DNA of 64,000 nucleotides, from the IMG/VR virus record IMGVR_UViG_3300035661_000043, positions 1-64,000 of that record; one strand, written 5' to 3'. Below are positions 1-64,000 of the stretch, one piece after another. Positions within the stretch are counted from its first letter, which is position 1; the number at the start of each line of letters is the position of its first letter. Source of the DNA: a virus. The position numbers and the translations under genes were made by a program. The notes below the pieces were generated by a model that worked only from the letters and a program-made list of their open reading frames with translations, was not told the DNA's origin and ran no database searches.

Positions 1-525
1 GATTATATCTGGTCCGTTACAAATGTATTCAATGCAAGTAATAGTTCATCTAGTCAACCAAATATATTTGATCTTGAATACCAATTGCGAATGAATGATA
101 TGAGGGATTTAACCTCAACAAGTATAGTTTATTATGAACAAGTTATGTAGCATATTTCTTTGCTACAACATAGATTGAATGCAGATAGGCAGTTTGATTT
201 TAACCGACTTGAAGGTAAATTGTATCTCAATCTTAATTGGGATGTCAAGATTCAAGAAGGTACTTGGATCATGTTGGAATGTTACGCGGCATTAGATCCA
301 GAAACATCTCCTAAAATGTGGAATGAGAGATTATTTAGGGATTATGTAATTGCATTAACTAAGATGCAATGGGCACAAAACCTGAGTAAATATCAAGGTA
401 TGTCATTACCTGGAGGTGTGACTCTGGATGGACAGACAATGTATAATGCAGCACAGGATGATATCGAGAAAATTGAAAATCAGATCATGAATTCTCTGGC
501 ACCACTCTCGTTCTTCATGGGATAA
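1..525 (+). CDS. 13: Neck protein gp13 (C-terminal part)
   Basis: The reading frame is open from the window edge and stops at TAA. An in-frame TAG at 148-150 is read as Ser. Visible landmarks are LYLNLNWD, a GVTLDGQ segment and a C-terminus ending in SFFMG, which match my memory of T4-type (cyanophage) gp13 neck proteins, whose C-termini run LYxDMxWD, GGVTLxGQ, FxxG. Gp13 and gp14 form the collar between portal and tail. Unusually, gp14 is not next to it: about 8 kb of fibre-like genes lie between. The 5' end is outside the window. Confidence 0.72.
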
Positions 526-540
526 AGATCTTAGTCTAAT

Positions 541-650
541 ATAGTTACATTACAACCGAGCGGTGGGGGGCAACTAAGATTATCCTTTTAATATGATTGT
601 ATATTGCCTAGAACTCTTGTAAACCCCTCTTAGCAAAATATTTTTCACAC
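541..650. repeat. 110-bp dispersed repeat, copy A
   Basis: This stretch is nearly identical to 29241-29350; the one difference I see is a G-run of six against five. Copy B continues into a perfect rho-independent terminator, whereas copy A has only the left arm of that stem and then diverges. Fragments in inverse orientation occur at 47374-47423, and 696-720 just downstream recurs inverted at 47224-47248. The rest of the 526-812 gap holds no gene that I can see. Confidence 0.85.
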
Positions 651-812
651 CAGAGGGAAATCCCTAGAAAATTGTTTAGAACTGTAAAAACACACAGCTA
701 AGTGATTGATCTATATACACTTTTTTGATCGTTTTTTGCGTACTAAGGGGTATCCCTTACCTTTTTGATAGAAAACACAGTTTTTTAAGTTTCACACAAA
801 GTTTCACACACC

Positions 813-1073
813 ATGTCTCTTCATGATGATCTACAGTTAATTAACACAAGGACGGCAGAGAAACTTGCTATTCCAAGAAAGATCAATGGTGTAAATTTTG
901 ATGGTACGATTGATATATCAATTTCAGGAGGTGGGACATCTGGTGACTCCACTTCAATTGCTGGTGTTCCAGTTTCAGTTGCTTCTTTAACTAATGGTGA
1001 TATACTATAGTACTCTGGTTAGAGTTGGGTCAATGTTGGCCAAGATAATATAACAGATGGTGGGAATTTCTAA
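813..1073 (+). CDS. Small virion/fibre-associated protein
   Basis: 86 codons with two TAG. Read as Ser they give a tail of the type LSYSGSSWVN, a motif common in phage fibre-like proteins. It stops at TAA overlapping the ATG of the next gene (TAATG), so the two are translationally coupled. It opens a block of seven tightly packed structural-looking genes inserted between gp13 and gp14. No enzyme motif is seen. Function is inferred from context and low-complexity Ser/Thr/Gly composition. Confidence 0.65.
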
Positions 1074-2473
1074 TGTCAAATACAGTAAGAATTAAAAGAC
1101 GTGCATAGGGTGGTGCTTCGGGCGCACCGGCTAGTTTGGCTAATGCTGAATTAGCCTACAACGAAACAGATGATGTACTCTACTATGGTAAAGGTACTGG
1201 CGGTAGCGGCGGTTCAGCAACAACAATAATACCAATTGGAGGACCGGGTGCGTTTGTAGGACTTACTGGTGCATAGACTATTGCAGGTGTAAAAACCTTC
1301 TCCTCTTCTCCAATTCTTCCTACACCTGCTACATCAGATAATTCCACTACTGCTGCGACAACTGCTTATGTTAAAGCACAGAATTATATAACAGGCAACC
1401 AGTAGATTACAGTATCTGGTGATGCAACTGGTTCTGGTACTACAGCGATCACTCTCACACTTGCTAACTCTGGTGTAACAGCTGGTACGTACAACAACTC
1501 TTCTACACAGACACAATCATTTACTGTTGATGCTAAGGGTAGAATTACTGCAACAGGTACACTGACTACTATTACTCCAGCTTGGTCTAGTATAACGTCT
1601 AAACCAACAACTATTTCCGGATACGGTATTACTGATGCTTATACCAAGACGGAAACGGATACATTGCTGCAAGGTCTTGATCCAAAGGCGTCCGTAAAAG
1701 TAACAACAACAGCCAATATCACACTGTCTGGCACACAAACGATCGATGGTGTCGCTGTGAGTGCTGGAGATAGAGTTTTGGTTAAGAACCAATCTACCCC
1801 TTCACAGAACGGTATCTATATTGTAGCGGCAGGTGCTTGGAGTCGTTCTGCTGATATGAATATCTGGTCAGAGTTCCCAGGTGCTTACATGTTTGTAGAG
1901 GAAGGTTCTACGCAGGCAGATTTTGCATTCGTGTGTACCTCTAATGCATCTGGTACACTAGAAACAACTTCAGTAGATTTTGTGCAATTCAACGGTGCAT
2001 CTGGTATCACTGCTGGTACAGGTATCGTTAAATCGGGTAACACAGTTTCAGTATCTGCAGAACTGGCTGGTTATCACAACAATGCGACAAACGGCATCAT
2101 CGCTAGAACTGCTGTCGGTACGATCGCAGCAAGAACCCTGGCAGTCTCCGGAACAGGTATTTCTATATAGAATGGAAATGGTGTTTCCGGTGACCCAACA
2201 TTCTCCCTATCTGCTGCACTTTCTACCGTCGGTGGTCTTACTCCCGCAGTAGACCAGTTAGCATACTACACAGGATCGGCAACTGCTGCTCTTACTACAT
2301 TAACAACATTTGCTAGATCTTTGTTGGGAAATACTGATGCATCTACAATGAGAACTACTCTGGGTCTTGGTACAATAGCAACACAATCAAGTTCAAGCAT
2401 AAATATTACCGGTGGTTCTATCACCGGTCTTACTTCATTCGATAACATTACTATCGACTGCGGCACATATTAA
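1073..2473 (+). CDS. Tail-fibre-like structural protein
   Basis: 466 residues with four TAG codons. The N-terminus reads RIKRRASGGASGAPASLANA with TAG as Ser, a start I recognise from T4-like cyanophage structural proteins. A central module (SGTQTIDGVAVSAGDRVLVK, then NGIYIV) is a repeated domain of phage fibre proteins, and the C-terminus is Ser/Thr/Gly-rich. The stretch LANSG to TPAWSSITSKP recurs in the gene at 4366, so these genes share modules. A role in host attachment or virion decoration is inference. Confidence 0.7.
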
Positions 2474-2497
2474 TTTTGAACTTGAGGATGCTATAGC

Positions 2498-2647
2498 ATG
2501 AAATATACTTTATCCGATCTTACCGAACAAGAACTAAACACAATTTTGAATTCATTGGCACAGTCACCGTATGTTCAAGTATTCCAGTTGATTGGTAAGA
2601 TTCAGCAACAGTATCAAGTACAGTCTCTAGATTCTAAAACAGAGTAA
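2498..2647 (+). CDS. Small hypothetical protein (49 aa)
   Basis: ATG after a weak GAGG, TAA stop, no TAG. The product is Gln-rich (QLIGKIQQQYQVQS) and probably helical. It sits between two fibre-like genes on the same strand with short gaps, so it is probably co-expressed with them and could be a fibre chaperone or assembly factor. I recognise no family. Confidence 0.55.
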   Translation: MKYTLSDLTEQELNTILNSLAQSPYVQVFQLIGKIQQQYQVQSLDSKTE

Positions 2648-2662
2648 TACTCTGCACAATGA

Positions 2663-4366
2663 ATGGCAAACACCCTACTATTAAAGCGATAGTCAACGGC
2701 TAGTGCCGCACCTACTACAGGACAACTAGCACTAGGTGAACTCGCAGTCAATAGTAGGGATGGTACTTTATTTCTAAAACGAAATAATGGTACTACTGAC
2801 TAGATCGTAAAAGTCTGGACAGATCAATAGCTGATAAACACCAGTCAGCTCATCAATAACTCAAATTTCATCACAAGCACTCAAGCCACAACAACAATCG
2901 GTTCTGGTGTAACAGGTCCTATCTTCCTGAACATTTAGAACTCAGGTGTCGGAAATTCTTCAGGTTTCAACTTCTTGAAGTCTAATGATGCTGCTGGTAT
3001 ATCTGTAACAGAATTCTCAGATGATTCTACTCTGTATGAATTCTTCATGTCTGATAATCCAGATGGAGGAGATTCATTTAGTTGGAGATGGACTGACTGG
3101 CAGGGTGCCAACGGATTATGGAACCCAATGTTGATTGGTGGCAGATGTACGACAGTACTGTCATCCACAATTTCAATGAATGGTGTCCTGACGCAGTCAA
3201 TGTCTCGTTGGTATACGACTAGAAACACAACTGCTGCTAATGCTGCACAGAATATTGCCGCTTACAACACACCTGCTTTCTTGAAGATTGAAGGCACAGG
3301 CACTGTGACAATCACAACTCTGGATATCAATGGATATTCAGCCTGGAGTGGTGTAGTTTTCAGCATTCGGTTCATATCCAGTACTCAATTTGAGTGGGGG
3401 TATGGTGGTCCGAATTTCACTGCTGTCCAGACCTTAGATCTTGTAGAAGGTCCTATTACACTTTCAAATGGCGTAGTTGTTACATTTTCCTAGACAACAG
3501 GTGCTGTTACAGGTGACCGGTTCCAGTGCAGAATTTGGTACATAACGAACAATGATCTGCAGACTACACAGTTCAGAGGGAATATCTATCCAGACGGGTA
3601 GAATACAAGAACTAGCGGTACTGCTTCTAGATACTGGTCAAATACATACTCTCAAATCTTCACATCTAGTGCTACTACGGGTACCGCACCACTTTCTATT
3701 GCATCAACTACACTAGTCAACAATCTAAACGCGGATTTGTTGGACGGTCAGCATGCAAGTTCATTCCAACCAGCATTAGTCTCTGGGACTAATATCAAAA
3801 CCGTAAACGGTATTTCTGTTTTAGGCACAGGAGATATCAACACATCTGGTGCTTCTGCATATGAAAAGCAAATATTCAGTGCTCCTACCGCGGGACAAAC
3901 ATCATTCACAATCTCAGGCGGTTATCCTGCTAATAAGATTGAATTCTTCAGAAACGGGGTGAAGTTAGTAGCGGGTCTGGATTATGATGCAACATCTGGG
4001 GCTTAGATCACACTTGTTGGATTCTCTGCAGCTGCAGGTGATGTGTATGAGGCGTACTGGTTTGATTCGATTACTACATAGACACAAGTTCAAGTAAGAG
4101 ATGGTGGGTAGGATTCTGGCATGATCATGGACTCTTTCCCGGGTGAAGTGTGGCATATGAAAGCGGGGAATAGTCTCAGACTTCCGGCTAATCCAGCTAT
4201 TGGCAGTTTTGTTAAGATGCACAAATCATCTGGTTTCTAGATGTCTATCCTGCGAAATGGTTAGAATATCATGGGGTTGCAGGAAGACATGACAGTCAAT
4301 GTATACACTGCAGTATAGATAGACTTTATATATGTAAGTGCTACTTATGGGTGGGCAGTTAACTGA
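2663..4366 (+). CDS. Tail-fibre-like structural protein, TAG-rich
   Basis: 567 residues with about twelve in-frame TAG, among the most TAG-dense genes here; read as stops it falls into small pieces. With Ser the N-terminus is LLLKRSSTASAAPTTGQLAL, like the 1073 gene. It contains the DADLLDGQ-type module (NADLLDGQHASSF) followed by SGTNIKTVNGISVLGTGDI, shared with the 4366 and 6874 genes. The stop TGA overlaps the next ATG. A likely adhesin or fibre subunit, without homology proof. Confidence 0.7.
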
Positions 4367-5505
4367 TGACTAAAGCAATACAAATATCGTAGGCAGCAAT
4401 TGCTAATGGTGTAGCAACTCTTGATGCAAATACTATACTAACACCCACTCAATTTCCAGCAGTATCAGGCGATGTTTCTGTTGCTGCCGGTTCTACAACG
4501 GCGACTCTTGCTAATTCTGGTGTTGTTGCAGGAACATATAATGGTATATCAACATAGGTAACACCTTTCACAGTTGATGCTAAAGGTAGAATTACTAGTG
4601 CGGGGACTGCAGTCATAGTCACCCCTGCATGGTCTAGTATCACATCTAAACCAACTACATTAGCTGGATATGGTATCATTGACGCTCAACTCTCTTCTGA
4701 TGCTGTAACAAAGTCTGCCACTGGTCTAGGACAAACTGGGGGCGGTCTAGGGTTAGATATAACAACGAATACTGCTGCTGAATGGGCTGCACTTCCAGTC
4801 GGTTATTCGCGGATGTTTGGTTCAGCATCACAACGAGGTGGTGATGGCACAGAAGGTGCGCCTGATATCAATTATGGATACTTCAGAAAGATAGCAAACC
4901 GTGATACAGGAGACGGTTGGGTTGGTATGTGGTATTCTTACTAGCAGCCGGGTAATATCTGGTATGGAGCAACAGTTACATCTGCTGCTACCGCGACGTG
5001 GTATAAAGTATGGACTCAGGCGAATGATGGTGATGGTTCTGGCATGGATGCAGACTTGTTGGACGGTCAGCAGGGGTCATTTTACATGGCGGCATCCATG
5101 TCAGATGTCAACAACACTGCAGGAAAAGTAGTTCTCAGAGACACAGACTAGTCAGTCCAAGTTGGTGATGTCAAAATTAATGCCCTTGTCACACTTAAGC
5201 CGTACACTATTACTACAACAAGCATATAGGAAACTATTCTGGCTACATTTAGTACTGGTTTATATGGTTGCATCAAAGTTGTTCTTTCTGCTACAACAGG
5301 AACAGAAAGACACGTGACCGAATGTCTGATTACATATAATTCAACTGATGCATTCATGACAGAATATGGAACGATGTGGACTGGTGCAGCAAAACAATTT
5401 AATCTGTCCGTTGATATCACAACAGGTGGTGTCAGATTGAAGACAACTTCAACAGCTGCAACATCTACAGTTTATAGATTCATAACAACTCTCTTAGTAC
5501 CATGA
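4366..5505 (+). CDS. Tail-fibre-like structural protein
   Basis: 379 residues with five TAG. It carries a VDAKGRIT...TPAWSSITSKPTT module like the 1073 protein and a MDADLLDGQQGSFY module like the 2663 and 6874 proteins, so the block has grown by module duplication and shuffling. Stop and start overlap both neighbours (TGATG upstream, ATGA downstream). Beta-rich, Ser/Thr-rich composition fits a virion surface protein. Confidence 0.68.
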
Positions 5506-5696
5506 GTATAATTCTCAGAACATCAAAATTTGCTGCTAATACTGGATTGACTGCCATGTCAGGATTTTCTTTCCATGTGGTCATAAACAGAATTGGGAAC
5601 TTTGCACAGGGGTGTTATGTTAATGCATTAATCTTGAACGCAACTCAGACGACTTGTGGTGGGTTGTATACATCAGCTGTTGGGAGATTTTTATGA
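5502..5696 (+). CDS. Small hypothetical protein (64 aa)
   Basis: Begins and ends with ATGA overlaps to its neighbours, which strongly suggests a real, coupled gene. Composition is mixed hydrophobic/polar with two Cys. No recognised family. Confidence 0.55.
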   Translation: MSIILRTSKFAANTGLTAMSGFSFHVVINRIGNFAQGCYVNALILNATQTTCGGLYTSAVGRFL

Positions 5697-6874
5697 GTCT
5701 GGTCTTTGGTGGACATGTATCTCGGAGTGGTCTCATTTCGTATCTAGACACATCAAATAAAGGCAAGTGCTGGCTTGGAGTCCCTTCTACAAATAGTCTG
5801 TTATATTCTAATGATTTTACATTTTGGAATAAAAGTTCGGGTGTAGATGTTGTGCCAGCTTCATGGGAAATGGGTCCATTTGGATTCTAGAATGCAAAAA
5901 GAATCACTGCAAATGGTACTACTAGTGCTTATATTAATAGGTCCAGTGACTCACCTGTAGCAGCCGGAGATACTCTGACAAAAAGCATATATGCAAAAGC
6001 TGGAACTCTTAACACCATTATCAGTGAATTTAATGATAACGCAGCATATTTTATTACAACATTCAATGTCAGCACTGGCTCTATAACTAGAAATGATGCA
6101 GGAAATACAGCTACAATAGAATCATGTGGCAATGGTTGGTTTCGTTGCAGTGTGACCAGAACTTTTATTGCTGCTTCATCGGCTGGGGTGTGGTATCTTG
6201 GTGTATATGGTACATCTCCGGCTGGATATATTTTTCTTCATGGCGCACAACAAGAGTTACATTCTGGTGCTTCTAGACTTATCGAGACAAATGGTGTAGC
6301 AGTTACTAGAACAAATGGTTTAGTAGATTTGGTTGACAAGAACATTTACACTCAGAACTCGTTACTGTACGGAAATGATTCATTCTCTTTCAACGACTCC
6401 CCATCAAGTATTACAAGATCTATCACATCAGCATTCTTCAGAGATTCTAGTTGGACTGTGTCCGTAGTAGTGAAATTCTATGTTGTAAACAAGGGTTCTG
6501 ATAATGGAATTTTGAGCCACGTCGAAGTAGATGGTGTGACTAATAAACATTTGAATTTAGTTGAAAGAGCTGGAAAAATTTATTACGGTTTTTATGGTAA
6601 TGATTTTCAGACGAATATGAGTGTAAGTGCTAACGTCCCGTATCTTATAAACTTCACATATAATCCAGTCACACTAAAACAGGAAATTTATATAAATGGT
6701 GTGTTAGCACAGGGAAGAACTGCCAGTACTGCATATACAGGTGTTTCCTCTACGATTACTGTTGCTTCATGTCTATCAGGCGAATTGCCTATGATGATGA
6801 TACATGACAGAGTTTTAAGTGCATCAGAAATAAATATCTTATTCGTGACAAATAAGATAAAGTTTGGATTGTAA
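5693..6874 (+). CDS. Concanavalin/LamG-like virion protein
   Basis: 393 residues with one TAG. The C-terminal half looks like a laminin-G/concanavalin-like jelly roll: SWTVSVVVKF, then YLINFTYNP...QEIYINGVL, then DRVLSASEINILF, the last typical of LamG/pentraxin-type phage adhesins. This fold binds glycans, so a receptor-binding role is plausible. TAA overlaps the ATG of the next gene by one base. Confidence 0.65.
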
Positions 6875-8346
6875 TGGCTACCAAAAAATTTAGAGCCCCG
6901 GCTGGCATCGAGACGCAAGTCGCAGATTTTATATCTCCAGATGAAACTAAGAAAATATCTGCAATCATGTCAGATAATGGTGAATTATCATTCACTGGTA
7001 CTGCAGGTCAATTATTTACGGTTGCTGATTCTGGTTCTGGTTCTATATTTTCTGCTAATGATATCTCTGGTATCCCTTCGATTGAAATTCTTGACACAGG
7101 GCTAGTCAAGATCGCAGAGACATCGGGAAACGTTCTTCTTGGTACTAGTACCGACAATGGAAATAAACTTCAGGTAAATGGTAATGCAAACATCGGTGGG
7201 TTGATACTCGAGGGTTCAGTAGATTCTGGTGCAACCACATATGCTGGGTACAGACCGGCAGGTACTAACTTAATTCTCAAAGGCAACTCAACTGGAGTTT
7301 CTGGTATATTCTTTCAGTCTGAGAAGGATGGCACCAATATAAATCACCCTACTGACTATGGGTATATTCAGTTTCATGCACAGGGTATTGATGGAGTTTC
7401 TGGTGAAAACAATAAGATGGTTATTGGTGTTGCTAATGACTCACCTGACTCACTAGTTCTTCAGTCACCATATAAGAATGGTGTAAAGATTTCTTTTAAA
7501 GATGTCTCAAGCGGAACAGGAGGAACAGAATATACAGTTTGGCATGCAGGAAATCATGGGGCAACATCTGGACTTGATGCAGACTTGCTAGATGGCCAAC
7601 AAGGGTCTTGGTATCAGCAGGCATTAGTCTCTGGGACTAATATCAAAACCATTAATGGTGTTTCAGTCTTAGGATCCGGTGATGTAACTATTAATGCAGC
7701 TGGTGGTGGAATTACATACACCAAAAAGATTGCAAATTACACAGCAGTTGATAAAGACGGGATTCTAGCAGATACTTCATCAGGCTCCTTTACAGTAACA
7801 CTTCCATCTTCCCCCACTGTTGGTATGCAAGTATGGATTGCAGATGGTTCTTCGTGGGCACTGAATAATCTCACCGTAGCACCAAGTGTAGGAACTTCGA
7901 TTGGTGATCTTGCTGTCAATGAAAGTCTAGTATTAGATATCGCTGGAATTGAAATCCATCTTATCTACACCGGAACTAAATGGCTGTACTATTACAGCAG
8001 CTTCGGGTCTAATGGGTCTGGCATCACTTTTGAAAAGCAAGCACAATTTAGTCTATCTGGTATAACTACTGTGACACCTATATTCACAGTACCAGTTACT
8101 ACATACCGAGGTGGAAATATTAGACTCACAGTAAGCAATGGTGCAGCATATAGATACATGATTTTCAACATTCTTCAGGATGGAACTACAGTTCAGATGT
8201 ACGATGTGTCTGGCGGTTAGCTAGAAATTGGGTAGACAAATGCTACCATTACTGCCGACATAAACACGGGTATGTTAAGAATTCTTGCTGCCAGTTCTTC
8301 TGGGTCTATTTCAATCAAAGGTGTTGCAACCTTAATGGTGGTATAA
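6874..8346 (+). CDS. Tail-fibre-like structural protein
   Basis: 490 residues; two TAG near the C-terminus must be read through to reach TAA. It shares the LDADLLDGQQGSWYQQALVSG...VSVLGSGDV module with upstream genes. Other segments are beta-rich (FTVTLPSSPTVGMQVWI), as in phage fibre and decoration proteins. No catalytic motif is seen. Confidence 0.68.
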
Positions 8347-8349
8347 CAC

Positions 8350-8715
8350 ATGGCTACATTTTCATCTATTCTTGGTGTATCAACCCAGGTAACTCTTACT
8401 GGGGCGGAAACTCTTACTAATAAGACTCTTGTTACTCCTGTTATCACTGATGGGATCCAAGTTGTATCTACTAATACCACCGCAACGAGATCTATTACTT
8501 ATGTTCTAAGCTCGGCTGTAAATATAACACTGCCAGCAACACCTATAGCAGGAGACTGGGTAATCGTGGTGAACGCAAGTGGGACGACAACTCCCACTGT
8601 TCTAAGAAATGGATAGAGAATCATGTCCTTGTTAGAGGATTTTACTATCGACTCGAAGAATGTGTCACTGAAATTTACATACACGGATTCCACTAGAGGG
8701 TGGGTATTACAATGA
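8350..8715 (+). CDS. Small structural protein
   Basis: 121 residues with one TAG. The segment TLTGAETLTNKTLVTPVI is a repeated motif of phage tail fibre proteins. It ends in TGA overlapping the ATG of gp14 (ATGA). It is the last gene of the inserted fibre-like block. Confidence 0.62.
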
Positions 8716-9353
8716 CACTAAGACTCCTAAATTCTGCTTATACATCAGAGAATCTCCTGTACGAGAGTCTTATCACAGAGGCTGTCGAAATGCATGGCGA
8801 TGACTTCATGTACATACCGAGAACATTTGTCGCTAAGGATGAAGTTCTCGGAGAAGACAGACTCAGCAAGTTCAAGAATTCATATCCAGTAGTGATGTAT
8901 CTTGAATCTATCGACGGATTTGAGGGTCAAGGTGCAATGATGTCCAAGTTCGGACTTCAGATGGATCAACAGGCAACACTGACTGTGGCAAGAAGAACTT
9001 GGGATCAAACTGTGGGTCAATATGGTCAAACGATATTACCGAATAGACCTGCAGAAGGTGATCTAATCTATTACCCACGAACAAAAGCACTACTCGAGAT
9101 TATGTTCGTGCAGCACCTCAATCCTTTCTATCAGTTGGGCCAATTGTACGTTTATAAACTGACAGTTGAGAAATTCCGTTACTCAAGTGAGAAACTAGAG
9201 ACTGGTGTTACTACTATTGATGCATTCAATGATCTAGCCACAACAGGTGCGGCGAATGTTGAAACTCCTCAGTCATTTGGTGATAATACTAAGCTCAAGA
9301 CCAAAGCATAGCAGTTTGTTTTTGATACAAACAATCCTTTCGGTTAGATTTAA
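8712..9353 (+). CDS. 14: Neck protein gp14
   Basis: 213 residues. Landmarks match T4 gp14: YIPRTFVAKDEVLGEDRLSK, the EGQGAMMSKFGLQ region (T4 EGQKSFFSNFGMQ), EGDLIYYPRTKALLEI, and NPFYQLGQL. Two TAG near the end are read through to give a tail FDTNNPFGSI, comparable to the Phe/Asp-rich T4 C-terminus. The ATG at 8712 is chosen over an in-frame GTG at 8700 because it overlaps the upstream TGA. Part of the collar to which the tail attaches. Confidence 0.85.
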
Positions 9354-9370
9354 TATGAATAATACCTATC

Positions 9371-10081
9371 ATGTTTGAAACTCCATTCTACCCAGAAACA
9401 ATCAAGAAAGTAATCACCGGTTTTGGTGCACTTTTTTCTAATATTCAAGTAATCAGACGCAATGCTGGCACTGCTGTAGAAGTAGCAAAAGTTCCAATTG
9501 CTTATGGACCAAAAGAGAAGTTTATTACCCGACTTGATGCAGACCCAGAACTTAGTGCAGGGGTTTTTATCACATTACCAAGACTCGGATTTGAAATAAC
9601 TGGTTATAATTTCAATTCAGCTGAGATGACTAATCGGAATAACAAGATCTAGTGTGCTAAACCCAATGGTACTACATTCGTTTATACACCAGTACCGTAT
9701 GATATAACTATACAATTGTATGCACTGACAAAAGGGACAGAAGACGGTCTTGCAATTGTTGAGCAGATTCTACCTTTGTTCACACCAGAATACACATTGA
9801 CAGTTAACGCATTACCAGAGATGAATCTGTCAATCGATATCCCAATTATTCTTAACGGTGTATCAGTGCAAGATGATTATGAAGGGGACTTTAGTACAAG
9901 ACGACTGGTAACTCATGTATTTGATTTTACTGCTAAAGTAAAACTTGTTGGTCTAGTGCGCGGAAATAGTGTCATTTATCGTACTGAAACTACTCTTCCT
10001 GCACCATTTAATGCTCAACACGTGGCACAGGTAGATCCAAATACCGGTAATTTGTTAGTAGATGATTGGAGTATTAATTGA
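9371..10081 (+). CDS. 15: Proximal tail sheath stabiliser gp15
   Basis: 236 residues with one TAG (Ser). Similar to T4 gp15: an N-terminal FSNIQVIRR block (T4 LFSNIQIKR), a VPIAYGPKEKF segment (T4 VPITYASKEHF), IVEQILPLFTPEYTLT (T4 IVEQILPYFQPHFNTT), and a C-terminal STRR segment. It forms the hexameric tail terminator that binds gp14. The stop TGA overlaps a TTG start of the terminase gene. Confidence 0.85.
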
Positions 10082-10506
10082 GACCACAAATTTATAATGG
10101 CAATATGAATCTTAAATCTGCCGGGGTTCAATTGAATTGGGAGCAGTGGCAGATTGAAGAATGGATCAAGTGTAAGTTAGATCCAATTTATTTCATTCAG
10201 AATTATATTAAGATTGTGACTGTAGACTATGGTTTACAGCCAATGAAAACATATGAGTTCCAGAAAGAATTCGCCGATGCTATCTTAAATAAGTAGAACA
10301 AAGTTATTGGTCTCTGTGCTCGCCAGATGGGCAAGTGTGTCCAAGGTTCTACTTTAATTAATATCTCTATTAAAGATAGCAACGGAGATAAACACTTTTA
10401 TGACAATATCCCGATCGAATTAGTCAACTCGTATGCTATAGCAAGAAAATCTGGCGATGTCTTGCCAGATATCGCGAGCTACAGAAGGTAGAAATAGGAA
10501 AACTAA
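10078..10506 (+). CDS. 17: Terminase large subunit gp17, fragment 1, with split-intein N-part
   Basis: TTG start overlapping the gp15 TGA (TTGA), with GGAG six bases upstream; an in-frame ATG lies at 10105. The extein runs to CARQMGK, the first half of the Walker A loop. From the next residue it is intein: CVQGSTLI is a typical block A, and translation stops at TAA after about 56 intein residues, two of them TAG. The remaining intein half and the rest of gp17 follow in the gene at 10631. The short intein N-piece resembles the atypically split TerL intein class (AceL-TerL). Confidence 0.85.
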
Positions 10507-10535
10507 GAATTATATAGATTGCAATGTTCCAATGA

Positions 10536-10676
10536 TTTGAACATATAGGATATTGCAATACGAATCGTATCAAGATTCATTATATTTGGGAAAAAGATTT
10601 TCATGAGAATAAAGAAGCAACAATAGAATTATGCAAAAATTATCTGATTCAGTATAGAGAAAATTTACAGAAGTAA
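10536..10676 (+). pseudogene. Homing-endonuclease C-terminal remnant between terminase fragments
   Basis: The open frame after a TGA contains KIHYIWEKDFHENKEATI and ends at TAA. This looks like the C-terminal strand-helix of Vsr/EDxHD-like homing endonucleases. It has no start or catalytic half and overlaps the start of the next terminase fragment. It is read as the trace of the element that split the gene. Confidence 0.45.
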
Positions 10677-11389
10677 TAGATGTAGATTTCTTAGAGGTAG
10701 AAACAGATTCTGGATATCAACCAGTGTCATCTGTTAATACCACTGAGATCTATGAGATCTATGAGATCTATTTCGAATCTGGAAATATGATTCAATGTGC
10801 AGATAATCATATATTCATTGCAACAGATGGCGGTGAAATTTTTGCTAAAGATTAGATTGGAATGTGTCTTCTTACTAAGAATGGGACAGATAAAGTAATA
10901 AAAGTCATTGCAACTGGTGTATTTGAAGAAATGTATGATCTATCTGTAGATTAGGAAGATCATACGTATTATACAAATGGTATATTAAGTCATAATTCGA
11001 CCATTATGGCTGCAATTATGTGTCATTATATTATCTTCAATGATAGTAAGACATGTGCTATTCTTGCTAACAAAGCAGCTACTGCAAGGGAAATCTTATC
11101 TCGTGTTCAATTAGCTTATGAACACTTACCTAAATGGTTACAGCACGGAGTAATTGAGTGGAATAAAGGGTCTTTTTTACTTGAAAATGGATCTAGAGTT
11201 CTTGCTGCATCTACTTCATCCAGTGCAATTCGGGGATTTTCTTGTGTTTAGGGAGACACAAAAATAACACTAAGAAACAAAAAAACTGGTGAAATCAAAG
11301 AAATAGAAATCAATAAGCTACCATAGATGATGAATGAAAATGCAAATTCATCTAAGGAGCCAAATGATATTACAATTCGATTTCAATGA
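10631..11389 (+). CDS. 17: Terminase gp17, fragment 2: intein C-part, ATPase middle, second intein N-part
   Basis: Starts MQKLSDSV and carries about 122 intein residues ending in TNGILSHN. The next residue, Ser, restores the P-loop GK|ST of the ATPase. The extein continues through ASTSSSAIRGFS (T4 ASSSSAVRGNS). There a second intein begins, with TAG in its block A (CV-TAG-GDTKI, Ser), and stops at TGA after about 48 residues. A short in-frame tandem of 9 bp encodes EIYEIYEIY inside the first intein. It must be trans-spliced at both ends to give terminase. Confidence 0.85.
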
Positions 11390-11497
11390 ACTAATGAAAA
11401 TACAGGGTCTACAAGAACATAAAAGAAACTATACAATGTTTCTCAACTGAAGCTCCGGATAAAATATAGCCATTGAATAAGAAAACAAAAGATTTAC

Positions 11498-12844
11498 ATG
11501 CTACAAAATAATCAATCGCTGATAGATAATGATGAATGGGAAGTTCTTACTCCATCTGGGTGGCAAGACTTTTCTGGTATACTGATAACAGAAAATCAAG
11601 ATACCATCACTTTAGACTCAGGATTAACTTGCACAGAAAATCACAAAGTATTGAGAGCCGGAGTGTGGGTAGAAGCAAAATAGATAAATCACACAAAGAA
11701 TGTTAATCAAACCGTGTATGACTTAACTGATGTGACGAATGGTCATGCATATTATACAAACTCGGATATTAGTCATAATTGCAATTTCCTAGCACTGGAT
11801 GAATTTGCATTTATTCACCCCAATGTAGCAGAAGATTTCTTCGCATCTGTTTATCCTACTATTTCATCAGGTAAAACTTCAAAATTGATGATCATTAGTA
11901 CACCTAATGGTATGAATTTGTTCTATAAGATGTGGATGGATGCACTATCTGGGTCAAATGGTTTCATGCCTGTAAAGGCGATTTGGTCTGATATTCCTTC
12001 TAGAGATCAAAAATGGGCAGATGAACAGAAAGCAGTTCTGGGAGAAGTTAAGTTCTAGCAAGAATGTGAGTGTAACTTTATTGGTGCTAGCAATACACTT
12101 ATTTCTGGCAATAAACTGAGAACTATCCCATTTGAAAAGCCAATTGCTATATCACCAACTCTTCGTGTGTACGATGAACCCAAGCCCGGAAATTCATATG
12201 TAATGAATGTGGACACTGCAAGAGGGACAGGTAATGATTATTCTTCATTTACTATTATCAATGTCACATAGTTGCCATATAAAGTTGACGCTGTATATGC
12301 AGACAATGAAGTTAGCCCACTGCTTTTCCCAGGTATTATATTGAATCTGGCTAGAAAATACATTAATGCATCAGTATTAATAGAAACCAATGATATTGGA
12401 GAAAGTATAGCATCTTCTCTGTATTATGATTATGAATATGAAGAAGTTATTATGTCAGACAGCAAAGGTGGAATGTAGGCATTTGGTGGAGAGAAACCAG
12501 GGCTGAGAACTACTAAAAAGACAAAATCAGTAGGATGTTCTGTCCTCAAGACATTGATTGAAAATGATCAATTAATCATTCGCGACTCCGAGATTCTATA
12601 TGAGTTATCAAATTTTGCTCTAAAGGGATCATCATACGAGGCGGAGAACGGACATGATGATAGAGTAATGACACTCGTTCTTTTTGCATACCTTACTACT
12701 CAGAGTGTTATGACCGAATTGACAAGTTAGTAGGCAAAAGCAAGAATTATTGAACTGAGACAGAAACAAACAGAAGATGCAATGATGCCGGCAGGATTCT
12801 TTTCTGATGGGACAGAATCTGAATCAGATACATTTCATTTCTAA
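11498..12844 (+). CDS. 17: Terminase gp17, fragment 3: second intein C-part plus nuclease half
   Basis: The first about 94 residues are the second intein's C-part, ending in TNSDISHN, followed by extein Cys and the Walker B region LALDEFAF. Then come IISTPNGMN (T4 TTPNG), the nuclease strand VDTARGTGNDYS, DNEVSPLLFP and the C-terminal TTKKTKSVGCS block. Several TAG codons are read as Ser. The split leaves 108 nt between fragments 2 and 3 without a gene. Together fragments 1-3 encode the packaging ATPase/nuclease. Confidence 0.87.
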
Positions 12845-12860
12845 TTCAAAGATTCAAAAG

Positions 12861-12868
12861 TATAAATA
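12861..12868 (+). promoter_or_regulatory. T4-type late promoter for gp18
   Basis: TATAAATA, the T4 late consensus recognised through gp55/gp45, 50 bases before the sheath ATG and just after the terminase stop. Confidence 0.8.
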
Positions 12869-12918
12869 CCCAGTGAACACAAGTTCTACAATATTTTAAT
12901 TTGACAAAGGAACATAAG

Positions 12919-14895
12919 ATGGCAATTTCCGTTTCACCATCAGTTGTTGTTACTGAAAAAGATCTGACAAACATCGTCCCAGCAGTATCTAGCTCTGTTG
13001 GTGCTGCGGTTATTGATGCAGCATGGGGTCCAGTTATGGATGTCACAAGCATTGATTCCGAAAAAGCATTAATTCAGCGCTTTGGTAAACCAAACAACTC
13101 AAACTTCGAAAACTGGTTCAACGTAGCAAACTTTCTTGGCTATAGTGCCTCGGCTCTTGTTGTTCGTACCGATACCGCTGGACAATTCAACGCTGTTTCT
13201 ACCCTAACAGGCAGAGTAGGTGTTGTGACTATTGGTGCCGGTGGGACAGGTTACATTCCCTCTGAGACTTCTGTTTCATTCTCTGCTCCTAATGTGACCG
13301 GTGGCATCCAAGCCACAGGAACTGCTATCATTTCTGGTGGTGTGATCACTGGTGTCACTGTTACTAACCCAGGTTCTGGCTACACCTCAGCTCCTACAAT
13401 CACTATTGCTTCTACTGGATCTGGTGCTAGCGCTACTGCTACTGCTACAAAAGTAGATGGTGGTATCAAGATCAATAACCTTGATACATACCAAATGTCT
13501 TATGCAAATGGTGAAGGTGTAGTTGGAGAATTTGCTGCTCGTTATCCAGGTTCGCTTGGTAATTCTCTGACTGTATCTATGGCAGACTCTGCTACATTTG
13601 ATACATGGGCATATAAAGCAATCTTCGGTATCAAACCCGGCACTTCCAACTTTGCTACTTCAGTTGGCGCGAGCAATGATGAATTGCATGTAGTAGTGAT
13701 TGATGCAGATGGCAAGTGGACAGGCACTGCCGGCACTGTTATTGAATCATACGCCTTCCTATCTAAAGCATCAAATGCTAAGAAATCTGATGGTACTTCT
13801 TCTTATATTAAGAATGCTATCAACAATGCATCACAATATGTTTACTGGATGGATCACCCAATTGCAGTTTCTGGTACCGGTGCTGACTGGGGTACTCTGG
13901 CAGTAAATGGTAGTGCATATAAGAGTCTTACAGCTGTTGTTACATCTACTCTGGCTGGTGGTGCCGATGATTATGCATCAACGAATGCAGATAAGATCGA
14001 TGCATATGCATTGTTCAACAATGATGAACAGTATGATGTCAGCTTGGTTCTGGCAGGTGATGCAGATAGAGAAATAGCTCGTTTCATTATCGACAATATC
14101 GTTGAAGTCCGTAAGGATTGCATGGCATTCGTTTCCCCGAAGAATGTTAGTACTGGTGAGCCAATCATCGGCTCTAATGCGGATGCAGATGAAGCAATCA
14201 TCAAGTATAAGAATGGTGATGGCGCTTCTCTGACTTCACTACCTTCTAGCTCTTACGTTGTGTTTGATTCTGGTTACAAGTACCAGTATGACCGCTACAA
14301 TGATGCATATCGTTGGGTCCCACTGAACGGTGATATTGCAGGTCTGTGCGCTCGTACCGACTATACAGATGACCCATGGTTCTCTCCTGCAGGTTTCAAT
14401 CGCGGTCAGGTAAAGAATGCTATCAAGTTGGCATACAACCCAACCAAGGCTAGCCGAGACACATTGTACTTGAATGGTGTTAATCCAGTGGTTTCTTTCC
14501 CAGGTCAGGGTGTAGTTTTGTATGGTGATAAAACAGGTCTGGCTAAGCCATCTGCTTTTGATCGTATCAATGTACGTCGTCTGTTCATCACTTTGGAAAA
14601 GGCTATTGCTACTGCAGCTAAGTATCAACTATTTGAATTCAATGATGGTTTTACCCGTGCGCAATTCCGTAACATGGTTGAGCCATTCCTGCGCGATGTA
14701 AAAGGTCGTCGTGGTATTATCGACTTCAAGTGCATGTGTGATGAGACAAATAACACAGCAGAAGTTATTGATGGTAACAGATTTGTTGCTGACATTTACC
14801 TAAAGCCATCTCGTTAGATTAATTTTATTCAGCTTTCCTTTGTGGCAACACGCACAGGTGCAAGTTTCGATGAAATTATCGGTGGCACAGCATAA
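12919..14895 (+). CDS. 18: Tail sheath protein gp18
   Basis: 658 residues. Starts MAISVSPSVVVTEKDLTNIV as T4-like sheaths do; the ATG has AAAGGA upstream. A Gly/Ser/Thr-rich insert (GTGYIPSE...SGYTSAPTITI) forms a surface domain. The conserved C-terminus runs LKPSR-TAG-INFIQL and continues to TAA. T4 reads KPARSIN here, so TAG equals Ser at one of the most conserved sites of the protein. Stopping at TAG would remove the last 26 residues of the sheath core. Contractile tail outer tube. Confidence 0.93.
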
Positions 14896-14903
14896 TATGA
14901 AGA

Positions 14904-14923
14904 TTGGGACTTCGGTCCCTTTT
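14904..14923 (+). terminator. Rho-independent terminator after gp18
   Basis: GGGAC-TTCG-GTCCC followed by TTTT: a stem with a UUCG tetraloop nine bases after the gp18 stop. Confidence 0.75.
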
Positions 14924-14926
14924 CAT

Positions 14927-14934
14927 TATAAATA
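14927..14934 (+). promoter_or_regulatory. T4-type late promoter for gp19
   Basis: TATAAATA directly after the gp18 terminator and 41-48 bases before the inferred gp19 start. Confidence 0.8.
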
Positions 14935-14974
14935 TCGATAATAACAGTTATCAGAAAGACTCGAGGAACCCAAA

Positions 14975-15520
14975 ATAGCTCAGATTTAGCAATTCAAAGC
15001 TCAAATGATCAACGGTGGTGCACGTGCTAACCAATTCATGGTTCATATCACATTTCCCACGATCGTGCCAAATGCAGCACTAGCAGGACAGAAATTGCAA
15101 TTCGTTGCAAAATCTGCATCACTGCCTTCTTCTACTATCAGTGATGTAGCCGTAAGTTTCCGTGGGCGCCCAGTTCACTTTGCTGGCGAACGTGAATTCC
15201 AACCATGGAATATCGAAGTGTATAACGATAATGACTTCACTGTGCGTAATGCATTTGAAGCATGGGTTGATACAATTCAGAATGCAGAATCTACAAACGG
15301 TACTCAGAATCCTCTACTGTATCAAGTGGATATGCAAGTTCTACAGATGGACAGAAATGACCAGATTGTCAAGGAATATACTTTCAAGGATGCATGGCCT
15401 ATGGATGTTGGCCAAATCGCACTTGATTGGGAAGCTAACAATCAGATTGAAATCTTCCCCGTGACATTCCAATATAATTATTGGACATCTTCTAGTAGCA
15501 ACGGGACTACTATGATGTAA
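14975..15520 (+). CDS. 19: Tail tube protein gp19 (ATA start)
   Basis: 181 residues if initiated at ATA 14975, which follows GAGG by eight bases and gives MAQI-TAG-QFKAQ...GGARANQF, the expected N-terminus of T4-like tube proteins. The first ATG at 15005 would delete ten conserved residues. TAG at codon 5 is read as Ser. The rest matches the tube fold (WPMDVGQIALDW, then VTFQYNYW). It polymerises inside the sheath. A terminator follows immediately. Confidence 0.85.
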
Positions 15521-15545
15521 AGATAAGGGCTTCGGCCCTTATCTG
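15521..15545 (+). terminator. Rho-independent terminator after gp19
   Basis: GATAAGGGC-TTCG-GCCCTTATC, a nine-pair stem with UUCG loop starting two bases after the gp19 stop. The downstream T-run is poor. Confidence 0.7.
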
Positions 15546-15571
15546 ACATTTAAGCGAGATCTCGCTAACTA

Positions 15572-15679
15572 ATGGGTCTATTAAATATAATGTCTGGTTT
15601 GGGAACCAAGTCGGACTTTAAACAAAAACCGAAGGAGGTGCCGGCATTAGCTGGGCATATGAGTTCGGAAGATACATGA
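15572..15679 (+). CDS. Possible small protein (35 aa)
   Basis: ATG to TGA in the gap between gp19 and the portal, product rich in Lys/Pro/Gly (GTKSDFKQKPKEVPALAG). No clear Shine-Dalgarno and no recognised family. It may be chance. Confidence 0.3.
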   Translation: MGLLNIMSGLGTKSDFKQKPKEVPALAGHMSSEDT

Positions 15680-15739
15680 TCTTTAGTCATATATTAGTTC
15701 ATTAAATTTGATTACCTGTTAACTTTAATTATATCCTCA

Positions 15740-17902
15740 ATGTCTAATCCAATATTCAATTTTTTCGGGTTCTAGATCAAACGATCTGAAGAGGAGAAAC
15801 AGCTTCCTAAATCAGTTGTTGCTCCAAATCTAGCAGATGGTTCTATTGTTATTAATCAGAACTTGGGAACTGGTATTCTCGGAGACTCTTATACTCTTGC
15901 ATTTGACCCAGACGGTCAGATCACAAATGAGATCGATCTCGTTCGTAGATATAGAGAATTGTGCAGATATCCAGAAGTAGCAGAAGCTATTGAAGATATC
16001 GTTAACGAAGCAGTGATTATCGAAGGTGAAGATAAACCTGTTGAAATCAATCTTGAGTATCTTAAGATCTCAGATTCAATCAAGAAAAAGATCACAGAAG
16101 AATTTGCCAAGATTCTTTCACTGATGAACTTCAATGAAGAAGGGTATGATCTATTTGAAAGATGGTATGTGGATGGGAAGATCTTTTTCCATATATTACT
16201 GGATGAAAATCATTCAAATGGTATCAAAGAGCTAAGATTAATTGACCCACGTAAGATCAAGAAGATCAAGAATGTGATCAAAGAGAAATTAGCAAGTGGT
16301 GTAGAGATTGTCAGGGAAGTACAAGAATATTACATATACAATGACAAGGGTATTGCAGGCGGCACTAGTCAGGGTGTAAGATTAAGTGTTGATTCTGTTG
16401 TGTACTGCCATTCAGGTCTGATTGATTCACAAACTGGATTAGTTCAATCATATTTGCATAAAGCAATCAAACCTGCTAACCAATTAAAAATGTTGGAAGA
16501 AGCGGTTATTATCTACAGATATACTCGTGCACCAGAGCGTAGGGTATTCTATATTGATGTTGGAAATTTACCAAAAGGTAAAGCTGAGCAATACGTCAGT
16601 GATATGATGAATAAGTTCAAGAACAAGTTATCATATGATGCTGTTACTGGGGAATTGGCAGATTCTAAGAGACACTTGTGTTTGGATATGAGCACACAAG
16701 TACCATTGCTTGATGGCAGAACACTGTCTATTTCCGAGATTGCTGCAGAGATGGATCAATCAGATAAACCTCTATGGGCATATTCATGTGATCCAGTGAC
16801 TGGCAAATTTGTGCCGGGTAAAATTACCTGGGCCGGTGTATCTAGACCAAATGCACAAGTCATGCGTATTACTCTTGATAATGGAAAAACCATTACTTGC
16901 ACCCCAGATCACAAATTTCCAGTTTGGGACAAGGGATTCGTAAAAGCTGAAGATCTATATATTGGCGAATCAATGATCCCGCATTATACTCGTTGGAAGG
17001 AAATTGCTAAGGGTTCTTCCAAGAATTACGAACAAATTTTCGAGAATGATACTGGAGAATGGAAATTCACACATCAAGCAGTATCCGATTGGAAAGATTG
17101 TATTACATCGCGCCGTTCATCTACATCATGTGTTTCTTCTGATAACAGTGCAGATAGACAAATTGATTCTCTAATGTTCCGTAACCATAAAATTGCAAAA
17201 ATTGAGTGGTTAGAAGAAACAATGGACACTGGATGTCTGACTATTGACGGAGATGAAGAATTCCACAATTATCATACATTCGCTCTATCTGCCGGAATTT
17301 ACACCCAGAACTAGATGATGGAAGATTTCTGGATGCCTAGGCGCGGAGATAAATCAACAGAAATCACGACACTTCCAGGGGGTCAGGGTCTCGGTCAGTT
17401 GGATGATTTGGATTATTTCAAGGATAAACTATATCGTTCTTTAAATGTACCTAAATCTAGATTCGTTCCAGATAGTGGTTTCTCTATTGGTAGATCAGAT
17501 ACTATTTCTAGGGATGAAGTAAAATTTGCTAAATTTGTTGGCAAATTGCGCAACAAATTCGGAAATATCTTTTTAGATATATTGCGCGTTCAATTGATTT
17601 CTAAGGGTATTTTCTCTAGTAAAGATTGGGAACAATTTAAAGAGAAGATTAAAGTCATTTACGCTAAAGATAACTTCTTTGCCGAATTAAAAGAAAATGA
17701 AGTTCTTACTACTAGACTTTAGACTGCATTGCAATTGGATCCATTTGTCGGCAAATATGTAAGCAAAGAATACATCCAAAGAAAAGTACTAAGATTCACA
17801 GATGATGAAATAAAAGAAATAAATACACAAATGGAAGCCGAGATCAAATCTGGTGATATTACTGACCCAGTAGCAATGATGCAAGAACCACCTCAGGCAT
17901 AA
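15740..17902 (+). CDS. 20: Portal protein gp20 with in-frame intein
   Basis: 720 codons, of which 211 are an intein. Extein landmarks of T4-like portals: FFGFSIKRSEEE (TAG as Ser), RRYRELCRYPEVAEAIEDIV, RWYVDGKIFFHI, ELRLIDPRKIKKIK, PERRVFYIDVGNLPKGKAEQ, then MMEDFWMPRR, TTLPGG and LNVPKSR. Removing the intein gives RHL-Ser-MMEDFW, matching the HMSM(L)EDFW of relatives; the Ser is TAG 17312-17314. The portal is the dodecameric vertex through which DNA is packaged. Confidence 0.92.
16679..17311 (+). other. Portal intein (contiguous, 211 aa)
   Basis: Begins with Cys (CLDMSTQVPLLDG, block A) after RHL. It has a block-B-like TCTPDHKFPVW and ends FHNYHTFALSAGIYTQN, with the terminal Asn preceded by Gln instead of the usual His. 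The +1 extein residue is the TAG codon. No LAGLIDADG or HNH nuclease motif is evident in the central part, so it is probably a mini-intein. Splicing requires Cys/Ser/Thr at +1, which holds if TAG is serine. Confidence 0.88.
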
Positions 17903-17918
17903 TCTTTAAGGAATAAAC

Positions 17919-18158
17919 ATGACAACAGCGCATGATTTAGTTAACGCAATTCAGTCAGGCAAAAGTGCAACGATTCAGGCTACTTTTGATTCACTAATGA
18001 CAGAGAAAATTCAGGGTGGTATCGAGGCATATCGTCAAGCAGTCATCGATAACACTTTCAACCCAGAATTGATGGAATCTGCCGAAGAATCTGCCGAAGA
18101 ATCTGCCGAAGAAGATGCAGATGATTCTAGCATTAATGGACTAAGCAAGAGCACATGA
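17919..18158 (+). CDS. Prohead core protein, gp67-like
   Basis: 79 residues, helical N-terminus and an acidic C-terminus made of repeated ESAEE units (tandem repeat around 18076-18114) ending in DADDSS. Size, acidic tail and position between portal and protease match T4 gp67, a prohead core component degraded by gp21. The stop overlaps the next ATG. Confidence 0.65.
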   Translation: MTTAHDLVNAIQSGKSATIQATFDSLMTEKIQGGIEAYRQAVIDNTFNPELMESAEESAEESAEEDADDSSINGLSKST

Positions 18159-18229
18159 TAGAGTTGGCAACAAAAGCCGTCAAAAGAATTCCTAATATCG
18201 GTAAAGCAGTCGACAAACTAACTAAGTAA
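18155..18229 (+). CDS. Small basic peptide (24 aa)
   Basis: ATGATA overlapping the TGA of the gp67-like gene, product MIELATKAVKRIPNIGKAVD and a few more residues. It occupies the place of T4 gp68, but is far shorter. Could be a core peptide; low support beyond the overlap. Confidence 0.4.
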   Translation: MIELATKAVKRIPNIGKAVDKLTK

Positions 18230-18231
18230 TT

Positions 18232-18654
18232 ATGGCTAAAACAATACTCAAAAATACAGAAACTTTAGCAATCGTAAAAGTTTCTGGCAACAATATCTCA
18301 GAGACAATCACTCTTGCTACAGATCTTTTATAGTCATCTACAGTTGTTTCTGGCACACCATCAGTTGGTATCAACCATATCCAATGGTCTTTGCAGGGTG
18401 ACAATGGGGCTACTAAAATTGCTATTACTAGAGGAGCTACAGATGTACTTTCTCTATATGATAACGGTTAGGCATTTGATTTTGCTGGCAATGGTGGTTT
18501 CTGTGAGACCACAGGGTCTACATCTGATCTAGTAGTCACAATCACTGGCAAAGCATATGCTTATATAACTCTCAGAAAACTCTCTGGCTATAAGTCTAAG
18601 ATTGAGACAGCAGAGTTTGGTTCATATGACGACACAACTGTGGTAGGAAGCTAA
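18232..18654 (+). CDS. Conserved head-region structural protein
   Basis: 140 residues with two TAG. A similar beta-rich protein sits between gp67/68 and gp21 in T4-like cyanophages as far as I recall. Motifs: AIVKVSG, KIAITRGATDVLSLYDNG. Position inside the head cluster supports a virion role. Confidence 0.58.
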
Positions 18655-18656
18655 TC

Positions 18657-19298
18657 ATGTTGCTTTTAAGAGAATAGGTTGATTTTACTGATGTTCAGTT
18701 ACTAACAGAGGCAGATGCTTCTGGCAAGAAATCTCTCTTCATTGAGGGTATTTTTGCTCAAGCCGAAAAGAAGAACCGCAATGGTAGGATTTACCCAAAA
18801 TCAGTCATGGAAAAGTCTATAACTGATTATATTGATAATCAGGTTAAGAAGAAACGTGCTCTCGGAGAAATTAGTCACCCCTCAGATCGACCACAGGTAA
18901 AACCAGAACTAGCATCACATCTGATCACAGAACTTCGGTTTGACGGAAATGATGTTTATGGTAAAGCTAAGGTGCTAGAAACACCACAGGGTCAAGTATT
19001 AGCAGGTTTGCTAAATGGTGGTGTTCAGATGGGTGTGTCTACACGTGGTCTCGGCACAGTAGTTGAAAGAGCTGGATCAACATTTGTCAACAATGATTAT
19101 GTTATCATGGCAATTGATGCTGTTGCAGATCCATCTGGAATCGATTGCTTTGTTGATGCCGTAAATGAATCTCGTGAATGGTTGGTTCTTGACAATGGTC
19201 AGGTAATCGAAAGGATGAGACAAGAAATTAAAAAGACTCAACTCACTGAAGAACGTAAGTATCAGATGATGTCAGAGTTTTTTGCTTCTTTAAAATAA
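18657..19298 (+). CDS. 21: Prohead protease gp21
   Basis: 213 residues with one TAG (Ser, residue 7). Matches T4 gp21: LFIEGIFAQAEKKNRNGRIYP, the histidine motif GEISHPSD (T4 GELNHP) and the serine motif QMGVSTRGLG. This is a herpesvirus-like serine protease that cleaves scaffold gp22 and capsid gp23 during head maturation. Confidence 0.92.
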
Positions 19299-19373
19299 GA
19301 AGCACAACAGATTGATGGTATATTTGAATAGTTGCTTTTTATATTAAGAAATTGATTTTCGAGATCTAAAAAG

Positions 19374-19381
19374 TATAAATA
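19374..19381 (+). promoter_or_regulatory. T4-type late promoter for gp22
   Basis: TATAAATA, 26-33 bases before the gp22 ATG. Confidence 0.8.
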
Positions 19382-19406
19382 AAACATTGTTTATTAGGAA
19401 TTTAAC

Positions 19407-20435
19407 ATGGGAAAAGAACAAGATCTGTTAGAAGAATTGCGTCTCCGTGCTGCCGCTCTAGTTGAAGCCAAAGAAAAGGCTTGTGACAAAGAGGATGAGA
19501 AAGATATGGATGACGAGAAAGATGAAATCGAGGATGGTGCCGAAGATTCTGATGATGATTCTGATGATGATTCTGATGATGATTCTGATGATTCTGATGA
19601 TTCTGAAAAAGATGACAAGAAAAAATCAAAGAATTCAAAGAATTCAAAGAATGAATCTAAGGAAGTTGACATGAGCATCGAATCTATTTTCGAAGGTCAG
19701 GATCTGTCCGAAGAATTCAAAATCAAAATTACTGCACTGTTCGAAGCATCAGTTGCACAAAAAGTTTCCGCTATTGAAGAATCCTATGTGAAAGCAATGG
19801 GAGAATTCAAGGCAGAAGTATCTCAGCGGACAATCTCTGAGTCCGCTGAGGTAGTAGAGGGACTCGTTGAAAGAGTTGATGGATATCTCGACTATATGGT
19901 TGAGCAGTGGATTGAAAATAATGAGATTGCCCTTGAACGTGGTATCAAAGCTGACCTGTTCGAAAGCTTCATGACTGGTATGAAAGGTCTATTTGAAGAG
20001 CATATGATTAATGTCCCGGAAGACAAGATCGAAGTTCTAGAATCCCAAGCAGCCGAAATTGAAGAATTAGAATCTAAGGTTGACTCTGTTCTCGCAGAAA
20101 ATGTAGAACTGAAGCAAACTCTAAAAGGAATCGCTAAGCAAAATCAAATCAAGGAAGCAGCCAATGGCCTTTCCGAAGTAGAGATGGAGCGATTTGTAGA
20201 ACTAGCTGAAGAACTTACATATGACAATGAAGAAGTTTTCGGTAAGAAATTGTCCGTAATCCGCGAACAATTCTTCTCGCAGACCGATGACTCCAAGCAA
20301 TTGGTAGAGTCAGTGGCCAATGTGACTACTGATGAGCCTCTGGTAGAAGTTGAAATGCCAAAACGTGCTCTGAGCGAAGGTGTTGACCCTACAATCGCAG
20401 CTCTGGCAGCTCGCATCGCCCGTAATTCTTACTAA
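19407..20435 (+). CDS. 22: Prohead scaffold gp22
   Basis: 342 residues, no TAG. After a short N-terminal helix there is an extreme Asp/Ser tract (repeats of DSDD at 19546-19608), then a Lys/Ser tract, then long helical, coiled-coil-like sequence (SKVDSVLAENVELKQTLKG). Order and composition fit the T4 internal scaffold, which is removed by gp21. The acidic repeat is also a local DNA tandem repeat. Confidence 0.85.
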   Translation: MGKEQDLLEELRLRAAALVEAKEKACDKEDEKDMDDEKDEIEDGAEDSDDDSDDDSDDDSDDSDDSEKDDKKKSKNSKNSKNESKEVDMSIESIFEGQDLSEEFKIKITALFEASVAQKVSAIEESYVKAMGEFKAEVSQRTISESAEVVEGLVERVDGYLDYMVEQWIENNEIALERGIKADLFESFMTGMKGLFEEHMINVPEDKIEVLESQAAEIEELESKVDSVLAENVELKQTLKGIAKQNQIKEAANGLSEVEMERFVELAEELTYDNEEVFGKKLSVIREQFFSQTDDSKQLVESVANVTTDEPLVEVEMPKRALSEGVDPTIAALAARIARNSY

Positions 20436-20460
20436 TCCATTAACTCTAAAGGAAAATAAA

Positions 20461-21729
20461 ATGGAACAAAATGTCCAACAATTGGTCAAAAAGTGGTCTC
20501 CTATTCTGGAGCACGCCGATATGCCAGCAATCAAGAGCGCTCAAGTTCGCGCTGATACTGCTGTTCTGTTGGAGAACCAAGAGCGCGAAATGACCCGTGC
20601 TACTTCCTCTCTGAACGAAGATGCAGCCAGTAACGCTGTTGGTGCTATGAGTGACACCGGTGGTGTTGCTAAGTTTGACCCAGTACTGATCAGCTTGGTT
20701 CGCCGTGCTGCTCCTGCAATGATCGCTTATGATATCTGCGGTGTTCAGCCTATGTCCCAGCCTACAGGTCTGATCTTCGCTATGAAGAGCAGGTACGGTT
20801 CACAAGGTGGCCCTGAGGCACTGTTCAACGAAGCTGATTCTGACTTCTCAGGCAAGGGCACGCATGCTGGTTCTAACCCAGTCAACGGTACTTACACTAC
20901 TGGTACTGGTATGACTACCACCGAAGCAGAAACCCTAGGTTCTACCAACGGTACTCCTGGTGGCACATTCAATCAGATGGCATTCACCATTGAAAAGACT
21001 TCCGTGGTTGCACAAACCCGCGCTTTGAAGGCTGAGTACACTGTTGAACTGGCTCAAGATCTGAAGTCTGTTCATGGTCTGGATGCTGAACAAGAACTGA
21101 GCAACATCCTGTCTCAAGAAATCACCAACGAGTTGAACCGTGAAATCATGCGTACCGTGTACACCTCTGCTAAGTTAGGTGCTCAAGTTGGTACTGCTAC
21201 TGCCGGTACTTTCGATCTGGATGTGGATTCTAACGGTCGTTGGTCTGTTGAGAAGTTCAAGGGTCTGATGTTCCAAATCGAACGCGAAGCTAACCGTATC
21301 TATCAAGAGACACGTCGTGGCAAGGGTAACATCATCATCGCGTCTGCCGATGTTGCTTCTGCTCTGGCAATGGCTGGTGTTCTGGATTATGCTCCTGCAC
21401 TGAAGACTGATCTAAATGTTGACGAAGCTACTAGCACCTTCGCTGGTGTTCTGAATGGTCGTTACAAAGTATATGTTGACCCATTCGTTGCTAACGGTAC
21501 TGCTGAACAGTTCCTGTTGGTCGGCTATAAGGGTGCAAATCGCTTTGATGCTGGTATGTTCTACTGCCCATACGTTCCACTGCAAATGTATCGTGCAACA
21601 GATCCACAAACCTTCCAACCAAAGATTGCTTTCCGTACACGATATGGACTGGTGGCTAACCCATTCACCACTAACAGTGCTGATAGCAACATTTATTACC
21701 GCAAAATTAAGGTTACCAACTTGTTATAA
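20461..21729 (+). CDS. 23: Major capsid protein gp23
   Basis: 422 residues, no TAG, notably more C/G-rich third positions than its neighbours, as expected for the most expressed gene. Landmarks: FDPVLISLVRRAAPAMIAYD, GVQPMSQPTGLIFAM, the VHGLDAEQELSNILSQEI region, FKGLMFQIEREANRI and YVPLQMYRATDPQTFQPKI. The LNED|AAS region is a plausible gp21 cleavage site. Preceded by AAAGGA, followed by two terminators. Confidence 0.95.
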   Translation: MEQNVQQLVKKWSPILEHADMPAIKSAQVRADTAVLLENQEREMTRATSSLNEDAASNAVGAMSDTGGVAKFDPVLISLVRRAAPAMIAYDICGVQPMSQPTGLIFAMKSRYGSQGGPEALFNEADSDFSGKGTHAGSNPVNGTYTTGTGMTTTEAETLGSTNGTPGGTFNQMAFTIEKTSVVAQTRALKAEYTVELAQDLKSVHGLDAEQELSNILSQEITNELNREIMRTVYTSAKLGAQVGTATAGTFDLDVDSNGRWSVEKFKGLMFQIEREANRIYQETRRGKGNIIIASADVASALAMAGVLDYAPALKTDLNVDEATSTFAGVLNGRYKVYVDPFVANGTAEQFLLVGYKGANRFDAGMFYCPYVPLQMYRATDPQTFQPKIAFRTRYGLVANPFTTNSADSNIYYRKIKVTNLL

Positions 21730-21740
21730 TTTATAACAAG

Positions 21741-21793
21741 CTACCTATACTGGATATAGGTTTAATATCAAAACCGCCTTCTGGCGGTTTTTT
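21741..21793 (+). terminator. Tandem terminators after gp23
   Basis: First hairpin ACCTATA-CTGGA-TATAGGT, then AAACCGCC-TTCT-GGCGG followed by six T. The second is a strong rho-independent terminator and also faces the endonuclease genes converging from the other strand. Confidence 0.82.
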
Positions 21794-21795
21794 CA

Positions 21796-23241
21796 TTAGT
21801 TCAAGATATAGACAAAATTTCCACAGTCATATATTTGAAAATATCCAGCATTTTCCATAATCTGTCTTTCAGTTAAATCATCTTTATAATAAGTAGGTAC
21901 TAATTTCTTTAGTTTGGATTTTTGTGTTTGATATCTTGAATACCAACCATTAAAACTATGCCAGGAATAACCGGGTTCTGTTTTTCTTATATATTTCCCA
22001 AATCGGGAATATGTTTTGCCAGTGGATATTTTTCTGTCGCAATAAGTAAGAATAGGTTCTGTTGTTATATTATTTCTTACATATTTCATCAATTTTGAAA
22101 AACCACCAATGACTGTGACATTAAGTTTAGACGCCATTCTTATTAATTCAAAATTACATTCTTTTGTGAATCTACTTTTTCCTATGGATATACACATGAC
22201 GATCTCATTATCTGATAGAAGAGCAATATAGTTATTAGCAGGAGAAAATCCCTGAAGATGTGTTTTATCAAAAAATTCTCTTGCTTCTTTCGCTGCAATC
22301 TCTTTTATAGTTGTTTTTCTTGCATAGATTTTTTCTGAATTACCTAATTTGTTCAAAAGAATAGACTTCACAATTTCTGGTTTATGTTTCAATTCCTATT
22401 CAAATATATGCATAAGATTAACACCAATTTGAGAAGCCATTTCTGTTTTTTCTAGATGAGATTTAATTTCATCTGATTTTTTAGTAGAATGCCAATAGAT
22501 TCCATCAAATTCAATCCCAAGTTTTAGTTCTGGGATGTAAATGTCAATTTCTCTCGGAGTTATTACTGATCTACTATTTCTTACAGTATCAAAACCGAAA
22601 GATCTGATCCATGCATCTAATTCATCCTCACCAGCAGAACCTGTTTTGGCATAAGTAAAAAGATTATGATATGCATAATACTTTTGTACAAAAACTACAT
22701 GAGCACCATTAAAGAATTTCATACTTAGTTCTGATAAAGATTTACACTCATCTCTAATAGAGCAGAGATAATCTTTGTCAAAATACATATCCAAATTTAA
22801 ACCAAGTTCTGAAAATTTACTCTTTAAAGATTCGATCTTTCTAATTCCCCTTTTCTTTTTCTTTGATTCTTTTACACCAGGAATTCCATTATTCCATGAA
22901 ACACCGTATTTTTCTTGGTAAGTTTTTCTAGCTTTTTCTGCACGTTGTTTAGAATTATTTCTTTGAATTTCAGATATTTTGGCAACAGTAGAAGGTTCAT
23001 TTGCTGCACATCTAGGAGAACATACTTTCTGACCGGGTTTCACATAGTGAATACCACCACAGTAACATTTCATTGGCGGCATGTCGCTTATCAAGAAATC
23101 GATACGATCCCGCATGTTCCATTTTTCATAGCCAACGGCTGAAGTTTTCTCCATAATATATGTAAATAGCCCATGAGACTTGAGATAATTCTCTTGCATT
23201 TTTCTGGGACTTTTTCTTACTTCTACAAGTTTTTCTTTCAT
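21796..23241 (-). CDS. EDxHD/Vsr-like homing endonuclease A
   Basis: 481 residues when TAG at 22393-22395 is read as Ser, giving NLMHIFESELKHKPEIVKS. It has a Cys-rich N-terminal finger (CYCGG, VCSPRC) and the nuclease core REIDIYIPELKLGIEFDGIYWHS, which resembles the Vsr-like EDxHD homing endonucleases known from fractured phage genes. The C-terminal domain includes IYARKTTIKEI. It lies antisense after gp23, outside any intron that I can see, as a free-standing mobile gene paralogous to the next one. Confidence 0.78.
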
Positions 23242-23341
23242 TCTAGCCTTAAATTGGTTATATCAATTTGATGATCTTGTTAATTAAACATGTCTACTAA
23301 CCTTTTGTAACCTAATTGATGAATTAAGTGTTCAATCTTTT

Positions 23342-23370
23342 CACAAAACCGCCCGAAGGCGGTTTTTGTG
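23342..23370. terminator. Bidirectional terminator between endonuclease genes
   Basis: CACAAAACCGCC-CGAAGG-CGGTTTTTGTG: a long near-perfect stem with T-runs on both strands. The core is the same ACCGCC/GGCGGT stem used after gp23. Confidence 0.78.
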
Positions 23371-23378
23371 TTTCTTCT

Positions 23379-24845
23379 TCATGTTAACACATACTTTAAA
23401 TTGCCGCAATCATAGTATATCTTGAACTTATTATTAAACATATTCTGTTCTTCTGTTAAGTTTTGATCAAAAGTCTTTAACAGTGTCGATAATTTGGATT
23501 TTTGTGTTTTGTATCTGGAATATGTTCTTGATCCATTTGTCCAAACATACCCAGGATCTGTCAATTTCAAGAATGTAAACTATGATTTTGCATATACATT
23601 CCCATTTGAAATTCTTCTGTCAGCATATGTAATAATAGAACCAGTATAGTTCTTTCTGAAATAATTTAGAATCTTCTGAAATCCACCTACAACAGTAGTA
23701 TTCAATTTAGATGCAAATCTGATGATTTCCCACTCATAGTTCTTTTCAAATCTTGGTTTACCAAAAGTACAAACTGCTACTAATTCATTCTCATAATATA
23801 GACCGAGATTGACTTTAGACACTGCATATCCACTTAGATGTGTTGTTTCCAAGAATTGCTTTGTATTTTTAGAATCAACTATTCTAAGATCACATTTTCT
23901 AGCATATATCTTTTCTGTGATGCCTAATTTAGAACGAATAATAGATTTGACTAATTCCGGAGATTCTTTCCATTCTTCTTCTGTGATTCTTATAACAAGA
24001 TTACCCGTTTTTTCTGCATCAATCACTTTCTTTTGATGTATTTTCTTTTCGGCAGATGAGAGTTTTCTGTCTGATCCGTGAAAATATAGACCATCATATT
24101 CTATACCAAAATTCTTTTCTGGTACAAATATGTCTATCTCTCTTTTATCTGTGTCAAAAATTTTGACATTCTGTTGAACGTCAAATCCAATCGATTTGAC
24201 GAATTCTGCAATTTGTTTTTGACCAGAAGAAATAGAATAGCCTACTTTCACTGGTATTTCATGTAACGCAATATATTTTGCTATAGTTCCTTTGTCAATA
24301 TCAAACTCCGATGATATATCCATATACGTCTTGTCTAATGTGATATACTGATTATATAGCCAATCTCTGTCTGAAACCATGGTTTCAATTCTTTTCTACA
24401 ACTTAGATTTAGTCCATACGTGCTTTATATCTTCTCTTTGTGAGTTATATTCTACCCCATATTTCTTAATCATTGTTTCTTTTCTGGATTGTTTTCTTTT
24501 TTCAAGAATTTCTGGATCTGAATCACGAGTTTTTACAGCAAGACGGATTCTTTCAACATCTTTAGAAGAACATTTTTTTGAACAATAATCTGAAATTCCT
24601 TTGTCTCCAAATACGAACATTCTTCTATTTGTTTTACACACCGCACAAACCCCAGGTTCACACAATTGCATTTTGGCTAGTGTGAACAATTCTCTGACAG
24701 AATAGCCATCTCGTTCATATATATCTAAAATAGCTAGAATATGTGAAGTGTATTCAAATTTTGCACGAAGAAATTTGTAATTGCACCTCTTGCTAGGTAT
24801 TTTTCCATTTACTTCTAGTGCTTCTATTATCTCATCAAACCACAT
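23379..24845 (-). CDS. EDxHD/Vsr-like homing endonuclease B
   Basis: 488 residues with two TAG (24409 and 23580 region) read as Ser; otherwise it appears as three pieces. Start ATG at 24845 with AGGAG upstream. Cys finger (CAVCK, YCSKKC), then KREIDIFVPEKNFGIEYDGLYFH, the Vsr-like core, then a C-terminal IYARKCDLRIVD domain shared with endonuclease A. The C-termini of both end in a RYxTQKSKL...DCGN motif, so they are clear paralogues. A mobile gene. Confidence 0.78.
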
Positions 24846-25046
24846 TTGGAAACTCCTATGTTCTATATTATATATTAATTTGATGATCCAGTGAAGTAAA
24901 CGGAATGAATAATAGAAACTATTCATTACTTCAATGTGACTAATTTCTCACACATAGACAAAGTTATGTTTGTCTGTGTCAGATCACTGCTAGACAAGAT
25001 CGAAGCTGTAGGACAGTTAATGCAGGAGCCTACTGGTGTCTCCTTC

Positions 25047-25069
25047 GGTTTATGTTTCAATTCCTATTC
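25047..25069. repeat. 23-bp copy of endonuclease A sequence
   Basis: Identical to 22379-22401, which is inside endonuclease A around its in-frame TAG. It lies in the otherwise gene-free 24846-25153 gap, probably a scar of a former copy of the mobile gene. Confidence 0.7.
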
Positions 25070-25118
25070 GGACCCAAACCCTTAATTCACGGAGTGCGCG
25101 TATTTTTCTCACTTGGTA

Positions 25119-25126
25119 CATAAATA
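25119..25126 (+). promoter_or_regulatory. Possible late promoter (CATAAATA)
   Basis: One mismatch to TATAAATA, 28-35 bases before the ATG at 25154. Confidence 0.5.
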
Positions 25127-25153
25127 GTACAACACACTTTCGGGGATATTCAA

Positions 25154-26056
25154 ATGACCGGTAATGATTTAGCTGATATGTTATCCAAGTCTGGATACAA
25201 AATAAAGTCGAAAACAAGTACATCTGTTGTTGTATTAGTATCTGGAAATCGCCTTAATGCTATGAAAGAGTTAGCTGTAAAATTACACAATCTAGGTGCT
25301 GTAATGGATCCGAATGCAAAGGGTTAGTAGATCGGTGCCATTATGATTGATAAAATTAAGGTATTAGTAAAATCAGATGGGAAGACTGGTGGGCTAGATG
25401 TAGAATAGGCGGCTATTGAATCTTTAACTAATGCTATAAATGGGGCATTATGTCAGGCTGGAGAGCCAATTACTATTAAAATGCCACATCGAACAGTATC
25501 TGGGATCGTTGGTGTAGAAAAAACTGCTGGCACACCTAAGTAGGATTTTCACTTAGTAGATGAAAATGATAGACCTGTAGTTTTCATCTCTCATAAAAAA
25601 GGTTCTAAACCAAATGATTTTCAACAATGGGGTGGCATGACAGAAAAAGAAATTGCTGCTCATAAAGAAGTAATCCAATTCGCTTTGGAATGTAGAGCTA
25701 GCCCGCATGTTGGATAGAAGATACCTTAGGGTATGTCTGTGTATAAGAAAATAAAAAGTAATGATCTAAAGATGATGTAGGTATTTGGTGTCAATTCTCT
25801 AAGATAGAATGGTAATGATATCAATTCCGTAGATGTACTAATCCAAGGAGACCCGGGTGTCAAATTTATATCTGGAGTTACATTTGAATTAACGGGTACA
25901 GGTCACATACATTATTACGGCGATATCCCTAGTGGCGGATTTGAACCAGTTTTAGCATGCATATATAAAGGTGACAGAGATCAATTCGGTATTAAAGGTG
26001 CAAGATTTTCTATCTATCCATTCGCAGGAAGAAATTTTAAGGTCCAATTGAAATGA
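25154..26056 (+). CDS. Conserved phage protein of unknown function, TAG-rich
   Basis: 300 residues with eight in-frame TAG. The centre reads GTPKSDFHLVDENDRPVVFI then SHKKGS and FQQWGGM, a block I associate with uncharacterised proteins of large tailed phages. It begins behind a late-type promoter and its TGA overlaps the next ATG. The mixed alpha/beta core with a K-[S]-DF...VxFISHK pattern is reminiscent of PD-(D/E)xK-like or sensor folds, but I cannot assign it. Confidence 0.68.
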
Positions 26057-26556
26057 TATCATTTAGACAATATCTTATAGAGGCAATGGATACTCGTGTT
26101 GGAAATTATGTTTAGGTCGGAACAACATTCCCAGACATAATAGATCAGATGGATGTTTCAACTGGAAATAGATCAAAAGATCCTCATATCACATTAGTCT
26201 ACTCTAAAGAATCTTCTGTTGATAAAAACAAACTGTTAAAGTCAATCCAGCAATCATTTAAAGATTATGGAGTAGCAGAAATAATTGGAGCAGCTGCTTT
26301 TAGAGAAGATGATAAAGCATGTATAGTACTCAAACTTAAATCTCCACAATTATCTAGAATTAATACCGCTCTGTGTTCATTTGAAGATATAAAACATTCA
26401 TATCCAGAGTTCAATCCACACCTAACTCTATTCTATGATGTAAATCAAGAAGAAGCAGATTACTGGGTAGATTGGTTAAACCAGAGAGTTAAAGGGAAAA
26501 TGTTAGAATTCAAAGGATTTGAATAGACAACAATTATAGAAGATTGGAACAAATAA
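26053..26556 (+). CDS. 2H phosphoesterase-like protein with capsid-targeting-like N-terminus
   Basis: 167 residues with two TAG. Two H-x-T/S-type motifs, DPHITLVYS and NPHLTLFYD, about 90 residues apart define the 2H phosphoesterase superfamily, which includes LigT, AKAP7-like proteins and the T4 anti-CBASS protein Acb1. The N-terminus MISFRQYLIEA resembles the capsid-targeting peptides of T4 internal proteins (MKTYQEFIAEA), cleaved by gp21. Inference: a head-packaged, injected RNA or cyclic-nucleotide phosphoesterase. ATG overlaps the upstream TGA. Confidence 0.68.
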
Positions 26557-26644
26557 TGACTACTTCATGAATGCAAACATCACCCGCATAATGCTCACCA
26601 AAACCCCAATAATTATAGAAGATTGGAACAAATAATGACTACTT
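26532..26644. repeat. 34-bp direct repeat around a gene start
   Basis: 26532-26565 equals 26611-26644. The repeat covers the end of the 2H gene (EDWNK, TAA) and the ATGACTACTT start of the next gene. The first copy's start runs into TGA after four codons; the second opens the real gene. A small tandem duplication or insertion. Confidence 0.8.
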
Positions 26645-27186
26645 TAACTTGCCCAAGCCCAGGTAATGTGAATCCTCTTAGACTCCAGAGTTATCAGTTC
26701 ACGATTCAGAAATTACCAGAACTGACGTATTTTGTCTCTACTACTGAAGTACCATAGATGACGCTCGGTGTTTCTACACAGTCATCTTCTGTACATGATA
26801 TTAAGATACCAGGTGAAACGATGGATTATTCGGATCTGACTATCGATTTTCAGATTGATGAGGAGATGAAGAACTGGAATGCAATTTATTTCTGGATGGT
26901 GGGTCTTGGTTACCCAGAAGGTCATGAGTTGTATCGGCGTTATATGAATGCCAAGGTAAATCAAAATTCTACAAATGAACTGATGAAGGGCTATTCAGAT
27001 GCATCGCTGATTGTTTTGGATTCTTAGAATAACCCGAAACAGGTTTTTACTTTTGTGGACTTGTTCCCCGTGAGTCTGTCGGGTATGAGATTTGATTCTA
27101 GTAACACAGACAACCCCATAGCAATGGCGTAGGCGACTTTTGCTTATTCTTATTACTACATAAATAAGGATGTGCAAACCACTTGA
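26635..27186 (+). CDS. Tail-tube-like / baseplate tube protein
   Basis: 183 residues with three TAG. It resembles the tube fold: MTTLTCPSPGNVNPLRLQSY, VSMTLGVST (TAG as Ser), FQIDEEMKNWNAIYFWMVG, and a C-terminal IAMASATFAYSYYYI (TAG as Ser) like the ATFSYxYY end of tube and tube-initiator proteins. Probably a baseplate-tube junction or tube paralogue (gp19/gp54 class). Confidence 0.62.
27159..27166 (+). promoter_or_regulatory. Possible late promoter (CATAAATA)
   Basis: CATAAATA overlapping the end of the tube-like gene, 31-38 bases before uvsY. Confidence 0.45.
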
Positions 27187-27196
27187 GACATAAATT

Positions 27197-27631
27197 ATGA
27201 CATTAGATGATTTGCGGGCTGCTTGGCAGTCTGACTGTGAGATTGACCAAAATGATTTAGGGACTGCTTCTGCGAAGAGTCCCAATCTCCATGCCAAATA
27301 CTTGGATGAATTAATTCAGTACAAACTTCGCATGACTAAACTCCAAAATGAGATCATAGAATACAGAGTCAAAAGGACTAAGTATTTTCGTGGTGAAATG
27401 ACGCGAGAAGAACTAAAAGATGCTGGCTGGGATCAATGGCAATATAAGACATTGAAGTCCGAAGTAGATGCACTAATTGATGCAGATCCGGATTATCAGA
27501 AACTCTCCACTAGAGAACAATACATCAAAACATGTGTGTATTTCCTTGAAAGTGTTTTACAAGAAATTAGATCTAGATCTTTTACAATTAAGAATATTGT
27601 AACTTGGCAACAATGGAGAAGTGGGAATTAA
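27197..27631 (+). CDS. uvsY: Recombination mediator UvsY
   Basis: 144 residues. Begins MTLDDLRAAWQSDCEIDQND, like T4 MRLEDLQEELKKDVFID, with a central TKYFRGEMTREEL and the C-terminal LQEIRSRSFTIKNI (T4 LDAIKSRGFAIKHI). UvsY loads the UvsX recombinase on gp32-coated ssDNA. uvsY precedes uvsW as in several T4-like genomes. Confidence 0.86.
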   Translation: MTLDDLRAAWQSDCEIDQNDLGTASAKSPNLHAKYLDELIQYKLRMTKLQNEIIEYRVKRTKYFRGEMTREELKDAGWDQWQYKTLKSEVDALIDADPDYQKLSTREQYIKTCVYFLESVLQEIRSRSFTIKNIVTWQQWRSGN

Positions 27632-27690
27632 TATAGTATATCTATTATTTCAAAGTCCATAAGAAATACAGATCCGATGAAAGATGTATA

Positions 27691-29238
27691 ATGAATGTAG
27701 ATGTTGAATTTATCCCAAAGGATGAATAGAATATTCTTATTAGATGTTCTGATTTTGGTATATACCAAGAAATGTCTGAGTATTTCTCGTTCTTCGTTGA
27801 AGGCTACAAGTTTATGCCATCATATCGTAATGGTACATTCGATGGGAAAATTCGGATCTTCGATGCTCGATATAAGAAGTTACCAAAAGGACTCTTAAAG
27901 ATTGCAATAAAATTCTGTAAGGACAGAGATTATACATTCAGCATTGATCCAGAATTAAATCCAAAGACTAACTTTAATGAAAAAGAAATTATAGATTGGA
28001 TAGATTCAATTGATGTTACTACAAAAGGGAAACCAATTGCAGTAAGAGATTACCAGACACAAGCTATTCTTCAATCTTTGAGATATTATCGTAATCTGCT
28101 AATCAGTCCTACTAGTTCCGGAAAGTCATTAATTCTGTATTACAAACTGAGATATCACATTGATATACTACATCAGAATGTAGTTGTAATTGTTCCAACA
28201 ACTCAGTTAGTTGAGCAACTATATTCTGATTTCAAGGATTATAGTGAAACAAATGGGTGGGATGTTGACGAATATACTCAAATGCTTTACTCCGGGAAAG
28301 AGAAGTTATTTACTAAGCAATTAATGATTTCTACTTGGCAATCACTTGCTGCTATGTAGAAATTTCATCAAGATAAATTCAAGCATATCTGTGACACAAC
28401 TGATGTTCTGTGTATGGATGAAGCACATACATATAAATCAGATGTAACTTTAGCAACTGCTAATAAGTTTTATAGAGCAAAATGGAGAACTGGTACAACT
28501 GGCACACTAGATGACTCGAAAATCAATAAGTTACAGTTAATTGGTCTAATGTCAGAACCATATCAGGTAATTACCACTCGTGAATTGATGGATCAAAAAT
28601 CAGTTGTAAATCTTGATATCAAAGTATGCAAAATCCATTACCCCGATGTGCTGAAACAGCAATTGATTGGTATGGATTATAAAGCAGAGATTAATTATCT
28701 AGTAACATACGAGCCTAGGAATCGATTCATTGCAGATCTTGCCAAGAATACTAAAGGTGTTACTTTAGTTCTGTATACATATATTGAGAAACACGGTGCA
28801 GTATTAGACAAATTCATCCGTGAAATCTGTCCAGGAAGAACAGTGAGATTTATTCACGGTGGTGTAGATATTGAAAATAGAGAAGAAGTAAGAAAAGTGG
28901 CAGAGACTGATGAAAATTGTATTATCATTGCTTCTTCTGCAATTTTCAGTACAGGTACTAATATCCCATCAATTGAGAATGTGATTTTTGCAATGCCCAC
29001 GAAATCAACAATACGTGTGCGGCAATCGATTGGTAGAGGTTTAAGACTAAGAGAAGGAAAGAATAAATGCACATTGTTTGATGTGGCAGATGATCTCAGT
29101 TTCAAGTCGTACACCAACACAACGTTACGTCACATGTTTCATAGAATTGAAATTTATGACAAGGAGCAATTTGACTACACAGTCCATAAGATTGATGTCA
29201 GTAAATTCATGTCTGACTCATCAATGTACACAGACTAA
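27691..29238 (+). CDS. uvsW: RNA-DNA helicase UvsW
   Basis: 515 residues with two TAG. SF2 helicase motifs in order: PTSSGKS (Walker A), VIVPTTQLVEQ (Ia), MISTWQS, MDEAHT (DEAH box), GTTGTL (III) and QSIGRGLR (VI). The N-terminal domain (YFSFFVEGYKFMPSYRNG) matches T4 UvsW. It unwinds R-loops and remodels forks, switching replication from origin to recombination mode. Confidence 0.9.
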
Positions 29239-29240
29239 AG

Positions 29241-29350
29241 ATAGTTACATTACAACCGAGCGGTGGGGGCAACTAAGATTATCCTTTTAATATGATTGTA
29301 TATTGCCTAGAACTCTTGTAAACCCCTCTTAGCAAAATATTTTTCACACA
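29241..29350. repeat. 110-bp dispersed repeat, copy B
   Basis: Near-identical to 541-650, 28.7 kb away, and lying directly after the uvsW stop. Its right end forms the left arm of the terminator at 29320. Confidence 0.85.
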
Positions 29351-29366
29351 TGCTAAGAGGGGTTTC
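29320..29366 (+). terminator. Terminator after uvsW
   Basis: AAACCCCTCTTAGCA pairs perfectly with TGCTAAGAGGGGTTT (15 pairs), followed by a T-rich stretch. Confidence 0.8.
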
Positions 29367-29383
29367 TTCATTTTCTTCTGTGT

Positions 29384-29389
29384 TATAAT
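29384..29389 (+). promoter_or_regulatory. Early-type promoter for gp55
   Basis: TGTGT-TATAAT, the extended -10 seen across this window; 43 bases before the gp55 ATG. Confidence 0.7.
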
Positions 29390-29431
29390 AGTAAGTGAAT
29401 GACACAACACATCCTAATTCAGGAGCATACT

Positions 29432-30028
29432 ATGGCGAAATACTACGACGCAACCCCCATCAAAATCAAACCACCCGTGGATCCAAAGAATCCAGAGCAC
29501 TACGTCAACAACCAAGACTTCAAAACTGCTCTGTTAGACTATGCGGAGCAAAGAGATGCCGCTCTTGCTGCAGGCGAAGAAAAACCCCAAGTGTAGAATT
29601 ACATCGCTTCATGTTTCCTGAAGATTGCTAAGGGTCTAGGCTCGAAGCACAACTTCCGGAATTACAGTTATTTGGATGATATGATTAGTGATGCAGTTTT
29701 TACATGTCTTAAGAATATCGACTGTTTTGATGCATCTAGAGGAACTAGTGCATTTGCATATTTCACACAATGTGTCTGGTTTTCCTTTCTTGGCTCTATC
29801 AAAGATGAAAAGAAGAAAGAACAGACTAAACGTGATTTGTTCTTCAGAGGGGATTTTGATACCTTTGATATGGGATCAGAAGATGAAGAATTTCAAATGT
29901 AGTATACTGAATACATGAAATCTCTCGGGACAGATTCAACTCCTTATGAATCAAAAGAACAAAATAAAAGAAAGAAATTTGAAGCAAAGAAATCAGGTCT
30001 TGACACACTGTTCGGGGATGAAGAATGA
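29432..30028 (+). CDS. 55: Late sigma factor gp55
   Basis: 198 residues with two TAG. KPQV-Ser-NYIASCFLKIAKGL, YLDDMISDAVFTCLKNI and SAFAYFTQCVWFSFL match T4/cyanophage gp55 (region 2-like helices); relatives have Ser at the first TAG site. AGGAG precedes the ATG. Gp55 directs RNA polymerase to TATAAATA promoters, which occur in front of gp18, gp19 and gp22 here. The TGA overlaps the gp47 ATG. Confidence 0.88.
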
Positions 30029-31074
30029 AAGTGTGCATACTCGGTGATCTTCATCTAGGTGCACGAAATGGGAGTAATCATTTCTAGGATTACTTTAATA
30101 GATTCTTTTCTGAAGTTCTTTACCCATACTGCAAGAAAAATAAGATCAAACATATTCTCCAACTTGGAGATTGTATGGATAACAGAACCAATTTAGCATA
30201 CAAAGCATTTTCAAAATGCCGAGATGTTTGGTTTAATGATATGGGAAATCATGGAATATCAATGCATGTTCTTCTTGGCAATCATGATATTGCATATCGG
30301 CATACTTTGGAGATTAATAGCCCAGAGTTATTGCTTGGTGAATACAAACATATCACTGTTGTGAATAAGCCTACTCAAATCGAATTGGGAGGCACAAAAA
30401 TTGATATTGTACCTTGGATCTGTGATGAAAATGAAGAACAAATTAAGGAATTTGTAAAGAGAAAAGATAGAGGATCTATTCTTCTTGGGCATCTTGAATT
30501 AGCTGGATTTGCAATGTACAAGGGTATTGAATCTCATGGTGGGATGTCTGGGTCTATATTTGATGGGTATAATTTGGTTTTCTCTGGTCATTACCACACG
30601 AGAAGTGAAAAGGGTAATATCGTTTACACTGGTATCCCATATGAAATTACTTGGGCTGACTATGCAGACCCAAAAGGATTTTTTGTCTATGATACTGACA
30701 AGAACACCTATGAGTTTGTGAGAAATCCGCTGACTATGTTCGAGAAGATTCACTATAATAATGGTAGTAAAGTTGATATATCAAAACTTGCTGGTAAAAT
30801 TGTGAAGATCATTGTTGGTGAGAAGAAAGATGCAGTTCTTTATGAGAGATGGCTTGATTCTATTAGATTGGTGTCACCTTACGAATTAACTACTATTGAG
30901 AATGATATTGTTTCTTTGGATGGAGAATTAGATGATTCTATTCAGATCGAAGATACCCCTACCTTAGTAAAGTCATATATCGACAAGATAGACACATCAG
31001 TTTCCAAAGAAGACTTGAATAAGTATATGCAAGCACTTTATTTTGAAGCACTGACTACAAACGACACACTGTAA
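30025..31074 (+). CDS. 47: Recombination nuclease gp47 (Mre11-like)
   Basis: 349 residues with one TAG. Metallophosphoesterase motifs: GDLHLG, LGDCMD, LLGNHD, GHLE, SGHYHT. PWICDENEEQI corresponds to T4 PWMCEEN. With gp46 it forms the Mre11/Rad50-type complex that resects DNA ends for recombination-dependent replication. Confidence 0.92.
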
Positions 31075-31079
31075 ACTAT

Positions 31080-32786
31080 ATGATTATCTTCGAAAGTATA
31101 AGAATCAAGAACTTCCTCAGTTACGGCAATGCATGGACTGAATTAAATCTCAGACAGGGAAAAGTACTAGTTGCAGGTGCCAATGGGGCAGGAAAATCTA
31201 CTATGGTAACTGATGCTCTGTAGTATGCACTATTCGGTAAGCCATTTCGTAAGATCAATATCCCACAATTGATCAACTCTATCAACCAGAAGGATTGCCA
31301 GGTAGAACTAGATTTCTAGATTGGCAAGGATTCTTACCAAATTAAGAGAGGGATGAAACCGGGGAAGTTCGAAGTATACAAAAATTCAGAATTGATAAAA
31401 CAGGAAGCAGCAACAAAGGATTATCAATAGTATCTTGAGCAGCAAGTGCTGAAGATAAATCATAAGACGTTTGTACAGATTCTTGTTCTTGGTTCTGCTG
31501 TTTTTACTCCTTTTATGCAATTAGCAGCCGGTCATAGAAGAAATGTGATTGAAGATCTTCTAGATATCAATGTTTTCAGCACTATGCTTAGATTGCTTAA
31601 GGAAAAGATTCAAGTCAATAAAGAAGAAACTCTAATCATCAATGGTAAACTAGAATCAGCTAAGAAGGAATAGATTGCACAGAAAAGACTCATTGAAACA
31701 TTGAGTTCTAAGAGTGATGATCAATTGGTAATTCTGTATTCTGAACTCACATAGTTACAGAACGATATAGTATCGGCAAAATAGAAGAGAAATGATGTAC
31801 ACAAATTACTTGAATCTATCCAGATTCCTGACTTTATGTCAGAAGAATTAGAAGATATAAGAGTTGAATTCAATACACTGAAAAAGTAGATTCAATCAGA
31901 TATCAAGAAGATAGATTCAGTCTCCGCTATTCATTCATGCCCAACATGTTTACAGTCTGTAACTGATGATCACAAAGTAAGAATCAAGACTGAACTAAAA
32001 TATAAGTATGATCAACAGAAACCGAAGCTAGATCAGTATTCTAAAAAAGTTGAAGAACTGACTACACAGAAAGAATTGTTTGATACAGCAAAGATCGAAC
32101 AGCAGAAAATGTTGAAAGAACTTGCTGCGATAGACCAGAAAATAATTTCCCTTGAAGAACAAGAATCTTCCACACGAGTGAAGATCGAGACACAGAAACA
32201 AAGTTCTTCTGCAGACTTGGAAAAAGAAAAAGATCGACTCAGAGATTTAGCACAATCTGCTCTTATGTTGATTGAACGCAAGAACGAATTGATCACAGAG
32301 AAATAGATTCAAGAAGTCTCTCTAGGTCTTCTGAAGGACACAGGTATTAAGGCTAGTATCATCAAAGAATACCTGCCGATTCTCAATAAGATGATCAACA
32401 AGTATCTATCTGAGTTCGACTTTTTCATTAATTTTGTATTGGATGAAAATTTCAATGAACAGCTGTTGAGCAGAGGAAGAGATTCGGCTTAGTACTTCTC
32501 TCTATCAGAGGGTGAAAAGAAGCGAGTAGATGTTGCAATTCTTCTCGCATTCAGGCATATTGCTTCTCTAAAGAATTCTGCAAAGATCAATTTGCTTGTT
32601 CTTGATGAACTTGATTCTGGGTTGGATCACGACTCTCGTTTGAAGTTGCTAGAATTGATCCAGACTATGGATTCCGATGTCTGGATGGTCTCCCACTCTA
32701 TACAGAACACTGAACTTGAACAGCAGTTCGATAAGGTGACTTTTGTAATGAAGAAGGGAGATTTTTCAGAAATGATCATCAAGTGA
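31080..32786 (+). CDS. 46: Recombination ATPase gp46 (Rad50/SbcC-like)
   Basis: 568 residues with nine TAG, including DALSYALFGKPFRK and ELDFSIGK, sites where relatives commonly have small residues or Ser. ABC-ATPase landmarks: GANGAGKST (Walker A), the zinc-hook CPTC in the coiled coil, SLSEGEKKRVD (signature), LLVLDELDSGLD (Walker B) and VSHS. Partner of gp47. Confidence 0.93.
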
Positions 32787-32830
32787 ATCTACATGTGCTA
32801 AAATTTTGAATTTCTCCATGAGAAATATGT

Positions 32831-32836
32831 TATAAT
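32831..32836 (+). promoter_or_regulatory. Early/middle-type promoter for gp45
   Basis: ATATGT-TATAAT 47 bases before the clamp gene. Confidence 0.65.
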
Positions 32837-32882
32837 GATTTTACTGGCAATAATGCCATTTTTACTATAAGGTGACTACTTT

Positions 32883-33545
32883 ATGAACTTATCAAAACAA
32901 ACACTGTCCATTCTTAAGAATTTTGCGGGTATCAACGGTAACATTGCACTGAAGAAGGGATCCGTTCTTACCACTATCTCCCCACAGCGCAATGTTGTAG
33001 CATCTGTGACTGTGACGGAGGACTTTCCAGAAGACTTCTATATCTATGATTTAAGTCAATTCCTGGGTGTTCTATCACTGTTTTCTGATCCAGATATCGA
33101 CTTCAGCTCAACCGTTGCAACGATCAAGGAAGGAAAAAATAGTATCAAGTACTATGCAGCAGACAAATCTGTTCTACTGCTCCCACCAGACAAGGCTATC
33201 AAGTTCCCCGGAGCTGATGTCGAGTTTGAATTTACTGCAGAACAGTTAACCGCTATTCAGAAGACTTCCAGTGTACTTTCTGCTCCAGATCTGAGTATCG
33301 TTGGTGATGGAAAAACCTTGACAATGAAAGTCTTAGATCTTAAGAATAATAGTACAAATAACTATGAAGTTGAGATCGGTGACACCACAGAAGAGTTTGT
33401 TGCTAACATCACAATTAGTAACCTGAAAATGATTAATCAGTCCTATAAAGTTGAGCTGTCATCAAAGAAAATTTCTAAATGGACTGCTCTGGATGGTGAT
33501 ATGACGGTGTATGTAGCTCTGGATTCTACTTCCACATTCTCGTGA
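32883..33545 (+). CDS. 45: Sliding clamp gp45
   Basis: 220 residues, no TAG. MNLSKQTLSILKNFAGINGN parallels T4 MKLSKDTTALLKNFATINSG, followed by FYIYDLSQFLGVLSLF (T4 VAIYDLNGFLGILSL) and the usual two-domain clamp layout. The trimer tethers the polymerase and couples replication to late transcription through gp55. Confidence 0.92.
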   Translation: MNLSKQTLSILKNFAGINGNIALKKGSVLTTISPQRNVVASVTVTEDFPEDFYIYDLSQFLGVLSLFSDPDIDFSSTVATIKEGKNSIKYYAADKSVLLLPPDKAIKFPGADVEFEFTAEQLTAIQKTSSVLSAPDLSIVGDGKTLTMKVLDLKNNSTNNYEVEIGDTTEEFVANITISNLKMINQSYKVELSSKKISKWTALDGDMTVYVALDSTSTFS

Positions 33546-33667
33546 TATAATGGGGCTTTGTCCCCCTTCCAAGAGTTAGATTTTACTAAATTGGTAACAT
33601 CAAAAGATATGAGTGGAATAGCACTAGACAGTAAATTGAACCATCTGAATAATCTGAAAGATATATT

Positions 33668-34609
33668 ATGAGCAGTATTGAAAATTTTGTGTGGAGTGAA
33701 AAATATCGACCTTAGACTGTGGCAGAATGCATACTCCCACAGTCAATCAAAAATGTGATTGTAAGCATGATCAAGAATGAAGATGTGACACATATTCTTA
33801 TGTCTGGATCTGCTGGTTGTGGGAAAACAACATTAGCTAGAGCCATAGTAAATGACTATGGTGGTGAATATCTGTTCATTAATGCATCTTTGGAGAATGG
33901 TATCGACACTATCCGAACTAAGGTTATGCAGTATTCCAGTACTGTTTCTTTGGAAGGAAAACAGAAATTTCTCATCATGGATGAATTTGATGGAATTTCT
34001 CGACAGAGTCAAGAGGCTCTTCGTGGTATCATTGAAGAGTTTAAGAATGTAAGATTCTTCTTTACTTGCAATTTTAAAAATCGTATTATCGATGCTATCA
34101 TCTCTCGTACAGTTGAGATCAATTTTACTATCCCAAGTGATGAAAAATCAAAACTTCAGTCTCAGTTCTTCAAACGTATAGTTGAGATTCTGAAAAAAGA
34201 AAATGTAGAGTTTGACCCAAAAGCAGTTGCAGAACTCATCCAAAAAAGTTATCCAGACAATCGTAAGATTCTGAATGAACTACAACGATATGCGTCAGGT
34301 GGTAAAATTGATGCAGGTGTTTTGATAGATCAAAGTAAATCTCACTTCAAAGATCTACTCAAAACCCTGAAAGAAAAGAACTTTACGGAGATGCGCAAGT
34401 GGGTCGCAAAAAATACCGATATTGAACCACAATCACTATTTCGGGAGATTTATGATTCTGCTAATGAGCAATTGCTACCTTCTTGTATACCTCAAGTAGT
34501 AATTCTTGCTGCAGATTATGGGTTCAAGTCTACACATTCAGTTGATCAAGAAATTCTTATTGCTGCATTTCTCACTGAATTTATGGCAGGTGCTCAATGG
34601 AAGCAGTAA
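33668..34609 (+). CDS. 44: Clamp loader large subunit gp44
   Basis: 313 residues with one TAG. FVWSEKYRP-Ser-TVAECILP: T4 has KYRPSTIDECILP, so Ser fits exactly. AAA+ motifs: SGSAGCGKTT (Walker A), FLIMDEFDG (Walker B), FFTCN (sensor 1). It works with gp62 to load gp45. Confidence 0.93.
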
Positions 34610-34929
34610 ACACTCTAACGGATTTGACACTGTTTGTTTTTTTACTACTGGCTGTAGTAATAGGATGGACTACAGGTTATTACAAAGGGCTCATCACCGG
34701 CTATAATTATGCTAAATCGGAAGAGATAGATAAGTACCCAGTTGCCAATGTGTATTTTTATGACACAGACAAAGAGGATGCAGACAAAGAGGATGAATAT
34801 TCATTTGTGAATATGGTGACTGGTGAGTTTATCACCTCCGGCTCATTTAATGAGTGTATTGAGAAATTAAAATCTAAAGATACATCTAAGCTTGTTGTTT
34901 TTTCTAAAGGAGAAAAAGATGAGCAGTAA
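34597..34929 (+). CDS. Small membrane protein
   Basis: 110 residues starting inside the end of gp44 (ATGGAAGCAGTAA). One clear transmembrane segment at about residues 8-28 (LTLFVFLLLAVVIGWTTGYY), then a soluble, acidic domain with a repeated DKED unit. The gene sits between the two clamp-loader genes. No family recognised. Confidence 0.62.
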   Translation: MEAVNTLTDLTLFVFLLLAVVIGWTTGYYKGLITGYNYAKSEEIDKYPVANVYFYDTDKEDADKEDEYSFVNMVTGEFITSGSFNECIEKLKSKDTSKLVVFSKGEKDEQ

Positions 34930-35311
34930 TCCTTTTGATTGGCTGAATAATATCAATGGGTCTACTGAATCTATTTGGGATGAATCTACCTCTGAAAAAG
35001 ATTATAATTCTTTCATGATAAACCGGGGTTTATCACAATTTCGTGACACAGTTCTATTTTCTCAGATGATGAATGAGAAGTCACAGTATCTTTCAAATAA
35101 GATGCAATATGACTTTTACAGATTGGGAATCACTCATAAGAAAAAACGATTCGCCAAGTGGCATAAACCAGAAAAACTTCAAGAAATTGAAATGTTATCC
35201 AAGCACTTTGGTATCTGTATTAGAGTTATGGAAAACTATGTTTCTCTTCTGTCAGATGAAACTAAGAAAGAATTATTGGCTTCACTGGCTAGGGGTGGTA
35301 GGAATAAGTAA
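34919..35311 (+). CDS. 62: Clamp loader small subunit gp62
   Basis: 130 residues. AAAGGAG precedes the ATG. NPFDWLNNI, YNSFMINRGLS, LSNKMQYDFYRLGI and KKKRFAKW are landmarks of gp62 in T4-like phages. The place between gp44 and regA agrees. Confidence 0.88.
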   Translation: MSSNPFDWLNNINGSTESIWDESTSEKDYNSFMINRGLSQFRDTVLFSQMMNEKSQYLSNKMQYDFYRLGITHKKKRFAKWHKPEKLQEIEMLSKHFGICIRVMENYVSLLSDETKKELLASLARGGRNK

Positions 35312-35329
35312 AAGATTTACACTTATCCT

Positions 35330-35640
35330 ATTGCGCATATCCGCTTTGGGATTTGAAAATCTGATTCATATTTGGCGGCTTCTGATTTCCACATTAAATT
35401 CTGTGTACTAAATAATACGGAAAGATTCTAATCCAGTATGCTTGATTAATTCTTTTACATACTTAGATGATGTTTTATATCATCTTGTGTTAACAATTTT
35501 GAATGATGACAGCCTGATTTTGTTTCAGATCCGCGATATAAAAGACCAGAAGATGTGTGTTCTATGATATAAAAGTATGGTTTCGATTTTTTACGCTGGA
35601 CATAACATTTCCTTAAAGATTTGTAGCATAAATATGTTTA
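35330..35640 (-). pseudogene. Degenerate homing endonuclease upstream of regA
   Basis: On the minus strand one frame reads KPYFYIIEHTSSGLLYRGSE then GCHHSKLLTQDD; a shifted frame continues YKTSSKYVKELIKHT. This pattern (FYxIxHxxSGKxYxGSK...TSSKxVKxLI) belongs to phage GIY-YIG-like homing endonucleases. A frameshift and missing ends make it a pseudogene. The rest of the 35312-35770 gap shows nothing else except a segment (35649-35685) that resembles one before gp41. Confidence 0.55.
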
Positions 35641-35770
35641 GAGGTACTGGGAACAGGAATTCCGCAAGTATAACCTATTCATAGTTTTCGACAAATAGAA
35701 AACAATGTTTCATTGATGAGTGAAACTGATTATGCAACTTTAATAGGATCCCTGGATAGGGGTGAGCAAC

Positions 35771-36211
35771 ATGGAACTAAAAAATGATTACACTGTCTGG
35801 GACTTCAAATGGTAGCCAGATATTATGCTAGAGATCAGTTTAATCGACCCTGATTCTTTTCTCAAAATCAAAGAAACATTGACTCGTATTGGTATTTCTT
35901 CGAAGAAAGATCAAACTTTGTATCAGACGTGCCATATCTTACATAAGAAGGGCAAGTATTATATTGTTAGTTTCTTGGAGCTATTTGCACTTGATGGGAA
36001 GGATACAACTCTGGGTTACGAAGATGTAGCTCGTAGAAATACTATCGCTTCTTTGATTGAACAGTGGGGAATGTGTTCTGTCATAAAGACATCCATGTAT
36101 GAGAATGCAAGAGTTCCTGTTTCTTCTATTAAAATTATTTCTCACAGTGAAAAGAAAAATTGGAATTTGATACCAAAGTATAATCTTGGTAAATTTAAGA
36201 CCAAATCATAA
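35771..36211 (+). CDS. regA: Translational repressor RegA
   Basis: 146 residues with one TAG. MLEISLIDPDSFLKIKETLT parallels T4 MIEITLKKPEDFLKVKETLT; QTCHILHKKGKYYIV parallels QSCHILQKKGLYYIV; KKNWNLIPKYNLG parallels KHEWKLVPKYTIG. I take the ATG at 35771, which has a good AGGGGTGAG upstream and an 18-residue extension; the T4-equivalent start would be 35825. It represses translation of early mRNAs. Confidence 0.88.
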
Positions 36212-36225
36212 AGAATTCAAAAGAA

Positions 36226-36277
36226 TTTGAGGGTAGTTCCCTCAAATAGGAAGATGCCTATTGGGTCTTCCTCTAAC
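36226..36277 (+). terminator. Two hairpins after regA
   Basis: TTGAGGG-TAGTT-CCCTCAA, then AGGAAGA...TCTTCCT. Neither has a strong T-run, so these could be mRNA-stability or attenuator structures in front of the Hsp20 gene. Confidence 0.5.
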
Positions 36278-36302
36278 CTTGTCTAATTGAAAGGAAAATA
36301 AA

Positions 36303-36764
36303 ATGGACTTATTTGATCAACTAACTCGTGGCTACATTGGTGCTGACAGATTTTTTAATCTGCAAGCTCAACTAGCTGCAAATGCCAAGAAATTTGGAAC
36401 GTTCCCGTTCTATAATATTAAAAAGACCGAAGAAAATAAGTATACAGTAGAATTGGCTCTTGCAGGTTATAGTATTTCTGATCTAGAGATTACTCTAGAA
36501 AAGAATGTTCTGACTATCTCCAGTAGCGGAAAGGATGAAAATTCTACAAACTATATTTTCAAAGGTTTTGCTTCCAGAAAATTCACTCGTCAATTCACAC
36601 TGATGGACAATATTAAGGTGGCAGGAGCGGATTTGGTAAACGGTATTCTCTCTATCTGGTTAGAGGAATATGTGAAAGAAGAAGATAAACCAAAGAAAAT
36701 TAATATCGGCCCTCCTTCTGAAGAACTACATCCACAATTGTTAAACGAATCCTCAAACTTCTGA
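36303..36764 (+). CDS. Small heat-shock protein (Hsp20)
   Basis: 153 residues. The alpha-crystallin domain is visible as FYNIKKTEENKYTVELALAG, LEITLEKNVLTISSSG, GFASRKFTRQFTL and LVNGILSIWLEE. Hsp20 genes are a hallmark of T4-like cyanophages and related marine or freshwater phages. Likely a chaperone for virion assembly. Preceded by AAAGGAAAA. Confidence 0.85.
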   Translation: MDLFDQLTRGYIGADRFFNLQAQLAANAKKFGTFPFYNIKKTEENKYTVELALAGYSISDLEITLEKNVLTISSSGKDENSTNYIFKGFASRKFTRQFTLMDNIKVAGADLVNGILSIWLEEYVKEEDKPKKINIGPPSEELHPQLLNESSNF

Positions 36765-36779
36765 TGCTTTGAACTAAAT

Positions 36780-36808
36780 AGGTCCATGGTTAACTCTATG
36801 GACCTTTA
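36780..36808 (+). terminator. Terminator after Hsp20
   Basis: AGGTCCAT-GGTTAACTCT-ATGGACCT followed by TTAAAGTTT. Confidence 0.65.
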
Positions 36809-36814
36809 AAGTTT

Positions 36815-37024
36815 ATGCCAGCAAAAATTGAGCGAATAGCAGTATTTGGATCTAAGAAGATTGATGACTGGATATTCCGAGTTTAGATCTAGAACTCGGA
36901 GAATATTATGATTATGTGCTATGATAGTAATGATCCTGTGAATTTCATAATACGTTTCTTCTTAGATGAAGAACAAGCTAATGCTTTTGTTCATGAAGCT
37001 GCTATGGGGAAACACTAGCCGTAA
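36815..37024 (+). CDS. Small hypothetical protein (69 aa)
   Basis: Open only if three TAG are read as Ser: MPAKIERIAVFGSKKIDDWI, then a FIIRFFLDEEQANAFVHEAA segment, ends HSP then TAA. The amphipathic C-terminal half looks real. It sits between Hsp20 and dexA. No family recognised. Confidence 0.55.
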
Positions 37025-37044
37025 CATTCACTATAAGATTATGA

Positions 37045-37050
37045 TATAAT
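37045..37050 (+). promoter_or_regulatory. Early-type promoter for dexA/gp43
   Basis: ATGA-TATAAT, 33-38 bases before dexA. Confidence 0.6.
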
Positions 37051-37082
37051 GAACTTTGTTATTATGAAAGAGGTGATCAAAA

Positions 37083-37667
37083 ATGTATTTGTATGACTTA
37101 GAGACACTTGGTGTAAATGAAACAGCTGTAGTACTTTCTATAGGTTGCATTTATATCAGTTCACCAGAACCGTGTTCATATCATGATTTGATGAAGAATT
37201 CTTTCTTCGTGAAATTGGATGCTAAACATCAAATCCAAAAACTGGGTCGACAAGTTACTTCCTCTACCGTAGATTGGTGGGCAAAACAAAGCACCGCTGC
37301 TAAGCATACATCATATATCCCAAGTAAGAATGATGTGACACCTGACGTGGCGCTTCAGCAACTACGGAAGTTTGTCTATGACAACACCGGGCAATCTCGA
37401 GTCAAGTGCTATACTCGTGGATCCATGGATGTTATTGTTTCAGAGCATTTGGCTAAGCAAGTCGACATGAAACTTCCTTGGGTGTATAATAACTTCAGAG
37501 ATATTCGTACTGCTATCGATATTCTATACACACTCAGTAAAGATGGGTATGTGGCAGTAGACCAGACAAAATGCTTTGGTTACACAGATGACATGACTAT
37601 TGCGCACAACCCAGTGCACGACTGTGCTCGCGATGCTGCAATGCTACTTTTTGGAAAGACTGAATGA
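37083..37667 (+). CDS. dexA: 3'-5' exonuclease DexA
   Basis: 194 residues. DEDDh-type exonuclease: YDLETLG (DxE), STVDWWAKQS, RDIRTAIDIL and HNPVHDCARDA (HxxxxxD) match T4 DexA (STIEWWKNQS, RDIRTRIEAL, HDSIHDCAKD). Likely degrades host DNA and trims ends. The stop overlaps the polymerase ATG. Confidence 0.88.
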   Translation: MYLYDLETLGVNETAVVLSIGCIYISSPEPCSYHDLMKNSFFVKLDAKHQIQKLGRQVTSSTVDWWAKQSTAAKHTSYIPSKNDVTPDVALQQLRKFVYDNTGQSRVKCYTRGSMDVIVSEHLAKQVDMKLPWVYNNFRDIRTAIDILYTLSKDGYVAVDQTKCFGYTDDMTIAHNPVHDCARDAAMLLFGKTE

Positions 37668-39169
37668 CAAGATTTTATACAAACGTAGTAAGACTCGGGA
37701 ACAATATCTGTGTCCGAGAGCAAACAGAAACTGGACCTAGCAAGTTTAAAACTCGTTACCAGCCAACATTATTTCTAAAGACCGACAAGGAGTCAAAGTT
37801 TAAGACTCTGTACGGAGATTTTGCTAAACCCGTGCAACAAGACTCGATGTCAGAAGCACGAGAGTTCATCAAGAAATATGAAGGTGTACGTGGGGTAGAA
37901 TTGTTCGGTCAGCATAACTGGGTTCTTCAGTACATTAATGAGACATATTCTGGATCAGTTAACTTTGACCCAAAACTGATTTCTGCTTGGTCTTTAGATA
38001 TAGAAACGCTATTGTTTGAAGATGCAGAAGGAAAGATTACTGGCTTCCCGAATGCAGAGACAGGTGATTGTGAAATCACTCTTATCACAATTCAATGTCT
38101 GCAGAGCAAACAGTGCTTCACATTTGGCTCACGCGAGTATAAAGGTGAAAAAGTTCTTGATAGCAGGTACATGAACTGTGGATCTGAAAGGGAAATGCTT
38201 AAGCAGTTCATACAATTTTGGCAACTCAAATCAGTAGAAGTGATCACTGGATGGAACATCGAGCGGTTTGATATTCCGTACATTGTGAATCGTGTAAAAG
38301 TAGTTCTCGGAGAAGAATGGGCCAAGAAGTTATCACCGTGGGAATCAGTTGAAGTTATTAAGAAACGTGTCTCCGGTGGGTTTGGTGGAGATGAAGAAAT
38401 CATCTGTAATATTGCTGGTGTGTCTATTCTAGACTATATGGCTCTGTACAAGAAATTTGTGTTTGTAAAACATGAATCTTACTCGTTAGGGCATATTGCA
38501 CAGGAAGAACTTGGTGAGACCAAATTGGACCACTCGGAGTATAAGAACTTCAATGAGTTCTACTGGAAGGGGTTTGATGCAAAGTATGTTGACTATAACA
38601 TCCGAGATACGCAACTTGTTGCTCGTCTTGAAGATAAATTGAAACTTATTGAGTTAGTCTATACTCTGGCATATTTGGCAAAAATCAACTTTACAGATGT
38701 TTTCAGTCCTGTAAAGATGTGGGATTCTATTCTCCACAACAGGCTGTTTGGTGAAAATACGGTTGTGCCACTGAAGGAACACAATCCTGATGGTGACAAG
38801 CACATCGAAGGTGCTTATGTAAAGGACCCATCAGTTGGTATGCATGAATGGGTTATCTCATTAGATGCTACAAGCTTGTATCCATCCATCATGATGACAC
38901 TGAATATCAGCCCAGAAACATATCGAGGTATTGACAAAGAATACAATGTTGATTCTTTGTTGGCTGGGAAAATGAAGTTGGATCCACCTCAAAATCAAGC
39001 ATGGGGACCGAATGGTTCCAAGTTTGAAATTACTACACGCGGTGTTATCCCAAAGATTGTAGAAGAAATGATGGCAGATAGGAAATCTTCTAAAAAGAAA
39101 ATGCTTAATAGGACTCAGGATCTGGAACACATCAAGACAGAAATCACCAGGCGTGGATTGAAAGTGTAA
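37664..39169 (+). CDS. 43: DNA polymerase gp43, fragment 1 (N-terminal, exonuclease, palm start)
   Basis: 501 residues, no TAG. Family B polymerase: exonuclease motif WSLDIETL, GWNIERFDIPYI, YNIRDTQLVARL; palm motif A as SLDATSLYPSIMM. It stops at TAA after ITRRGLKV, in the fingers region. The rest continues in the gene at 39340. The 170-nt gap holds no gene or intron core that I recognise. Fission here recalls the split gp43A/B of some Aeromonas phages. Confidence 0.92.
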   Translation: MTRFYTNVVRLGNNICVREQTETGPSKFKTRYQPTLFLKTDKESKFKTLYGDFAKPVQQDSMSEAREFIKKYEGVRGVELFGQHNWVLQYINETYSGSVNFDPKLISAWSLDIETLLFEDAEGKITGFPNAETGDCEITLITIQCLQSKQCFTFGSREYKGEKVLDSRYMNCGSEREMLKQFIQFWQLKSVEVITGWNIERFDIPYIVNRVKVVLGEEWAKKLSPWESVEVIKKRVSGGFGGDEEIICNIAGVSILDYMALYKKFVFVKHESYSLGHIAQEELGETKLDHSEYKNFNEFYWKGFDAKYVDYNIRDTQLVARLEDKLKLIELVYTLAYLAKINFTDVFSPVKMWDSILHNRLFGENTVVPLKEHNPDGDKHIEGAYVKDPSVGMHEWVISLDATSLYPSIMMTLNISPETYRGIDKEYNVDSLLAGKMKLDPPQNQAWGPNGSKFEITTRGVIPKIVEEMMADRKSSKKKMLNRTQDLEHIKTEITRRGLKV

Positions 39170-39339
39170 GATCAAAAAGTTTCCGACTATTGATTTAGCT
39201 GGGACTTTTGTATATTACCAAATACACGTTCACTTTTCTTCATTCCCACAAACGGGAAGTAATTTTTCTTCGATATCAACAATTTTCAACCTTTACTATA
39301 TCACCATATAGTATATTTTATTAGAACAGGACCTCATAT

Positions 39340-39984
39340 ATGGATCTTTCTAAACTTTCCGATTCCGAATTGTTAAAACTCTACAATAAAGCAGAAGAGG
39401 AAATCTCCGCTCTTGATAACTTACAAATGGCACTCAAGATCTCTTTAAATTCACTTTACGGTGGAATTGGAAATCAAGGGTTCCGTTTCTTCAACTCTAA
39501 TGTTGCAGAGACAATTACATTGACCGGTCAGTATGTTCTTCGGTCTATTGAGCAAAGCATCGATGATAAACTGAATAAAGTATTCAAGACAGAGGGTCAC
39601 AAGTACCTGATCTATATCGACACTGATTCTGTCGTCGGAGATACAAAAATTTTAGTTAACGGCACTGAAACAACAATTGCAGATTATTATGATTCTAAGA
39701 CGGAGTTCATCAAAAGAGATGAATTTAATAAAGACTATGTTAAAAAATGTGATTCAGATTACACACCTACTGTGAATCCAAATACACAGGTAATGGAAAA
39801 TAAATCTGTTTCATATGTTATGAAACATAGAGTAAAAAAGAGAATGTATAAAATTACTGTTGGTGGAAAAGAAGTAATTTGTACGAATGATCACTCAATT
39901 ATTGTACGCAGGAATAGTCTCATTCTTTCCGTTATTCCCTCAGACATTCTGAAGACTGATGAGTTAATACATATTAAGCACTGA
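39340..39984 (+). CDS. 43: DNA polymerase gp43, fragment 2 with split-intein N-part
   Basis: Own ATG with AGGACC upstream. MDLSKLSDSELLKLYNKAEE, then ALKISLNSLYGGIGN (motif B) and YIDTD. From the next Ser an intein begins: SVVGDTKILVNGT (block A), KITVGGKEVICTNDHSIIV (block B), and it ends at TGA after about 115 intein residues. The catalytic motif C (YIDTDS) is interrupted between D and S. Trans-splicing with the 40044 gene is needed. Confidence 0.9.
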   Translation: MDLSKLSDSELLKLYNKAEEEISALDNLQMALKISLNSLYGGIGNQGFRFFNSNVAETITLTGQYVLRSIEQSIDDKLNKVFKTEGHKYLIYIDTDSVVGDTKILVNGTETTIADYYDSKTEFIKRDEFNKDYVKKCDSDYTPTVNPNTQVMENKSVSYVMKHRVKKRMYKITVGGKEVICTNDHSIIVRRNSLILSVIPSDILKTDELIHIKH

Positions 39985-40043
39985 ATTTGTATGAACTAAT
40001 ACATGACTAAAGATCGTGATTTAATTATAGAAAGATTAAAAAA

Positions 40044-40997
40044 ATGCAATTAGAGTTCACAACTGATTTTCAGATTGAAGATTTAGGTGAGATCGAAGAA
40101 GATGTTTATGATATTGAAACAGAAGATAATCATAATTTTTTCGGCAACGGTGTTTTAGTACACAACAGTTGTTACATCAATGTCGCCCCAGTTGTACAGA
40201 AATATCTATCAGATATTCCCGATAAGTCTGAGATTATTAAACGATTAGAAAAATTGGCAGTTGATATTATTCAAAAGAATGTCAATGATATTGTGAATGA
40301 TGTCTGTAAGCAAATGAATGTCTACGAGAACAAACTATCATTTAAATTAGAGGTATGTGCAGATAAGGCAATCTGGTTAGCAAAGAAAAAATATGTAGTA
40401 CGTGCATATTCTTCTGAGGGTGTTACATACTCAAAACCAAAATATAAAACGATTGGTTTGGAACTCGTCCGTTCGTCTACTCCAATGTTTATCCGTAAGA
40501 AGTTGAAGGATGTTCTCCCATTGGTGTTTGACACAGATCAAAGCACAATTCAGAAATTTTTATTAGAAACTCGTAAAGAGTTTGATCAATTGTCGGTGCA
40601 AGAAATTGCATTTCCAAGATCTGCTAACAATTTAGAGGAATATTCCGATAGTCAAAATATCTACAAAAAGGGTGCTGGTGTGTCTACACCAATACATGCC
40701 CGCGCAAGTTTGTTGTATAATGATCTAATACGGAAGAAAAATCTTCAAGGGCAGTTTCCAATTATTGTTTCTGGTGCGAAGATCAAATTTGTGTATCTAA
40801 AACTACCAAATACTCTAAGAGAGAATGTCATTGCTTTCCCTGCTGATGAGACTCTTCCTATTGAATTTGACCTACACCAGAAGGTTGACAGAGATATTCA
40901 ATGGGACAAAACGATGATTGCTTCTACACAGATCATTCTAGATTCAATTGGTTGGTCAGCTATCGAACAGTCAAGTTTAGATGACTTTTTTGGTTAA
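40044..40997 (+). CDS. 43: DNA polymerase gp43, fragment 3 with split-intein C-part
   Basis: The first 41 residues are a classical split-intein C-part, ending EEDVYDIETEDNHNFFGNG then VLVHN; the next residue, Ser, restores TDS-CYINV. The polymerase thumb follows, and the C-terminus ends SSLDDFFG, a clamp-binding peptide like the T4 gp43 tail. Only 59 nt separate it from fragment 2. No endonuclease gene lies between them. Confidence 0.9.
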   Translation: MQLEFTTDFQIEDLGEIEEDVYDIETEDNHNFFGNGVLVHNSCYINVAPVVQKYLSDIPDKSEIIKRLEKLAVDIIQKNVNDIVNDVCKQMNVYENKLSFKLEVCADKAIWLAKKKYVVRAYSSEGVTYSKPKYKTIGLELVRSSTPMFIRKKLKDVLPLVFDTDQSTIQKFLLETRKEFDQLSVQEIAFPRSANNLEEYSDSQNIYKKGAGVSTPIHARASLLYNDLIRKKNLQGQFPIIVSGAKIKFVYLKLPNTLRENVIAFPADETLPIEFDLHQKVDRDIQWDKTMIASTQIILDSIGWSAIEQSSLDDFFG

Positions 40998-41115
40998 TAG
41001 TGAAAGATACAAAAGTTTAAACGGAAAAGAAACTTGGTATTTTTTGATCCATCTTTCATTAAGAGGAAACTCAGAAATTCGCTGAGTGGTTTCATATTCA
41101 AGGAGATATTTTAAA

Positions 41116-42189
41116 ATGAGTAAATTATTGCAAAAAATGTTGAAAGCAGGTTCTGCAGGGGCTACAATTCTGTCAGAAGCTGATATGTTCAAAGAACAAG
41201 ATCTCGTTCAGACATCGCTTCCTATTATTAACATTGCATATTCTGGTAAAGTAGATGGTGGGTTCGGCTCCGGTCTAACAATTCTGGCAGGTGAATCAAA
41301 GACATTTAAAACTGCTCTGGCACTATATTGTCTGAAGGCGTATTTGGACAAATACAAAGACGGTATTGGTGTTCTATATGATTCTGAGGGTGGTTGTAAC
41401 CCACAATATATTAAGTCATTTGGTATTGATCCAGCCAGAGTTGTTCACGTTCCAGTTGAACATGTTGAACAACTGAAGTTTGACTTTGTTAAGAAACTAG
41501 AAGAAATCGAAAAGGGTGATAAAGTATTTTTCTTGGTTGATTCAATTGGTCAAATTGCATCAAAGAAAGAAACTGATGATGCGAGTGATGAGAAATCAGT
41601 GGCTGATATGTCACGTGCCAAAGCTATTCGGTCTCTCCTCCGTCTTGTGACAGTGCAATTGAATAAAAAGTTGCTACCATGTTTCATGATCAATCACGTC
41701 TATCAAGAAATTGGTATGTTCCCAAAGACTATCATTCCTGGTGGAACAGCTGTCACATATTCCGCGAACACTATCTTTGTTATTGGAAAATCACAAGACA
41801 AATCTTCAGATGGTGAATTGAATGGTTGGCACTTCACATTGAATATTCATAAATCTCGATTTGTCCGTGAAAAGGCTAAATTCCCATTCACTGTGAATTA
41901 TGAAACAGGTATTAAGCCATATTCCGGTCTTTTGGACATGGCAATTGAATTGGGTGCAATTGTATCTCCTTCGTCCGGATGGTACTCTGTAGTTGATCTG
42001 GTGACTGGAGAAATTTCATCTAAAAAATATAGAAAAAAGGACTGTGATTCGGAAGAATTCTGGAGTCCTATCTTAGAATCAAAGGAATTTAAGCAAAAAG
42101 TGATTAATCGTTATATGCTATCTTCTCCTAGTATGACAGATGAAGATATTGACACCGCAATGAGCGAGATTGGAGATGACAATGAGTGA
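41116..42189 (+). CDS. uvsX: Recombinase UvsX (RecA-like)
   Basis: 357 residues, no TAG. Walker A variant GESKTFKT (T4 GPSKSFKS), LYDSEGG, VFFLVDSIGQI (Walker B), and a CFMINHVYQEIGMFPK loop as in T4. AGGAG upstream. Catalyses strand exchange with UvsY; its TGA overlaps the next ATG. Confidence 0.93.
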   Translation: MSKLLQKMLKAGSAGATILSEADMFKEQDLVQTSLPIINIAYSGKVDGGFGSGLTILAGESKTFKTALALYCLKAYLDKYKDGIGVLYDSEGGCNPQYIKSFGIDPARVVHVPVEHVEQLKFDFVKKLEEIEKGDKVFFLVDSIGQIASKKETDDASDEKSVADMSRAKAIRSLLRLVTVQLNKKLLPCFMINHVYQEIGMFPKTIIPGGTAVTYSANTIFVIGKSQDKSSDGELNGWHFTLNIHKSRFVREKAKFPFTVNYETGIKPYSGLLDMAIELGAIVSPSSGWYSVVDLVTGEISSKKYRKKDCDSEEFWSPILESKEFKQKVINRYMLSSPSMTDEDIDTAMSEIGDDNE

Positions 42190-42454
42190 ATTTGATTATG
42201 TGCCTTCAGATGTTCACAAAGACAAAATTGTGATTAAAATAAACTCTGGTCCATTTGCCGGCATTAGTTATGTTCTTGGGGAAGTAAATTTTCCCGATGA
42301 AGATGAACCAATTCTACAATTCCAATACGATATCATAGAAGGCGAACCTTATGATGTGCAGGCATTTGAAAAGTTTGTTGGTGATGCTCTTGTTGAAATG
42401 TTGACAAAATCCTTAGAGGAACATACCACTGTATTCAAGGGCGGAACTGAATAA
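42182..42454 (+). CDS. Conserved protein downstream of uvsX
   Basis: 90 residues, ATG overlapping the uvsX TGA (ATGAGTGA). Motifs NSGPFAGISYVLGEVNFPDE and VGDALVEMLTKSLEE. Similar small acidic genes follow uvsX in cyanophage genomes as far as I recall. Function unknown. Confidence 0.62.
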   Translation: MSEFDYVPSDVHKDKIVIKINSGPFAGISYVLGEVNFPDEDEPILQFQYDIIEGEPYDVQAFEKFVGDALVEMLTKSLEEHTTVFKGGTE

Positions 42455-42475
42455 AGGAAGAACGACATCCTCAAT

Positions 42476-42720
42476 TTAGATATTTGAATTGAGGATGTTT
42501 CCCTCCTTTCTTCCATACCATTCGATGTATCTTCTTTCTAGTGCAAAAGCACCTATTTCTGACAGATTTCTTTCTAGTATGACTATATTACTTTTATGAT
42601 GGAATATGTAGACTTCCATGTTTTGCATATGCTCTTTTGCCGCTGCCTATGTAGTATGGTGTGCCGGCTTTAGCGGTATCACTATCTTTTGATCTCAGAT
42701 AGGCATAAACGTAATATATT
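42476..42720 (-). pseudogene. Degenerate GIY-YIG homing endonuclease upstream of gp41
   Basis: On the minus strand, VYAYLRSKDSDTAKAGTPYY then IGSGKRAYAKHG is the N-terminal motif of a common phage GIY-YIG endonuclease (GTPYYIGKGKG). After a one-base frameshift with TAA codons the other frame continues KSNIVILERNLSEIGAFALE and RRYIEWYGRKEG, the expected sequel. The gene is broken. Its last codons overlap a hairpin (ACATCCTCAATT/AATTGAGGATGT) following the 42182 gene. The rest of the gap shows nothing else. Confidence 0.72.
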
Positions 42721-42814
42721 TTTGTTGCTCATATAAGCCTTTAGTTGGTTGAGTAAAGTCATCGGGAACGCCAATTCCGCGGGTGACACCTATTCATAAT
42801 TGTGGAGTTTAGTA

Positions 42815-44257
42815 ATGCAAATTGAGTCAGTGATTATATCGAGTCTTTTGATTAGTGAGGACTACGCCAGAAAGGTAGTTCCTCACCTTGAAAAAGAATA
42901 TTTCGCAGAAAGAGTTGATGCTCTCATTTACGATGAAATCAATACTTTCTTCTTGAAATTCAATGTGCTTCCTACAAAGGATGTACTGCGTGTGCAAATT
43001 ACAGACAAGTCAGGTATTTCTAATTCTGATGCCGAAGACGCTCTTGCTAGGATACAAGGTCTTTCAACCGAGCCGAAAAATCTAGATTGGCTAATAGAAA
43101 AGACTGAAGCATTCTGCAGAGATCGTGCTCTGTACAATGCTATCATGAAATCTATCACCATCATCGACGGCAAAGATCAGAAACACTAGCGGGAAGCAAT
43201 CCCTAGTATTCTTCAAGAAGCATTGGGGATTTCTTTTAACACTGCGGTTGGTCACTAGTATCTTGATGATGCAGAAAAACGGTTTGATTTTTATACTCGT
43301 GTTGAATCTAAGATCGTCATGGATATTGAGATGTTCAATAAGATCACAAATGGCGGACTGAGCAGAAAAACTCTAAACATCTTATTAGCTCAATCTGGTG
43401 GTGGTAAATCATTGGTGATGTCGCACATGGCCGCAGGATGTTTACGAGATGGATTAAATGTACTCTATATCTCTATGGAGATGTCCGAAGAAAAGATCGC
43501 AGAACGTATCGATGCCAACTTACTTGATGTTGAAGTTGACAAGATCAAAGATATTGGTAAGGATATCTTCTGCACAAAAATTTCTAATCTTGCAGCTAAG
43601 ACTCACGGAAGATTGTTTATCAAGGAGTATCCATCCGGTGCAGCACACACAGGTCATTTCCGCGGTCTGTTAGAAGAACTGAAAACTAAGCAAGATTTTA
43701 CCCCTGACATTATCTTCATTGATTACCTTGGCATCTGTGCTTCATCTAGGGTGAAGATGGGAGGGTCAGTTAACTCTTATGCTTACCTGAAATAGATAGC
43801 AGAAGAACTTCGTGCATTTGCCACAGAGAATGATGTGCCTGTCGTGACTGCAGGTCAAGTGAATCGTGGTGGGTACAACACCACAGATTTAGACATGACT
43901 GACACATCAGAAAGTTTAGGTATTGCTATGACCGCAGATGTGATGCTAGGTATTGTTCGAACTGAAGAACTCGATGATATGAATCAGTTGATGATGGTAC
44001 AACTGAAAAATAGATATTAGGATCCCACTATCAATAAAAGATTTACTGTCGGTCTAAATCGCGCTAAGATGAAGTTATATGATCTGGAAGGGATGGCAAA
44101 TTCCGGTTTCACACCAGATGCAAAAAATAAAACATATGCACCAAAAATTGCATAGAACACCAGAGAAGACACACCGGTATCAGAAGATGTTATAGAATAG
44201 TTACCGGTTGCAGGTATTAAATCTAAAACAGTCAACACACAAGGATTCGCGTTTTGA
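42815..44257 (+). CDS. 41: Replicative helicase gp41 (DnaB-like)
   Basis: 480 residues with six TAG, e.g. YLKSIAEELRAFA and LKNRYSDPT, sites where relatives have A/S and N/S. RecA-fold motifs: LLAQSGGGKSLVMSHMAAG (Walker A), VLYISMEMSEEKIAERIDA, DIIFIDYLGI (Walker B), GQVNR. TGGAG precedes the ATG. A hexameric fork helicase; the stop overlaps a TTG start of the next gene. Confidence 0.92.
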
Positions 44258-45867
44258 ACTATGAAAAATATATTGATGATCACTTCCCATTTGAGAAGTT
44301 CAATCCAGGTCAGAAGGAAGCAATTGATTTCGCCGTAACAAATCTAGTTGCAGGAAAAAAGCATATTCTTATGGAACTGCCGACAGGTATAGGCAAGAGT
44401 GCTATTGCTACAACAGTACATAGAGTCATGCGTCAGATCAAAAAGGGTAAAGAGAATTGGAAAACTGCAATTATTACTGCTACTAAAGGTCTACAAGAGC
44501 AGTATCTTCATGATGATAAGGAGATTTTCTCGTTAAAAGGTCGTCAGAACTACCCCTGTTCAAAGAATGCAGGACATTATGGCTCTGCAAAATGTAAACA
44601 AACTTGTAATGCGGGTGGCTGTGTTCCTGCTTCATCTTGTGATTACTTCAAGACCCGCGAGGTGTGGAGACTACACGCAGATCTTCGTTTGACTAACACA
44701 TCTTTCCAAATTAAGGCACCAACAGTATTGATTGGTGATGACAAATCTCGTGCATCACTCACTGTTATCGATGAATGTCATGAGATTGATGAGCAGTTGG
44801 TGAAACATGCTGCTTTGACTATAGATGTTGTCGATCTTACTTCTATCGAAAAGGTGGCCGGCAAGAACTTCACCGGTAGATTTGCTGCTTTCATCAATGA
44901 CTTCTCCGAGTATGATGAGGGTTTCTATTTTGTCCCTGACGCGGATATCCAGAAATCTGCCAAGGAACTCATTGATGCTATCGATACTAAGGCAGGTGAA
45001 CTTGAGCAGAAAGCCAAGGAGTCTTCTCATGGGCATGGGTCTATTGCAGCGGTGATAGATGATCTGAGAGGTTGGGCAACAGCTCTGCATTCTTTTGCAT
45101 TTTCTGGTGGTGAGTGGATTATTGAAGAATATGCATATGCTCAGAAACTGGTCTTAACACCAGTATATACGCATCAGGTTGTGAACAAAGGTCTGTATGA
45201 CAAATGTGATCAGTTTATTCATATGTCGGCTACGATCTGCGGATTTGATGAGTATATGAAAACGATGGGGATAGATAAGAAGGATGTCGCTGTGATCGAT
45301 GCGGCAAATCCCATTCCAGTCGAACAAAGACCTGTGTATGCGATGAATGCTATCAAAGTGTCAGGATAGTTCGATAAAGAGAAATTGGCGACATTTGTTG
45401 ACAAGATTATTGATCGACATGGGACTGATAATGGTGTTATTCATACCGTGTCTTTCCAACTTGCTAAAGACATCCGTGATAACTCTAAACACAAGAAACG
45501 TATGGTGATCAGTAACGACAGGGATGAAATTATCTCTCTTTTGAAAAAGAAGAATATGATTTTATTGAGTCCCAGTGTTGAGTCGGGATATGACTTCAAG
45601 GGAGATCTTGCTAGATGGCAAATTCTACCAAAGGTACCTTACGAGTATCTTGGTAACCCAAGAATAAAATTGTTAATGAACAGGTAGAATAAATGGTACG
45701 CCAGACAAGCTATTCTTAGAATTGTTCAATCATCTGGTAGAGCTGTCAGAGGTATGGATGATTATGCCACAACATACATCATCGATAGTAACTTTAGCAC
45801 GTTGTGGCATGGAAATCAGGAATTATTCCCGAGTTGGTTCAAAGAAGCTGTCACTGTTGTAAAATAA
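44254..45867 (+). CDS. DinG/XPD-like Fe-S helicase
   Basis: 537 residues with two TAG; TTG start overlapping the gp41 TGA (TTGA). Motifs: FNPGQKEAIDFA, MELPTGIGKSAIA (Walker A), four Cys (CSKNAGHYG..CKQTCNAGGC region) where XPD/DinG helicases bind 4Fe-4S, VIDECHEID (DEAH-like), MSATI, SPSVESGYDFKG and SSGRAVRG (motif VI). A 5'-3' DNA helicase, probably for R-loop or repair work. Confidence 0.85.
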
Positions 45868-45902
45868 TTTGTGCTTAAGCGTGCTTTTATTCTAGTATGT
45901 GT

Positions 45903-45908
45903 TATAAT
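45903..45908 (+). promoter_or_regulatory. Early promoter
   Basis: GCTTTTATTC about 20 bases upstream and TGTGT-TATAAT: the consensus early promoter of this phage. The next ATG is only six bases downstream of the -10. Confidence 0.8.
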
Positions 45909-45914
45909 GCAACT

Positions 45915-46004
45915 ATGATCAAACAAACACTCATCGAAATCATCCAGGCATCAGTAATAGGTGCCATGTTCTTTGGTCCCCTCTTTTACTATTATGTCTG
46001 GTAA
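45915..46004 (+). CDS. Small membrane peptide (29 aa)
   Basis: MIKQTLIEIIQASVIGAMFF then GPLFYYYVW, stop TAA. One transmembrane helix. The ATG lies where transcription should begin, so the mRNA may be leaderless. Confidence 0.5.
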   Translation: MIKQTLIEIIQASVIGAMFFGPLFYYYVW

Positions 46005-46008
46005 TATC

Positions 46009-46305
46009 ATGAAAAAACTTGCAATTGCTCTTACCTTTGCTGTCGGTGTAACCTCTGCCCAAGCTTGGGGTGATCGCGAGCAGGGTGCCCTTCTAGGATT
46101 AGTCATTGGAGGTGCTATCGCTGCACAAAAAACAGAACCTCAACGATATCCATACGATGTGTATCCACAGCAGCAAATTATCGTTCAACCACAACAACAG
46201 TTGGTATGTGGTTACAATACATATTGCGGTCCTACTTATTGCTATCAAGAACCAATCTGGGGTCAGTATGGGCAAGTCATAGCATATCGAAATGTGTGTC
46301 GATAA
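46009..46305 (+). CDS. Secreted/periplasmic protein
   Basis: 98 residues. Clear signal peptide MKKLAIALTFAVGVTSAQA with cleavage after AQA, then a Gly-rich hydrophobic stretch (GALLGLVIGGAIAA) and a Gln/Pro/Tyr-rich C-terminus with four Cys. Resembles small glycine-zipper surface proteins of proteobacteria. Start chosen at MKKL, not the upstream ATG. Confidence 0.68.
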   Translation: MKKLAIALTFAVGVTSAQAWGDREQGALLGLVIGGAIAAQKTEPQRYPYDVYPQQQIIVQPQQQLVCGYNTYCGPTYCYQEPIWGQYGQVIAYRNVCR

Positions 46306-46339
46306 TCCAGTAAAATTAACAACTATAGAATGAGTTTCT

Positions 46340-46453
46340 ATGTCAATTAGAAACGGCATTTTAATCGGAAGGTTCCAACCCTTTCGTGGTGGGCGGTTAA
46401 GTGCAAAGACACAACTACACACGAAAAACTTTTCACATAAATTAATGAGGTAA
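46340..46453 (+). pseudogene. Remnant of an NMN adenylyltransferase (NadM/NadR-like)
   Basis: MSIRNGILIGRFQPFRGG: the GxIxGRFQPFHxGH nucleotide-binding start of NMN/nucleotide adenylyltransferases, but with R-x-x-R instead of H-x-x-H, and ended after 37 residues. Either a decayed NAD-salvage gene or a small protein derived from one. Confidence 0.5.
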
Positions 46454-46457
46454 TGAA

Positions 46458-46574
46458 ATGATGTCATTCTGGTCAGCATGTTTAGGTGCTATAATCGGCA
46501 CATTGGTAGCACTGGGTATAGTATCTCTTTGGCTATGGTATGAATTCTTTTCAGATGATGATGAAGAAGAATGA
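46458..46574 (+). CDS. Small membrane protein (38 aa)
   Basis: MMSFWSACLGAIIGTLVALG, then IVSLWLWYEFF and an acidic tail DDDEEE; single transmembrane helix. Overlaps the next ATG (GAATGAG). Confidence 0.55.
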   Translation: MMSFWSACLGAIIGTLVALGIVSLWLWYEFFSDDDEEE

Positions 46575-47110
46575 GAATCACAGGAAAAATTAGAATCATT
46601 GAGACTGGAATTGATACCAAACCTTTTCTAGAAGAACTGGAGCAAAACAAGCATCTTTGGTAGATGGTGAAAAAGATGCAAGACATTGGTGGAGATAAAG
46701 ACCCGTATGGATTCTTGCCACTTTGCATGGGAGTAGAAGATAAGCCAGGGAACATCAAGAATTCGGACATTCATAGTAAGACTCCAGCGTATTGGCAATT
46801 CCCCATGATAAGAAAGTTTCTTAATGAACGAAATGCATCAGAACATTCTCGTGCCGCTTTCTTTAAACTAGCCCCAGGTGGTTGTGTTGGTAAACACATC
46901 GATGATGGTGACTATTATCTAAACAAAGATCGCTATCACTTTTCACTGTCTGGTGTCTATAATTACTGGTGTGATGGGGATTGGCTAGAAGTTCATCCAG
47001 GTACTTTCTTCTGGTTCGATAACAAAAGAGAACATTGGGCAGATAATATTGGGGGTGTTGACAGAGTTACATTCGTCTTTGACTTGAAACATTCCTCTAC
47101 AAACCCATGA
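46571..47110 (+). CDS. Aspartyl/asparaginyl beta-hydroxylase-like oxygenase
   Basis: 179 residues with one TAG. The segments AFFKLAPGGCVGKHIDDGDY, RYHFSLSGVYNYWCDG, HPGTFFWFDNKREHWADN and DRVTFVFDL match the jelly-roll of Asp/Asn beta-hydroxylases (2-oxoglutarate/Fe family), with His and Asp ligands visible. Substrate unknown. Confidence 0.7.
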
Positions 47111-47134
47111 TGAAGTTTTGAACAAGTTTTGATC

Positions 47135-47158
47135 AAATCCCCTCTTTAGGGGATTTTT
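47135..47158 (+). terminator. Terminator after the oxygenase gene
   Basis: AAATCCCC-TCTTTA-GGGGATTTTT, a strong stem with T-run. Confidence 0.8.
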
Positions 47159-47223
47159 AGTTTCTGCTGTTTTCCGTAAAAAACCATGAGGGGTCCCTCA
47201 TCCACTGAAAAACGATGAAAAAA

Positions 47224-47423
47224 GTGTATATAGATCAATCACTTAGCTGCGATAAAACGCAGAAAATATCGTTTCTAAAGCAATCTCATAGATTTTATGA
47301 TTAAGGAAATTTATCAGGACTAGAACATGATAAACAAAATTGTATCGTAGAACAGTGTGAAACTGCTAAGAGGGGTTTACAGGGGACTCCCTTCCTAATA
47401 GAATGGACATATTAAAAGGATAA
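47224..47423. repeat. Inverted fragments of the dispersed repeat
   Basis: 47224-47248 is the exact reverse complement of 696-720. 47374-47390 and 47409-47423 are reverse complements of parts of the 541-650 / 29241-29350 repeat. A possible 33-codon frame with two TAG (47297-47398) crosses this region, but I do not trust it. Otherwise no gene in 47159-47520. Confidence 0.65.
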
Positions 47424-47535
47424 TTCAGAAGTACTCTGTCGTTCGTTGGTAATGGAGCTACATGATGGTACACATACCAAGAAGATGCAGTCACAAATTT
47501 GTTGACCAATGTAGAGCTTTTAATCAAAGCCGTGT

Positions 47536-47541
47536 TATAAT
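47536..47541 (+). promoter_or_regulatory. Early promoter
   Basis: CTTTTAATC...CGTGT-TATAAT, then ACACATGGAAACAAACAAGG as the initial transcript, shared with other early promoters here. Confidence 0.8.
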
Positions 47542-47581
47542 GAACACATGGAAACAAACAAGGTAAACTAAGGTAACAATC

Positions 47582-47773
47582 ATGACTAAACTTTCAACTG
47601 TGATTTTCTCTATGTCTTCCTCTAACATCCGAAATGCTAACAAGATCTTTGATGGTTCTATTGAAAAGACCAAAGAACAGAAGAAGTTGACTTCTATTGC
47701 AAATCGAGTGTCTAAAGCCAAGCGCGAGTCTATGAAGCCTGGTCCTTGTGTTGTGATCACTTCTCAGAAATAA
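47582..47773 (+). CDS. Small basic hypothetical protein (63 aa)
   Basis: MTKLSTVIFSMSSSNIRNAN, Lys-rich, TAA stop, with AAGG spacing upstream and an early promoter 40 bases before. No family recognised. Confidence 0.6.
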   Translation: MTKLSTVIFSMSSSNIRNANKIFDGSIEKTKEQKKLTSIANRVSKAKRESMKPGPCVVITSQK

Positions 47774-47797
47774 AGTAGCTTTTATTCGGATGTGTGT

Positions 47798-47803
47798 TAT
47801 AAT
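47798..47803 (+). promoter_or_regulatory. Early promoter
   Basis: GCTTTTATTCGGA, then TGTGT-TATAAT; ATG six bases downstream. Confidence 0.8.
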
Positions 47804-47809
47804 GAACAC

Positions 47810-48028
47810 ATGAAAACAAAACAACAAATTGCCCTTGTTCTTTATCATCTCGACCCAATGGGTACTTGCTGTAAAGAGAACGAACTCTTCGATGAGTATG
47901 AAAAAGAAGCAGATATGATTGCTTCTGGTTGTTCGTTGAAAGCTGTATTCTTTTCTTGCTTTTGGAAAGGTTGTTTAAATAATAGACAACTGAAAGAAAT
48001 CAAGGAAAAGATCGATGCTATAGTTTAA
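47810..48028 (+). CDS. Small hypothetical protein (72 aa)
   Basis: MKTKQQIALVLYHLDPMGTC, with four Cys and an acidic/helical centre (DEYEKEADMIASG). The ATG lies at the expected transcription start. No family recognised. Typical phage early gene. Confidence 0.58.
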   Translation: MKTKQQIALVLYHLDPMGTCCKENELFDEYEKEADMIASGCSLKAVFFSCFWKGCLNNRQLKEIKEKIDAIV

Positions 48029-48139
48029 GCAGTTGCTGAATGAGAATGAAGCTCAAGCAGGGGCTCCTATGATCATTACTGAGACTGTGACTATTTTGGA
48101 AATAGTTGTAAAATAGTTTCCTAAAAGTTGCACATTGAG

Positions 48140-48147
48140 TATAAATA
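48140..48147 (+). promoter_or_regulatory. Late-type promoter sequence
   Basis: TATAAATA within a gap; an ATG follows five bases later (48153). Confidence 0.5.
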
Positions 48148-48152
48148 AGTAT

Positions 48153-48275
48153 ATGAACAAAATTTTCAATCACTTCCATAGAGCTCCCTCAAGTCTAGAC
48201 ACAAAATAGACATGGTGCTGTGCATACACAACTGGCTATAATGCACCGATGATTGAGGGAAGAGGATACACCTAA
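48153..48275 (+). CDS. Possible small protein (40 aa)
   Basis: Opens at ATG right after TATAAATA; one TAG (Ser); ends at TAA. MNKIFNHFHRAPSSLDTKST, then two adjacent Cys and IEGRGYT. Weak support. Confidence 0.35.
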
Positions 48276-48308
48276 GCATAACAAGAACGATACTTTATAT
48301 CTTGTTAG

Positions 48309-48340
48309 GGTCTTAGGGAAACTTAAGATCCTTTTTGTTT
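48309..48340 (+). terminator. Terminator
   Basis: GGTCTTAG-GGAAA-CTTAAGATCC followed by TTTTTG. Confidence 0.7.
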
Positions 48341-48372
48341 ATGATCTGCGATACTTTTAATCAAAGTTGTGT

Positions 48373-48378
48373 TATAAT
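48373..48378 (+). promoter_or_regulatory. Early promoter
   Basis: CTTTTAATCAAAGTTGTGT-TATAAT; the following ATG is six bases away. Confidence 0.8.
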
Positions 48379-48384
48379 AAACAC

Positions 48385-48567
48385 ATGAAAACAAAACTTC
48401 AAACTGTTGTGTTAGGTGGGAGAGCTTATGTGGGTGGATTCATAAATCAAAACAACTGGGTTGTGGATCTGAAGGGAAGAAATGTAGCTGAGTGCTATAG
48501 CAAAGAGGTTGCAAGAGCTCTTGCAAAAGAACTCAACAAAATGTTTGAATACGGTAACAGCTTTTAA
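48385..48567 (+). CDS. Small hypothetical protein (60 aa)
   Basis: MKTKLQTVVLGGRAYVGGFI, then NNWVVDLKGRNVAECYSKEV and an amphipathic C-terminal helix. The first residues match the 47810 protein because both start in the conserved initial transcript. Likely early. No family recognised. Confidence 0.58.
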   Translation: MKTKLQTVVLGGRAYVGGFINQNNWVVDLKGRNVAECYSKEVARALAKELNKMFEYGNSF

Positions 48568-48579
48568 TCAAAGTTGTGT

Positions 48580-48585
48580 TATAAT
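48580..48585 (+). promoter_or_regulatory. Early promoter of structured RNA 1
   Basis: CTTTTAATCAAAGTTGTGT-TATAAT, 38-43 bases before the long stem at 48623. Confidence 0.78.
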
Positions 48586-48622
48586 AAAAGAAAAACAAGT
48601 GATCGGACTTGTTTGGATGGAT

Positions 48623-48726
48623 CTTTTAAAATTTGTTGTCATAACGCTTTAGTGGTTATATTCTGACACAGTGTTACACAGTACAGTCTATGAGTTTTTT
48701 AGGATGTTGACAACAAATTTTAAAAG
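48623..48726 (+). ncRNA. Structured RNA 1 closed by a perfect 18-bp stem
   Basis: 48623-48640 pairs perfectly with 48709-48726 around a 68-nt interior. It has its own early promoter and no credible reading frame. The outer 15 bases of the stem are identical to RNA 2 but the interior differs, so the two are paralogous scaffolds. Function unknown. Confidence 0.65.
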
Positions 48727-48760
48727 TTTCATTTAGTACAGCTTTTAATCAAAGTTGTGT

Positions 48761-48766
48761 TATAAT
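48761..48766 (+). promoter_or_regulatory. Early promoter of structured RNA 2
   Basis: Same consensus as the previous promoter, directly after RNA 1. Confidence 0.78.
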
Positions 48767-48811
48767 AAACACATGGAAACAAACAAGGTGATAGGGCTTT
48801 GTTTGATGGAT

Positions 48812-48917
48812 CTTTTAAAATTTGTTCTAGTTACGTGCACAATGGGTAGACATGTTGGTAGCTAAACATCAGTGGTGTTTAGAAATACGATTTGGTAACT
48901 AGAACAAATTTTAAAAG
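48812..48917 (+). ncRNA. Structured RNA 2 closed by a perfect 23-bp stem
   Basis: 48812-48834 pairs with 48895-48917 without mismatch. The 60-nt interior holds a further 7-bp hairpin (CTAAACA/TGTTTAG). Sister of RNA 1. Confidence 0.65.
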
Positions 48918-48951
48918 TTTCATTTAGTACAGCTTTTAATCAAAGTTGTGT

Positions 48952-48957
48952 TATAAT
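48952..48957 (+). promoter_or_regulatory. Early promoter of structured RNA 3
   Basis: Third tandem copy of the CTTTTAATCAAAGTTGTGT-TATAAT promoter. Confidence 0.78.
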
Positions 48958-49030
48958 AAACACATGATCCGATGATAGTGTTGGATCACAAAGGTTCATT
49001 AAAAATTAAGAACACTTTAAAAGTATAATT

Positions 49031-49150
49031 CCTAGTGTTAGAGTGTGGAGATAATCTACCCTAGCACTAGGAGCTATATTGAAGATATTTTTCCTGGGAT
49101 TTTAGCAGACCGATGGTTAGCTATCTCTCGGTTTAAGATATCTTCAATAT
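49031..49150 (+). ncRNA. Structured RNA 3, two stem-bounded modules
   Basis: CCTAGTG (49031-49037) pairs with CACTAGG (49065-49071); next, 49076-49088 pairs perfectly with 49138-49150 (13 bp) around 49 nt. It follows its own promoter. No reading frame is trusted. Confidence 0.5.
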
Positions 49151-49214
49151 GGGGGAATGGGACTGCATGGGTGATGTTGAAAGACTCAGATCGGATCATT
49201 ATAGATATTCTCCA

Positions 49215-49434
49215 CACAATTTTGTTGCATCGGACCAAGATCCGGCATGTGACTCCAGAGCAAATGAAACCGAAAGGTTTCCAACGGTTGTAAGTGACGA
49301 TGGGAGGTGATCGGAACTTTCACAATTTTGTTGCATCGGACCAAGATCCGGCATGTGACTCCAGAGCAAATGAAACCGAAAGGTTTCCAACGGTTGTAAG
49401 TGACGATGGGAGGTGATCGGAACTTTCACAATTT
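49215..49434. repeat. Tandem repeat, 106-bp unit, about 2.1 copies
   Basis: 49215-49320 is repeated exactly at 49321-49426, followed by eight bases of a third unit. Each unit contains a GAAACC-GAAA-GGTTTC hairpin and other local complementarity, which suggests a duplicated structured RNA rather than protein. No tRNA fold found. Confidence 0.8.
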
Positions 49435-49532
49435 AATAGCTGCAGATACCTAGCATCTCCCAAGTATGCAGGTGACAATTTAATGCAATGCTGCAACTGT
49501 CAGGAAAGAATCCATATACTGACAATAATTTT

Positions 49533-49608
49533 CTCTCGTTGGCGTAATCTGGTAGCGTTCCTGGTCTGGATCCAGGGGGTCTGAGTTCAAATCTTAGGCG
49601 GGAGACCA
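49533..49608 (+). tRNA. tRNA-Pro(UGG)
   Basis: Acceptor CTCTCGT/GCGGGAG with wobble pairs, A73 and CCA encoded. Anticodon stem CCTGG/CCAGG with loop TCTGGAT, so position 33 is C, not U. C1-G72 fits proline. Confidence 0.75.
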
Positions 49609-49648
49609 CAGTTCATTAACATTATGTTCTTGACTAAGTTTTTAGTAT

Positions 49649-49726
49649 CCGTGATTCGCCTAGTCTGGAATGGCACTCCATCTGGGGTGGAGAATAACGC
49701 AGGTTCGAATCCTGCATCACGGACCA
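49649..49726 (+). tRNA. tRNA-Pro(UGG), second
   Basis: Acceptor CCGTGAT/ATCACGG perfect, A73, CCA. Anticodon stem CTCCA/TGGAG, loop TCTGGGG (again C33), normal T-arm GCAGG-TTCGAAT-CCTGC. Confidence 0.75.
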
Positions 49727-49749
49727 GTTTTTAGAAGAAAGTAGTAAGT

Positions 49750-49837
49750 GGAGGTGCTGAGCATAAGTGAGCTCAACTGACTGTAAATCAGCCGCATCAT
49801 CAATAAGCCTGTGTAGGAGCGTTACCTGCCGCCTCCA
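49750..49837 (+). tRNA. tRNA-Tyr(GUA) in an extended stem
   Basis: Class II layout. Acceptor GGAGGTG/CGCCTCC, anticodon loop CTGTAAA (GTA), long variable arm. The T-loop AGCGTTA and a D-loop without GG are atypical; no CCA is encoded. Thirteen more base pairs outside the acceptor (49737-49749 with 49837-49849) make a 20-bp closing stem. The right arm (49829-49856) is copied at 50745-50772. Confidence 0.65.
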
Positions 49838-49956
49838 CTTACTACTTTCATATTCCCATAATTTGTTAACTTAAAAGGAAGAACATCACGAAACGTGGTA
49901 AATGTAAGTGACACTCAGATGTCTGGGTTGTCACGTTAATTCAAAATATGTGTCAC

Positions 49957-50031
49957 CCCTCTAAAGTGTTACGGCTGCACAGCGGACTCTTACTCCGACA
50001 AGTCTGGATTCGAGTTCCAGTGGAGGGACCA
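49957..50031 (+). tRNA. tRNA-Lys(CUU)
   Basis: Acceptor CCCTCTA/TGGAGGG, A73, CCA; anticodon loop CTCTTAC; T-arm CTGGA-TTCGAGT-TCCAG. Confidence 0.78.
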
Positions 50032-50035
50032 ATAT

Positions 50036-50111
50036 GGGACTATAGTTTAATGGTTAAAACATCACCCCTTTAAGGTGTAAGCTCTCGGTTCGAATCCGAG
50101 TAGTCCTACCA
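50036..50111 (+). tRNA. tRNA-Lys(UUU)
   Basis: Acceptor GGGACTA/TAGTCCT, A73, CCA; anticodon stem CACC/GGTG with loop CCTTTAA (C33); canonical T-arm. Confidence 0.8.
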
Positions 50112-50240
50112 TTCATATAGTAAGACCATCGACGGGTGCCATACTGCAGATTACAGCAGTCAACATTCGGTGCTCCTGCCAGGGTGCGAAAAGCTGGGTT
50201 GGCAGACTCGGCAAATTATTGATGGTCTTACTATATGAAT
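50111..50240 (+). ncRNA. Structured RNA closed by a perfect 20-bp stem
   Basis: 50111-50130 pairs without mismatch with 50221-50240. Inside are ACTGC/GCAGT and CTGCCA/TGGCAG hairpins and a GCGAAAAGC-type loop. It lies between tRNAs but does not fold as one. Class unknown. Confidence 0.6.
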
Positions 50241-50247
50241 GAATTTT

Positions 50248-50285
50248 GCCCGGTTAGCTCAAATGTAGAGCAATCGACCAGATCC
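50248..50285 (+). pseudogene. Orphan 5' half of a tRNA
   Basis: GCCCGGTTAGCTC...GAGC has an acceptor strand and D-arm but no matching 3' half (expected ACCGGGC) that I can find. An A-rich stretch without features follows to 50400. Confidence 0.5.
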
Positions 50286-50401
50286 AAAGAATAATTATAA
50301 AGCATTGCAAGATAAAGAAAAGATAAAATCTGTAATCAAACAAAATGAAGTTAATTTGAAGATCGTATTGAATCATCAATTGACTTTATTACATATAAGA
50401 A

Positions 50402-50475
50402 GCCTCTGTAGTTAAATGGTATAACGGGCGCTTGATAAGCGCTTATTGTATGTTCAATTCATACCAGAGGTACCA
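50402..50475 (+). tRNA. tRNA-Ile(GAU)
   Basis: Acceptor GCCTCTG/CAGAGGT, A73, CCA; anticodon stem GGCGC/GCGCT, loop TTGATAA. Confidence 0.8.
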
Positions 50476-50483
50476 AGAATAAT

Positions 50484-50555
50484 GGGGTTACCGTATGGGA
50501 CGGACTCGGGGTTTGCAACCTTGATGATGCGGATCGTTACCGCATAACTCCACCA
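50484..50555 (+). tRNA. tRNA-Ala(UGC)
   Basis: Acceptor GGGGTTA/TAACTCC, A73, CCA; anticodon loop TTTGCAA; T-stem TGCGG/CCGCA with unusual loop ATCGTTA. The next about 105 bp (50556-50660) end in ATCCACCA and may hold a decayed tRNA that I cannot fold. Confidence 0.72.
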
Positions 50556-50667
50556 CAGGATAATAGAAATCCTAGGTATCTATAAGGGCTTGCCCTAGAT
50601 CATGAACACGGGATCCTTTCCACGAGGGTTTAGTGTAATGTCTCCGGCACAATCCACCAATTTTAAT

Positions 50668-50742
50668 GCTGAAGTAGTTTAACTGGAAAAATCGCCCTTT
50701 GGTATGGGGCAGTCATGGGGTCAGTTCCCATCTTCAGCTCCA
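50668..50742 (+). tRNA. tRNA-Thr(GGU)
   Basis: Acceptor GCTGAAG/CTTCAGC perfect, U73, CCA; anticodon stem GCCCT/GGGGC, loop TTGGTAT; atypical T-loop GTCAGTT. Confidence 0.7.
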
Positions 50743-50775
50743 ATCCGCCTCCACTTACTACTTTCATATTCCGTT

Positions 50776-50823
50776 CACTCCCGGATATGGTAAAGGTCTC
50801 TGGCTGTTAACCAGAAGGGAGTG
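50776..50823 (+). pseudogene. Armless tRNA-Asn(GUU)-like remnant
   Basis: CACTCCC pairs with GGGAGTG directly around a D-region and a perfect anticodon arm TCTGG-CTGTTAA-CCAGA; no T-arm lies inside. A full tRNA-Asn exists at 51284. Either decayed or rearranged. Confidence 0.4.
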
Positions 50824-50854
50824 TGGGTATCATTGTATCCTAGACAGTATTTTT

Positions 50855-50930
50855 AGCCTTAAGAGTGAATGAGATTCCTATCTCTATGACATAGAGATGA
50901 TGCGAGGTGCGACTCCTCGTTAGGCCACCA
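50855..50930 (+). tRNA. tRNA-Val(GAC), imperfect acceptor
   Basis: Anticodon stem TCTCT/AGAGA, loop ATGACAT; T-stem CGAGG/CCTCG; CCA encoded. The acceptor pairs only in part (AGCCTTA with TTAGGCC), so function is uncertain. Confidence 0.5.
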
Positions 50931-50936
50931 GTTTTC

Positions 50937-51007
50937 GGTTCTAAGATTTTACGTAAGCATACCACTTCTTAGAAGTGGAGGAGAGAGATCGTTACTCTCT
51001 AGAACCG
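50937..51007 (+). tRNA. tRNA-like gene with UUA (ochre) anticodon
   Basis: Acceptor GGTTCTA/TAGAACC perfect, G73; anticodon stem CCACT/AGTGG, loop TCTTAGA, giving anticodon UUA with C33; T-stem GAGAG/CTCTC with loop ATCGTTA. The D-arm is hard to pair and no CCA is encoded. Short variable loop (class I). If functional it would read UAA, and perhaps UAG by wobble; it may equally be decayed. Confidence 0.45.
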
Positions 51008-51067
51008 TCCGAAATTCTAGCTGCAGGAGTAATTTCCTGTCTAGACCCGGGAAGTCATGACCCCGGG

Positions 51068-51163
51068 ACCTCGTAGTGATGGAATGGTAGACATAGGCTC
51101 GTATAGTGATCCGGTGGAAATAAACGCCACATGCAGGTTTCGAAGTCCTGCCTACAATGAGGT
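51068..51163 (+). tRNA. tRNA-Leu-like class II element, bulged acceptor
   Basis: Leu-type D-arm (GATGGAATGGTAGACAT) and long variable arm, but the closing stem is nine pairs interrupted by a 3-nt AAT bulge before GAGGT. The anticodon loop reads GTATAGT with one mismatched stem pair. The element at 53722 has the same bulge. Confidence 0.42.
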
Positions 51164-51194
51164 TAAGTAAACATGATGTCATGAGTTTTAAGAT

Positions 51195-51269
51195 GCCTCC
51201 GAGGTGTTGGTGATTACATCTCTGACTTCCACTCAGATGTATCCGGTTTGACTCCGGACGGAGGCTCCA
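51195..51269 (+). tRNA. tRNA-Gly(UCC)
   Basis: Acceptor GCCTCCG/CGGAGGC, U73, CCA; anticodon stem TCTGA/TCAGA, loop CTTCCAC; T-arm TCCGG-TTTGACT-CCGGA. Confidence 0.8.
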
Positions 51270-51283
51270 GTTTTGATTAGTAA

Positions 51284-51359
51284 TGTGTGATAGCTCAGTT
51301 GGTAGAGCAGATGGTTGTTACCCATCAGGTCGAGGGTTCGAAGCCTTCTCACACAGCCA
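51284..51359 (+). tRNA. tRNA-Asn(GUU)
   Basis: Acceptor TGTGTGA/TCACACA, G73 (typical of Asn), CCA; anticodon stem GATGG/CCATC, loop TTGTTAC; canonical D- and T-arms. Confidence 0.85.
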
Positions 51360-51369
51360 AATTTTATAT

Positions 51370-52488
51370 GCCCTTATAGCTCAGTTGGAAGAGCAACAAA
51401 AAAAATATATTCTCTTAAAGCATAGATAGCGATGCAGGGGTCTTGTAAACCTCAGAGGAGCGCGCAAGTCGTTCTGGGAGAACCATCACAATAAAGTTTG
51501 TATATATTCCCAACTCAGTTGGTGCTTATTTAAGATATGAACTATGACATTATTTTCTTCCATAACTTTTGAAATTTTTTCTGTGTCTATGGATATTAGA
51601 TAATCGTTTTTAGGATCTAAATACACATCATATTCTACTAGGTAAAAATCTGCAAAGTATTTTTTAGTACCATATCTCAGATAAGATGGTCTAGTCCAAT
51701 TGATATTGTTAGAATCTAATTCGGTTGCGATTTTATATTCATAAGAAGATTCTAACCAGACTTTTCCAGCAAATCTAGATTCATACCAACCCCAGGCTTT
51801 ATTGTTTTTATTTCCACCAAGAGCCGGATTTGATTTTGCTGTTTCTGATAATCTTTTGAGATAACATTCCTTTGAACAAGTTTTTCTGTCTCCTGGGAAG
51901 CATTTATTGCAAACACAACACCAAGAAACATAAGTAAATTTTAATTTTTCTCTATTAGTTTTTGTTTCATTGTGTTTTGTTTTTATTTTTTGTAGTTTTG
52001 GTCCGATAAAAGCAGGTCTATTACATTTTTCTCTTTTTCTATTTGTATAAGAAGCAGCACATGAATGAGAACAATATTTGTTATTTCTTGCCTTCATTGA
52101 TTTAGGTTTTCCACATTCACATAGATTCGGATTTGAATTATATTCGGCTATGCGTGCGGCTGCTTTTGCCTTTTGTGTAATGTGATTCTATTTGCTAGCT
52201 TTGCCTGCTTTAATCTTCTAAAGTTTTCCAGCTTCAGTGTGCGCTGCGATAAAATGAGAAAAGATACCTTTGGAAGATTTGATTTCTCTACATTCTAAAC
52301 AGGAGACTAGAGGAGATAGATATTTGTCTTCGACTGTCATAGTTGTTACCTTAATAAATAAAAATGATATGGGACAGCTTGGTTGTTACCTTACTGGGTT
52401 GAATGATACGCCAATATCATTCTAACCATATCTATGTATACAAATTAGTTCTTGAGGGTCCGGGATTCGAATTCTCGTGAGGGCACCA
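51370..52488 (+). pseudogene. tRNA-Thr(UGU) broken into three pieces
   Basis: 5' piece GCCCTTA + D-arm (51370-51394), anticodon arm GGGGT-CTTGTAA-ACCTC (51437-51453), and T-arm plus acceptor TGAGGGC-ACCA (about 52455-52488). Joined, they form a perfect tRNA-Thr; the acceptor halves pair 7/7 over 1.1 kb. About 42 nt separate pieces 1 and 2; about 1 kb with an antisense endonuclease separates 2 and 3. I see no group I core, so it may be disrupted rather than spliced. Confidence 0.6.
51486..52340 (-). CDS. Zinc-finger homing endonuclease inside tRNA-Thr
   Basis: 284 residues with two TAG near the N-terminus (Ser). Paired Cys motifs CECGKPK...YCSHSC and CCVCNKC...TCSKEC are zinc fingers of the kind seen in phage homing endonucleases. 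The C-terminal half, WLESSYEYKIATELDSNNI, then KKYFADFYLVEYDVYLDPKN, resembles a PD-(D/E)xK/Vsr-like nuclease core. It lies antisense between the halves of a tRNA-Thr gene. Confidence 0.7.
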
Positions 52489-52495
52489 AGTTTTG

Positions 52496-52612
52496 ATTAG
52501 TAATGTCTTTAGCGAGAGAGTCTAGTAGACACAGATTGTTCTTCGGTGTTATACGAGATGATCTTGTCACTCAATAGTAGGAGAACATGAGGAGTGGCCT
52601 ACTAATCAGATT
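52496..52612. other. Stem-bounded region of unknown type
   Basis: TGATTAGTA at 52496-52504 pairs with TACTAATCA at 52599-52607. Internal hairpins (GTCT/AGAC) occur, but no tRNA fold. Confidence 0.35.
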
Positions 52613-52620
52613 TATTTTAT

Positions 52621-52696
52621 TGCGGCGTGGAGAAGTAGTATCTCATCAGTCTCATAAGCTGAAGGTCGTCTGTGCGATTCAGACCGTTCGCAACCA
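52621..52696 (+). tRNA. tRNA-Met(CAU), initiator-like
   Basis: D-arm TGGAGAAGTAGTATCTCA and variable loop AGGTCG resemble bacterial tRNA-fMet; anticodon stem TCAGT/GCTGA, loop CTCATAA; T-arm GTCTG-TGCGATT-CAGAC; ACCA end. The acceptor has a bulged T, and the three G-C pairs of classical initiators are missing. Confidence 0.62.
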
Positions 52697-52966
52697 CTTT
52701 ATTTTGTATTACTTCGAATGCTGTTTCTGGAGTGTAAGATCTATCTTCAAAGATGAGAACTTCCAAACCAACTGCTTCGAATTCATTTATTTCAATTCTA
52801 TCTCGGTTTTGTACTTGCAACAGAGAGTGTTGTTAATCGACTCAATGAGGCTTTACTCTGCCCGAAGAATATCAGTGAGTTTATCTCAGTGCTACACGTC
52901 TTTCAACAGTGAAAATCTTTTCAATCTTTTCAATCATTCCTTAGCTCAGGAACAATTAATTTTAAT

Positions 52967-53041
52967 GCTGCGTAGTCCGAAAAGTGAGGGCGCGACTTGA
53001 TAAGGCGCTGGCAGATGGGGCAGTACCATCACGCAGCACCC
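52967..53041 (+). tRNA. tRNA-Ile(GAU)-like, second
   Basis: Acceptor GCTGCGT/ACGCAGC perfect; anticodon stem GCGAC/GGCGC with one mismatch, loop TTGATAA; T-stem GATGG/CCATC with unusual loop GGCAGTA. The 52697-52966 stretch before it has no gene that I trust. Confidence 0.5.
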
Positions 53042-53112
53042 ATTTTCAATAGGAAGTATGAGGATCATTACCTCGTAATAGGTGTAACTATACTTTGTAT
53101 TTCCACCGTAGA

Positions 53113-53205
53113 CTTGGTGTCCCGGAACTGCGCGCGCCGGAAGACGGTTCGATTCCGTCGTTAAAAGGTTTATGTTAGGTTCGATTCCTAACCGGTGGCC
53201 TACTT
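53113..53205 (+). other. Fused or class II tRNA-like element with two T-arms
   Basis: Closing CCACCG/CGGTGG, and two perfect T-arms (GACGG-TTCGATT-CCGTC and TTAGG-TTCGATT-CCTAA). No clear anticodon arm. It looks like two tRNA 3' parts joined. Confidence 0.4.
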
Positions 53206-53224
53206 ATTATGTGCGATATCTCTA

Positions 53225-53672
53225 TCGCACATCAGAATGACTGTATGGATCTTCGGATCTGTGAAGTTGAAAGAAATGTGTTCAGGAAGCGAGTTCGAGT
53301 CTCGCCAGCTCCACCAGAAGTATATCATCTGATGCATTCTGTGTGCTGTATATATTGCAAGTATTCAGTATACTTCTGATGGGGCTGTATTGGTTTCGAC
53401 TGGGCAATGAGTATGGAGATGGACAGTTTGGCAACGCAGAAGCCATTATGATTGGGTCTTCCCGGTTGAAGAAGCAAACAAAAGTAAAAGCAAACGCTGA
53501 TACATTCCTGATGGCGGCTTGATCGCCCAGTGAGGATTCCTTGGGTGTTCCTTATTACCAAAACACCCATCCTAATATACGGAGAGTGGACCTGCAGGGT
53601 GCAGGCGCTGTTTGCTAAACAGTTGGTGTCAGGAATGGCATTCCGGTCGGGACGGACTCTCTCCTCCAAAAT
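53225..53672 (+). ncRNA. ssrA: Circularly permuted tmRNA
   Basis: The acceptor piece comes first: T-arm GCGAG-TTCGAGT-CTCGC, then CAGCTCC-A-CCA ending at 53316. After a 64-nt spacer with its own 9-bp stem, the coding piece begins at 53381 with GGGGCTG, which pairs with CAGCTCC, followed by TATTGGTTTCGAC. The tag frame starts at GCA 53490 and reads ANADTFLMAA, stop TGA. This is the two-piece layout of alpha-, some beta-proteobacteria and cyanobacteria. Outer limits are approximate. Confidence 0.85.
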
Positions 53673-53721
53673 TCTTTCTAAGAGCTGATCCCTCTTAGTT
53701 AGACAGGAGTTATAACTCCTG

Positions 53722-53825
53722 GGCCCGTAGTGATGGAATGGTAGACATAAGCCCACGTGGGCTGGTGGGATAAACCCCGGGGTTTAAACCCCACGTACAG
53801 GTTCGAGTCCTGTCTACAATGGGCC
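53722..53825 (+). tRNA. tRNA-Leu-like class II element, bulged acceptor
   Basis: D-arm identical to 51068; T-arm ACAGG-TTCGAGT-CCTGT; closing GGCCCGTAG/CTAC-AAT-GGGCC with the AAT bulge. The anticodon region is a perfect hairpin AGCCCA-CG-TGGGCT, so no normal anticodon is presented. Preceded by a palindromic hairpin CAGGAGTT/ATAACTCCTG. Confidence 0.38.
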
Positions 53826-53835
53826 AAATAATTAT

Positions 53836-53910
53836 AGATTCTAGGGTGTGATAGCAGCACGATTCCCTCATAAGGAATAGGACTCCGAGCGTAACGGATA
53901 GAATCTACCA
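53836..53910 (+). tRNA. tRNA(CAU), Met or Ile2
   Basis: Acceptor AGATTCT/AGAATCT perfect, A73, CCA; anticodon stem ATTCC/GGAAT, loop CTCATAA; T-loop AGCGTAA. Confidence 0.7.
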
Positions 53911-53929
53911 AATGACAGACTTCTTTGGT

Positions 53930-54004
53930 GTGATGTTAGCTTAACAGTAAAGTCCGAGAATGTGACTCTCGTGGATATGGATGCGACTTCCATACATCAC
54001 CCCA
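53930..54004 (+). tRNA. tRNA-His(GUG) in an extended stem
   Basis: Acceptor GTGATGT/ACATCAC, C73 and CCA (C73 typical of His); anticodon stem CGAGA/TCTCG, loop ATGTGAC; T-arm ATGGA-TGCGACT-TCCAT. About nine further pairs (CTTCTTTGG/CCAAAGAAG) close leader and trailer. Confidence 0.78.
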
Positions 54005-54153
54005 AAGAAGTTTTAATGCTCCGGCTCCTCTGTCAATTTTTCAATGATGAAAGTTCATCATGACTACTACCAAAGAAACCCAAGACAACGCATCATTTGT
54101 ACAGATGGCAATGATGTGAAAAGTAAATGGAAAGCTTTTATTCATTCCTGTGA

Positions 54154-54159
54154 TATAAT
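54154..54159 (+). promoter_or_regulatory. Early promoter
   Basis: GCTTTTATTCATTCCTGTGA-TATAAT. Confidence 0.75.
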
Positions 54160-54178
54160 ACATTCATGGAAACGAACG

Positions 54179-54295
54179 ATGACTGGAAACGCGAATTCTT
54201 CTACTATCGTCAATTTCGAGTTTGGGTTGGTGAAAGATAGTGAAGGCAACCAAATTGGTGATACTGAATACTTTCCAACAAAACTCTCACAGTGA
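54179..54295 (+). CDS. Small hypothetical protein (38 aa)
   Basis: MTGNANSSTIVNFEFGLVKD, then SEGNQIGDTEYFPTKLSQ, TGA. An overlapping frame from ATG 54166 (METNDDWKREFFYYRQF...) is an alternative product because that ATG lies seven bases from the -10. I prefer the former for its composition. Confidence 0.5.
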   Translation: MTGNANSSTIVNFEFGLVKDSEGNQIGDTEYFPTKLSQ

Positions 54296-54301
54296 CCTGG
54301 A

Positions 54302-54332
54302 AAGAGGAAGTTGTTAACTATACTTCCTCTTC
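54302..54332 (+). terminator. Hairpin after the 54179 gene
   Basis: AAGAGGAAG-TTGTTAACTATA-CTTCCTCTT; no strong T-run. Confidence 0.55.
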
Positions 54333-54401
54333 ATAGTAAGCAGAAGGTGGATCTATGTACAGTAGCACGCACTTGACATTCTTATTTTTAATGAGTAAAT
54401 C

Positions 54402-54619
54402 ATGATCATCAAAGCTAATGTTTCTGTGTGTGATATCACAGATAGGAACTACGGTAAGTATATCGAAGGTGCTGCAGCTATTGCCGTGGTGCAACCGGTC
54501 GCTGGTGTGCTGTACTCTGGTTTGGTCCTGAGTATATTGCAGAGAATGATTTGAAGATCACCTCTCGTGAAGAAGCAGTTAAGAAGATTGAAGCACTGGG
54601 AGATCAGGTAGATTCTTAA
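54402..54619 (+). pseudogene. Small gene with an internal frameshift
   Basis: Frame 1 from ATG gives MIIKANVSVCDITDRNYGKY...; from about 54483 the sensible protein continues in another frame as RGATGRWCAVLWFGPEYIAE then REEAVKKIEALGDQVDS, TAA. Either an inactivating frameshift, a sequence error, or programmed shifting. No family recognised. Confidence 0.5.
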
Positions 54620-54632
54620 AGAAAGATAAATT

Positions 54633-54896
54633 GCAAATTTAGCTCAATGGTTAGAGCAGCGGACTCATGAAAAATTGTGCACCTAGGTAGGGATGCTTAG
54701 TGTGAATGTTGTCAAATTCGAAGAAACCTAAGTCAGAAATGATATGGTAACCTCGAGCCAAGCCTGAGAAATTAGGTGCTGTGTAGAGACTAGACGGCAA
54801 CCATCTAGAACAGATGAAGGTATAGTCCAGGGAGTGGCGAAAGTCACACAAACCAGAATCCGTTGGTTACAGGTTCGAGTCCTGTAATTTGCACCA
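54633..54896 (+). tRNA. tRNA-Ile2(CAU) interrupted by a group I intron
   Basis: Exons 54633-54668 and 54857-54896. Spliced, the tRNA is flawless: acceptor GCAAATT/AATTTGC, anticodon stem GCGGA/TCCGT, loop CTCATAA, T-arm ACAGG-TTCGAGT-CCTGT, ACCA. The 5' exon ends in U and the intron ends in G, as group I splicing demands. The insertion site (CAU|AA) equals that of the Azoarcus tRNA-Ile(CAU) intron, so Ile2 (lysidine-modified) is more likely than Met. Confidence 0.9.
54669..54856 (+). ncRNA. Group I intron, IC3, Azoarcus-like (188 nt)
   Basis: Core elements in order: GTCAAATTCGAAGAAACC (P3/J3-4/P4), TAACCTCGAGCCAAGCCTGA (P6-P5'), GTGTAGAGACTAGACGGC (P8/P3'/P7), GATGAAGGTATAGTCC (P7'), then GGGAGTGGCGAAAGTCAC (P9 with GAAA loop) and ACAAACCAG. 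I recall nearly the same strings in the Azoarcus ribozyme. No endonuclease inside. Confidence 0.9.
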
Positions 54897-54940
54897 AGAA
54901 TTAATGCGAGGTTGGTATAGATAGATGGTAACCTCTTAAA

Positions 54941-55015
54941 CGCACCGTGGCTGAAATGTTAGGCAGTGGATTGCAAATCCACTTTATGAGATCTCAGAAT
55001 TCTCCGGTGTGTCCA
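54941..55015 (+). tRNA. tRNA-Cys(GCA)
   Basis: Acceptor CGCACCG/CGGTGTG, U73 (typical of Cys), CCA; anticodon stem GTGGA/TCCAC perfect, loop TTGCAAA. Confidence 0.75.
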
Positions 55016-55134
55016 TATTTTTCAGTAAGTGACTAAGAAATAATCTATCTCTGATGTTCGTATAATGAGCTGTTTCTCTTAGTTAGAAGATAAGAGAATA
55101 TTGAACAACCCATTGTATTTGTTCTTAAAAATTC

Positions 55135-55209
55135 GGGTCTGTGGTGAAACGGAAATCATAAGAATCTTCTAAATTCCTGTTCCAAGTTCGATTCTTGGCA
55201 GACCCACCA
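55135..55209 (+). tRNA. tRNA-Arg(UCU)
   Basis: Acceptor GGGTCTG/CAGACCC perfect, A73, CCA; anticodon loop CTTCTAA; T-arm CCAAG-TTCGATT-CTTGG. Confidence 0.82.
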
Positions 55210-55218
55210 TTTAATATT

Positions 55219-55258
55219 GGAAGTAGCTCAATTGGTAGATCACAGACTCGAGTATGAA
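55219..55258 (+). pseudogene. Orphan 5' half of a tRNA
   Basis: GGAAGTAGCTCAATTGGTAG has an acceptor strand and D-arm, but no 3' half follows before tRNA-Trp. A possible decayed tRNA fragment also lies at 55395-55470 (TTCGAATC T-arm). Confidence 0.45.
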
Positions 55259-55307
55259 GATGAGACGGATCGCCGTAGTAAATGGGCTATCCAATTGACC
55301 GTTTAAT

Positions 55308-55382
55308 ATACCCTTAAGATAATGGCAGTCGTCAGGTCTCCAAAACCTTGAAGTCGCGGTTCGAGTCCGTGGGGTTATGCCA
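55308..55382 (+). tRNA. tRNA-Trp(CCA)
   Basis: Acceptor ATACCCT/GGGTTAT (one mismatch), G73, CCA; anticodon stem AGGT/ACCT, loop CTCCAAA; T-arm CGCGG-TTCGAGT-CCGTG. Confidence 0.78.
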
Positions 55383-55622
55383 TAATATAATACAACTATA
55401 GTTTAGTTTGGAGATGTAACTTACATCTCGTCTCCGGATAGCTGCTCCATGTTCGAATCTCTCTAGGTGTTCCGATATTCGGTGATTGATCCCAGTCATC
55501 GCTGGGCATACACTGGAAATGTATCGGTCTGTATGAAACTGGATTCGTGTCGGTAACGACTATCTCCTCCATCTTAAAGCCCCGATGCTGAAAGATATTT
55601 GAACTTTTATTCAGTCCGGTGA

Positions 55623-55628
55623 TATAAT
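55623..55628 (+). promoter_or_regulatory. Early promoter
   Basis: CTTTTATTCAGTCCGGTGA-TATAAT, 39 bases before the HD gene. Confidence 0.75.
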
Positions 55629-55666
55629 TCATCCACACCACAACAAAACACTGAAAGAGGTAGTAT

Positions 55667-56122
55667 ATGAAGAATGGTGAATTATTGTCAAAGGCTATCA
55701 TTATTGCGACAAACGCACATGCTGGACAATTTGATAGGGGTGGTACTCCATATATCCTGCACCCACTGCGAGTGATGTCATACTTGGAGGATGCAGACGA
55801 GGAACTCCAGTGTATTGCAGTTTTACACGATGTAGTAGAGGACACCTCTGTTACTTGGAAAGATCTTATCGAAGCAGGTATGACTCAACGAATCATCAGT
55901 GCTCTAAGATTGCTGACAAAGCTTTCCGGTCAGACACCGGATGAATACAAAGCAGGAGTTCTTTCTTCTGTGGATGCGATGAAGGTGAAAATGTGCGACT
56001 TGCGTCACAATTCTGATGTCCGCAGGTTGAAAGGCGTCTCTGAAAAAGACATAGCAAGAACTGCAAAGTATCACATGTTCTATATGGAAATCAAATCTGT
56101 TTTAGAACAAAGCAGAATTTGA
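55667..56122 (+). CDS. HD-domain alarmone hydrolase (SpoT/MESH1-like)
   Basis: 151 residues. HAGQFDRGGTPYILHPLRV, LHDVVEDT (the HD pair) and KMCDLRHNSD are the signature blocks of the ppGpp hydrolase domain of SpoT/MESH1 proteins; no synthetase domain is present. Probably hydrolyses (p)ppGpp to keep the infected host out of the stringent response. GAGGTAG upstream; early promoter. Confidence 0.8.
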   Translation: MKNGELLSKAIIIATNAHAGQFDRGGTPYILHPLRVMSYLEDADEELQCIAVLHDVVEDTSVTWKDLIEAGMTQRIISALRLLTKLSGQTPDEYKAGVLSSVDAMKVKMCDLRHNSDVRRLKGVSEKDIARTAKYHMFYMEIKSVLEQSRI

Positions 56123-56242
56123 CATGAAGGAAAATTGAACATTACTCTCACTTTAGCTGAACTCTAGTTTAGTGTAGTCGAGTCTTCTGTTTGTGATGTA
56201 GAATATTCACCGGATCTGATCCGTGCTACTGCCCAAGATAAT

Positions 56243-56319
56243 CCGCCGTTAGCGCAATTGGTAGGAGGCAACTGGCTTAAGACCAGTACAGTGTGGGTTC
56301 GAATCCTCACGGCGGACCA
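56243..56319 (+). tRNA. tRNA-Leu(UAA)-like, short variable loop
   Basis: CCGCCG/CGGCGG acceptor, A73, CCA; anticodon stem ACTGG/CCAGT, loop CTTAAGA (TAA). The variable loop has only about five bases, unlike canonical leucine tRNAs, so identity is uncertain. Confidence 0.65.
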
Positions 56320-56339
56320 TGTATTATGAAAGAGTGAAA

Positions 56340-56699
56340 ATGAAAGACATCCTAGGTCGCGAAGTTCATGTTGGTAATTATATTGCCTATGCTCAGGTTG
56401 CCGGTAGATCTGCTAATATGGCAATTTACAATGTCATCGCCATTGTCGGTGATTACCATGGTACTATCAAGGCGACGAAACTAGTAGAGAGCTATGGAGA
56501 TTATGCTCCATCTCGAATGTGTACTCTCACATCTGGAAAGGTAATTCCATGGCGATATGCGACACACACGAAAGATGTATGGAAACTTATTGAAATGACT
56601 CCAGAAGAAAAAGATGCAGTAGATAACAAGACATTCACTCTGAAGATCGGAGAGAGAATCATTATCCTCGATAATTTTACTCCAGATGTAGTAAAATAA
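56340..56699 (+). CDS. Hypothetical protein
   Basis: 119 residues: MKDILGREVHVGNYIAYAQV, then a beta-rich stretch (YHGTIKATKLVESYG) and FTLKIGERIIILDNF. It may be a small SH3-like barrel. An upstream in-frame ATG overlaps the tRNA CCA end, so I use the internal ATG. Unknown function. Confidence 0.6.
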   Translation: MKDILGREVHVGNYIAYAQVAGRSANMAIYNVIAIVGDYHGTIKATKLVESYGDYAPSRMCTLTSGKVIPWRYATHTKDVWKLIEMTPEEKDAVDNKTFTLKIGERIIILDNFTPDVVK

Positions 56700-56784
56700 T
56701 ACACAGACCGAGAAGTCTTGGTACTAGTCATCGGTGATGCATCATCATACTTATATCCGATTGAAATGTTCTTAATTCAGTAAT

Positions 56785-57459
56785 ATGTCTCGACATCTTA
56801 TGTTACAATGTCTTTTCAGCACACCTCTTTGGTCTTCTAATAAAATGGAAGACTTTCAAGAGAAGAAAAAAGCGATTATTCCATATCTATTGGATGATAA
56901 TAACTACATTCTTTCTGGGAAAAAGAATGGACTTTTGATCACAGATGCAAATTTACACAAGAATGCTGAATTCCGTGATATCTATAATTTCATGCGGATG
57001 AATGTATACAAAGCAATGCAAGAACTAGGTTTTCAGCCTAGATTCACTGTGACAAGTATGTGGGCAACAAAACAAGAATCATTTGCATATCATCACTTGC
57101 ACACTCACCGGAATTCTTTTCTCGGATCGGTGATGTATATTCACACAGACTCACCTACTAGTGGTACTACATTTGTTAATCCAACTGCTAGCATGTGGCA
57201 GTTGGAACCTGCATATCACGGTGGGTCTATGCCTCTTATTGCGAATTCATTTACTACAGACTTTGAAGAAGGTTCTGCTCATGTGTTTCCTGGGTGGCTG
57301 CAACACTATACAGAACCTAGTAAGTCTTCGTGTAGGATTGTCATTGCGATGAACATAATGCCTGTAGGTGGCACGAATAGAGATCACTACGATCGATATG
57401 AGTTCCCATCGGATATGAATTTGTTAGAAATAGAAAAAAATGTATTTCATCCCAGCTAA
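56785..57459 (+). CDS. 2-oxoglutarate/Fe(II) oxygenase-like protein
   Basis: 224 residues. YHHLHTHRNSFLGSVMYIHT, SGTTFVNPTASMWQLEPAYH, SAHVFPGWLQHYTEPSKSSC and RIVIAMNI form the double-stranded beta-helix of a 2OG oxygenase family frequent in T4-like cyanophages, with the distal HxxxPGxLxH ligand region visible. Substrate unknown; protein or DNA hydroxylation possible. Confidence 0.75.
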   Translation: MSRHLMLQCLFSTPLWSSNKMEDFQEKKKAIIPYLLDDNNYILSGKKNGLLITDANLHKNAEFRDIYNFMRMNVYKAMQELGFQPRFTVTSMWATKQESFAYHHLHTHRNSFLGSVMYIHTDSPTSGTTFVNPTASMWQLEPAYHGGSMPLIANSFTTDFEEGSAHVFPGWLQHYTEPSKSSCRIVIAMNIMPVGGTNRDHYDRYEFPSDMNLLEIEKNVFHPS

Positions 57460-57466
57460 AGTATGT

Positions 57467-57472
57467 TATAAT
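57467..57472 (+). promoter_or_regulatory. Early promoter of the amber suppressor tRNA
   Basis: AAAGTATGT-TATAAT, 48-53 bases before the tRNA-Ser(CUA) gene. Confidence 0.72.
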
Positions 57473-57519
57473 TACTCAACAACAAAAGAGAAACACTCTT
57501 TCTAACTTAATAGTTTAAT

Positions 57520-57609
57520 GGAAGTTTGGCAGAGTGGTTTATTGCCGCGGACTCTAAATCCGCTGAATCAGAGATGGTTCCACGAGTTCGAATCTCGTAA
57601 CTTCCTCCA
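57520..57609 (+). tRNA. Amber-decoding tRNA-Ser(CUA)
   Basis: Class II tRNA, 90 nt. Acceptor GGAAGTT/AACTTCC perfect, U73, CCA. Ser-type D-arm (TTGGCAGAGTGGTTTATTGC); anticodon stem GCGGA/TCCGC, loop CTCTAAA with anticodon CTA at 57554-57556; variable arm GAATC-AGAGAT-GGTTC; T-arm ACGAG-TTCGAAT-CTCGT. E. coli tRNA-Ser(UGA) has the same GGAAGT start and D-arm style. This tRNA explains the serine reading of TAG in the window. Confidence 0.92.
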
Positions 57610-57622
57610 CCAATTACTTGCT

Positions 57623-57802
57623 ATGATAGACGAATCTCATCTGCCGACATCAGAACAGTCTTTGATCTTTAGACTCAGGAAACGAGCCGAGATTCGTAGA
57701 TCCATCAGTCACAGAAAATCAGTTCAAGAAAATCAACCAGACAGAATAGCAGATCTTTTAGAAGAAGCTGCGAACGAATTGGAGAGATTAAAACATGAGT
57801 AA
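57623..57802 (+). CDS. Small helical protein (59 aa)
   Basis: MIDESHLPTSEQSLIFRLRK start, then RAEIRRSISHRKS and a C-terminal RIADLLEEAANELERL helix, a tail common in small phage proteins. TAA overlaps nothing but the next ATG lies inside its end. Function unknown. Confidence 0.6.
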   Translation: MIDESHLPTSEQSLIFRLRKRAEIRRSISHRKSVQENQPDRIADLLEEAANELERLKHE

Positions 57803-57956
57803 CCCAGAAACAAACTAAATCATTCTAGAAGAATTGCAAAGACTAGGACAAAGGGATACACGATCTTTAGTTGTGTATTTTCTCACTTTACTGCTGATAA
57901 TAGGTGCTACTTGTGGTACCGAATCTCTTAACATTGAAATAGGAATAACAAAATGA
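57795..57956 (+). pseudogene. Small membrane protein frame with an early in-frame TAA
   Basis: ATG gives MSNPETN then TAA (57816), but the same frame continues sensibly as IILEELQRLGQRDTRSLVVY, FLTLLLIIGATCG (a transmembrane segment), to TGA overlapping the next ATG. Either a later non-ATG start, a dead gene, or ochre readthrough. Confidence 0.4.
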
Positions 57957-58153
57957 GTATCTCTGAAAGCCGCGGTTCATCTATTGATCTTGAAAAATGT
58001 GTTGAACAATCTGGAAATCGGTATAAGTTAGTAATTGAGGCAGCTGCTCTGGCTCGAGATATCAAGCGCAAGAATCGACATTCTCCATATCGCGAACACC
58101 AGTTTCCCCAAGTCACTTCATTGAAGATGATCGAAGAGGGCAGAGCAAAATGA
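57953..58153 (+). CDS. RNA polymerase omega-like subunit
   Basis: 66 residues. CVEQSGNRYKLVIEAAALAR then PQVTSLKMIEEG aligns by eye with bacterial RpoZ (GNRFDLVLVAARRARQ, then TVIALREIEEG), with the expected spacing and length. Inference: a phage omega that modifies host RNA polymerase for phage promoters. Start overlaps the preceding TGA. Confidence 0.72.
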   Translation: MSISESRGSSIDLEKCVEQSGNRYKLVIEAAALARDIKRKNRHSPYREHQFPQVTSLKMIEEGRAK

Positions 58154-58184
58154 ACTTATCTTGAGCTTTTATTCTGAGATGTGT

Positions 58185-58190
58185 TATGAT
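58185..58190 (+). promoter_or_regulatory. Early promoter
   Basis: GAGCTTTTATTCTGAGATGTGT-TATGAT, a one-base variant of the -10. Confidence 0.65.
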
Positions 58191-58225
58191 AAACACATCA
58201 ACACAACACTTGAATCAATATAATC

Positions 58226-58423
58226 ATGCCTTCACAGATCATCAAATATCACCCACGTACCACTGATATTGCTCTTTTGTTCTCACCTGAGAGCAAAGAA
58301 TACTGGATCGGTGAATACTCTCCATTCTGTACTCATCAATCCGGTGAACCAGATTATATCTGGGTTGCTGGCAGTTGGACTTCCTTAGAGGAAGCCGATC
58401 TTTCTCTGATTCTTTGGATGTAA
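58226..58423 (+). CDS. Small hypothetical protein (65 aa)
   Basis: MPSQIIKYHPRTTDIALLFS, Trp-rich C-terminal half (YIWVAGSWTSLEEADLSLIL). Follows an early promoter. No family recognised. Confidence 0.6.
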   Translation: MPSQIIKYHPRTTDIALLFSPESKEYWIGEYSPFCTHQSGEPDYIWVAGSWTSLEEADLSLILWM

Positions 58424-58433
58424 AAATTTGATC

Positions 58434-58583
58434 ATGCGCAAATCTGAACTCGAATTCACACAGACTCGTGTTTCTAGCAAATCTTTCCGTGAAAAACCTC
58501 GCAAAGAGAATGAACAATATTCTCGTAATGAGAAGAAGAAAGAATATCAACGAGAGCGTGCTCGACAAAAACGTGACATTTAA
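58434..58583 (+). CDS. Small highly basic protein (49 aa)
   Basis: MRKSELEFTQTRVSSKSFRE, then NEKKKEYQRERARQKRDI. Almost entirely Lys/Arg/Glu, probably nucleic-acid binding or disordered. ATG to TAA without TAG. Confidence 0.55.
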   Translation: MRKSELEFTQTRVSSKSFREKPRKENEQYSRNEKKKEYQRERARQKRDI

Positions 58584-58610
58584 ACTAATTTCTAACTGTA
58601 GAAAGACAAT

Positions 58611-58886
58611 ATGAAAACTATTGCAATGAAACTTGTATCCGGAGAAGAACTGATTGGTCGATCTGTATCAGAGACAGCTACTTTGACCACCATCTCCCAT
58701 GCTCGTACTATGGGTCTGCAGCAAGATCAACAAGGTCGATATGGTGTAGGGATGATGGACTACATTCTGGCTAACAAAGATTGTGAGATTTCCATCTCCA
58801 AGGATAAGATCATCACCATGTATGAACCCGCAGTGGAAGTAGAGAAGGCTTACCTATCTCAAACATCTGGAATTCAACTATCGTGA
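58611..58886 (+). CDS. Conserved Sm-like small protein
   Basis: 91 residues: MKTIAMKLVSGEELIGRSVS, then CEISISKDKIITMYEPAVEV. The K-L-x-S-G-E-E-x-I-G start followed by a beta strand is typical of Sm/LSm-like small proteins of T4-like phages. RNA binding is a guess. Confidence 0.6.
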   Translation: MKTIAMKLVSGEELIGRSVSETATLTTISHARTMGLQQDQQGRYGVGMMDYILANKDCEISISKDKIITMYEPAVEVEKAYLSQTSGIQLS

Positions 58887-58987
58887 AAGAAAAGATTGCG
58901 ATAGTTCTTGTTAGTTCGAATATCCATGCATTGACTAGATCATCTAAGAAGGAAATGTTAACACAATTCTCATCACACATGTCATGA
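58883..58987 (+). CDS. Possible small protein (34 aa, GTG start)
   Basis: GTG overlaps the upstream TGA (GTGA): MKEKIAIVLVSSNIHALTRS and 14 more residues. Coupling is the main support. Confidence 0.35.
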   Translation: MKEKIAIVLVSSNIHALTRSSKKEMLTQFSSHMS

Positions 58988-59079
58988 CAATGTTTTTCTC
59001 CTTTTCGCGTGTTTACTAAGCTCGATGAAAACGGAGTTCGTATTTTTCTATCAAACCCACTGTAATTAAGGAAATAAAA

Positions 59080-59340
59080 ATGACACAGAAACAATTCTCC
59101 ACACCTCAAGTCAAACATGGCAAGGGTGATCCACAAACTCCTCGCAAGACACCAGTCACCGGTCCTACTTGGCGCATGTCGCACGCAGTGAAAAACCTGC
59201 TTGGGTCAGAACGTGATCCGGTTCAGCGAGCCATCTATAAGAACATGATGGTAGAGGCAAGTGCTTATGCTGCAGCACAGGCAGCCGAACTTGCTAAGAA
59301 GAAGGACAAGAAAAGCGCTGCACCGAACTCCGGTAATTGA
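59080..59340 (+). CDS. Hypothetical protein (86 aa)
   Basis: MTQKQFSTPQVKHGKGDPQT; Pro-rich N-terminus, then a helix VQRAIYKNMMVEASAYAAAQ and a Lys/Ala-rich tail. AAGGAAAT upstream. Function unknown. Confidence 0.6.
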   Translation: MTQKQFSTPQVKHGKGDPQTPRKTPVTGPTWRMSHAVKNLLGSERDPVQRAIYKNMMVEASAYAAAQAAELAKKKDKKSAAPNSGN

Positions 59341-59356
59341 TCTTTTCTTTTGCCTA

Positions 59357-59393
59357 AAAGCTCCTCTGTGAAAGCATTGGAGCTTTTATTCAT
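59357..59393 (+). terminator. Terminator overlapping an early promoter
   Basis: AAAAGCTCC...GGAGCTTTT; its right arm is also the GCTTTTATTC upstream element of the next promoter. Confidence 0.65.
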
Positions 59394-59401
59394 TTGTGTG
59401 G

Positions 59402-59407
59402 TATAAT
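59402..59407 (+). promoter_or_regulatory. Early promoter
   Basis: GCTTTTATTCATTTGTGTGG-TATAAT. Confidence 0.8.
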
Positions 59408-59438
59408 ACACTTATAAACAACAAAACACAGGTATAAA

Positions 59439-59759
59439 ATGACAAACGCTAAAACAGAATTGCTGCACATATTGCAAGGTCATGGTACTCGCATCAAATG
59501 TGCGGTCATCGCCCTTGGGGATGAGTATAGTGATACTACCCAACAAGTCTTTAACTTGAAGCTCGGTGCTTCTGATAAAGAAGTAGATGATTTCTTCAAC
59601 TCCTTGGACTTCGAGTATGATTCTGGATATGGCAGACAAGAGCTGTTCGGCACAGTCTGGCTGGAAAAAGAAGGTACTTGGCTGACGCGCGGAGAGTATG
59701 ACGGATCTGAATGGTGGGAATTCCATGAATGCCCTGAGATTCCTATGGAGATGTTATAA
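59439..59759 (+). CDS. Hypothetical protein (106 aa)
   Basis: MTNAKTELLHILQGHGTRIK, acidic, with a GTVWLEKEGTWLTRGEYDGS then EWWEFHECP end. Similar Trp/Glu-rich proteins are common in phage early regions. The same frame continues meaningfully after the TAA (see the 59814 entry). Confidence 0.62.
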   Translation: MTNAKTELLHILQGHGTRIKCAVIALGDEYSDTTQQVFNLKLGASDKEVDDFFNSLDFEYDSGYGRQELFGTVWLEKEGTWLTRGEYDGSEWWEFHECPEIPMEML

Positions 59760-59813
59760 GGGTTTAGATTTCACAAGTTTATAGACGAGAATGAAAGTTC
59801 CGAATATGATTAT

Positions 59814-59918
59814 ATGTCTATGGAATGGCTGCTGAACAACAAAATTCTAATTAGACTTCCGTTCATCATCTATACTTTTGTTTACAAATATCAGATCAAA
59901 GAGATCAATCATGTCTAA
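59814..59918 (+). CDS. Small membrane-type protein (34 aa)
   Basis: MSMEWLLNNKILIRLPFIIY, then TFVYKYQIKEINHV, TAA. The frame is open upstream to the TAA of the 59439 gene, reading GFRFHKFIDENESSEYDY, so a fused form would arise if that TAA were read through. The start is uncertain. Confidence 0.45.
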   Translation: MSMEWLLNNKILIRLPFIIYTFVYKYQIKEINHV

Positions 59919-60402
59919 GTTTCAAAAGTATTTCACTAACCTCGGTATTGATGTCCAGAAAGTTCTAGAACTGGATGAATTCAGTGGGTGTTCTTATGTC
60001 GGGCAATTTCCTGGTGGTCGCCGCAAGGATAATGGATCCATCGACTTCCGTGATAGCGCAGTTGACGTCTTTTATCAACCAAATCCAGATCGTTCTCTAG
60101 GGCACACAAACTATTTTTCTGTGTTCAATCATCAAGGGTCGGTCTATATTGCCAATGCAGAATATGTGACTGATGTTCTTCTGAATGGTATCATTGACTC
60201 AGAAGGAGATATTCTCTACGCGCGCTATCAACATGACTTCCGCTATACTTTCGATAAAAAGTGTGGTGTTGATGGTGGATGGTGGCTGAAATGGGAAGAT
60301 GGGCTTTGGGCTATGGCTGCTCGAACTATTGGTTCTGTAGATGGAAGTCTCCCTAAGTGGGTTAATATCCGTGTGAAAGATGGTATTCTTTCTGAGGTCT
60401 GA
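59911..60402 (+). CDS. Hypothetical protein (163 aa)
   Basis: MSKFQKYFTNLGIDVQKVLE, then beta-rich with GGRRKDNGSIDFRD and CGVDGGWWLKWEDGLWAMAA. The ATG overlaps the end of the previous small gene. No family recognised. Confidence 0.6.
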   Translation: MSKFQKYFTNLGIDVQKVLELDEFSGCSYVGQFPGGRRKDNGSIDFRDSAVDVFYQPNPDRSLGHTNYFSVFNHQGSVYIANAEYVTDVLLNGIIDSEGDILYARYQHDFRYTFDKKCGVDGGWWLKWEDGLWAMAARTIGSVDGSLPKWVNIRVKDGILSEV

Positions 60403-60408
60403 TGACTT

Positions 60409-60531
60409 ATATTCGGTTCTGCGATTGGTCGGTGTATCTACAACGCTGGGCGCGAACATGTAGAAAAATTCAAGCAATGGGTAATCGATTCGGAAGAAGA
60501 AGGATATACCATCAAATTTGAGATGTGCTAA
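60409..60531 (+). CDS. Possible small protein with ATA start
   Basis: From ATA: MFGSAIGRCIYNAGREHVEK, then FKQWVIDSEEEGYTIKFEMC, TAA. GAGG lies 11 bases upstream. The overlapping ATG frame (MTYIRFCDWSV...) is less protein-like. Given the ATA start of gp19, this start is worth testing. Confidence 0.38.
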   Translation: MFGSAIGRCIYNAGREHVEKFKQWVIDSEEEGYTIKFEMC

Positions 60532-60679
60532 GATTTCAGAGGTTGAGAAAAGTCATTGATGGACTGCCCAGAGTATTTCTGGTCTTGAGAAACAACTATC
60601 ATGACTCGCTGGGGGATTGGCCGAATTTGGCCAAATGTGATCAAGTACACATTTTTGTGTAAACATAGGAGTATTGAAA

Positions 60680-61033
60680 ATGTCTAACCAGCAATTTGAG
60701 TATACTGAAGAGATGATAGATCATCTCGATAAGGTCGAACTATATATCCATGGGTATCGTCTTGCGCTGACATGGTTTGCGTGCCCTGAGCAATATGATA
60801 TGTTTGACCGTGCTGGAAACATGGTAGCATATTTTCGGTTGAGGGACGGATCTTTTAGAGTTGATGTCCCAGGCTGTGGTGGAAGGACCGTCTATCAGAA
60901 TTCTGATGTTGAAGGTGATGGTAGATTCAGTAAAAAAGAGCGATTTGGTGAACTGACAAAAGCAGTTGAACACGTGATAGAATACTATTTGAACACAGAA
61001 TGGTATTCTAACGATGATGTTAACTATTCTTGA
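60680..61033 (+). CDS. Hypothetical protein (117 aa)
   Basis: MSNQQFEYTEEMIDHLDKVE, then FRVDVPGCGGRTVYQNSDVE and a C-terminal helix. AGGAG precedes the chosen ATG. Unknown family. Confidence 0.6.
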   Translation: MSNQQFEYTEEMIDHLDKVELYIHGYRLALTWFACPEQYDMFDRAGNMVAYFRLRDGSFRVDVPGCGGRTVYQNSDVEGDGRFSKKERFGELTKAVEHVIEYYLNTEWYSNDDVNYS

Positions 61034-61061
61034 ATAATTCACCTATACCAAGAGAAATATC

Positions 61062-61259
61062 ATGGAAATCAAACTCCATTCATATCACGAAGTTGAAATC
61101 ATCGAATCTGAACGTGGCTATGATCAAAAGATCGATGCAGTGAAATATTTTGACTCGAAAGAAGATGCCATGTGCTTCTGTGCCGAGTTTAATGCGCAAA
61201 ACACATCAAAGACTATACCAGTCAGGTATGCTGAATATGTTGGAAAGTTTGGTCATTGA
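61062..61259 (+). CDS. Small hypothetical protein (65 aa)
   Basis: MEIKLHSYHEVEIIESERGY, then KEDAMCFCAEFNAQNTSK. The second half (FDSKEDAMCFCAEFNA) resembles short phage proteins with an alpha/beta fold. Unknown function. Confidence 0.6.
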   Translation: MEIKLHSYHEVEIIESERGYDQKIDAVKYFDSKEDAMCFCAEFNAQNTSKTIPVRYAEYVGKFGH

Positions 61260-61260
61260 A

Positions 61261-61431
61261 ATGAATAACACAATTGATGTCGATGAATTGCAGTACTCGA
61301 GTGAGTACGCCGAATACATCATGACACATGGAGACCGCCCGTGTTACAATGGTAGTATGCTCCTCGAACTGATGGAGCAGGGTTACTTATTCAGTGCTTT
61401 CTTGGAAAGCATTAATGAAGACGATGAATGA
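61261..61431 (+). CDS. Small acidic protein (56 aa)
   Basis: MNNTIDVDELQYSSEYAEYI, then LLELMEQGYLFSAFLESI. Starts two bases after the previous stop. Unknown. Confidence 0.55.
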   Translation: MNNTIDVDELQYSSEYAEYIMTHGDRPCYNGSMLLELMEQGYLFSAFLESINEDDE

Positions 61432-61519
61432 CGGATGGTCCGATGCTATGACTATCCCATATCTCTGTGATGCTGATGATAGAACTTCTTGTGGTGCAAT
61501 GAACTACTTGATGAAGTGA
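61424..61519 (+). CDS. Possible small protein (31 aa)
   Basis: MNDGWSDAMTIPYLCDADDR and 11 more residues, overlapping the end of the previous gene by eight bases. Confidence 0.35.
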   Translation: MNDGWSDAMTIPYLCDADDRTSCGAMNYLMK

Positions 61520-61525
61520 TATAAT
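61520..61525 (+). promoter_or_regulatory. Early-type promoter for topoisomerase genes
   Basis: AAGTGA-TATAAT, 29-34 bases before the gp39 ATG. Confidence 0.68.
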
Positions 61526-61553
61526 ACATAATGGACCAATCAAATAGGAAATT

Positions 61554-63107
61554 ATGAAAAAGACGATTGAACAAAAATACCGTAAGCTGGATGAAATTTC
61601 TCACGTACTTTTGAGACCTGGAAGATATCTAGGTAGTATTACTCCGCACACCGCTGATGCATGGACTGTGACTGAATCTGGTACTATGCAAAAGAGGAGT
61701 CTGACATGGACTCCTGCTTTGCTTAAGATCTTTGATGAGATCATTTCTAACTCTGTTGACTTTAGCAAGACAGAAGAAGGAAAGCATCTGGATACTATCA
61801 AGGTGGATTTGAACCGGATAACTGGTGAGATCACAGTATACGATAATGGCGGTATCGCTGTGATCAAACACAGTGAATATGATCAGTATATCCCGGAGAT
61901 GATCTTTGAATTGCGCTCTGGATCAAATTTCGATGATTCGGAAGATAGCATGGCAACCGGGCAGAATGGAGAAGGCTCAGCCCTAACAGCTATTTTCTCC
62001 TCTGAGTTCGAAGTACAGACTGCAGATGGATCTAATCAATTCATCCAGACTCGCACCGACAATTCAAGGAAGATTTCCGACCCTAAAGTCAAGACATCAG
62101 ATAAACACTTCACGAAGATTCGATTCATTCCGGACTATGAAAAGTTCGGTCTTGATGGTCTTGATACCGATAATGAAGCTAGATTGATTAAGCGTGTATA
62201 TGATGTAGCTGGCTGCAACCCAAAACTGAATGTATATCTCAATGGGAAGCGGATCAAGATTGCCTCATTCTCTGACTACGTGAAATTGTATACATCTGAT
62301 TTTGTGCACGAAGAAAACGATCACTGGCATGTTGCATTGGCTGCTTCGGAAGATGGATTCAATCATGTATCATTTGTGAATGGTACAGAAACTACCACCG
62401 GGGGGAATCATATCAGCTACATCGCAGATCAGATCACGAACAAGCTGCGCGACTTCTTCAAAAAGAAACACAAAGTAGATGTGAAGCCAGGAGATATTCG
62501 GAATCACATGCTCCTGTTTATTGATGCCGGTATTATCAGACCAAGATATTCAAGCCAGACTAAAGAAGATCTGATTACAGAATCAAAGAACTTTGGTACT
62601 AGTATTGAAATTTCAGATAAGTTCATCCAAAAGGTTATCAAATCAAATATCGTTCAGTCTGTATTGGATTGGGTAAATGCAAAAGCTGCAGCAGCTGAAG
62701 CAGCGGAACTTCGCAAGAAATCAAAGGACATTGACAAGGCGAACCTACGAAAGATCAGCAAGTTTACTGATGCCACACAGAAAGAAAATCGTGATCAATG
62801 CATGATTTTCATTGCCGAGGGTGAATCTGCTGCAAGTTCTATTCTGTCTGCGCGTACAGGCAATATCGGTTGTTACCCATTGAAGGGTAAGCCGATTAAC
62901 GCTATGGCTGCTACAACTAAGGATCTTCTTGATAATAAAGAATTCACTGAGCTGATGACCGTCACAGGTCTGAAAATTGGTGAGAAAGTTAAAATAGAAG
63001 TAGATTCACTATATGAAATCTATATTGATGATATCTCATATATTGTGTCTACAGAAGATATCATTATTCACAAAGATAAACAATATATTGTAAAAGATTT
63101 AATCTGA
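61554..63107 (+). CDS. 39: Topoisomerase II large subunit gp39 (ATPase part)
   Basis: 517 residues. GHKL ATPase blocks: EIISNSVDFSKT, VYDNGGI, TGQNGEGS (ATP lid) and a transducer lysine region; start of TOPRIM: IAEGESAASSI, LKGKPINAM, VTGLKIGEKV. After GEKV it runs into about 38 non-topoisomerase residues (SLYEIYIDDISYIVSTED...) and stops at TGA; the rest of TOPRIM is in gp60. T4 has the same gene split. Confidence 0.9.
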   Translation: MKKTIEQKYRKLDEISHVLLRPGRYLGSITPHTADAWTVTESGTMQKRSLTWTPALLKIFDEIISNSVDFSKTEEGKHLDTIKVDLNRITGEITVYDNGGIAVIKHSEYDQYIPEMIFELRSGSNFDDSEDSMATGQNGEGSALTAIFSSEFEVQTADGSNQFIQTRTDNSRKISDPKVKTSDKHFTKIRFIPDYEKFGLDGLDTDNEARLIKRVYDVAGCNPKLNVYLNGKRIKIASFSDYVKLYTSDFVHEENDHWHVALAASEDGFNHVSFVNGTETTTGGNHISYIADQITNKLRDFFKKKHKVDVKPGDIRNHMLLFIDAGIIRPRYSSQTKEDLITESKNFGTSIEISDKFIQKVIKSNIVQSVLDWVNAKAAAAEAAELRKKSKDIDKANLRKISKFTDATQKENRDQCMIFIAEGESAASSILSARTGNIGCYPLKGKPINAMAATTKDLLDNKEFTELMTVTGLKIGEKVKIEVDSLYEIYIDDISYIVSTEDIIIHKDKQYIVKDLI

Positions 63108-63155
63108 AGTCAGACAATTTGGCTATATGTTTGTCAGAAATCGAAAGGATTGGAA

Positions 63156-63719
63156 ATGGAAATTAAAGTAAAAAAAATTGATGTCAATCATCAAAACATG
63201 ACAAAATATCTTGGTGATAATAATGTTATCAGAAAGACTAATCTTAGAAGCAGTCTGCGCTTCGGCAAATTGGTTATGTGCGCAGACGCAGACGCAGATG
63301 GTTAGCTTCGGCTAACTAATCTATAAACTAATTTAAGAAAGAATATTGGCTCACATATTTGTGGCTTAATTATGGCAGGGCTGAAGAAATTTTGGCCCGA
63401 ATTATTTTCTCTAGGTGCAGTATATCGATTCCAGACACCGATTATGAAAGTTATGATCGGCAAGGATGAAAAATATTTCTATTCACTTGATGAATTCTCT
63501 GTTTGGGAAAAGACTAATACTAAATCTTTCAAGACTCGGTATCTGAAAGGTCTTGGCTCTTCTACCGCGGAAGACTTCCGAGGTTATTTTGCTAACATGG
63601 ATAACAATCTAGTGCAGATTACGTTACAATCTACTGATGATCTAGACATTGTTGATCTGGTATTTGGTAAGGAAACAGGAGCAGCTGATGCTCGTAAAGT
63701 CTGGTTGGATTTGGAGTAA
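63156..63719 (+). CDS. 60: Topoisomerase II gp60 with a 48-nt translational bypass
   Basis: MEIKVKKIDVNHQNMTKYLG, then DNNVIRKTNLRSSLRFGKLV, MCADADADG up to Gly codon GGT (63300-63302); then TAG, a hairpin, TAA, and after landing GGC (63348-63350) SHICGLIMAGLKKFWPELF. Joining G to SHI restores the universal TOPRIM motif DADxDGSHI. T4 gene 60 has the same N-terminal extension (MKKYKLQNNVRR), the same position (after DADHDG) and a 50-nt bypass. 16S spacing: AAAGGA before ATG. Confidence 0.9.
63303..63350 (+). other. Candidate ribosome-bypass element
   Basis: Take-off GGT, adjacent TAG, stem GTTAGC/GCTAAC with TTCG loop (63301-63316), in-frame TAA at 63324-63326, purine-rich AAGAAAGAA before landing GGC. 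GGT and GGC share tRNA-Gly(GCC). The gap is 48 nt, so reading frame is kept but two nonsense-type codons must be skipped. T4 gene 60 uses GGA/GGA, TAG, and a UUCG hairpin. Confidence 0.85.
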
Positions 63720-63722
63720 TCT

Positions 63723-64000
63723 ATGGCAAAAATGAATATTAAAGACTTTTTCGGCACTGCCGTGCGCGACTACTCCATTTATGCATGCGAACGTGCTATT
63801 CCATCTGGCTGTGATGGTCTCAAGCCAAGTCAGCGCAAGGTGTTGTATGGAATGACAAAAGAATTTCCTACTCAGGAAGTGAAAGTTTCCATCTGCGCGG
63901 CTACTATCCAAGCAGTGACCGCATATCATCATGGTTCTTTGGAAGCAGTAGTCACAGGAATGGCACAGAACTTTGTTGGTTCTAATAATGTCCCATTGTT
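63723..64000 (+). CDS. 52: Topoisomerase II medium subunit gp52 (N-terminal part)
   Basis: MAKMNIKDFFGTAVRDYSIY, then ERAIPSGCDGLKPSQRKVLY and AYHHGSLEAVVTGMAQNFVG SNN match the cleavage subunit (GyrA/ParC-like) of T4 topoisomerase: the PSxxDGLKPSQRK motif and YHHG are clear. The gene runs off the window edge; the catalytic Tyr is not yet reached. It follows gp60 by three bases. Confidence 0.92.
   Translation, partial: MAKMNIKDFFGTAVRDYSIYACERAIPSGCDGLKPSQRKVLYGMTKEFPTQEVKVSICAATIQAVTAYHHGSLEAVVTGMAQNFVGSNNVPL

What the first reader, a model, noticed from the sequence alone, without database searches (positions are those of the whole stretch)
37664..40997. DNA polymerase in three genes: fission plus canonical split intein
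Fragment 1 ends in the fingers without any intein; fragment 2 starts with its own ATG and Shine-Dalgarno. Fragments 2 and 3 are joined by a split intein at YIDTD|S with a 41-residue C-part, the DnaE/gp41-1 style, unlike the atypical inteins of terminase. So two different splitting mechanisms act on one replicative enzyme.
Basis: partly seen in the sequence, partly recalled or inferred. Interest (0 to 1): 0.8.

Follow-up and report, generated by a model that had tools for sequence, protein, structure and literature searches.

The report
Three-gene phage DNA polymerase, split-intein joined
This virus of bacteria makes its main DNA-copying enzyme from three separate genes, two of which are probably stitched into one chain by a self-splicing protein tag while the third simply clips on; the arrangement is real, but it was already on record in Aeromonas and Tenacibaculum phages, so this is a compact new example rather than a new kind of system.

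Summary
A T4-type PolB DNA polymerase (gp43) lies in three + strand ORFs: 37664-39169, 39340-39984 and 40044-40997. The gene breaks first in the fingers tip, with no intein. It breaks again at motif C, IYIDTD|S, by a split intein of 118 + 41 residues. This belongs to the Ser1/Ser+1 PolB group: it matches the Aes123 PolB1 intein, which trans-splices in vitro (PDB 9hth), and it keeps every catalytic motif. Recoding, frameshift and an intron are poor explanations. The stops that break the gene are TAA and TGA, no slippery site or intron was found, and a 94%-identical relative (L002) carries the same polymerase uninterrupted. The combination is not new. Aeromonas phage Aes508 and Tenacibaculum phage PTm1 have gp43A | gp43B-N-intein | C-intein-gp43B, and several viral contigs repeat it. 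What is particular here is compactness: no homing endonuclease remains in either gap (170 and 60 nt). Two leads: the DNA around both breaks diverges from L002 more than the rest of the gene, which suggests one exchanged block; and broken first fragments in several lineages end in a [R/K]RG[I/L] tail. In passing, the genome appears to read TAG as an amino acid.

The parts
37664..39169 (+). gp43A: 3'-5' exonuclease domain, palm with motif A (SLDATSLYPS), first fingers helix; ends ...IKTEITRRGLKV, stop TAA
   Evidence: exo motif DIET and motif A read directly; 94% identical to the uninterrupted polymerase of L002
39170..39339 (+). 170-nt gap between gp43A and gp43B-1: no homing endonuclease ORF, no Rfam match; one terminator-like hairpin at 39243-39258; AGGA ribosome-binding-like site before the ATG
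39340..39627 (+). gp43B-1 extein: second fingers helix, motif B (NSLYG), palm up to motif C (IYIDTD)
39628..39984 (+). N-intein, 118 aa: Ser1, NX motif KH (66-67), N3/block B TNDH (86-89); stop TGA
   Evidence: 44-45% identity to Aes508 and CP21 N-inteins
40044..40166 (+). C-intein, 41 aa: block F VYDIE, block G NGVLVHN, followed by Ser+1
40167..40997 (+). gp43B-2 extein: rest of palm, thumb, C-terminal tail SLDDFFG (clamp-binding-like end, by recall of T4)

Best explanation
A T4-type replicative PolB (gp43) is encoded in three pieces. gp43A (exonuclease, palm motif A, first fingers helix) and gp43B associate without a covalent bond through the two fingers helices and the palm, as gp43A/gp43B of Aeromonas phage 25 do. 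gp43B is itself made in two pieces: a Ser1/Ser+1 split intein of the Aes123 PolB1 kind trans-splices f2 and f3 at IYIDTD|S, which rejoins motif C with the rest of the palm and the thumb, so polymerase activity should require splicing. Both breaks are most likely relics of mobile elements that repeatedly land in gene 43; the endonucleases that sit in the gaps of relatives are absent here. Shown: ORFs, homology, motifs, an uninterrupted close relative, relatives with the same layout. Inferred: splicing, association, loss of endonucleases.
For: Homology of all parts. Complete intein motif set: Ser1, the NX Lys-His described for Ser1 inteins in PMC10189870, TNDH, VYDIE, HN|S. Uninterrupted relative L002. 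Purifying selection in every piece: protein identity 95/86/96% against DNA identity 84/74/86% for f1, f2 extein and most of f3. Same architecture in Aes508 and PTm1. Aes123 PolB1 trans-splices in vitro (PMC11923092). 43A and 43B of phage 25 co-purify and are active (PMC2988022). Split intein at the same motif in about 54 distinct loci by hand count: 36 with a 0.6-1.6 kb gap of endonuclease size, 10 including the window under 150 nt.
Against: No direct evidence of splicing or assembly. The record is a 79.8 kb fragment, so an intact gp43 elsewhere in the genome cannot be ruled out. Even the natural Aes123 intein splices only about 30% of its precursor in vitro (PMC11923092). AlphaFold for f2 alone is weak (mean pLDDT 62.8; intein part about 64-84).
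Confidence: 0.9

Rival explanations
1. Recoding or frameshifting: with TAG read as sense, f1 and f2 would be joined by readthrough or a -1 frameshift, giving two polypeptides instead of three.
For: The genome does appear to read TAG as sense; f2's frame is open from 39109 under that code and overlaps the end of f1; a tRNA with anticodon TTA (TAA-reading) is present.
Against: The stops are TAA (f1) and TGA (f2), not TAG, and f1-f3 hold no internal TAG. Read-through of f1's TAA ends after 7 further codons at TGA. No XXXYYYZ heptamer in the required frame in 39060-39166. The spacer read in f2's frame does not look like polymerase and has no counterpart in L002. f1's tail ends in the same [R/K]RG tail as broken fragments elsewhere.
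Confidence: 0.04
2. An RNA intron joins 39169 to 39340, as an intron does within gp43B of Aeromonas phage 25.
For: Group I introns occur in gene 43 of relatives (phage 25, Aes508) and one lies elsewhere in this window at 54657-54849.
Against: No group I or II match between 38900 and 40400 even at relaxed E; fold z-score 0.24; gap of only 170 nt; the known gene 43 intron in Aes508 sits after NSLYGA, which is uninterrupted here.
Confidence: 0.02
3. The locus is a decayed, non-functional gp43 and another polymerase does the work.
For: The record is incomplete.
Against: All catalytic and intein motifs kept; synonymous change dominates against L002 in every piece; no other gp43 in the record.
Confidence: 0.04

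Closest known systems
Aeromonas phage Aes508 gene 43 (JN377894): gp43A / gp43B-1 / gp43B-2
   Same: Same three coding pieces, same fingers-tip fission, same YIDTD|S split intein; IntN 44% and IntC region 61% identical
   Different: Aes508 has a Seg-like GIY-YIG endonuclease in the first gap, a group I intron in gp43B-1 and a VSR-domain endonuclease in the intein gap; the window has none of these, and no match to either endonuclease was found in its 79.8 kb record (an empty result without a positive control)
Tenacibaculum phage PTm1 polymerase (AP019524)
   Same: Fission plus split intein at YADTD|S
   Different: Two ORFs in the first gap and a VSR endonuclease in the second; distant polymerase
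Aes123 PolB1 split intein (PDB 9hth)
   Same: Ser1/Ser+1, canonical split position, same insertion site; matches f2 at 1.1e-28 and f3 at 1.1e-10
   Different: Aes123 is cysteine-less; the window's N-intein has two non-junction Cys
Aeromonas phages 44RR2.8t and 25 gp43A/gp43B
   Same: Fission in the same fingers-tip loop; phage 25 halves co-purify and are active (PMC2988022)
   Different: No intein
Pseudomonas phage MIJ3 PolB split intein; Nanoarchaeum equitans Pol split intein
   Same: Naturally split inteins in PolB (PMC6892783; Neq named in PMC10189870)
   Different: No fingers fission reported in what was read; MIJ3 has an HNH endonuclease between the halves

Membership tests
T4-type PolB (gp43) | Homology to T4/RB69 gp43 over exonuclease, palm, fingers and thumb | tested here: met
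T4-type PolB (gp43) | Catalytic motifs: exo DIET, motif A DxxSLYPS, motif B NSLYG, motif C DTDS | tested here: met
   read directly; motif C only after splicing
Class 1 split intein, Ser1/Ser+1 PolB group | Ser1; N3 TxxH; penultimate His and terminal Asn; Ser+1 | tested here: met
Class 1 split intein, Ser1/Ser+1 PolB group | NX motif: His preceded by Arg/Lys (PMC10189870) | tested here: met
   K66-H67, His invariant; motif defined; identified by motif, not by structure
Class 1 split intein, Ser1/Ser+1 PolB group | Canonical split at the endonuclease position (about 100 + 40 aa) | tested here: met
   118 + 41 aa; matches 9hth 1-119 and 130-171
Class 1 split intein, Ser1/Ser+1 PolB group | Protein trans-splicing activity | not testable with these tools
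   needs expression
Fractured gene (split intein with an endonuclease gene between the halves) | Free-standing homing endonuclease in the gap | tested here: not met
   60-nt gap; so a split intein, not a complete fractured-gene arrangement
gp43A/gp43B bipartite polymerase | Break in the fingers tip, each part with its own start and stop | tested here: met
   start of f2 likely, not proven
gp43A/gp43B bipartite polymerase | The parts assemble into an active enzyme | not testable with these tools
   shown for phage 25 in the literature only

The most novel reading that the evidence does not exclude
The fingers-tip fission is a transferable module: a piece of gene 43 that carries a specialised gp43A tail ([R/K]RG[I/L]...) and a gp43B head (LSxxEL...), moves between phages by gene conversion with or without the intein, and whose tail and head form a docking interface that stands in for the lost peptide bond.
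Probability: 0.2. Interest if true: 0.5.

Novelty: new member of a known kind. Interest (0 to 1): 0.3.

Why it matters
It is a compact, endonuclease-free form of a known three-part polymerase, next to a near relative with the whole gene, so gain and loss of both interruptions can be studied in one lineage. It also offers a natural Ser1 split intein with two non-junction cysteines. It does not change what is known about how split polymerases or inteins work.

Tried and rejected
Stop-codon recoding and frameshift: the stops are of the wrong kind and there is no slippery heptamer. Intron: none. Promoter-like sites were no more frequent than in shuffles; of four terminator-like sites (0.8 expected) only one, weak, lies in the f1-f2 gap. 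An 11-nt direct repeat 39176-39186/39352-39362 (KVSD/KLSD, each in its own frame) could be a trace of the break, but by my own estimate about one such repeat is expected by chance in that stretch. AlphaFold of f2 gave a weak model, so no fold search was run. Aes508-type endonucleases were not found in the record, but that search had no positive control.

Full report
Observation. Three + strand ORFs encode consecutive parts of one T4-type DNA polymerase: f1 37664-39169, f2 39340-39984, f3 40044-40997. Against solved structures f1 covers T4 gp43 1-500, f2 4-107 covers RB69 531-635, and f3 42-298 covers RB69 624-883, so together they make a full enzyme. The first break falls in the loop between the two fingers helices; the second falls inside motif C, directly after the aspartate of IYIDTD. 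L001, a separate IMG/VR contig of the same virus, has no difference from the window in 37664-40997.

The intein. f2 residues 97-214 and f3 residues 1-41 match the two ends of the Aes123 PolB1 intein structure 9hth (E 1.1e-28 and 1.1e-10). The catalytic set is complete: Ser1, Lys-His of the NX motif, TNDH, VYDIE, His-Asn, Ser+1. The NX His is a feature of Ser1 inteins (PMC10189870). Aes123 PolB1 was found in polymerase genes of T4-like phages of Aeromonas salmonicida and trans-splices in vitro, though at about 30% efficiency in its natural form (PMC11923092).

The fission. f1 ends ...IKTEITRRGLKV and f2 begins MDLSKLSDSELLKLY. Aeromonas phages 44RR2.8t, 25 and Aes508 are broken in the same loop. 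For phage 25 the review PMC2988022 reports that 43A and 43B co-purify and have polymerase activity, and that 44RR is split by an untranslated intercistronic sequence. The window's gap is likewise 170 nt without an ORF or a known RNA family.

The uninterrupted relative. L002 (IMGVR 3300048672_000620) has the same polymerase, 94% identical, in one uninterrupted ORF through both sites. Its fingers tip is shorter. Codons 516-637 of the joined window polymerase (f2 extein and the first 40 codons of the f3 extein) differ from L002 at 26% of bases against 15% elsewhere (Fisher p 2e-6; third positions of codons with the same amino acid 55% against 39%, p 0.003). This fits one block around both breaks having been exchanged with a sister lineage, in one direction or the other; it cannot tell gain in the window from loss in L002. 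The test assumes a uniform rate, and the block was chosen after seeing the windowed identities, so the p-values overstate it.

Distribution. A scan with the N-intein profile gave relatives in many viral contigs. In a hand-made list of 54 loci judged distinct, IntN and IntC are separated by 600-1600 nt in 36, by 150-600 in 8, and by under 150 in 10 including the window. Fission together with a split intein is seen in Aes508, PTm1 and several contigs (L199, L205, L220, L229, L232, L246, L247, L255); in L205 and L220 the stop of gp43A overlaps the start of gp43B. In some other loci a short upstream ORF reflects an intron instead. L032, L044/L045 and L062 have the fission without an intein. On a quick tree of 70 polymerases the fission label needs 13 changes, at least 8 of them forced by well-supported branches: it was gained, lost or transferred repeatedly. 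14 of 27 broken fragments end in [RKS][RK]G against 2 of 43 whole polymerases with it in the loop; in 8 independent pairs the tail goes with fission in about 5 and against it in about 0 (median sign-test p 0.06). The pattern was written after seeing the tails and two broken rows (L196, L260) were scored on a truncated stretch, so this is a lead only.

Rivals. The genome appears to read TAG as sense: gp46 (31080-32786, 9 TAG) and the DnaB-like helicase (42800-44257, 6 TAG) match their families over nearly the whole ORF when TAG is read through, and a tRNA with anticodon CTA is present. That does not explain gp43, whose breaks end in TAA and TGA. A frameshift would need a slippery site that is absent, and an intron finds no support.

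Mechanism (inferred). The f2 and f3 precursors associate through the intein halves and splice, closing motif C; f1 docks on the product. Unspliced f2 carries the motif C aspartates but lacks the remaining palm and the thumb, so activity before splicing is unlikely.

Novelty. Aes508 is annotated in the database with exactly gp43A, gp43B-1 with N-intein and gp43B-2 with C-intein, and PTm1 similarly. The window adds a new, compact member without endonucleases. Interest 0.3.

Noticed in passing
window 31080-32786, 42800-44257, 1073-5505, 11498-12844, 15740-17902: TAG appears to be a sense codon: read with TAG=Q these become long ORFs with 3-12 in-frame TAG, several with strong family matches (gp46 phrog_77 1.8e-138, helicase phrog_19 7e-114, portal phrog_213 2e-185). 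The residue (Q) is a guess.
   Followed up: partly
window 57520-57609 and 50036-50111: tRNA genes with anticodons CTA (called Pyl by ARAGORN) and TTA, i.e. able to read TAG and TAA.
   Followed up: no
window 53224-53613: A permuted (two-piece) tmRNA gene in a phage genome (Rfam RF04321, 94.7 bits; ARAGORN tag ANADTFLMAA).
   Followed up: no
window 54657-54849: Group I intron (Rfam RF00028, 66.4 bits) between tRNA genes.
   Followed up: no
L002 3463-5382: In the relative with whole gp43, uvsX is interrupted by intein halves around a homing-endonuclease-like ORF (3834-4688) that holds 7 in-frame TAG and ends in TAA; the window's uvsX is whole.
   Followed up: partly
L086-L163 family (e.g. L091, L097, L116, L120): A distant group of PolB genes is also broken in the fingers, with other tail sequences.
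   Followed up: no
L307: A whole polymerase with a long fingers tip...IKTELSKRGTTKLANLMDAELKNELEKLY..., that looks like an unbroken version of the window's f1 tail plus f2 head.
   Followed up: no

Follow-up and report, generated by a model that had tools for sequence, protein, structure and literature searches.

A tandem pair of predicted long-stem RNAs at the head of the tRNA array of an uncultured T4-like phage

Two RNA units at the head of a phage tRNA array

The DNA analysed here, a 64,000-nucleotide stretch referred to below as the window, is part of a 79,755-bp IMG/VR virus record that carries T4-type genes for tail sheath, major capsid protein, UvsX, DNA polymerase and topoisomerase. 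The source virus is an uncultured aquatic T4-like phage; its major capsid protein is 61% identical to that of Pelagibacter phage HTVC008M and 59% identical to that of Methylophilales phage Melnitz. A tRNA array at 49.5–57.6 kb (from 49533) holds 13 tRNA genes detected by ARAGORN together with a permuted tmRNA; a group I intron interrupts its tRNA-Met at 54634–54897. Adjoining the array head, just upstream of the tRNA genes, lie two tandem units of 181 and 191 bp, RNA1 and RNA2. Both combine the same promoter-like sequence and the same 3' tail with a 5' hairpin and a long stem (Table 1).

A separately assembled IMG/VR record contains a near-identical stretch (99.9%; 6 mismatches and no gaps over ~14.5 kb) that stops inside RNA2. 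The best-matched relative of the region, contig L013, encodes a helicase protein 94% identical to that of the window (DNA ~80% identical over 3.5 kb); the RNA block is absent from it at the corresponding position, and there are no tRNA genes on its 12 kb. The helicase gene is split over two frames in the window (45369–45385), to which the second assembly aligns without gaps, and is intact (476 aa) in L013. DNA polymerase is likewise distributed over three ORFs in the window and encoded by one intact 776-aa frame in L013. The extra DNA in the polymerase gene (~220 and ~540 bp; 39127–39394 and 39632–40173) had no Rfam match and may represent introns, inteins or a split gene.

Table 1 Features of the RNA block and neighbouring array elements.
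Feature	Coordinates	Strand	Basis
Intrinsic-terminator-like hairpin with T run, upstream block boundary	48307–48332	+	terminator scan
P1, promoter-like copy ahead of 60-aa ORF (48385–48567)	48354–48378	+	exact copy
P2, promoter-like copy of RNA1	48561–48585	+	exact copy
RNA1; 25-position stem 48617–48641/48708–48732 (19-bp perfect core), interior 48642–48707	48586–48732	+	fold
RNA1 5' hairpin, 8 bp, hexaloop GAUCGG (48601–48606)	48593–48614	+	fold, loop search
P3, promoter-like copy of RNA2	48742–48766	+	exact copy
RNA2; 29-position stem 48806–48834/48895–48923 (23-bp perfect core), interior 48835–48894	48767–48923	+	fold
RNA2 5' hairpin, 10 bp, hexaloop GAUAGG (48790–48795)	48780–48805	+	fold, loop search
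P4, promoter-like copy of RNA3	48933–48957	+	exact copy
RNA3, multi-branch; closing stem 48964–48973/49190–49199, long hairpin ~49074–49152	48961–49217	+	fold, z −5.9
RNA3 5' hairpin, 9 bp, hexaloop GAUAGU (48974–48979)	48965–48988	+	fold, loop search
Degenerate tRNA-Tyr-like RNA, 18-bp perfect closing stem, tRNA core	49737–49849	+	fold, Rfam 26 bits
RNA with 21-bp stem around 90 nt without tRNA	50110–50241	+	fold, z −9.4

Exact promoter-like copies and predicted readthrough

The 25-nt sequence CTTTTAATCAAAGTTGTGTTATAAT occurs in four exact copies, P1–P4 (starting at 48354, 48561, 48742 and 48933; chance expectation 0.00), and diverged relatives of it precede other genes of the same phage. The copies are of the extended −10 type (TGTTATAAT) and did not appear in the output of a generic sigma-70 scan; because they lack a consensus −35, calling them promoters draws on their recurrence and position. 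A sequence-only reading of this DNA had given both RNAs the same early promoter type. Identity of type is borne out by P2 and P3, and early timing is plausible, since small genes all through the block have a promoter of this type ahead of them. At 47810, 48385, 48772 and similar sites, an ATG lies ~7 nt past the TATAAT box of an early-type promoter; a number of small early genes may thus have little or no leader.

No terminator-like site was found 3' of RNA1, RNA2 or RNA3, the sole one near the block being that before P1, and neither RNA1 nor RNA2 has the make-up of an intrinsic terminator (a G+C-rich hairpin followed by a T run). Given the lack of a terminator after the RNAs, P1–P4 are probably stacked and feed the tRNA array as well. 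If the promoters work, stacking and readthrough imply that discrete RNA1 and RNA2 would need processing.

Shared stems, recurrent 5' hairpins and unrelated interiors

Perfect pairing extends over 19 bp in RNA1 (48623–48641/48708–48726) and 23 bp in RNA2 (48812–48834/48895–48917), enclosing interiors of 66 and 60 nt; of the 18 and 23 bp originally proposed, the second figure stands and the first needs one more pair. Through a T–T mismatch and a G–U pair, the helices lengthen to 25 and 29 positions (48617–48732 and 48806–48923). Near-perfect helices of such length are typical RNase III substrates, and both helices reach the length expected of one, about 20 bp or longer with near-perfect pairing, in agreement with the earlier proposal that the stems are long enough for this enzyme. 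No dinucleotide shuffle out of 200 reached the folding stability of RNA1 (z −5.3) or RNA2 (z −7.1). Under a model of first-order Markov sequences of the whole window, perfect stems of at least 13 bp are expected ~0.25 times per window; seven matches were observed, six of which lie at 48.6–50.25 kb, one of these six being only a cross-match between RNA1 and RNA2.

Comparison of the two units confirmed the pair as real, with small corrections to its first description. The promoters are copied, the leaders align with small changes, and 64 nt spanning the 3' arm, the tail and the next promoter are 100% identical, as expected of paralogous units. The outer stem is common to both, as had been claimed: its first 21 positions are identical and, of the four differing positions beyond, three changed on both strands with pairing kept, a pattern that carries little covariation power with two sequences. 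The interiors do differ, resembling each other no more than shuffled sequence (57% of shuffles score at least as well). A hairpin, CUAAACAUC/GGUGUUUAG, lies inside the RNA2 interior, and the RNA1 interior is almost without stable structure of its own.

Both strands of the window were scanned for stems of at least six pairs around GATNGN. Only three such hexaloops have stems of at least eight pairs, and they follow P2 (AAACAAGU-GAUCGG-ACUUGUUU), P3 (CAAACAAGGU-GAUAGG-GCUUUGUUUG) and P4 (UGAUCCGAU-GAUAGU-GUUGGAUCA), giving a loop consensus of GAU[A/C]G[G/U]. With stem sequences that differ, conservation is limited to the loop and to pairing around it.

Coding potential

No ORF of at least 40 aa begins inside either unit, which agrees with the view that no protein is encoded; smaller frames qualify that view. 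A 47-aa TTG frame from the upstream gene ends in RNA1. In addition, RNA2 contains an ATG frame of 29 aa and RNA1 a GTG frame of 17 aa, and these two have VIGL..MDLLKFV..T in common (VIGLVWMDLLKFVVIT and VIGLCLMDLLKFVLVT). On these grounds coding by RNA1 or RNA2 appears unlikely, and the shared motif led us to retain short coding transcripts as a minor rival explanation.

RNA3 and neighbouring array elements

The third, differently built RNA previously placed at 49031 exists and has its own promoter copy at 48933; it spans ~48961–49217, so that 49031 falls in its middle. The 5' strand of its 5' hairpin can alternatively pair with 49190–49199, closing the whole of RNA3. Further downstream, the tRNA at 50036–50111 has a CCA end within which the 5' arm of the 50110–50241 element begins. 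ARAGORN reports this tRNA as 'tRNA-Stop (tta)'; its 7-nt loop, CCTTTAA, centres on TTT and mitochondrial mode reads ttt, making it probably a tRNA-Lys (TTT).

At 49215–49426 a 106-bp segment, a candidate structured RNA with no Rfam match, stands in tandem in two exact copies. The core of this repeat (AGCAAAT, a variable hairpin, CAACGGTTGTAAGTGACGATGGG, a loop and ATCGGAAC) recurs at L183 (~2966–3045, minus strand) and L195 (~1472–1543), once in another tRNA-array contig and once, unannotated, directly after tRNA-Asn in Pseudomonas phage HU1. Many array tRNAs have non-standard T loops (ATCGTTA, AGCGTTA, AGCGTAA or TGCGACT versus TTCRANY), among them those at 50485–50556, 49737–49849, 53837–53911, 50937–51011 and 53930–54004, the tRNA-His of contig L100 and a case in L183. 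ARAGORN often misses such tRNAs at default settings, and other aquatic phages have the ATCGTTA loop in their arrays too. In two phages the acceptor stem of tRNA-His is lengthened to 14–18 bp by leader and trailer (53919–54011 here and L100 7165–7256).

Searches for families, homologues and targets

Neither RNA matched an Rfam family at gathering or permissive thresholds. The segment 48580–48960 gave no match to RF00005 or a related model at E values up to 5, and by eye neither a T arm nor a D arm was seen in position in the interiors. When RNA1 and RNA2 were compared with phages by distant BLAST, only weak, chance-level matches came back (best E 0.04). Exact two-arm and promoter patterns retrieved only the near-identical record from IMG/VR, which was also the sole match to the small upstream ORF; a single-arm pattern found 22 further contigs, with the second arm in none of the 22. 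The helicase as query added one further relative, L013. Pattern and BLAST searches together thus gave no homologue of RNA1 or RNA2 beyond the near-identical record. An exact 20-mer search with RNA2 across 84,980 genomes produced one match, in an unrelated Bacteroidales MAG. RNA2 and a hairpin at 49076 each aligned weakly with the interior of a long-stem element in contig L099 (16648–16789); as ~100 pairs had been compared, the RNA2 match was not counted as homology.

Complementarity of the interiors to the phage's own genome and start regions stayed within chance, the 24-nt minus-strand hits being matches of the RNAs to themselves, which speaks against an antisense action on these sequences. 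Together with the lack of homologues and Rfam matches, this leaves the proposed role as decoys, sponges or guides with no support so far. The literature searched contained no description of the RNA1/RNA2 architecture.

Long stems in the tRNA arrays of other phages

Array relatives were found through the capsid protein, and further phages were added, among them KVP40, Aeh1, S-CRM01, S-SRM01 and, as an unrelated phage, Streptomyces phage Daubenski. In these hand-picked phages, perfect stems of at least 14 bp with spacers of 30–200 nt numbered 16 in 129 kb of tRNA arrays versus 1 in 288 kb of control sequence (P = 8e-8). Some of this excess comes from tRNA acceptor stems; with elements that have tRNA or tRNA-like cores set aside by reading of the folds, the counts were 9 versus 1 (P = 2e-4). 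Among tRNA-rich phages, mostly T4-like and including the present one, arrays are thus about 20–35-fold enriched in long stems, about half of which enclose no tRNA. The arrays of S-SRM01 and Daubenski have none.

The arrays of BUCT-ZZ01, 3300043418_000120, KVP40, Aeh1 and S-CRM01 likewise contain perfect stems, of 14–21 bp around ~33–120 nt. Unlike RNA1 and RNA2, with which they share no sequence homology, many of these elements abut or contain tRNAs, and own promoters are not evident; the resemblance is one of architecture and place, not of sequence. No published description of array long stems as a class was found in the literature searched.

One sub-family, with ACCATAWWWAARCATRCTT-like arms and interiors of 56–104 nt, occurs in BUCT-ZZ01, for which Synechococcus elongatus PCC 7942 serves as laboratory host, in 3300043418_000120 and in three further contigs, and its arm starts at a tRNA ACCA end in four records. 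Elements with such arms and stems of 12–21 bp, mostly overlapping the CCA end of a tRNA, include those of contigs L156 (5204–5297) and L166 (11224–11317), with relatives in L183, L186 and L099. Between L156 and L166, 116 nt of the long-stem element, interior included, are 82% identical and there is no other match between the contigs, which shows that at least some interiors are retained, even where the surroundings differ. The L099 element at 16648–16789 ends a few nt before tRNA-Ile.

KVP40 and Aeh1 also carry tRNA-like RNAs of ~113–140 nt (KVP40, L113: 7305–7417, 8971–9091, 9102–9214, 9326–9463 and 9718–9848; Aeh1, L115: 1388–1506 and 1522–1643). Besides D and T arms they have an additional domain with a hairpin whose recurrent CUGAYAAG-like loop precedes GCA, and in some of them the acceptor stem is extended.

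Relation to known phage RNAs

Phage T4 has for decades been known to encode small non-coding RNAs in its tRNA region to which no function has been assigned. These are RNAs C and D (species 1 and 2), of 119–139 nt, by the tRNA cluster (PMC3014915, PMC9697503); they are classed as late (PMC9697503). RNA1 and RNA2 resemble them in being apparently non-coding and in their place, a T4-type phage's tRNA region, and differ in several respects. Neither rnaC nor rnaD has a perfect stem of at least 12 bp; rnaC ends 3' in a T-arm-like hairpin, which RNA1 and RNA2 lack; the late T4 RNAs lie at the far end of their cluster, whereas RNA1 and RNA2 lie at the array head; and no promoter duplication with a swapped interior is on record for them. 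A 1970s report reportedly described cutting of T4 species 1 RNA by RNase III. We file RNA1 and RNA2 as a putative variant of the poorly understood T4 RNA C/D kind, not as members of the T4 family. OOP, CfrI and SprY are short phage RNAs too, and some of them act with RNase III or as sponges; their targets are known (PMC12197685), whereas none was found for RNA1 or RNA2 in their own phage genome.

Discussion

We tentatively favour the view that RNA1 and RNA2 are early, RNase III-processed, stable small RNAs in which a constant handle carries divergent payloads. They would be tandemly duplicated non-coding transcription units, each transcribed from its own early-type promoter copy, and the handle would comprise the 5' hairpin with its GAU[A/C]G[G/U] loop, a 19–23-bp A/U-rich stem and the constant 3' tail. 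With no terminator following either unit, primary transcripts would run on towards RNA3 and the tRNA array, and the stem would be cleaved by RNase III of the host, or by an enzyme like it, leaving a stable stem-loop of ~100–150 nt. The handle would provide processing and stability; the unrelated interiors would be separate payloads, probably acting in trans and most plausibly binding host RNA or protein. Several observations weigh against this view: the searches gave neither a homologue nor a target for either interior, the RNA1 interior is nearly devoid of stable structure, the sole other assembly is near-identical and ends inside RNA2, L013 lacks the block at that position, and two unrelated interiors are equally compatible with only the stem mattering.

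The last point leads to the closest competitor, quite possible in our judgement and somewhat less probable, that the stems only process or insulate: RNase III sites would part stacked promoters, leaders and the tRNA precursor, with the interiors as filler. Identical arms and flanks around interiors that bear no resemblance, with no third relative showing retention, favour this reading, as does readthrough that needs processing in the absence of a terminator. Stems elsewhere in T4-like arrays abut tRNA ends, as at 50110–50241, in the four records with an arm at ACCA and at L099 16648–16789. RNA1 and RNA2, however, abut no tRNA, and the L156/L166 element keeps its interior as the sole match between contigs. 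A 5' hairpin and a separate promoter for each unit favour the processed small RNAs with payloads over stems that only process, and it is the former that we prefer.

The tRNA or tRNA-like cores in several array long stems (49737–49849, at 26 bits; tRNA-His here and in G008; elements of KVP40 and Aeh1) raise the idea of decayed or remodelled tRNA-like RNAs with extended acceptor stems and a lost core; for RNA1 and RNA2 this is improbable, as the interiors yielded neither a tRNA match nor a T or D arm in position. Slightly less probable still are (near-)leaderless mRNAs for tiny peptides of 29 and 17 aa with stem-controlled translation. The in-frame resemblance of VIGLVWMDLLKFVVIT and VIGLCLMDLLKFVLVT fits such mRNAs, as does an ATG roughly at the expected transcription start in P1 and P3, but RNA1 lacks one there, the frames end at different points within unrelated interiors, the non-coding 3' arm is conserved along with the 5' arm, and the substitutions show no third-position bias. 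Promoters and inverted repeats in tandem could also function as DNA, for instance as an origin of replication or a site of recombination. We consider this very improbable: each stem is preceded, in register, by a promoter and 5' hairpin, and similar stems cluster in tRNA arrays instead of marking one site per genome.

A broader proposal, which we regard as speculative and unlikely, is that T4-like phages keep, within and ahead of their tRNA arrays, a class of small-RNA cassettes with a fixed double-stranded handle and a 60–100-nt interior exchanged as a unit, of which RNA1 and RNA2 would be two. If true, such exchange would keep these phages supplied with renewable RNA decoys or baits against host RNA-targeting defences. 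With one handle and two interiors, RNA1 and RNA2 offer a natural internal comparison in which handle and payload are separately testable. Long-stem RNAs recur in the arrays of distant phages, and because KVP40, Aeh1 and BUCT-ZZ01 are cultured, their RNAs can be put to the test.

Follow-up and report, generated by a model that had tools for sequence, protein, structure and literature searches.

A predicted circularly permuted, two-piece tmRNA in the tRNA array of a T4-like phage that recodes TAG

Two-piece tmRNAs encoded by circularly permuted genes have been described in bacteria and in phages. In the bacterial chromosomal gene of Caulobacter, whose function has been shown, the acceptor piece comes first and an intervening sequence lies between CCA and GGGG (Keiler et al., 2000, cited in PMC3985003). 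Among phages, a two-piece tmRNA has been published for Methylophilales phage Melnitz, together with counts of 53 two-piece forms in 133 phage tmRNA structures and 17 permuted tmRNAs in 47 Melnitz-like contigs (PMC9004378), and the current database lists 79 tmRNA sequences from phages, counting every form (PMC11915505). Phage permuted tmRNAs are already documented, and the gene described here is one more case. It shares with the Caulobacter gene the permuted order and the position of the intervening sequence but is phage-borne, and its function is predicted. It lies in the window, the 64,000-nucleotide stretch of DNA analysed here, which belongs to a 79.8-kb virus contig. The phage is placed by its genes as a T4-like relative of pelagimyophages and Melnitz; among cultured phages, its major head protein comes closest to those of Pelagibacter phage HTVC008M (61.4% identity) and Melnitz (58.6%), and a permuted ssrA is likewise carried by Melnitz and related pelagimyophages. 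Unlike that of Melnitz, however, the gene belongs to a TAG-recoded phage, where it is part of a large tRNA array, and encodes the tag ANADTFLMAA. Melnitz also has a glutamine riboswitch, whereas the scan of the window gave no match to a riboswitch family. Our literature search, which was incomplete, found no report of a permuted tmRNA in a phage recoding TAG as serine.

A permuted tmRNA with the tag ANADTFLMAA was called by ARAGORN at 53224-53613, and cmscan matched 53257-53522 to Rfam family RF04321 (tmRNA_permuted) over model positions 1-213 of 213 with 94.7 bits (E 4.6e-17), which is about twice the gathering score of 47 bits. ARAGORN made zero tmRNA calls in 6.4 Mb of order-1 Markov sequence modelled on the dinucleotide statistics of the window. 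The earlier note on this DNA had recognized a phage-encoded, circularly permuted tmRNA with this tag from the letters alone and had proposed a check against the Rfam models for two-piece tmRNAs; the RF04321 score and the ARAGORN call bear it out. The alignment to beta_tmRNA (RF01850) extends end to end from 53217 to 53575, including the 3' hairpin, but scores 57.8 bits against a cut-off of 84, so the gene is not assigned to the beta_tmRNA subtype. The ARAGORN end at 53613 was rejected because it overlaps a tRNA-Ser starting at 53581. Of the range 53225-53672 first attributed to the tmRNA, the part up to about 53578 stands, while the remainder is a separate tRNA gene. The features and the evidence for each are as follows:

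53224..53578, + strand: permuted tmRNA (ssrA) gene, approximate extent of the precursor (ARAGORN; RF04321; extent of RF01850)
53257..53316, + strand: acceptor piece, with a P2 strand, the T-arm, the acceptor 3' strand CAGCTCC, discriminator A and an encoded CCA (RF04321; alignment; direct reading)
53317..53380, + strand: intervening sequence of 64 nt, with a helix, GAAGTATA / TATACTTC, predicted to prolong the acceptor stem in the precursor (covariation; pair counts; fold)
53381..53578, + strand: coding piece, with the acceptor 5' strand GGGGCTG, D-loop TGGTTTCGAC, P2 strand TGGGCA, tag region and 3' hairpin (RF04321; RF01850; alignment)
53490..53522, + strand: tag frame ANADTFLMAA, with resume codon GCA, read as GCA...GCT TGA (ARAGORN; direct reading)
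53543..53568, + strand: 3' hairpin of the coding piece, GGGTGT..TCCTTATTACCAAA..ACACCC (covariation; aligned to the beta_tmRNA model)
53581..53668, + strand: tRNA-Ser(GCT), a separate gene outside the tmRNA (ARAGORN on 53560-53700 alone)
57520..57609, + strand: amber suppressor tRNA (anticodon CUA), long variable arm, another member of the tRNA array (ARAGORN)

In the acceptor piece, the T-arm (GCGAG TTCGAGT CTCGC, 53289-53305) is followed by CAGCTCC (53306-53312), which with ACCA occupies 53306-53316 and lies ahead of GGGGCTG (53381-53387). The acceptor piece precedes the coding piece and the two strands form a 7-bp acceptor stem, both as the earlier note had stated: all seven positions pair, with U70 opposite G3. 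The G3·U70 pair is the alanine identity pair, and an acceptor stem with it is present in all 92 distinct genes compared. The tag frame is open, begins with an Ala resume codon and ends in a hydrophobic residue followed by Ala-Ala. We put the probability that the gene is an intact-looking, circularly permuted two-piece tmRNA of the ordinary trans-translation type at about 0.9.

Direct reading of 53490-53522 confirms a tag frame that ends MAA-TGA. Homologous tags are ANDEQFLMAA, ANDERFLMAA, ANDNAFLMAA, ANESSFLMAA and ANDEVFLMAA, and ANADTFLMAA differs at positions 3-5 from the usual AND- start. A search of GTDB genomes for the LMAA-tag pattern gave five matches, and none of the four searched with RF04321 (Paenibacillus L205 was left out) scored over the cut-off. 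The stop of the tag is TGA, which the earlier note had called consistent with TAG recoding. It carries no weight in this respect, because TGA terminates 18 of the 41 genes in the window and the stop is other than TAG in 106 of 110 other phage tags (TAA 100, TGA 6 and TAG 4, with the window and its duplicate, L001, excluded from the count). One of the phage permuted tmRNAs (L041, 1392-1484 region; tag ANDEVFLMAA) stops at TAG, and its record appears to use the standard code, with a portal and an SbcC free of internal stops.

That the phage recodes TAG, the premise from which the earlier note started, is upheld by the genes themselves. There are 89 in-frame TAG codons in 27 of the 41 genes, with no in-frame TAA or TGA, and the genes stop at TAA (23) or TGA (18). 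The length-weighted ORF length is 870 bp with TAG as a stop and 1152 bp with TAG opened, and no such gain comes from opening TGA or TAA. The array includes the CUA tRNA, whose discriminator base is U. The amino acid inserted at TAG is probably serine rather than glutamine, given that Ser is best across 23 homologous columns (log-likelihood -39.3 versus -43.7 for Gln), that the TAG column of the tail sheath is Ser in all eight homologs, that the variable arm of the CUA tRNA is long and that a TAG occupies the +1 position of a portal intein (see below). An additional recoding of TAA, suggested by an ARAGORN call of 'tRNA-Stop(tta)' at 50036-50111, was rejected: the stem TCACC/GGTGT leaves a 7-nt loop, CCTTTAA, that sets TTT as the anticodon, and TAA terminates 23 of 41 genes. 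It is more likely that this element is a tRNA-Lys(UUU) in which position 33 is C.

The portal gene (15740-17902) contains an intein at about 16682-17311 (PF14890, 39.2 bits) that is missing from the portals of relatives. The +1 extein residue, after ...YTQN, is encoded by an in-frame TAG (17312-17314), and the corresponding column is Ser in one homolog. Intein splicing requires Ser, Thr or Cys at +1, so the phage would need amber recoding to make its portal; this arrangement may outweigh the tmRNA in worth. The genes of the terminase large subunit (two ORFs, 10631-12844) and DNA polymerase (three ORFs, 37664-40997) are fragmented, and partial matches to intein-splicing domains in the fragments 10631-11389 and 39190-39984 suggest split inteins.

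The strongest alternative to an ordinary trans-translation RNA is that the tmRNA has been retained or shaped by amber recoding, where it would clear ribosomes that reach mRNA 3' ends after UAG readthrough or that stall at UAG. The earlier note had argued similarly that competition with the host RF1 and stalling would make a rescue RNA of its own logical for such a phage. Readthrough caused by suppressors is known to be handled by tmRNA (Ueda et al., 2002, cited in PMC3985003), and in the window the CUA tRNA and the tmRNA share one array. At two other loci (L110, 11222-12746, and L112, 4402-5399) a permuted tmRNA and a CUA tRNA lie within about 1.2 kb of each other, the latter being the sole tRNA of the fetched stretch. 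At L112, the region of the tRNA matches Lak phage DNA, and the terminase has no internal stop. With the window these make three cases, which are few and serve as a lead only; that phage tmRNAs and amber-suppressor tRNAs form a recurrent functional pair, in which the tmRNA would clear ribosomes sent past UAG by the suppressor tRNA, is a doubtful proposal. In recoded Escherichia coli, moreover, tmRNA impairs UAG-containing viruses (PMC6207430), which disfavours the simple logic that recoding needs tmRNA.

The distribution of the gene also counts against a tie to recoding. By a coding-density test, which is crude on short loci and gave no clear call for L037, L072 and L086, the window is the only one clearly recoded among about 117 permuted-tmRNA loci. 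The records of L007, L041 and L070, whose tags end in LMAA, have portal and SbcC genes free of stops; where testable, the nearest tmRNA relatives thus appear to use the standard code. Carrying a permuted tmRNA is not specific to phages that reassign stop codons, and the argument that recoding explains the rescue RNA is not supported, the same type of gene being common in phages showing no recoding. Since the nearest testable relatives are standard-code and permuted tmRNAs do not track recoding, the tmRNA gene is most likely older than TAG recoding, and we consider it unlikely that recoding has retained or shaped it.

It is still less probable that the gene is a decaying, host-derived passenger, or a decoy competing with the host tmRNA, rather than an active rescue RNA. 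Its 94.7 bits fall below the scores of five LMAA relatives (112-154 bits), the start of its tag, ANAD-, is unusual, and the tmRNA of phage DS6A, which lacks a CDS, inhibits the host tmRNA in E. coli (PMC11915505); the tag frame absent from DS6A is, however, present here. Against decay, identity to every other phage copy found is at most 65%, yet no structural element is broken, from the acceptor stem, T-arm and P2a to the encoded CCA, the open tag frame and the 3' hairpin. In an alignment with 10 phage relatives, 24 of the 46 predicted consensus pairs show compensatory changes, counted where at least one sequence has both sides changed with pairing kept. These include acceptor pair 5, the intervening-sequence helix, four of the five T-arm pairs and seven of the eight pairs of the 3' hairpin, while none of the seven P2a pairs is broken in 10 sequences. 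The intervening helix keeps 9.1 of its 10 pairs across 92 genes, compared with a mean of 6.9 and a maximum of 7.2 after 3' sides were swapped between genes, so its pairing is maintained as well; the full fold of the part comprising the acceptor and the intervening sequence is only 1.95 sd below shuffles. The helix thus covaries; the intervening sequence is predicted to be excised by processing, and the mature RNA pieces are predicted to end near the 3' hairpin (53543-53568).

Although tmRNA genes are common integration sites (restated in PMC11915505), it is extremely improbable that the gene comes from bacterial DNA wrongly joined to phage sequence or is what remains of a prophage attachment site, because it is whole rather than a mere 3' fragment, lies within the tRNA array of the phage and is flanked on either side by T4-like genes in one virus record, has its closest copies in other phage contigs, and is accompanied by no integrase among the 30 proteins scanned with PHROGs. 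The T4-like genes are those for portal, major head protein, sheath, terminase, DNA polymerase, UvsX and SbcCD, and the tRNA array, which contains the tmRNA and the CUA tRNA, spans 49.5-57.6 kb. Two scans found about 120 IMG/VR stretches with the same permuted architecture, among which the tmRNA of the window clusters with L007, L025, L003 and L060 (support 0.98); in cultured phages, close DNA relatives were limited to fragments covering 13-14% of the query. Two further elements were observed in the array, a group I intron at 54657-54849 (RF00028, 66.4 bits) and, just upstream of the tmRNA at 53104-53200, a tRNA-like element with successive T-loop motifs, ggttcgattccgtc and ggttcgattcctaacc, in a single CCACCG/CGGTGG stem, as if a tRNA were nested inside another tRNA.

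For the preferred reading, an ordinary two-piece tmRNA, we propose that the permuted gene would be transcribed together with the phage tRNA array and that host tRNA-processing enzymes would excise the 64-nt intervening hairpin. This would yield two pieces, the acceptor piece with CCA at its 3' end and the coding piece with GGGGCTG at its 5' end, and pairing in the acceptor stem and in P2 would keep them together. Charging by host AlaRS would go through G3·U70, and with host SmpB the RNA would enter stalled ribosomes, where Ala-ANADTFLMAA would be added before release at UGA. The SmpB is assumed to be that of the host because SmpB (PF01668) was not found in the 79.8-kb record, which is possibly incomplete, nor was it found in four relatives; no release factor genes were found in the record. 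Judging from the anatomy and from the Caulobacter relative, processing, charging by AlaRS, SmpB binding and ordinary trans-translation are most likely. The likely benefit to the phage would be that ribosomes are kept free during infection.

Because permuted tmRNAs in phages do not follow recoding, an appealing inference that had no support can be set aside. The gene is a divergent, structurally intact two-piece tmRNA in a code-changing phage, and this single genome could test whether tmRNA and stop-codon recoding interact at all.

Follow-up and report, generated by a model that had tools for sequence, protein, structure and literature searches.

A very likely self-splicing, Azoarcus-type group I intron in a phage tRNA-Ile2(CAU) gene

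The 64,000-nucleotide stretch of viral DNA analyzed here (the window, from IMG/VR record IMGVR_UViG_3300035661_000043) contains, at positions 54633-54896, what is well supported as a genuine Azoarcus-type group I intron in a phage tRNA. We consider it very likely that this locus is a phage tRNA-Ile2(CAU) gene with a self-splicing Azoarcus-type (IC3) intron between nucleotides 36 and 37. Several phage lineages and the chromosomes of betaproteobacteria share this intron at the same base, and phage alleles without it also exist. The locus is notable because it brings to light a wider set of group I introns in the tRNA genes of phages, one that has received little description.

The interrupted tRNA gene

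When introns were allowed, ARAGORN placed a tRNA(CAU) gene with a 188-nt intron at 36/37 in window 54633-54896, giving the same coordinates as a first-pass annotation that had put the intron directly after CAU. A cmscan search in which all 4227 families were compared with the full 64-kb window matched RF00028 at 54657-54849 with 66.4 bits (cut-off 50 bits; E 1.2e-14), and a group I core was thus found by covariance search as well. In the whole 79,755-bp record, the only group I intron is this one, at 54669-54856. On refolding with ARAGORN, the joined exons form a full cloverleaf with a CCA end, with stems of 7 (acceptor), 4 (D), 5 (anticodon, including one G.U) and 5 (T) pairs, in keeping with the earlier description of the exons as a perfect tRNA. 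The intron lies in the anticodon loop of tRNA(CAU), a site shared with its Azoarcus-type relatives, and both this position and the functional-looking tRNA agree with the initial naming of an Azoarcus-type tRNA-Ile(CAU) intron.

Since the annotated CAU-type matches to the window tRNA, from phages and from E. coli, are labelled tRNA-Ile, its sequence is best read as that of tRNA-Ile2 rather than tRNA-Met. In tRNA-Ile2, the host modifies C34 to lysidine. The features of the gene are as follows.

54633-54668, plus strand: tRNA(CAU) 5' exon, its last bases being the anticodon CAU (ARAGORN; alignment)
54669-54856, plus strand: group I intron, IC3-like, 188 nt, terminal G at 54856 (cmscan, ARAGORN, empty site, covariation)
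54674-54679, plus strand: internal guide, in which GUG (54677-54679) pairs with exon CAU to form P1, with U.G at the splice site (sequence; covariation alignment)
54674-54676, plus strand: P10, in which AUU, just 5' of the guide GUG, can pair with AAU of the 3' exon (by inspection)
54680-54704, plus strand: P2 hairpin, GGGA tetraloop at 54690-54693 (minimum-energy fold)
54708-54713, plus strand: P3 5' strand GUUGUC, with 3' strand GGCAAC at 54796-54801; covaries GC/AU/UA (alignment, covariation)
54717-54723, plus strand: P4 5' strand, with 3' strand at 54751-54757; one A.C mismatch (alignment, covariation)
54727-54747, plus strand: P5, with 11-nt receptor halves CCUAAG (54727-54732) and UAUGG (54743-54747), the predicted dock for L9 (sequence, alignment; PMC4705646)
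54763-54776, plus strand: P6a hairpin CCUGA-GAAA-UUAGG (sequence)
54788-54792, plus strand: P7 5' strand GACUA, with 3' strand UAGUC at 54823-54827; guanosine-binding helix (cmscan, covariation)
54802-54816, plus strand: P8 CAUCU-agaac-AGAUG, short and without the 11-nt receptor of bacterial relatives (alignment)
54834-54847, plus strand: P9 GUGGC-GAAA-GUCAC, with L9 tetraloop GAAA at 54839-54842 (alignment, covariation)
54857-54896, plus strand: tRNA(CAU) 3' exon, first bases A37 and A38, CCA end (sequence, ARAGORN)

Intron anatomy, covariation and predicted splicing

The window intron contains the conserved P3-P9 core with its guanosine site in P7, and its P5 consists of one plain hairpin, about 20 nt in length, with no P5abc extension, an element absent from IC3 introns (PMC11835236). 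Its final base is G (54856), as the group I 3' site requires, a U.G pair lies at the 5' splice site, and the folding z-score is -2.81. The window intron holds no homing endonuclease gene; at 188 nt it is too short for one, and it has no reading frame.

Covariation was assessed in 21 sequences, namely the window gene aligned with 17 betaproteobacterial and 3 phage tRNA(CAU) genes carrying introns at the same site, against a hand-drawn structure of 60 pairs (tRNA stems, P1-P5 and P7-P9). This structure forms in 99.0% of cells across the alignment, and 24 of the 60 pairs have changed on both sides, with a covariation score of 0.284 versus 0.099 for shuffled and at most 0.067 for slid controls. 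The window intron itself contributes double changes in P3 (U-A for the usual G-C), P4 (A-U for G-C) and P8 (U-A for C-G), and the P1 pairing of CAU with GUG is invariant in all 21 sequences.

From this anatomy we infer two-step group I splicing with exogenous guanosine. In the precursor, exon CAU would pair with the intron GUG as P1, and guanosine bound in P7 would attack the 5' splice site, directly downstream of CAU. In the second step, the released CAU would attack just past the intron's terminal G, and the ligated exons would fold into a complete tRNA, which would decode AUA once the host had turned C34 into lysidine.

The long-range contacts bear on how active such a ribozyme would be. 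In the Azoarcus ribozyme, GAAA loops meet 11-nt receptors at L9/J5 and at L2/J8 (PMC4705646). The window intron retains the first pair of elements (L9 GAAA, P5 receptor CCUAAG/UAUGG) and lacks the L2 GAAA/P8-receptor combination, which is typical of Azoarcus and optional for IC3 introns: its L2 is GGGA, and its P8 is 5 bp long with no receptor. Among the CAU members examined, the short P8 form occurs in the window intron only. Across the introns fetched, a long P8 goes with L2 GAAA and a short P8 with other GNRA loops (GUAA, GUGA, GCGA, GGAA), with a single exception (L046) and few short-P8 introns in the set. As P8 length tracks L2 loop type in this way, the L2/P8 contact appears to have been swapped in a coordinated fashion. 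An automated L2/P8 table put P2 in the wrong place in the window intron and in some of the long-P8 members, and those were read from the alignment or fold. Simple loss of the L2/P8 contact was considered and dropped, as the minimum-energy fold gives a GGGA tetraloop in P2.

The A.C mismatch in P4 and the substituted L2/P8 contact could weaken the activity of the intron. Taken further, the mismatch and the missing L2 GAAA and P8 receptor could mark a decayed, inactive intron whose tRNA is no longer produced. This seems very improbable to us, as the remaining core pairs are all kept, with compensatory changes, and the exons still make up a complete tRNA. The mismatched P4 pair is C.A, and so also unpaired, in 5 other members of the alignment. 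Moreover, the other short-P8 introns, few in number, almost all have a non-GAAA GNRA loop in L2, and the L2/J8 contact is often substituted (PMC4705646). A self-splicing intron remains our preferred reading.

The phage, its relatives and the origin of the intron

The contig carries phage hallmark genes (portal, scaffold, major capsid, sheath, UvsX, DnaB and family B DNA polymerase), and an uncultured, T4-like aquatic phage is the best explanation for the carrier. The intron-bearing gene lies within a tRNA gene array adjoining a permuted (two-piece) tmRNA at 53257-53522 (94.7 bits), and a permuted tmRNA has been reported in the Melnitz/pelagimyophage group (PMC9004378). There is also a UUA-anticodon tRNA at 50036-50111.

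Several other features of this phage were observed. TAG is read as sense, and a CUA tRNA at 57520-57609 is of class II and Ser-like (GGAAGTTTGGC...). The single TAG of the tail sheath gene (12901-14895), at codon 639, corresponds to Ser in 28/28 aligned homologs, and most of the remaining TAG codons fall at variable positions; TAG may therefore be serine in this phage. The family B DNA polymerase occupies three frames (37664-40997), of which the middle one (39190-39984) combines a polymerase segment with a weak, below-cut-off match to the intein-splicing family PF14890 (26.5 bits), possibly a split intein arrangement. Two homing-endonuclease-like proteins (phrog_3339) are encoded on the minus strand at 21796-24926, just downstream of the major capsid gene.

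Viral contigs provide the corresponding empty site. Intronless tRNA(CAU) genes occur on contigs L325-L334, and in L330-L334 the stretch from D arm to T arm is identical or near identical to the window exons, with CTCATAATCC uninterrupted. The best intronless phage match to the exons is 67/76, the differences lying in or beside the acceptor stem, and among intron-bearing bacterial tRNAs the closest reaches 57/77 (at most 74%). Because the exons are thus nearer to intronless phage tRNAs than to bacterial intron-bearing ones, the intron appears, from these comparisons, to sit in a phage-type tRNA gene and not to have arrived with a bacterial one. Those same figures make it unlikely that the phage picked up a whole betaproteobacterial tRNA-Ile gene, intron included, a route to which the anticodon arm (GCGGACTCAT before the intron, AATCCGTTGG after it) lends something, being the same as in several Massilia/Pseudoduganella-type intron-bearing tRNAs. 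An assembly chimera, in which a bacterial intron-bearing tRNA was fused to a phage contig, would fit a single metagenomic contig and is exceedingly improbable: the exons are phage-type, the intron sequence differs from every bacterial one, tRNA genes of the phage surround the locus as an array, and the arrangement recurs on other phage contigs. An intron set into a phage-type tRNA gene would most likely have reached the conserved anticodon loop through recombination or reverse splicing.

Bacterial relatives were sought by a core-pattern search of one genome per prokaryote species (84,980 species). All 18 matching loci were betaproteobacterial, and 17 of these are tRNA(CAU) introns at 36/37, the eighteenth being an unparsed locus near a contig end. 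The earlier statement that IC3 tRNA introns are carried on bacterial chromosomes is thus borne out by 17 examples at the same site. A near full-length copy was present in 8 of 300 genomes of one such betaproteobacterial order, and the intron is therefore sporadic there. In addition, the Comamonas aquatica plasmid pB1A (L336) carries a degenerate 3' fragment of a CAU intron beside an IS3 transposase.

Other phages share the intron too. IMG/VR contigs with the same intron at the same site (L114, L124/L125, L241/L306/L317, L251/L273/L275 and L255) carry terminase, ParB, UvsX or other phage gene families, although the phage origin of L255 is less certain because that contig is short; including the window, there are at least six such phage lineages. 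A 5'-end pattern scan was noisy, with 9 of 100 loci being true tRNA(CAU) introns and the rest chance matches elsewhere. Scans that excluded the window's own record found no second copy of the exact window intron, which thus comes from a single contig, and records with related capsid genes, mostly fragments, contained no group I intron and no full tRNA copy. Contigs L241, L306 and L317 share a variant with terminal A, not G, before AATCGC and with P7 as GACTT/AAGTC. In contig L114, about 560 nt separate two tRNA introns, one in tRNA(CAU) and one in tRNA-Leu(UAA), that belong to different intron clades; the Gln label that ARAGORN gave in L114 was rejected, as that tRNA is CAU.

In the intron tree, the CAU introns form one clade (UFBoot 80; FastTree 0.936) in which phage and bacterial members are intermixed, L255 grouping with the bacterial L340 at 100 and L124 lying among bacterial introns. 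The tree gives the window intron no settled place inside this clade. The betaproteobacterial host at which the first-pass annotation hinted is plausible, in that the intron clade points there. The closest cultured capsid relatives, however, are HTVC008M (61%), which infects SAR11, and Melnitz (58.6%), which infects Methylophilales, and the exons resemble phage tRNAs rather than bacterial intron-bearing ones.

The scattered distribution of bacterial tRNA group I introns has long been taken to suggest lateral transfer, and we know of no established vehicle for it. Given that betaproteobacterial chromosomes and at least five other phage lineages have the nearest relatives of this intron at the identical site, viruses probably help to carry these introns around. 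A bolder reading, quite possible if somewhat short of probable, is that phage tRNA arrays serve small group I tRNA introns as a main reservoir and shuttle, that the Azoarcus type has repeatedly crossed between phages and betaproteobacteria at a single site in the anticodon loop, and that similar introns sit in many other phage tRNAs. It draws on the mixing of phages and bacteria in the CAU tree, the intronless phage alleles and the HNH genes encoded by some introns. Whether the intron serves the phage is a separate matter. Splitting the anticodon loop could hide it from tRNA-cutting host defenses until splicing, or delay the supply of tRNA, and related introns do occur in many phage tRNAs. Bacterial chromosomes use the same site, though, and intronless phage copies exist, and we give such a service little credence; the intron is probably a near-neutral passenger.

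Phage tRNA introns and comparison with known systems

The first-pass annotation had seen in the phage carrier a vehicle for transfer of such introns. A carrier of this kind is not exceptional, as the site is shared by the phage lineages above and introns related to this one occur in other tRNAs of many phages. The window core motif matched at least 120 loci in IMG/VR, and about 106 of the 120 listed are introns inside a tRNA according to ARAGORN, a proportion that is no frequency among all phage introns because the motif favors tRNA-type introns. Among the matches listed, the hosting tRNAs are mostly Leu(UAA) and Tyr, along with Ser, Thr, Arg and others. Three phage tRNA introns, of 687-856 nt, encode HNH endonucleases (L092, L120 and L338), the gene in L120 being on the reverse strand of the intron. 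Two marine podophages (L122 and L123) have group I cores like those of tRNA introns, two of which Rfam confirms in L122; as these cores are flanked by two pieces annotated as capsid protein, they probably interrupt a protein gene.

In the cultured Agrobacterium phage Atu_ph07 (MF403008; L335, 1495-1856), a group I intron of 278 nt interrupts a tRNA-Leu(UAA) that lacks annotation; part of the intron is overlapped by an annotated hypothetical protein, and two huge-phage genomes have tRNA introns similar to it. Transfer, splicing during infection and effects on fitness are now testable, most easily in Atu_ph07.

The Azoarcus intron is about 205 nt long, against 188 nt in the window. The pre-tRNA-Ile(CAU) intron of Azoarcus sp. 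BH72 (IC3, PDB 1U6B) shares with the window intron the tRNA, the post-CAU site, the CAU:GUG guide, the core strings, the GAAA-capped P9 and the 11-nt receptor in P5. It differs in that the window intron has GGGA rather than GAAA as its P2 loop, a shortened P8 and a phage carrier. Core strings nearly those of Azoarcus had been claimed at the outset: all are present and the resemblance is borne out in the core and in the 3' third, while over its whole length the intron is 60-68% identical to its aligned relatives. The argument rests on the fetched betaproteobacterial sequences, and the best block against the Azoarcus intron (82% over 82 nt, in the 3' part) serves as a lead only.

The betaproteobacterial tRNA(CAU) introns (Gulbenkiania, Massilia, Pseudoduganella, Uliginosibacterium, Limnobacter, Limnohabitans and others) belong to one clade with the window intron, at the same site and with an aligned structure. 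Unlike it, they are chromosomal, their exons differ in the acceptor stem and D loop, and they have a long P8 in all cases and L2 GAAA where read. The other phage tRNA(CAU) introns share anticodon, site and clade with the window and differ in their long P8 with receptor and, in the L241 type, in having no terminal G.

In the openly searchable literature, group I introns in phage tRNAs are barely described, and a report elsewhere may exist. A 2014 review placed all phage group I introns then known in protein genes, despite the many phage tRNA genes (PMC3984707). These classical introns are likewise phage-borne group I ribozymes and differ in the type of host gene. The 2019 Lak phage paper calls its phage tRNA introns enigmatic and previously unreported (PMC6784885); like the window intron, the Lak megaphage introns lie inside phage tRNAs, but they do not appear to be assigned to group I there.

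What the first reader, a model, noticed from the sequence alone, without database searches (positions are those of the whole stretch)
57520..57609. TAG is reassigned to serine, with the tRNA supplied by the phage
No accepted gene ends in TAG and dozens contain it. At the most conserved sites Ser is the expected residue: sheath KPSR-TAG-IN (T4 KPARSIN), gp44 KYRP-TAG-T (T4 KYRPST), the gp55 V-TAG-NYI site, portal RHL-TAG-MMEDFW, and intein CV-TAG-GDTKI. The class II tRNA with CUA anticodon has seryl-type D and variable arms. Most described phage amber reassignments are to glutamine, so an Amber-to-Ser code, if confirmed, is unusual.
Basis: partly seen in the sequence, partly recalled or inferred. 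Interest (0 to 1): 0.93.

Follow-up and report, generated by a model that had tools for sequence, protein, structure and literature searches.

The report
Phage reads amber stop as serine
This T4-like virus of bacteria uses the stop codon TAG as an ordinary codon for serine throughout its genes and carries its own transfer RNA to do so, a rare variant of the better-known phage trick of reading TAG as glutamine.

Summary
The window (64 kb of a 79,755-bp IMG/VR record from a T4-like myovirus) has 93 in-frame TAG codons in the genes examined. All 27 homology-supported genes end in TAA or TGA, none in TAG. A complete class II tRNA with anticodon CUA lies at 57520-57609.

Four tests point to Ser. 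(1) Against a sister phage (84% DNA identity, also recoded), TAG stands opposite Ser codons 32 times, mostly codons two or three mutations away, versus Gln 12, Ala 6, others once at most; Ser beats Gln by 79 log units. (2) Over 82 profile columns Ser scores best and Gln poorly; the method recovers sense codons 99.96% of the time. (3) One TAG is the +1 residue of a portal intein, where Ser/Thr/Cys is needed; the intein-less sister and 78 of 78 related portals have Ser. (4) The tRNA resembles phage tRNA-Ser, including the odd U73.

The Gln pairs match other C/T transition rates, so mutation explains them; low-level Gln insertion is not excluded. Amber-to-Ser in phages was reported in 2014 (Ivanova et al., per PMC4695839), so this is a new, well-supported member of a known rare kind. 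I also found it in an Anaerovibrio prophage.

The parts
57520..57609 (+). class II tRNA, anticodon CUA, seryl type (GGAAGUU acceptor, Ser-type D arm, U44, 6-bp variable stem, C48, U73, encoded CCA)
   Evidence: ARAGORN; Rfam tRNA 54.1 bits; fold; relationship to phage tRNA-Ser
14815..14817 (+). in-frame TAG, gp18 sheath codon 639 (KPSR-TAG-IN); profile column S 0.78; sister codon TCC
17312..17314 (+). in-frame TAG at the +1 extein residue after the gp20 portal intein (QN / TAG-MMEDFW); Ser (TCA) in the intein-less sister and Ser in 78 of 78 portal loci
   Evidence: column S 0.77
16679..17311 (+). intein in portal gp20 (codons 314-524), absent from the sister phage
29594..29596 (+). in-frame TAG, gp55 late sigma codon 66 (V-TAG-NYI); sister also TAG
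31221..31223 (+). in-frame TAG, gp46 codon 48; column C/S/T
32490..32492 (+). in-frame TAG, gp46 codon 471; column S 0.51; sister TCT
33713..33715 (+). in-frame TAG, gp44 codon 16 (KYRP-TAG-T); sister TCT; wider column not Ser
43187..43189 (+). in-frame TAG, gp41 codon 130; column S 0.44; sister TAG
44018..44020 (+). in-frame TAG, gp41 codon 407; column N 0.94 but sister TCC (Ser)
11249..11251 (+). in-frame TAG inside a terminase intein N-terminal piece (CV-TAG-GDTKI); sister GCC (Ala)
31080..32786 (+). gp46 (SbcC-like), 9 in-frame TAG: example of an early/replication gene that needs the code
42800..44257 (+). gp41 DnaB-like helicase, 6 in-frame TAG

Best explanation
The phage (and its sister) uses TAG as an additional serine codon in all classes of genes. 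It encodes a tRNA-Ser derivative whose anticodon is CUA. Host seryl-tRNA synthetase is known to recognise the variable arm and acceptor rather than the anticodon (established knowledge), so a phage tRNA-Ser whose anticodon is changed to CUA should stay charged with serine. The charged tRNA competes with host RF1 at UAG and inserts Ser; phage genes stop at TAA and TGA. Shown here: the recoding, the Ser assignment by comparison, and the tRNA's seryl anatomy and phage tRNA-Ser kinship. Inferred: serylation by the host enzyme, competition with RF1, and early expression of the tRNA (needed because replication genes carry about as many TAGs as late genes).
For: Sister comparison: of 56 sites pairing TAG with a sense codon, Ser 32 (TCT 16, TCA 6, TCG 6, TCC 2, AGC 1, AGT 1), Gln 12, Ala 6, others once at most. 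Log-likelihood with exchange rates learned from sense codons: Ser 0, Ala -59.7, Gln -79.5, Thr -89.5. A protein-level realignment gave the same picture: Ser 35, Gln 13, Ala 6. Profile columns (82): S +21.0, T +3.5, N +1.4, A -26.1, Q -32.6, with 99.96% recovery of sense codons; mixture estimate S 0.44, N 0.26, T 0.23, Q about 0, against S 0.40, T 0.45 for true TCG codons. Intein +1 site in gp20. tRNA: all 79 bacterial tRNAs that share its D-arm/anticodon-stem pattern and carry a normal anticodon were Ser. Best masked match is a T4-like phage tRNA-Ser (79%); best Leu 63%, best Gln 63%. Phage locus L149 carries a tRNA-Ser(UGA) with nearly the same variable arm and the same U73.
Against: Gln is over-represented among TAG partners (12 of 56) relative to ordinary Ser-Gln exchange; a 75:25 Ser:Gln mixture fits 30 log units better than pure Ser if codon distance is ignored. 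In the window's own 39 profile columns Asn scores above Ser (13.6 v 7.1), driven by a few Asn columns; where the sister can be read at those sites it has TCC (Ser), TAG, GCA (Ala) or, in a weak 52% alignment, AGG. Bootstrap over all 82 columns gives Ser in 83%. U73 differs from the G73 of all 48 bacterial tRNA-Ser with encoded CCA. No promoter was found for the tRNA, and no protein evidence exists.
Confidence: 0.93

Rival explanations
1. TAG means glutamine, as in genetic code 15 of crAss-like and Lak phages.
For: Gln is the second commonest partner (12 of 56; CAG 10, CAA 2). Gln is the commonest identity of phage amber tRNAs (69% of 180; PMC10879173).
Against: 79.5 log units worse than Ser in the sister test; -32.6 v +21.0 in profile columns and about 0 in the mixture. 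All Gln partners are CAG/CAA, one or two steps from TAG, at a rate (2.6% of Gln sites) like His-Tyr 4.3% and Pro-Ser 3.2%. tRNA-Gln is class I; this tRNA is class II.
Confidence: 0.01
2. TAG is decoded ambiguously: mostly Ser by the phage tRNA, with a minor Gln share from host tRNA-Gln(CUG) near-cognate reading or an unseen second suppressor.
For: The Gln excess fits a 75:25 mixture if mutation distance is ignored.
Against: Rates of other first-position C/T changes explain the excess; profile mixture gives Gln about 0; no second CUA tRNA in the standard ARAGORN scan of the record or the Rfam scan of the tRNA region.
Confidence: 0.05
3. The class II tRNA is a Tyr or Leu suppressor (supF or supP type).
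For: Bacterial tRNA-Tyr and tRNA-Leu also have long variable arms; one phage tRNA-Tyr scores near the Ser set.
Against: No Tyr partner and one Leu partner among 56; Leu and Tyr tRNAs here all have A73 (11/11, 3/3) while U73 occurs in phage tRNA-Ser; variable-arm layout matches Ser, not Tyr.
Confidence: 0.01
4. TAGs are assembly errors, pseudogenes or leaky stops rather than a code.
For: Many genes carry only one or two TAGs.
Against: 25 TAG sites are shared with an 84%-identical sister from another metagenome; contigs from further metagenomes align at 99.7%; 93 TAGs, none terminal in 27 homology-supported genes.
Confidence: 0.005

Closest known systems
Phage amber-to-Ser recoding with Ser-tRNA(CUA), Ivanova et al. 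2014 Science, as summarised in PMC4695839
   Same: UAG read as Ser in phages with a phage-encoded Ser-tRNA(CUA).
   Different: The original paper was not available here, so overlap of lineages is unknown. PMC4695839 says those phages also carry RF2; none is on this record. This one is a T4-like myovirus with TAG in early as well as late genes.
Genetic code 15 phages (TAG=Gln; crAss-like, Lak, phAss-1)
   Same: TAG sense codon in many genes, phage-encoded CUA tRNA, TAA/TGA termination.
   Different: The amino acid is Ser, not Gln, and the tRNA is class II seryl type.
tRNA-Ser(UGA) of T4-like phages (for example locus L149)
   Same: Near-identical variable arm, same D-loop core, similar T arm and the same U73-CCA.
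   Different: Anticodon CUA instead of UGA; different anticodon stem.
Anaerovibrio slackiae prophage (L214/L259, NZ_VUNR01000005.1)
   Same: Seryl-type CUA tRNA with the same 18-base D-arm stretch; TAG columns are Ser 12, Gln 0 of 24 comparisons with relatives.
   Different: Temperate phage with TAG concentrated in the lytic block downstream of the tRNA; G73.

Membership tests
Phage stop-codon reassignment with suppressor tRNA | TAG in frame in many conserved genes | tested here: met
Phage stop-codon reassignment with suppressor tRNA | Genes end at the other two stops | tested here: met
   17 TAA, 10 TGA, 0 TAG in 27 genes
Phage stop-codon reassignment with suppressor tRNA | Cognate CUA tRNA encoded by the phage | tested here: met
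Phage stop-codon reassignment with suppressor tRNA | Host uses the standard code with RF1 | not testable with these tools
   host unknown
Genetic code 15 (TAG=Gln) | TAG aligns with Gln | tested here: not met
Amber-to-Ser code | TAG aligns with Ser | tested here: met
Amber-to-Ser code | Ser found at TAG in protein | not testable with these tools
   needs mass spectrometry
tRNA-Ser | Class II with Ser-type variable arm and D arm | tested here: met
tRNA-Ser | G73 discriminator (usual, not strictly defining) | tested here: inconclusive
   This tRNA has U73; T73 also occurs in 3 sense tRNA-Ser genes of T4-like phages, so G73 is not required in phage tRNA-Ser
tRNA-Ser | Charged by SerRS | not testable with these tools
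   needs an aminoacylation assay
tRNA-Pyl (ARAGORN's label) | Very short variable region | tested here: not met
   6-bp variable stem
Lytic-gene-restricted recoding | TAG confined to late genes | tested here: not met
   6.3 per 1000 codons in structural, 5.0 in replication genes; the Anaerovibrio prophage shows the late-gene pattern

The most novel reading that the evidence does not exclude
Amber-to-Ser is a recurrent phage code reached independently by T4-like lytic phages and by temperate phages through conversion of tRNA-Ser genes, used genome-wide in one and as a lytic-gene switch in the other.
Probability: 0.6. Interest if true: 0.68.

Novelty: new member of a known kind. Interest (0 to 1): 0.6.

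Why it matters
Annotation pipelines translate TAG-recoded phages with TAG=Gln by default. Here that would put a wrong residue at every TAG, including an intein nucleophile. A Ser assignment that can be read from sister codons, an intein chemistry site and the related sense tRNA makes this a clean case for testing how phages change codon meaning, and it shows the phage amber code is not only Gln. The Anaerovibrio prophage, from a named strain, offers a system that could be grown.

Tried and rejected
Rejected: tRNA-Pyl label (variable arm too long); Gln, Tyr, Leu and Asn assignments (see rivals). Asn led in the window-only columns, but the sister shows only one Asn at a TAG site. A second suppressor: ARAGORN's 'tRNA-Stop(tta)' at 50036-50111 has a mismatched anticodon stem in the called register; shifting by one gives 4 stem pairs with anticodon UUU and C33, so it is probably not an ochre tRNA. 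Promoter/terminator scan around the tRNA gave nothing above chance. No release factor or SerRS on the record. Antisense shadow ORFs were removed from the column analysis. A pattern search of one bacterial order (189 genomes) found no further seryl-type CUA tRNA beyond Anaerovibrio slackiae.

Full report
WHAT IS THERE. The window is positions 1-64000 of a 79,755-bp IMG/VR virus record. Gene content is that of a T4-like myovirus: gp14, gp15, terminase, gp18-gp23, UvsW, gp55, gp47, gp46, gp45, gp44, gp43, UvsX, gp41 and a topoisomerase II subunit. Read with TAG as an unknown residue, these proteins match their families across TAG codons. 93 in-frame TAGs occur in the 43 genes examined. Of 27 homology-supported genes none ends in TAG (17 TAA, 10 TGA). 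A tRNA with anticodon CUA lies at 57520-57609 and folds as a complete cloverleaf with a 6-bp variable stem and an encoded CCA.

WHICH AMINO ACID: SISTER PHAGE. Contigs from metagenome 3300048672 (G005, L002, L003, L128) form a sister at about 84% DNA identity that is also recoded. That they belong to one phage is inferred from shared origin and similar divergence. At 25 aligned sites both have TAG. At 56 sites one has TAG and the other a sense codon: Ser 32, Gln 12, Ala 6, and six others once each. Of the 32 Ser partners only 6 are TCG, the one Ser codon a single mutation from TAG; TCT (16), TCA, TCC and AGY need two or three. With exchange rates learned from about 10,000 codon pairs, Ser leads Ala by 60, Gln by 80 and Thr by 90 log units. 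A protein-level realignment agrees (Ser 35, Gln 13, Ala 6, with a few pairs from shadow frames).

THE GLN EXCESS. Twelve Gln partners exceed ordinary Ser-Gln exchange. All are CAG or CAA. CAG to TAG is one C-to-T transition, and in a TAG=Ser code it is merely a missense change. Gln-TAG pairs occur at 2.6% of Gln sites, no more than His-Tyr (4.3%) and Pro-Ser (3.2%), which also arise by first-position C/T change. Wider columns show no Gln component. A minor Gln share by misreading is not excluded.

WHICH AMINO ACID: PROFILE COLUMNS. Profiles were built from IMG/VR relatives (loci and five named phages), with window and sister left out. 82 TAG columns gave S +21.0, T +3.5, N +1.4, A -26.1, Q -32.6; the same procedure recovered the right amino acid in 99.96% of draws of sense codons. 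Bootstrap support for Ser was 83%, because TAG sits mostly in variable columns. A mixture estimate gave S 0.44, N 0.26, T 0.23, Q about 0; true TCG codons, matched for conservation, gave S 0.40, T 0.45. The Asn signal comes from a few columns (for example gp41 codon 407, where the sister has TCC, Ser).

AN INTEIN SITE. The portal gene carries an intein (16679-17311) absent from the sister. The codon right after it is TAG at 17312. This +1 position must be Ser, Thr or Cys for ordinary intein splicing (established intein chemistry). The sister reads RHL-S(TCA)-MMEDFW, and 78 of 78 portal matches in related loci have Ser there. Gln at this site should block splicing.

THE tRNA. A pattern of its D arm and anticodon stem, searched in GTDB genomes, returned 112 places, of which 80 were held. 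Of the tRNAs recognised there, 79 had Ser anticodons (73 UGA, 6 CGA), one CUA and one unclear. With the anticodon masked its best match is a T4-like phage tRNA-Ser at 79%; the Ser median score is 92.5, against a best of 73.5 for Leu and 61.5 for Gln; one phage tRNA-Tyr reaches 91.5. U73 looked odd because all 48 bacterial tRNA-Ser scored have G73, but the tRNA-Ser(UGA) and (GCU) of phage locus L149 also have U73, and the former has almost the same variable arm. The amber tRNA therefore most likely descends from a phage tRNA-Ser(UGA) (inference).

HOW IT LIKELY WORKS. SerRS does not read the anticodon (established knowledge), so an anticodon change leaves serine identity intact. The phage tRNA then competes with host RF1. 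TAG is about as frequent in replication genes (5.0 per 1000 codons) as in structural genes (6.3), so the tRNA must be active early. This differs from the model of a late switch. No phage RF2 or SerRS was found on the record, but it is probably incomplete.

RELATED CASES. Only two other IMG/VR contigs matched the strict seryl CUA pattern. One is a prophage of Anaerovibrio slackiae (L214, same as L259). Its genes upstream of the tRNA are almost free of TAG, while the lytic block downstream (terminase, a 3392-residue protein, tail fibre J) carries many. Against relatives its TAG sites pair with Ser 12 times and Gln never in 24 comparisons; these reuse about ten independent sites. The other is L213/G007, with in-frame TAG in terminase and portal, where the amino acid was not tested.

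KNOWN OR NEW. PMC4695839, citing Ivanova et al. 2014, states that phages reassign UAG to Ser and Gln with Gln-tRNA(CUA) or Ser-tRNA(CUA). The later papers read here speak of Gln; an isotype survey of 180 phage amber tRNAs lists Gln, Trp, Ile and Tyr but not Ser (PMC10879173). So the kind is known but rare, and this is a new member with unusually direct evidence. I could not read the 2014 paper itself.

Noticed in passing
53224-53613: Phage-encoded permuted (two-piece type) tmRNA: Rfam RF04321 94.7 bits against a cut-off of 47; ARAGORN tag ANADTFLMAA.
   Followed up: no
10078-12844: Terminase large subunit is spread over three ORFs whose ends look like halves of two split inteins (CVQGSTLI.../...ILSHN-STIMAA and CVxGDTKI.../...DISHN-CNFLAL), suggesting trans-splicing.
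   Followed up: partly
37664-40997: DNA polymerase gp43 is split; the middle ORF ends in an intein-like N part after DTDS and the last ORF begins with ...GVLVHN-SCYINV, another likely split intein.
   Followed up: partly
54657-54896: Group I intron (RF00028, 66.4 bits) that seems to sit inside a tRNA gene, with a tRNA 3' half just downstream.
   Followed up: no
50036-50111: tRNA called ochre (UUA) by ARAGORN; the anticodon stem is mismatched and a one-base shift gives UUU with C33. Rfam scores it highly as a tRNA (67.3 bits).
   Followed up: partly
49533-57609: Long tRNA array with many low-scoring or degenerate tRNAs besides 13 good ones.
   Followed up: partly
L214 (G008), tRNA near 30.8 kb of the 77-kb contig: Anaerovibrio slackiae prophage with seryl-type CUA tRNA and TAG codons in the lytic genes, Ser by alignment.
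   Followed up: partly
L213 (G007), 3799-3886 of L213: Unrelated 17-kb phage contig with seryl-type CUA tRNA and in-frame TAG in terminase and portal; amino acid not tested.
   Followed up: partly
21796-24926, minus strand: Two homing-endonuclease-like genes (phrog_3339/559) next to gp23, on the opposite strand.
   Followed up: no
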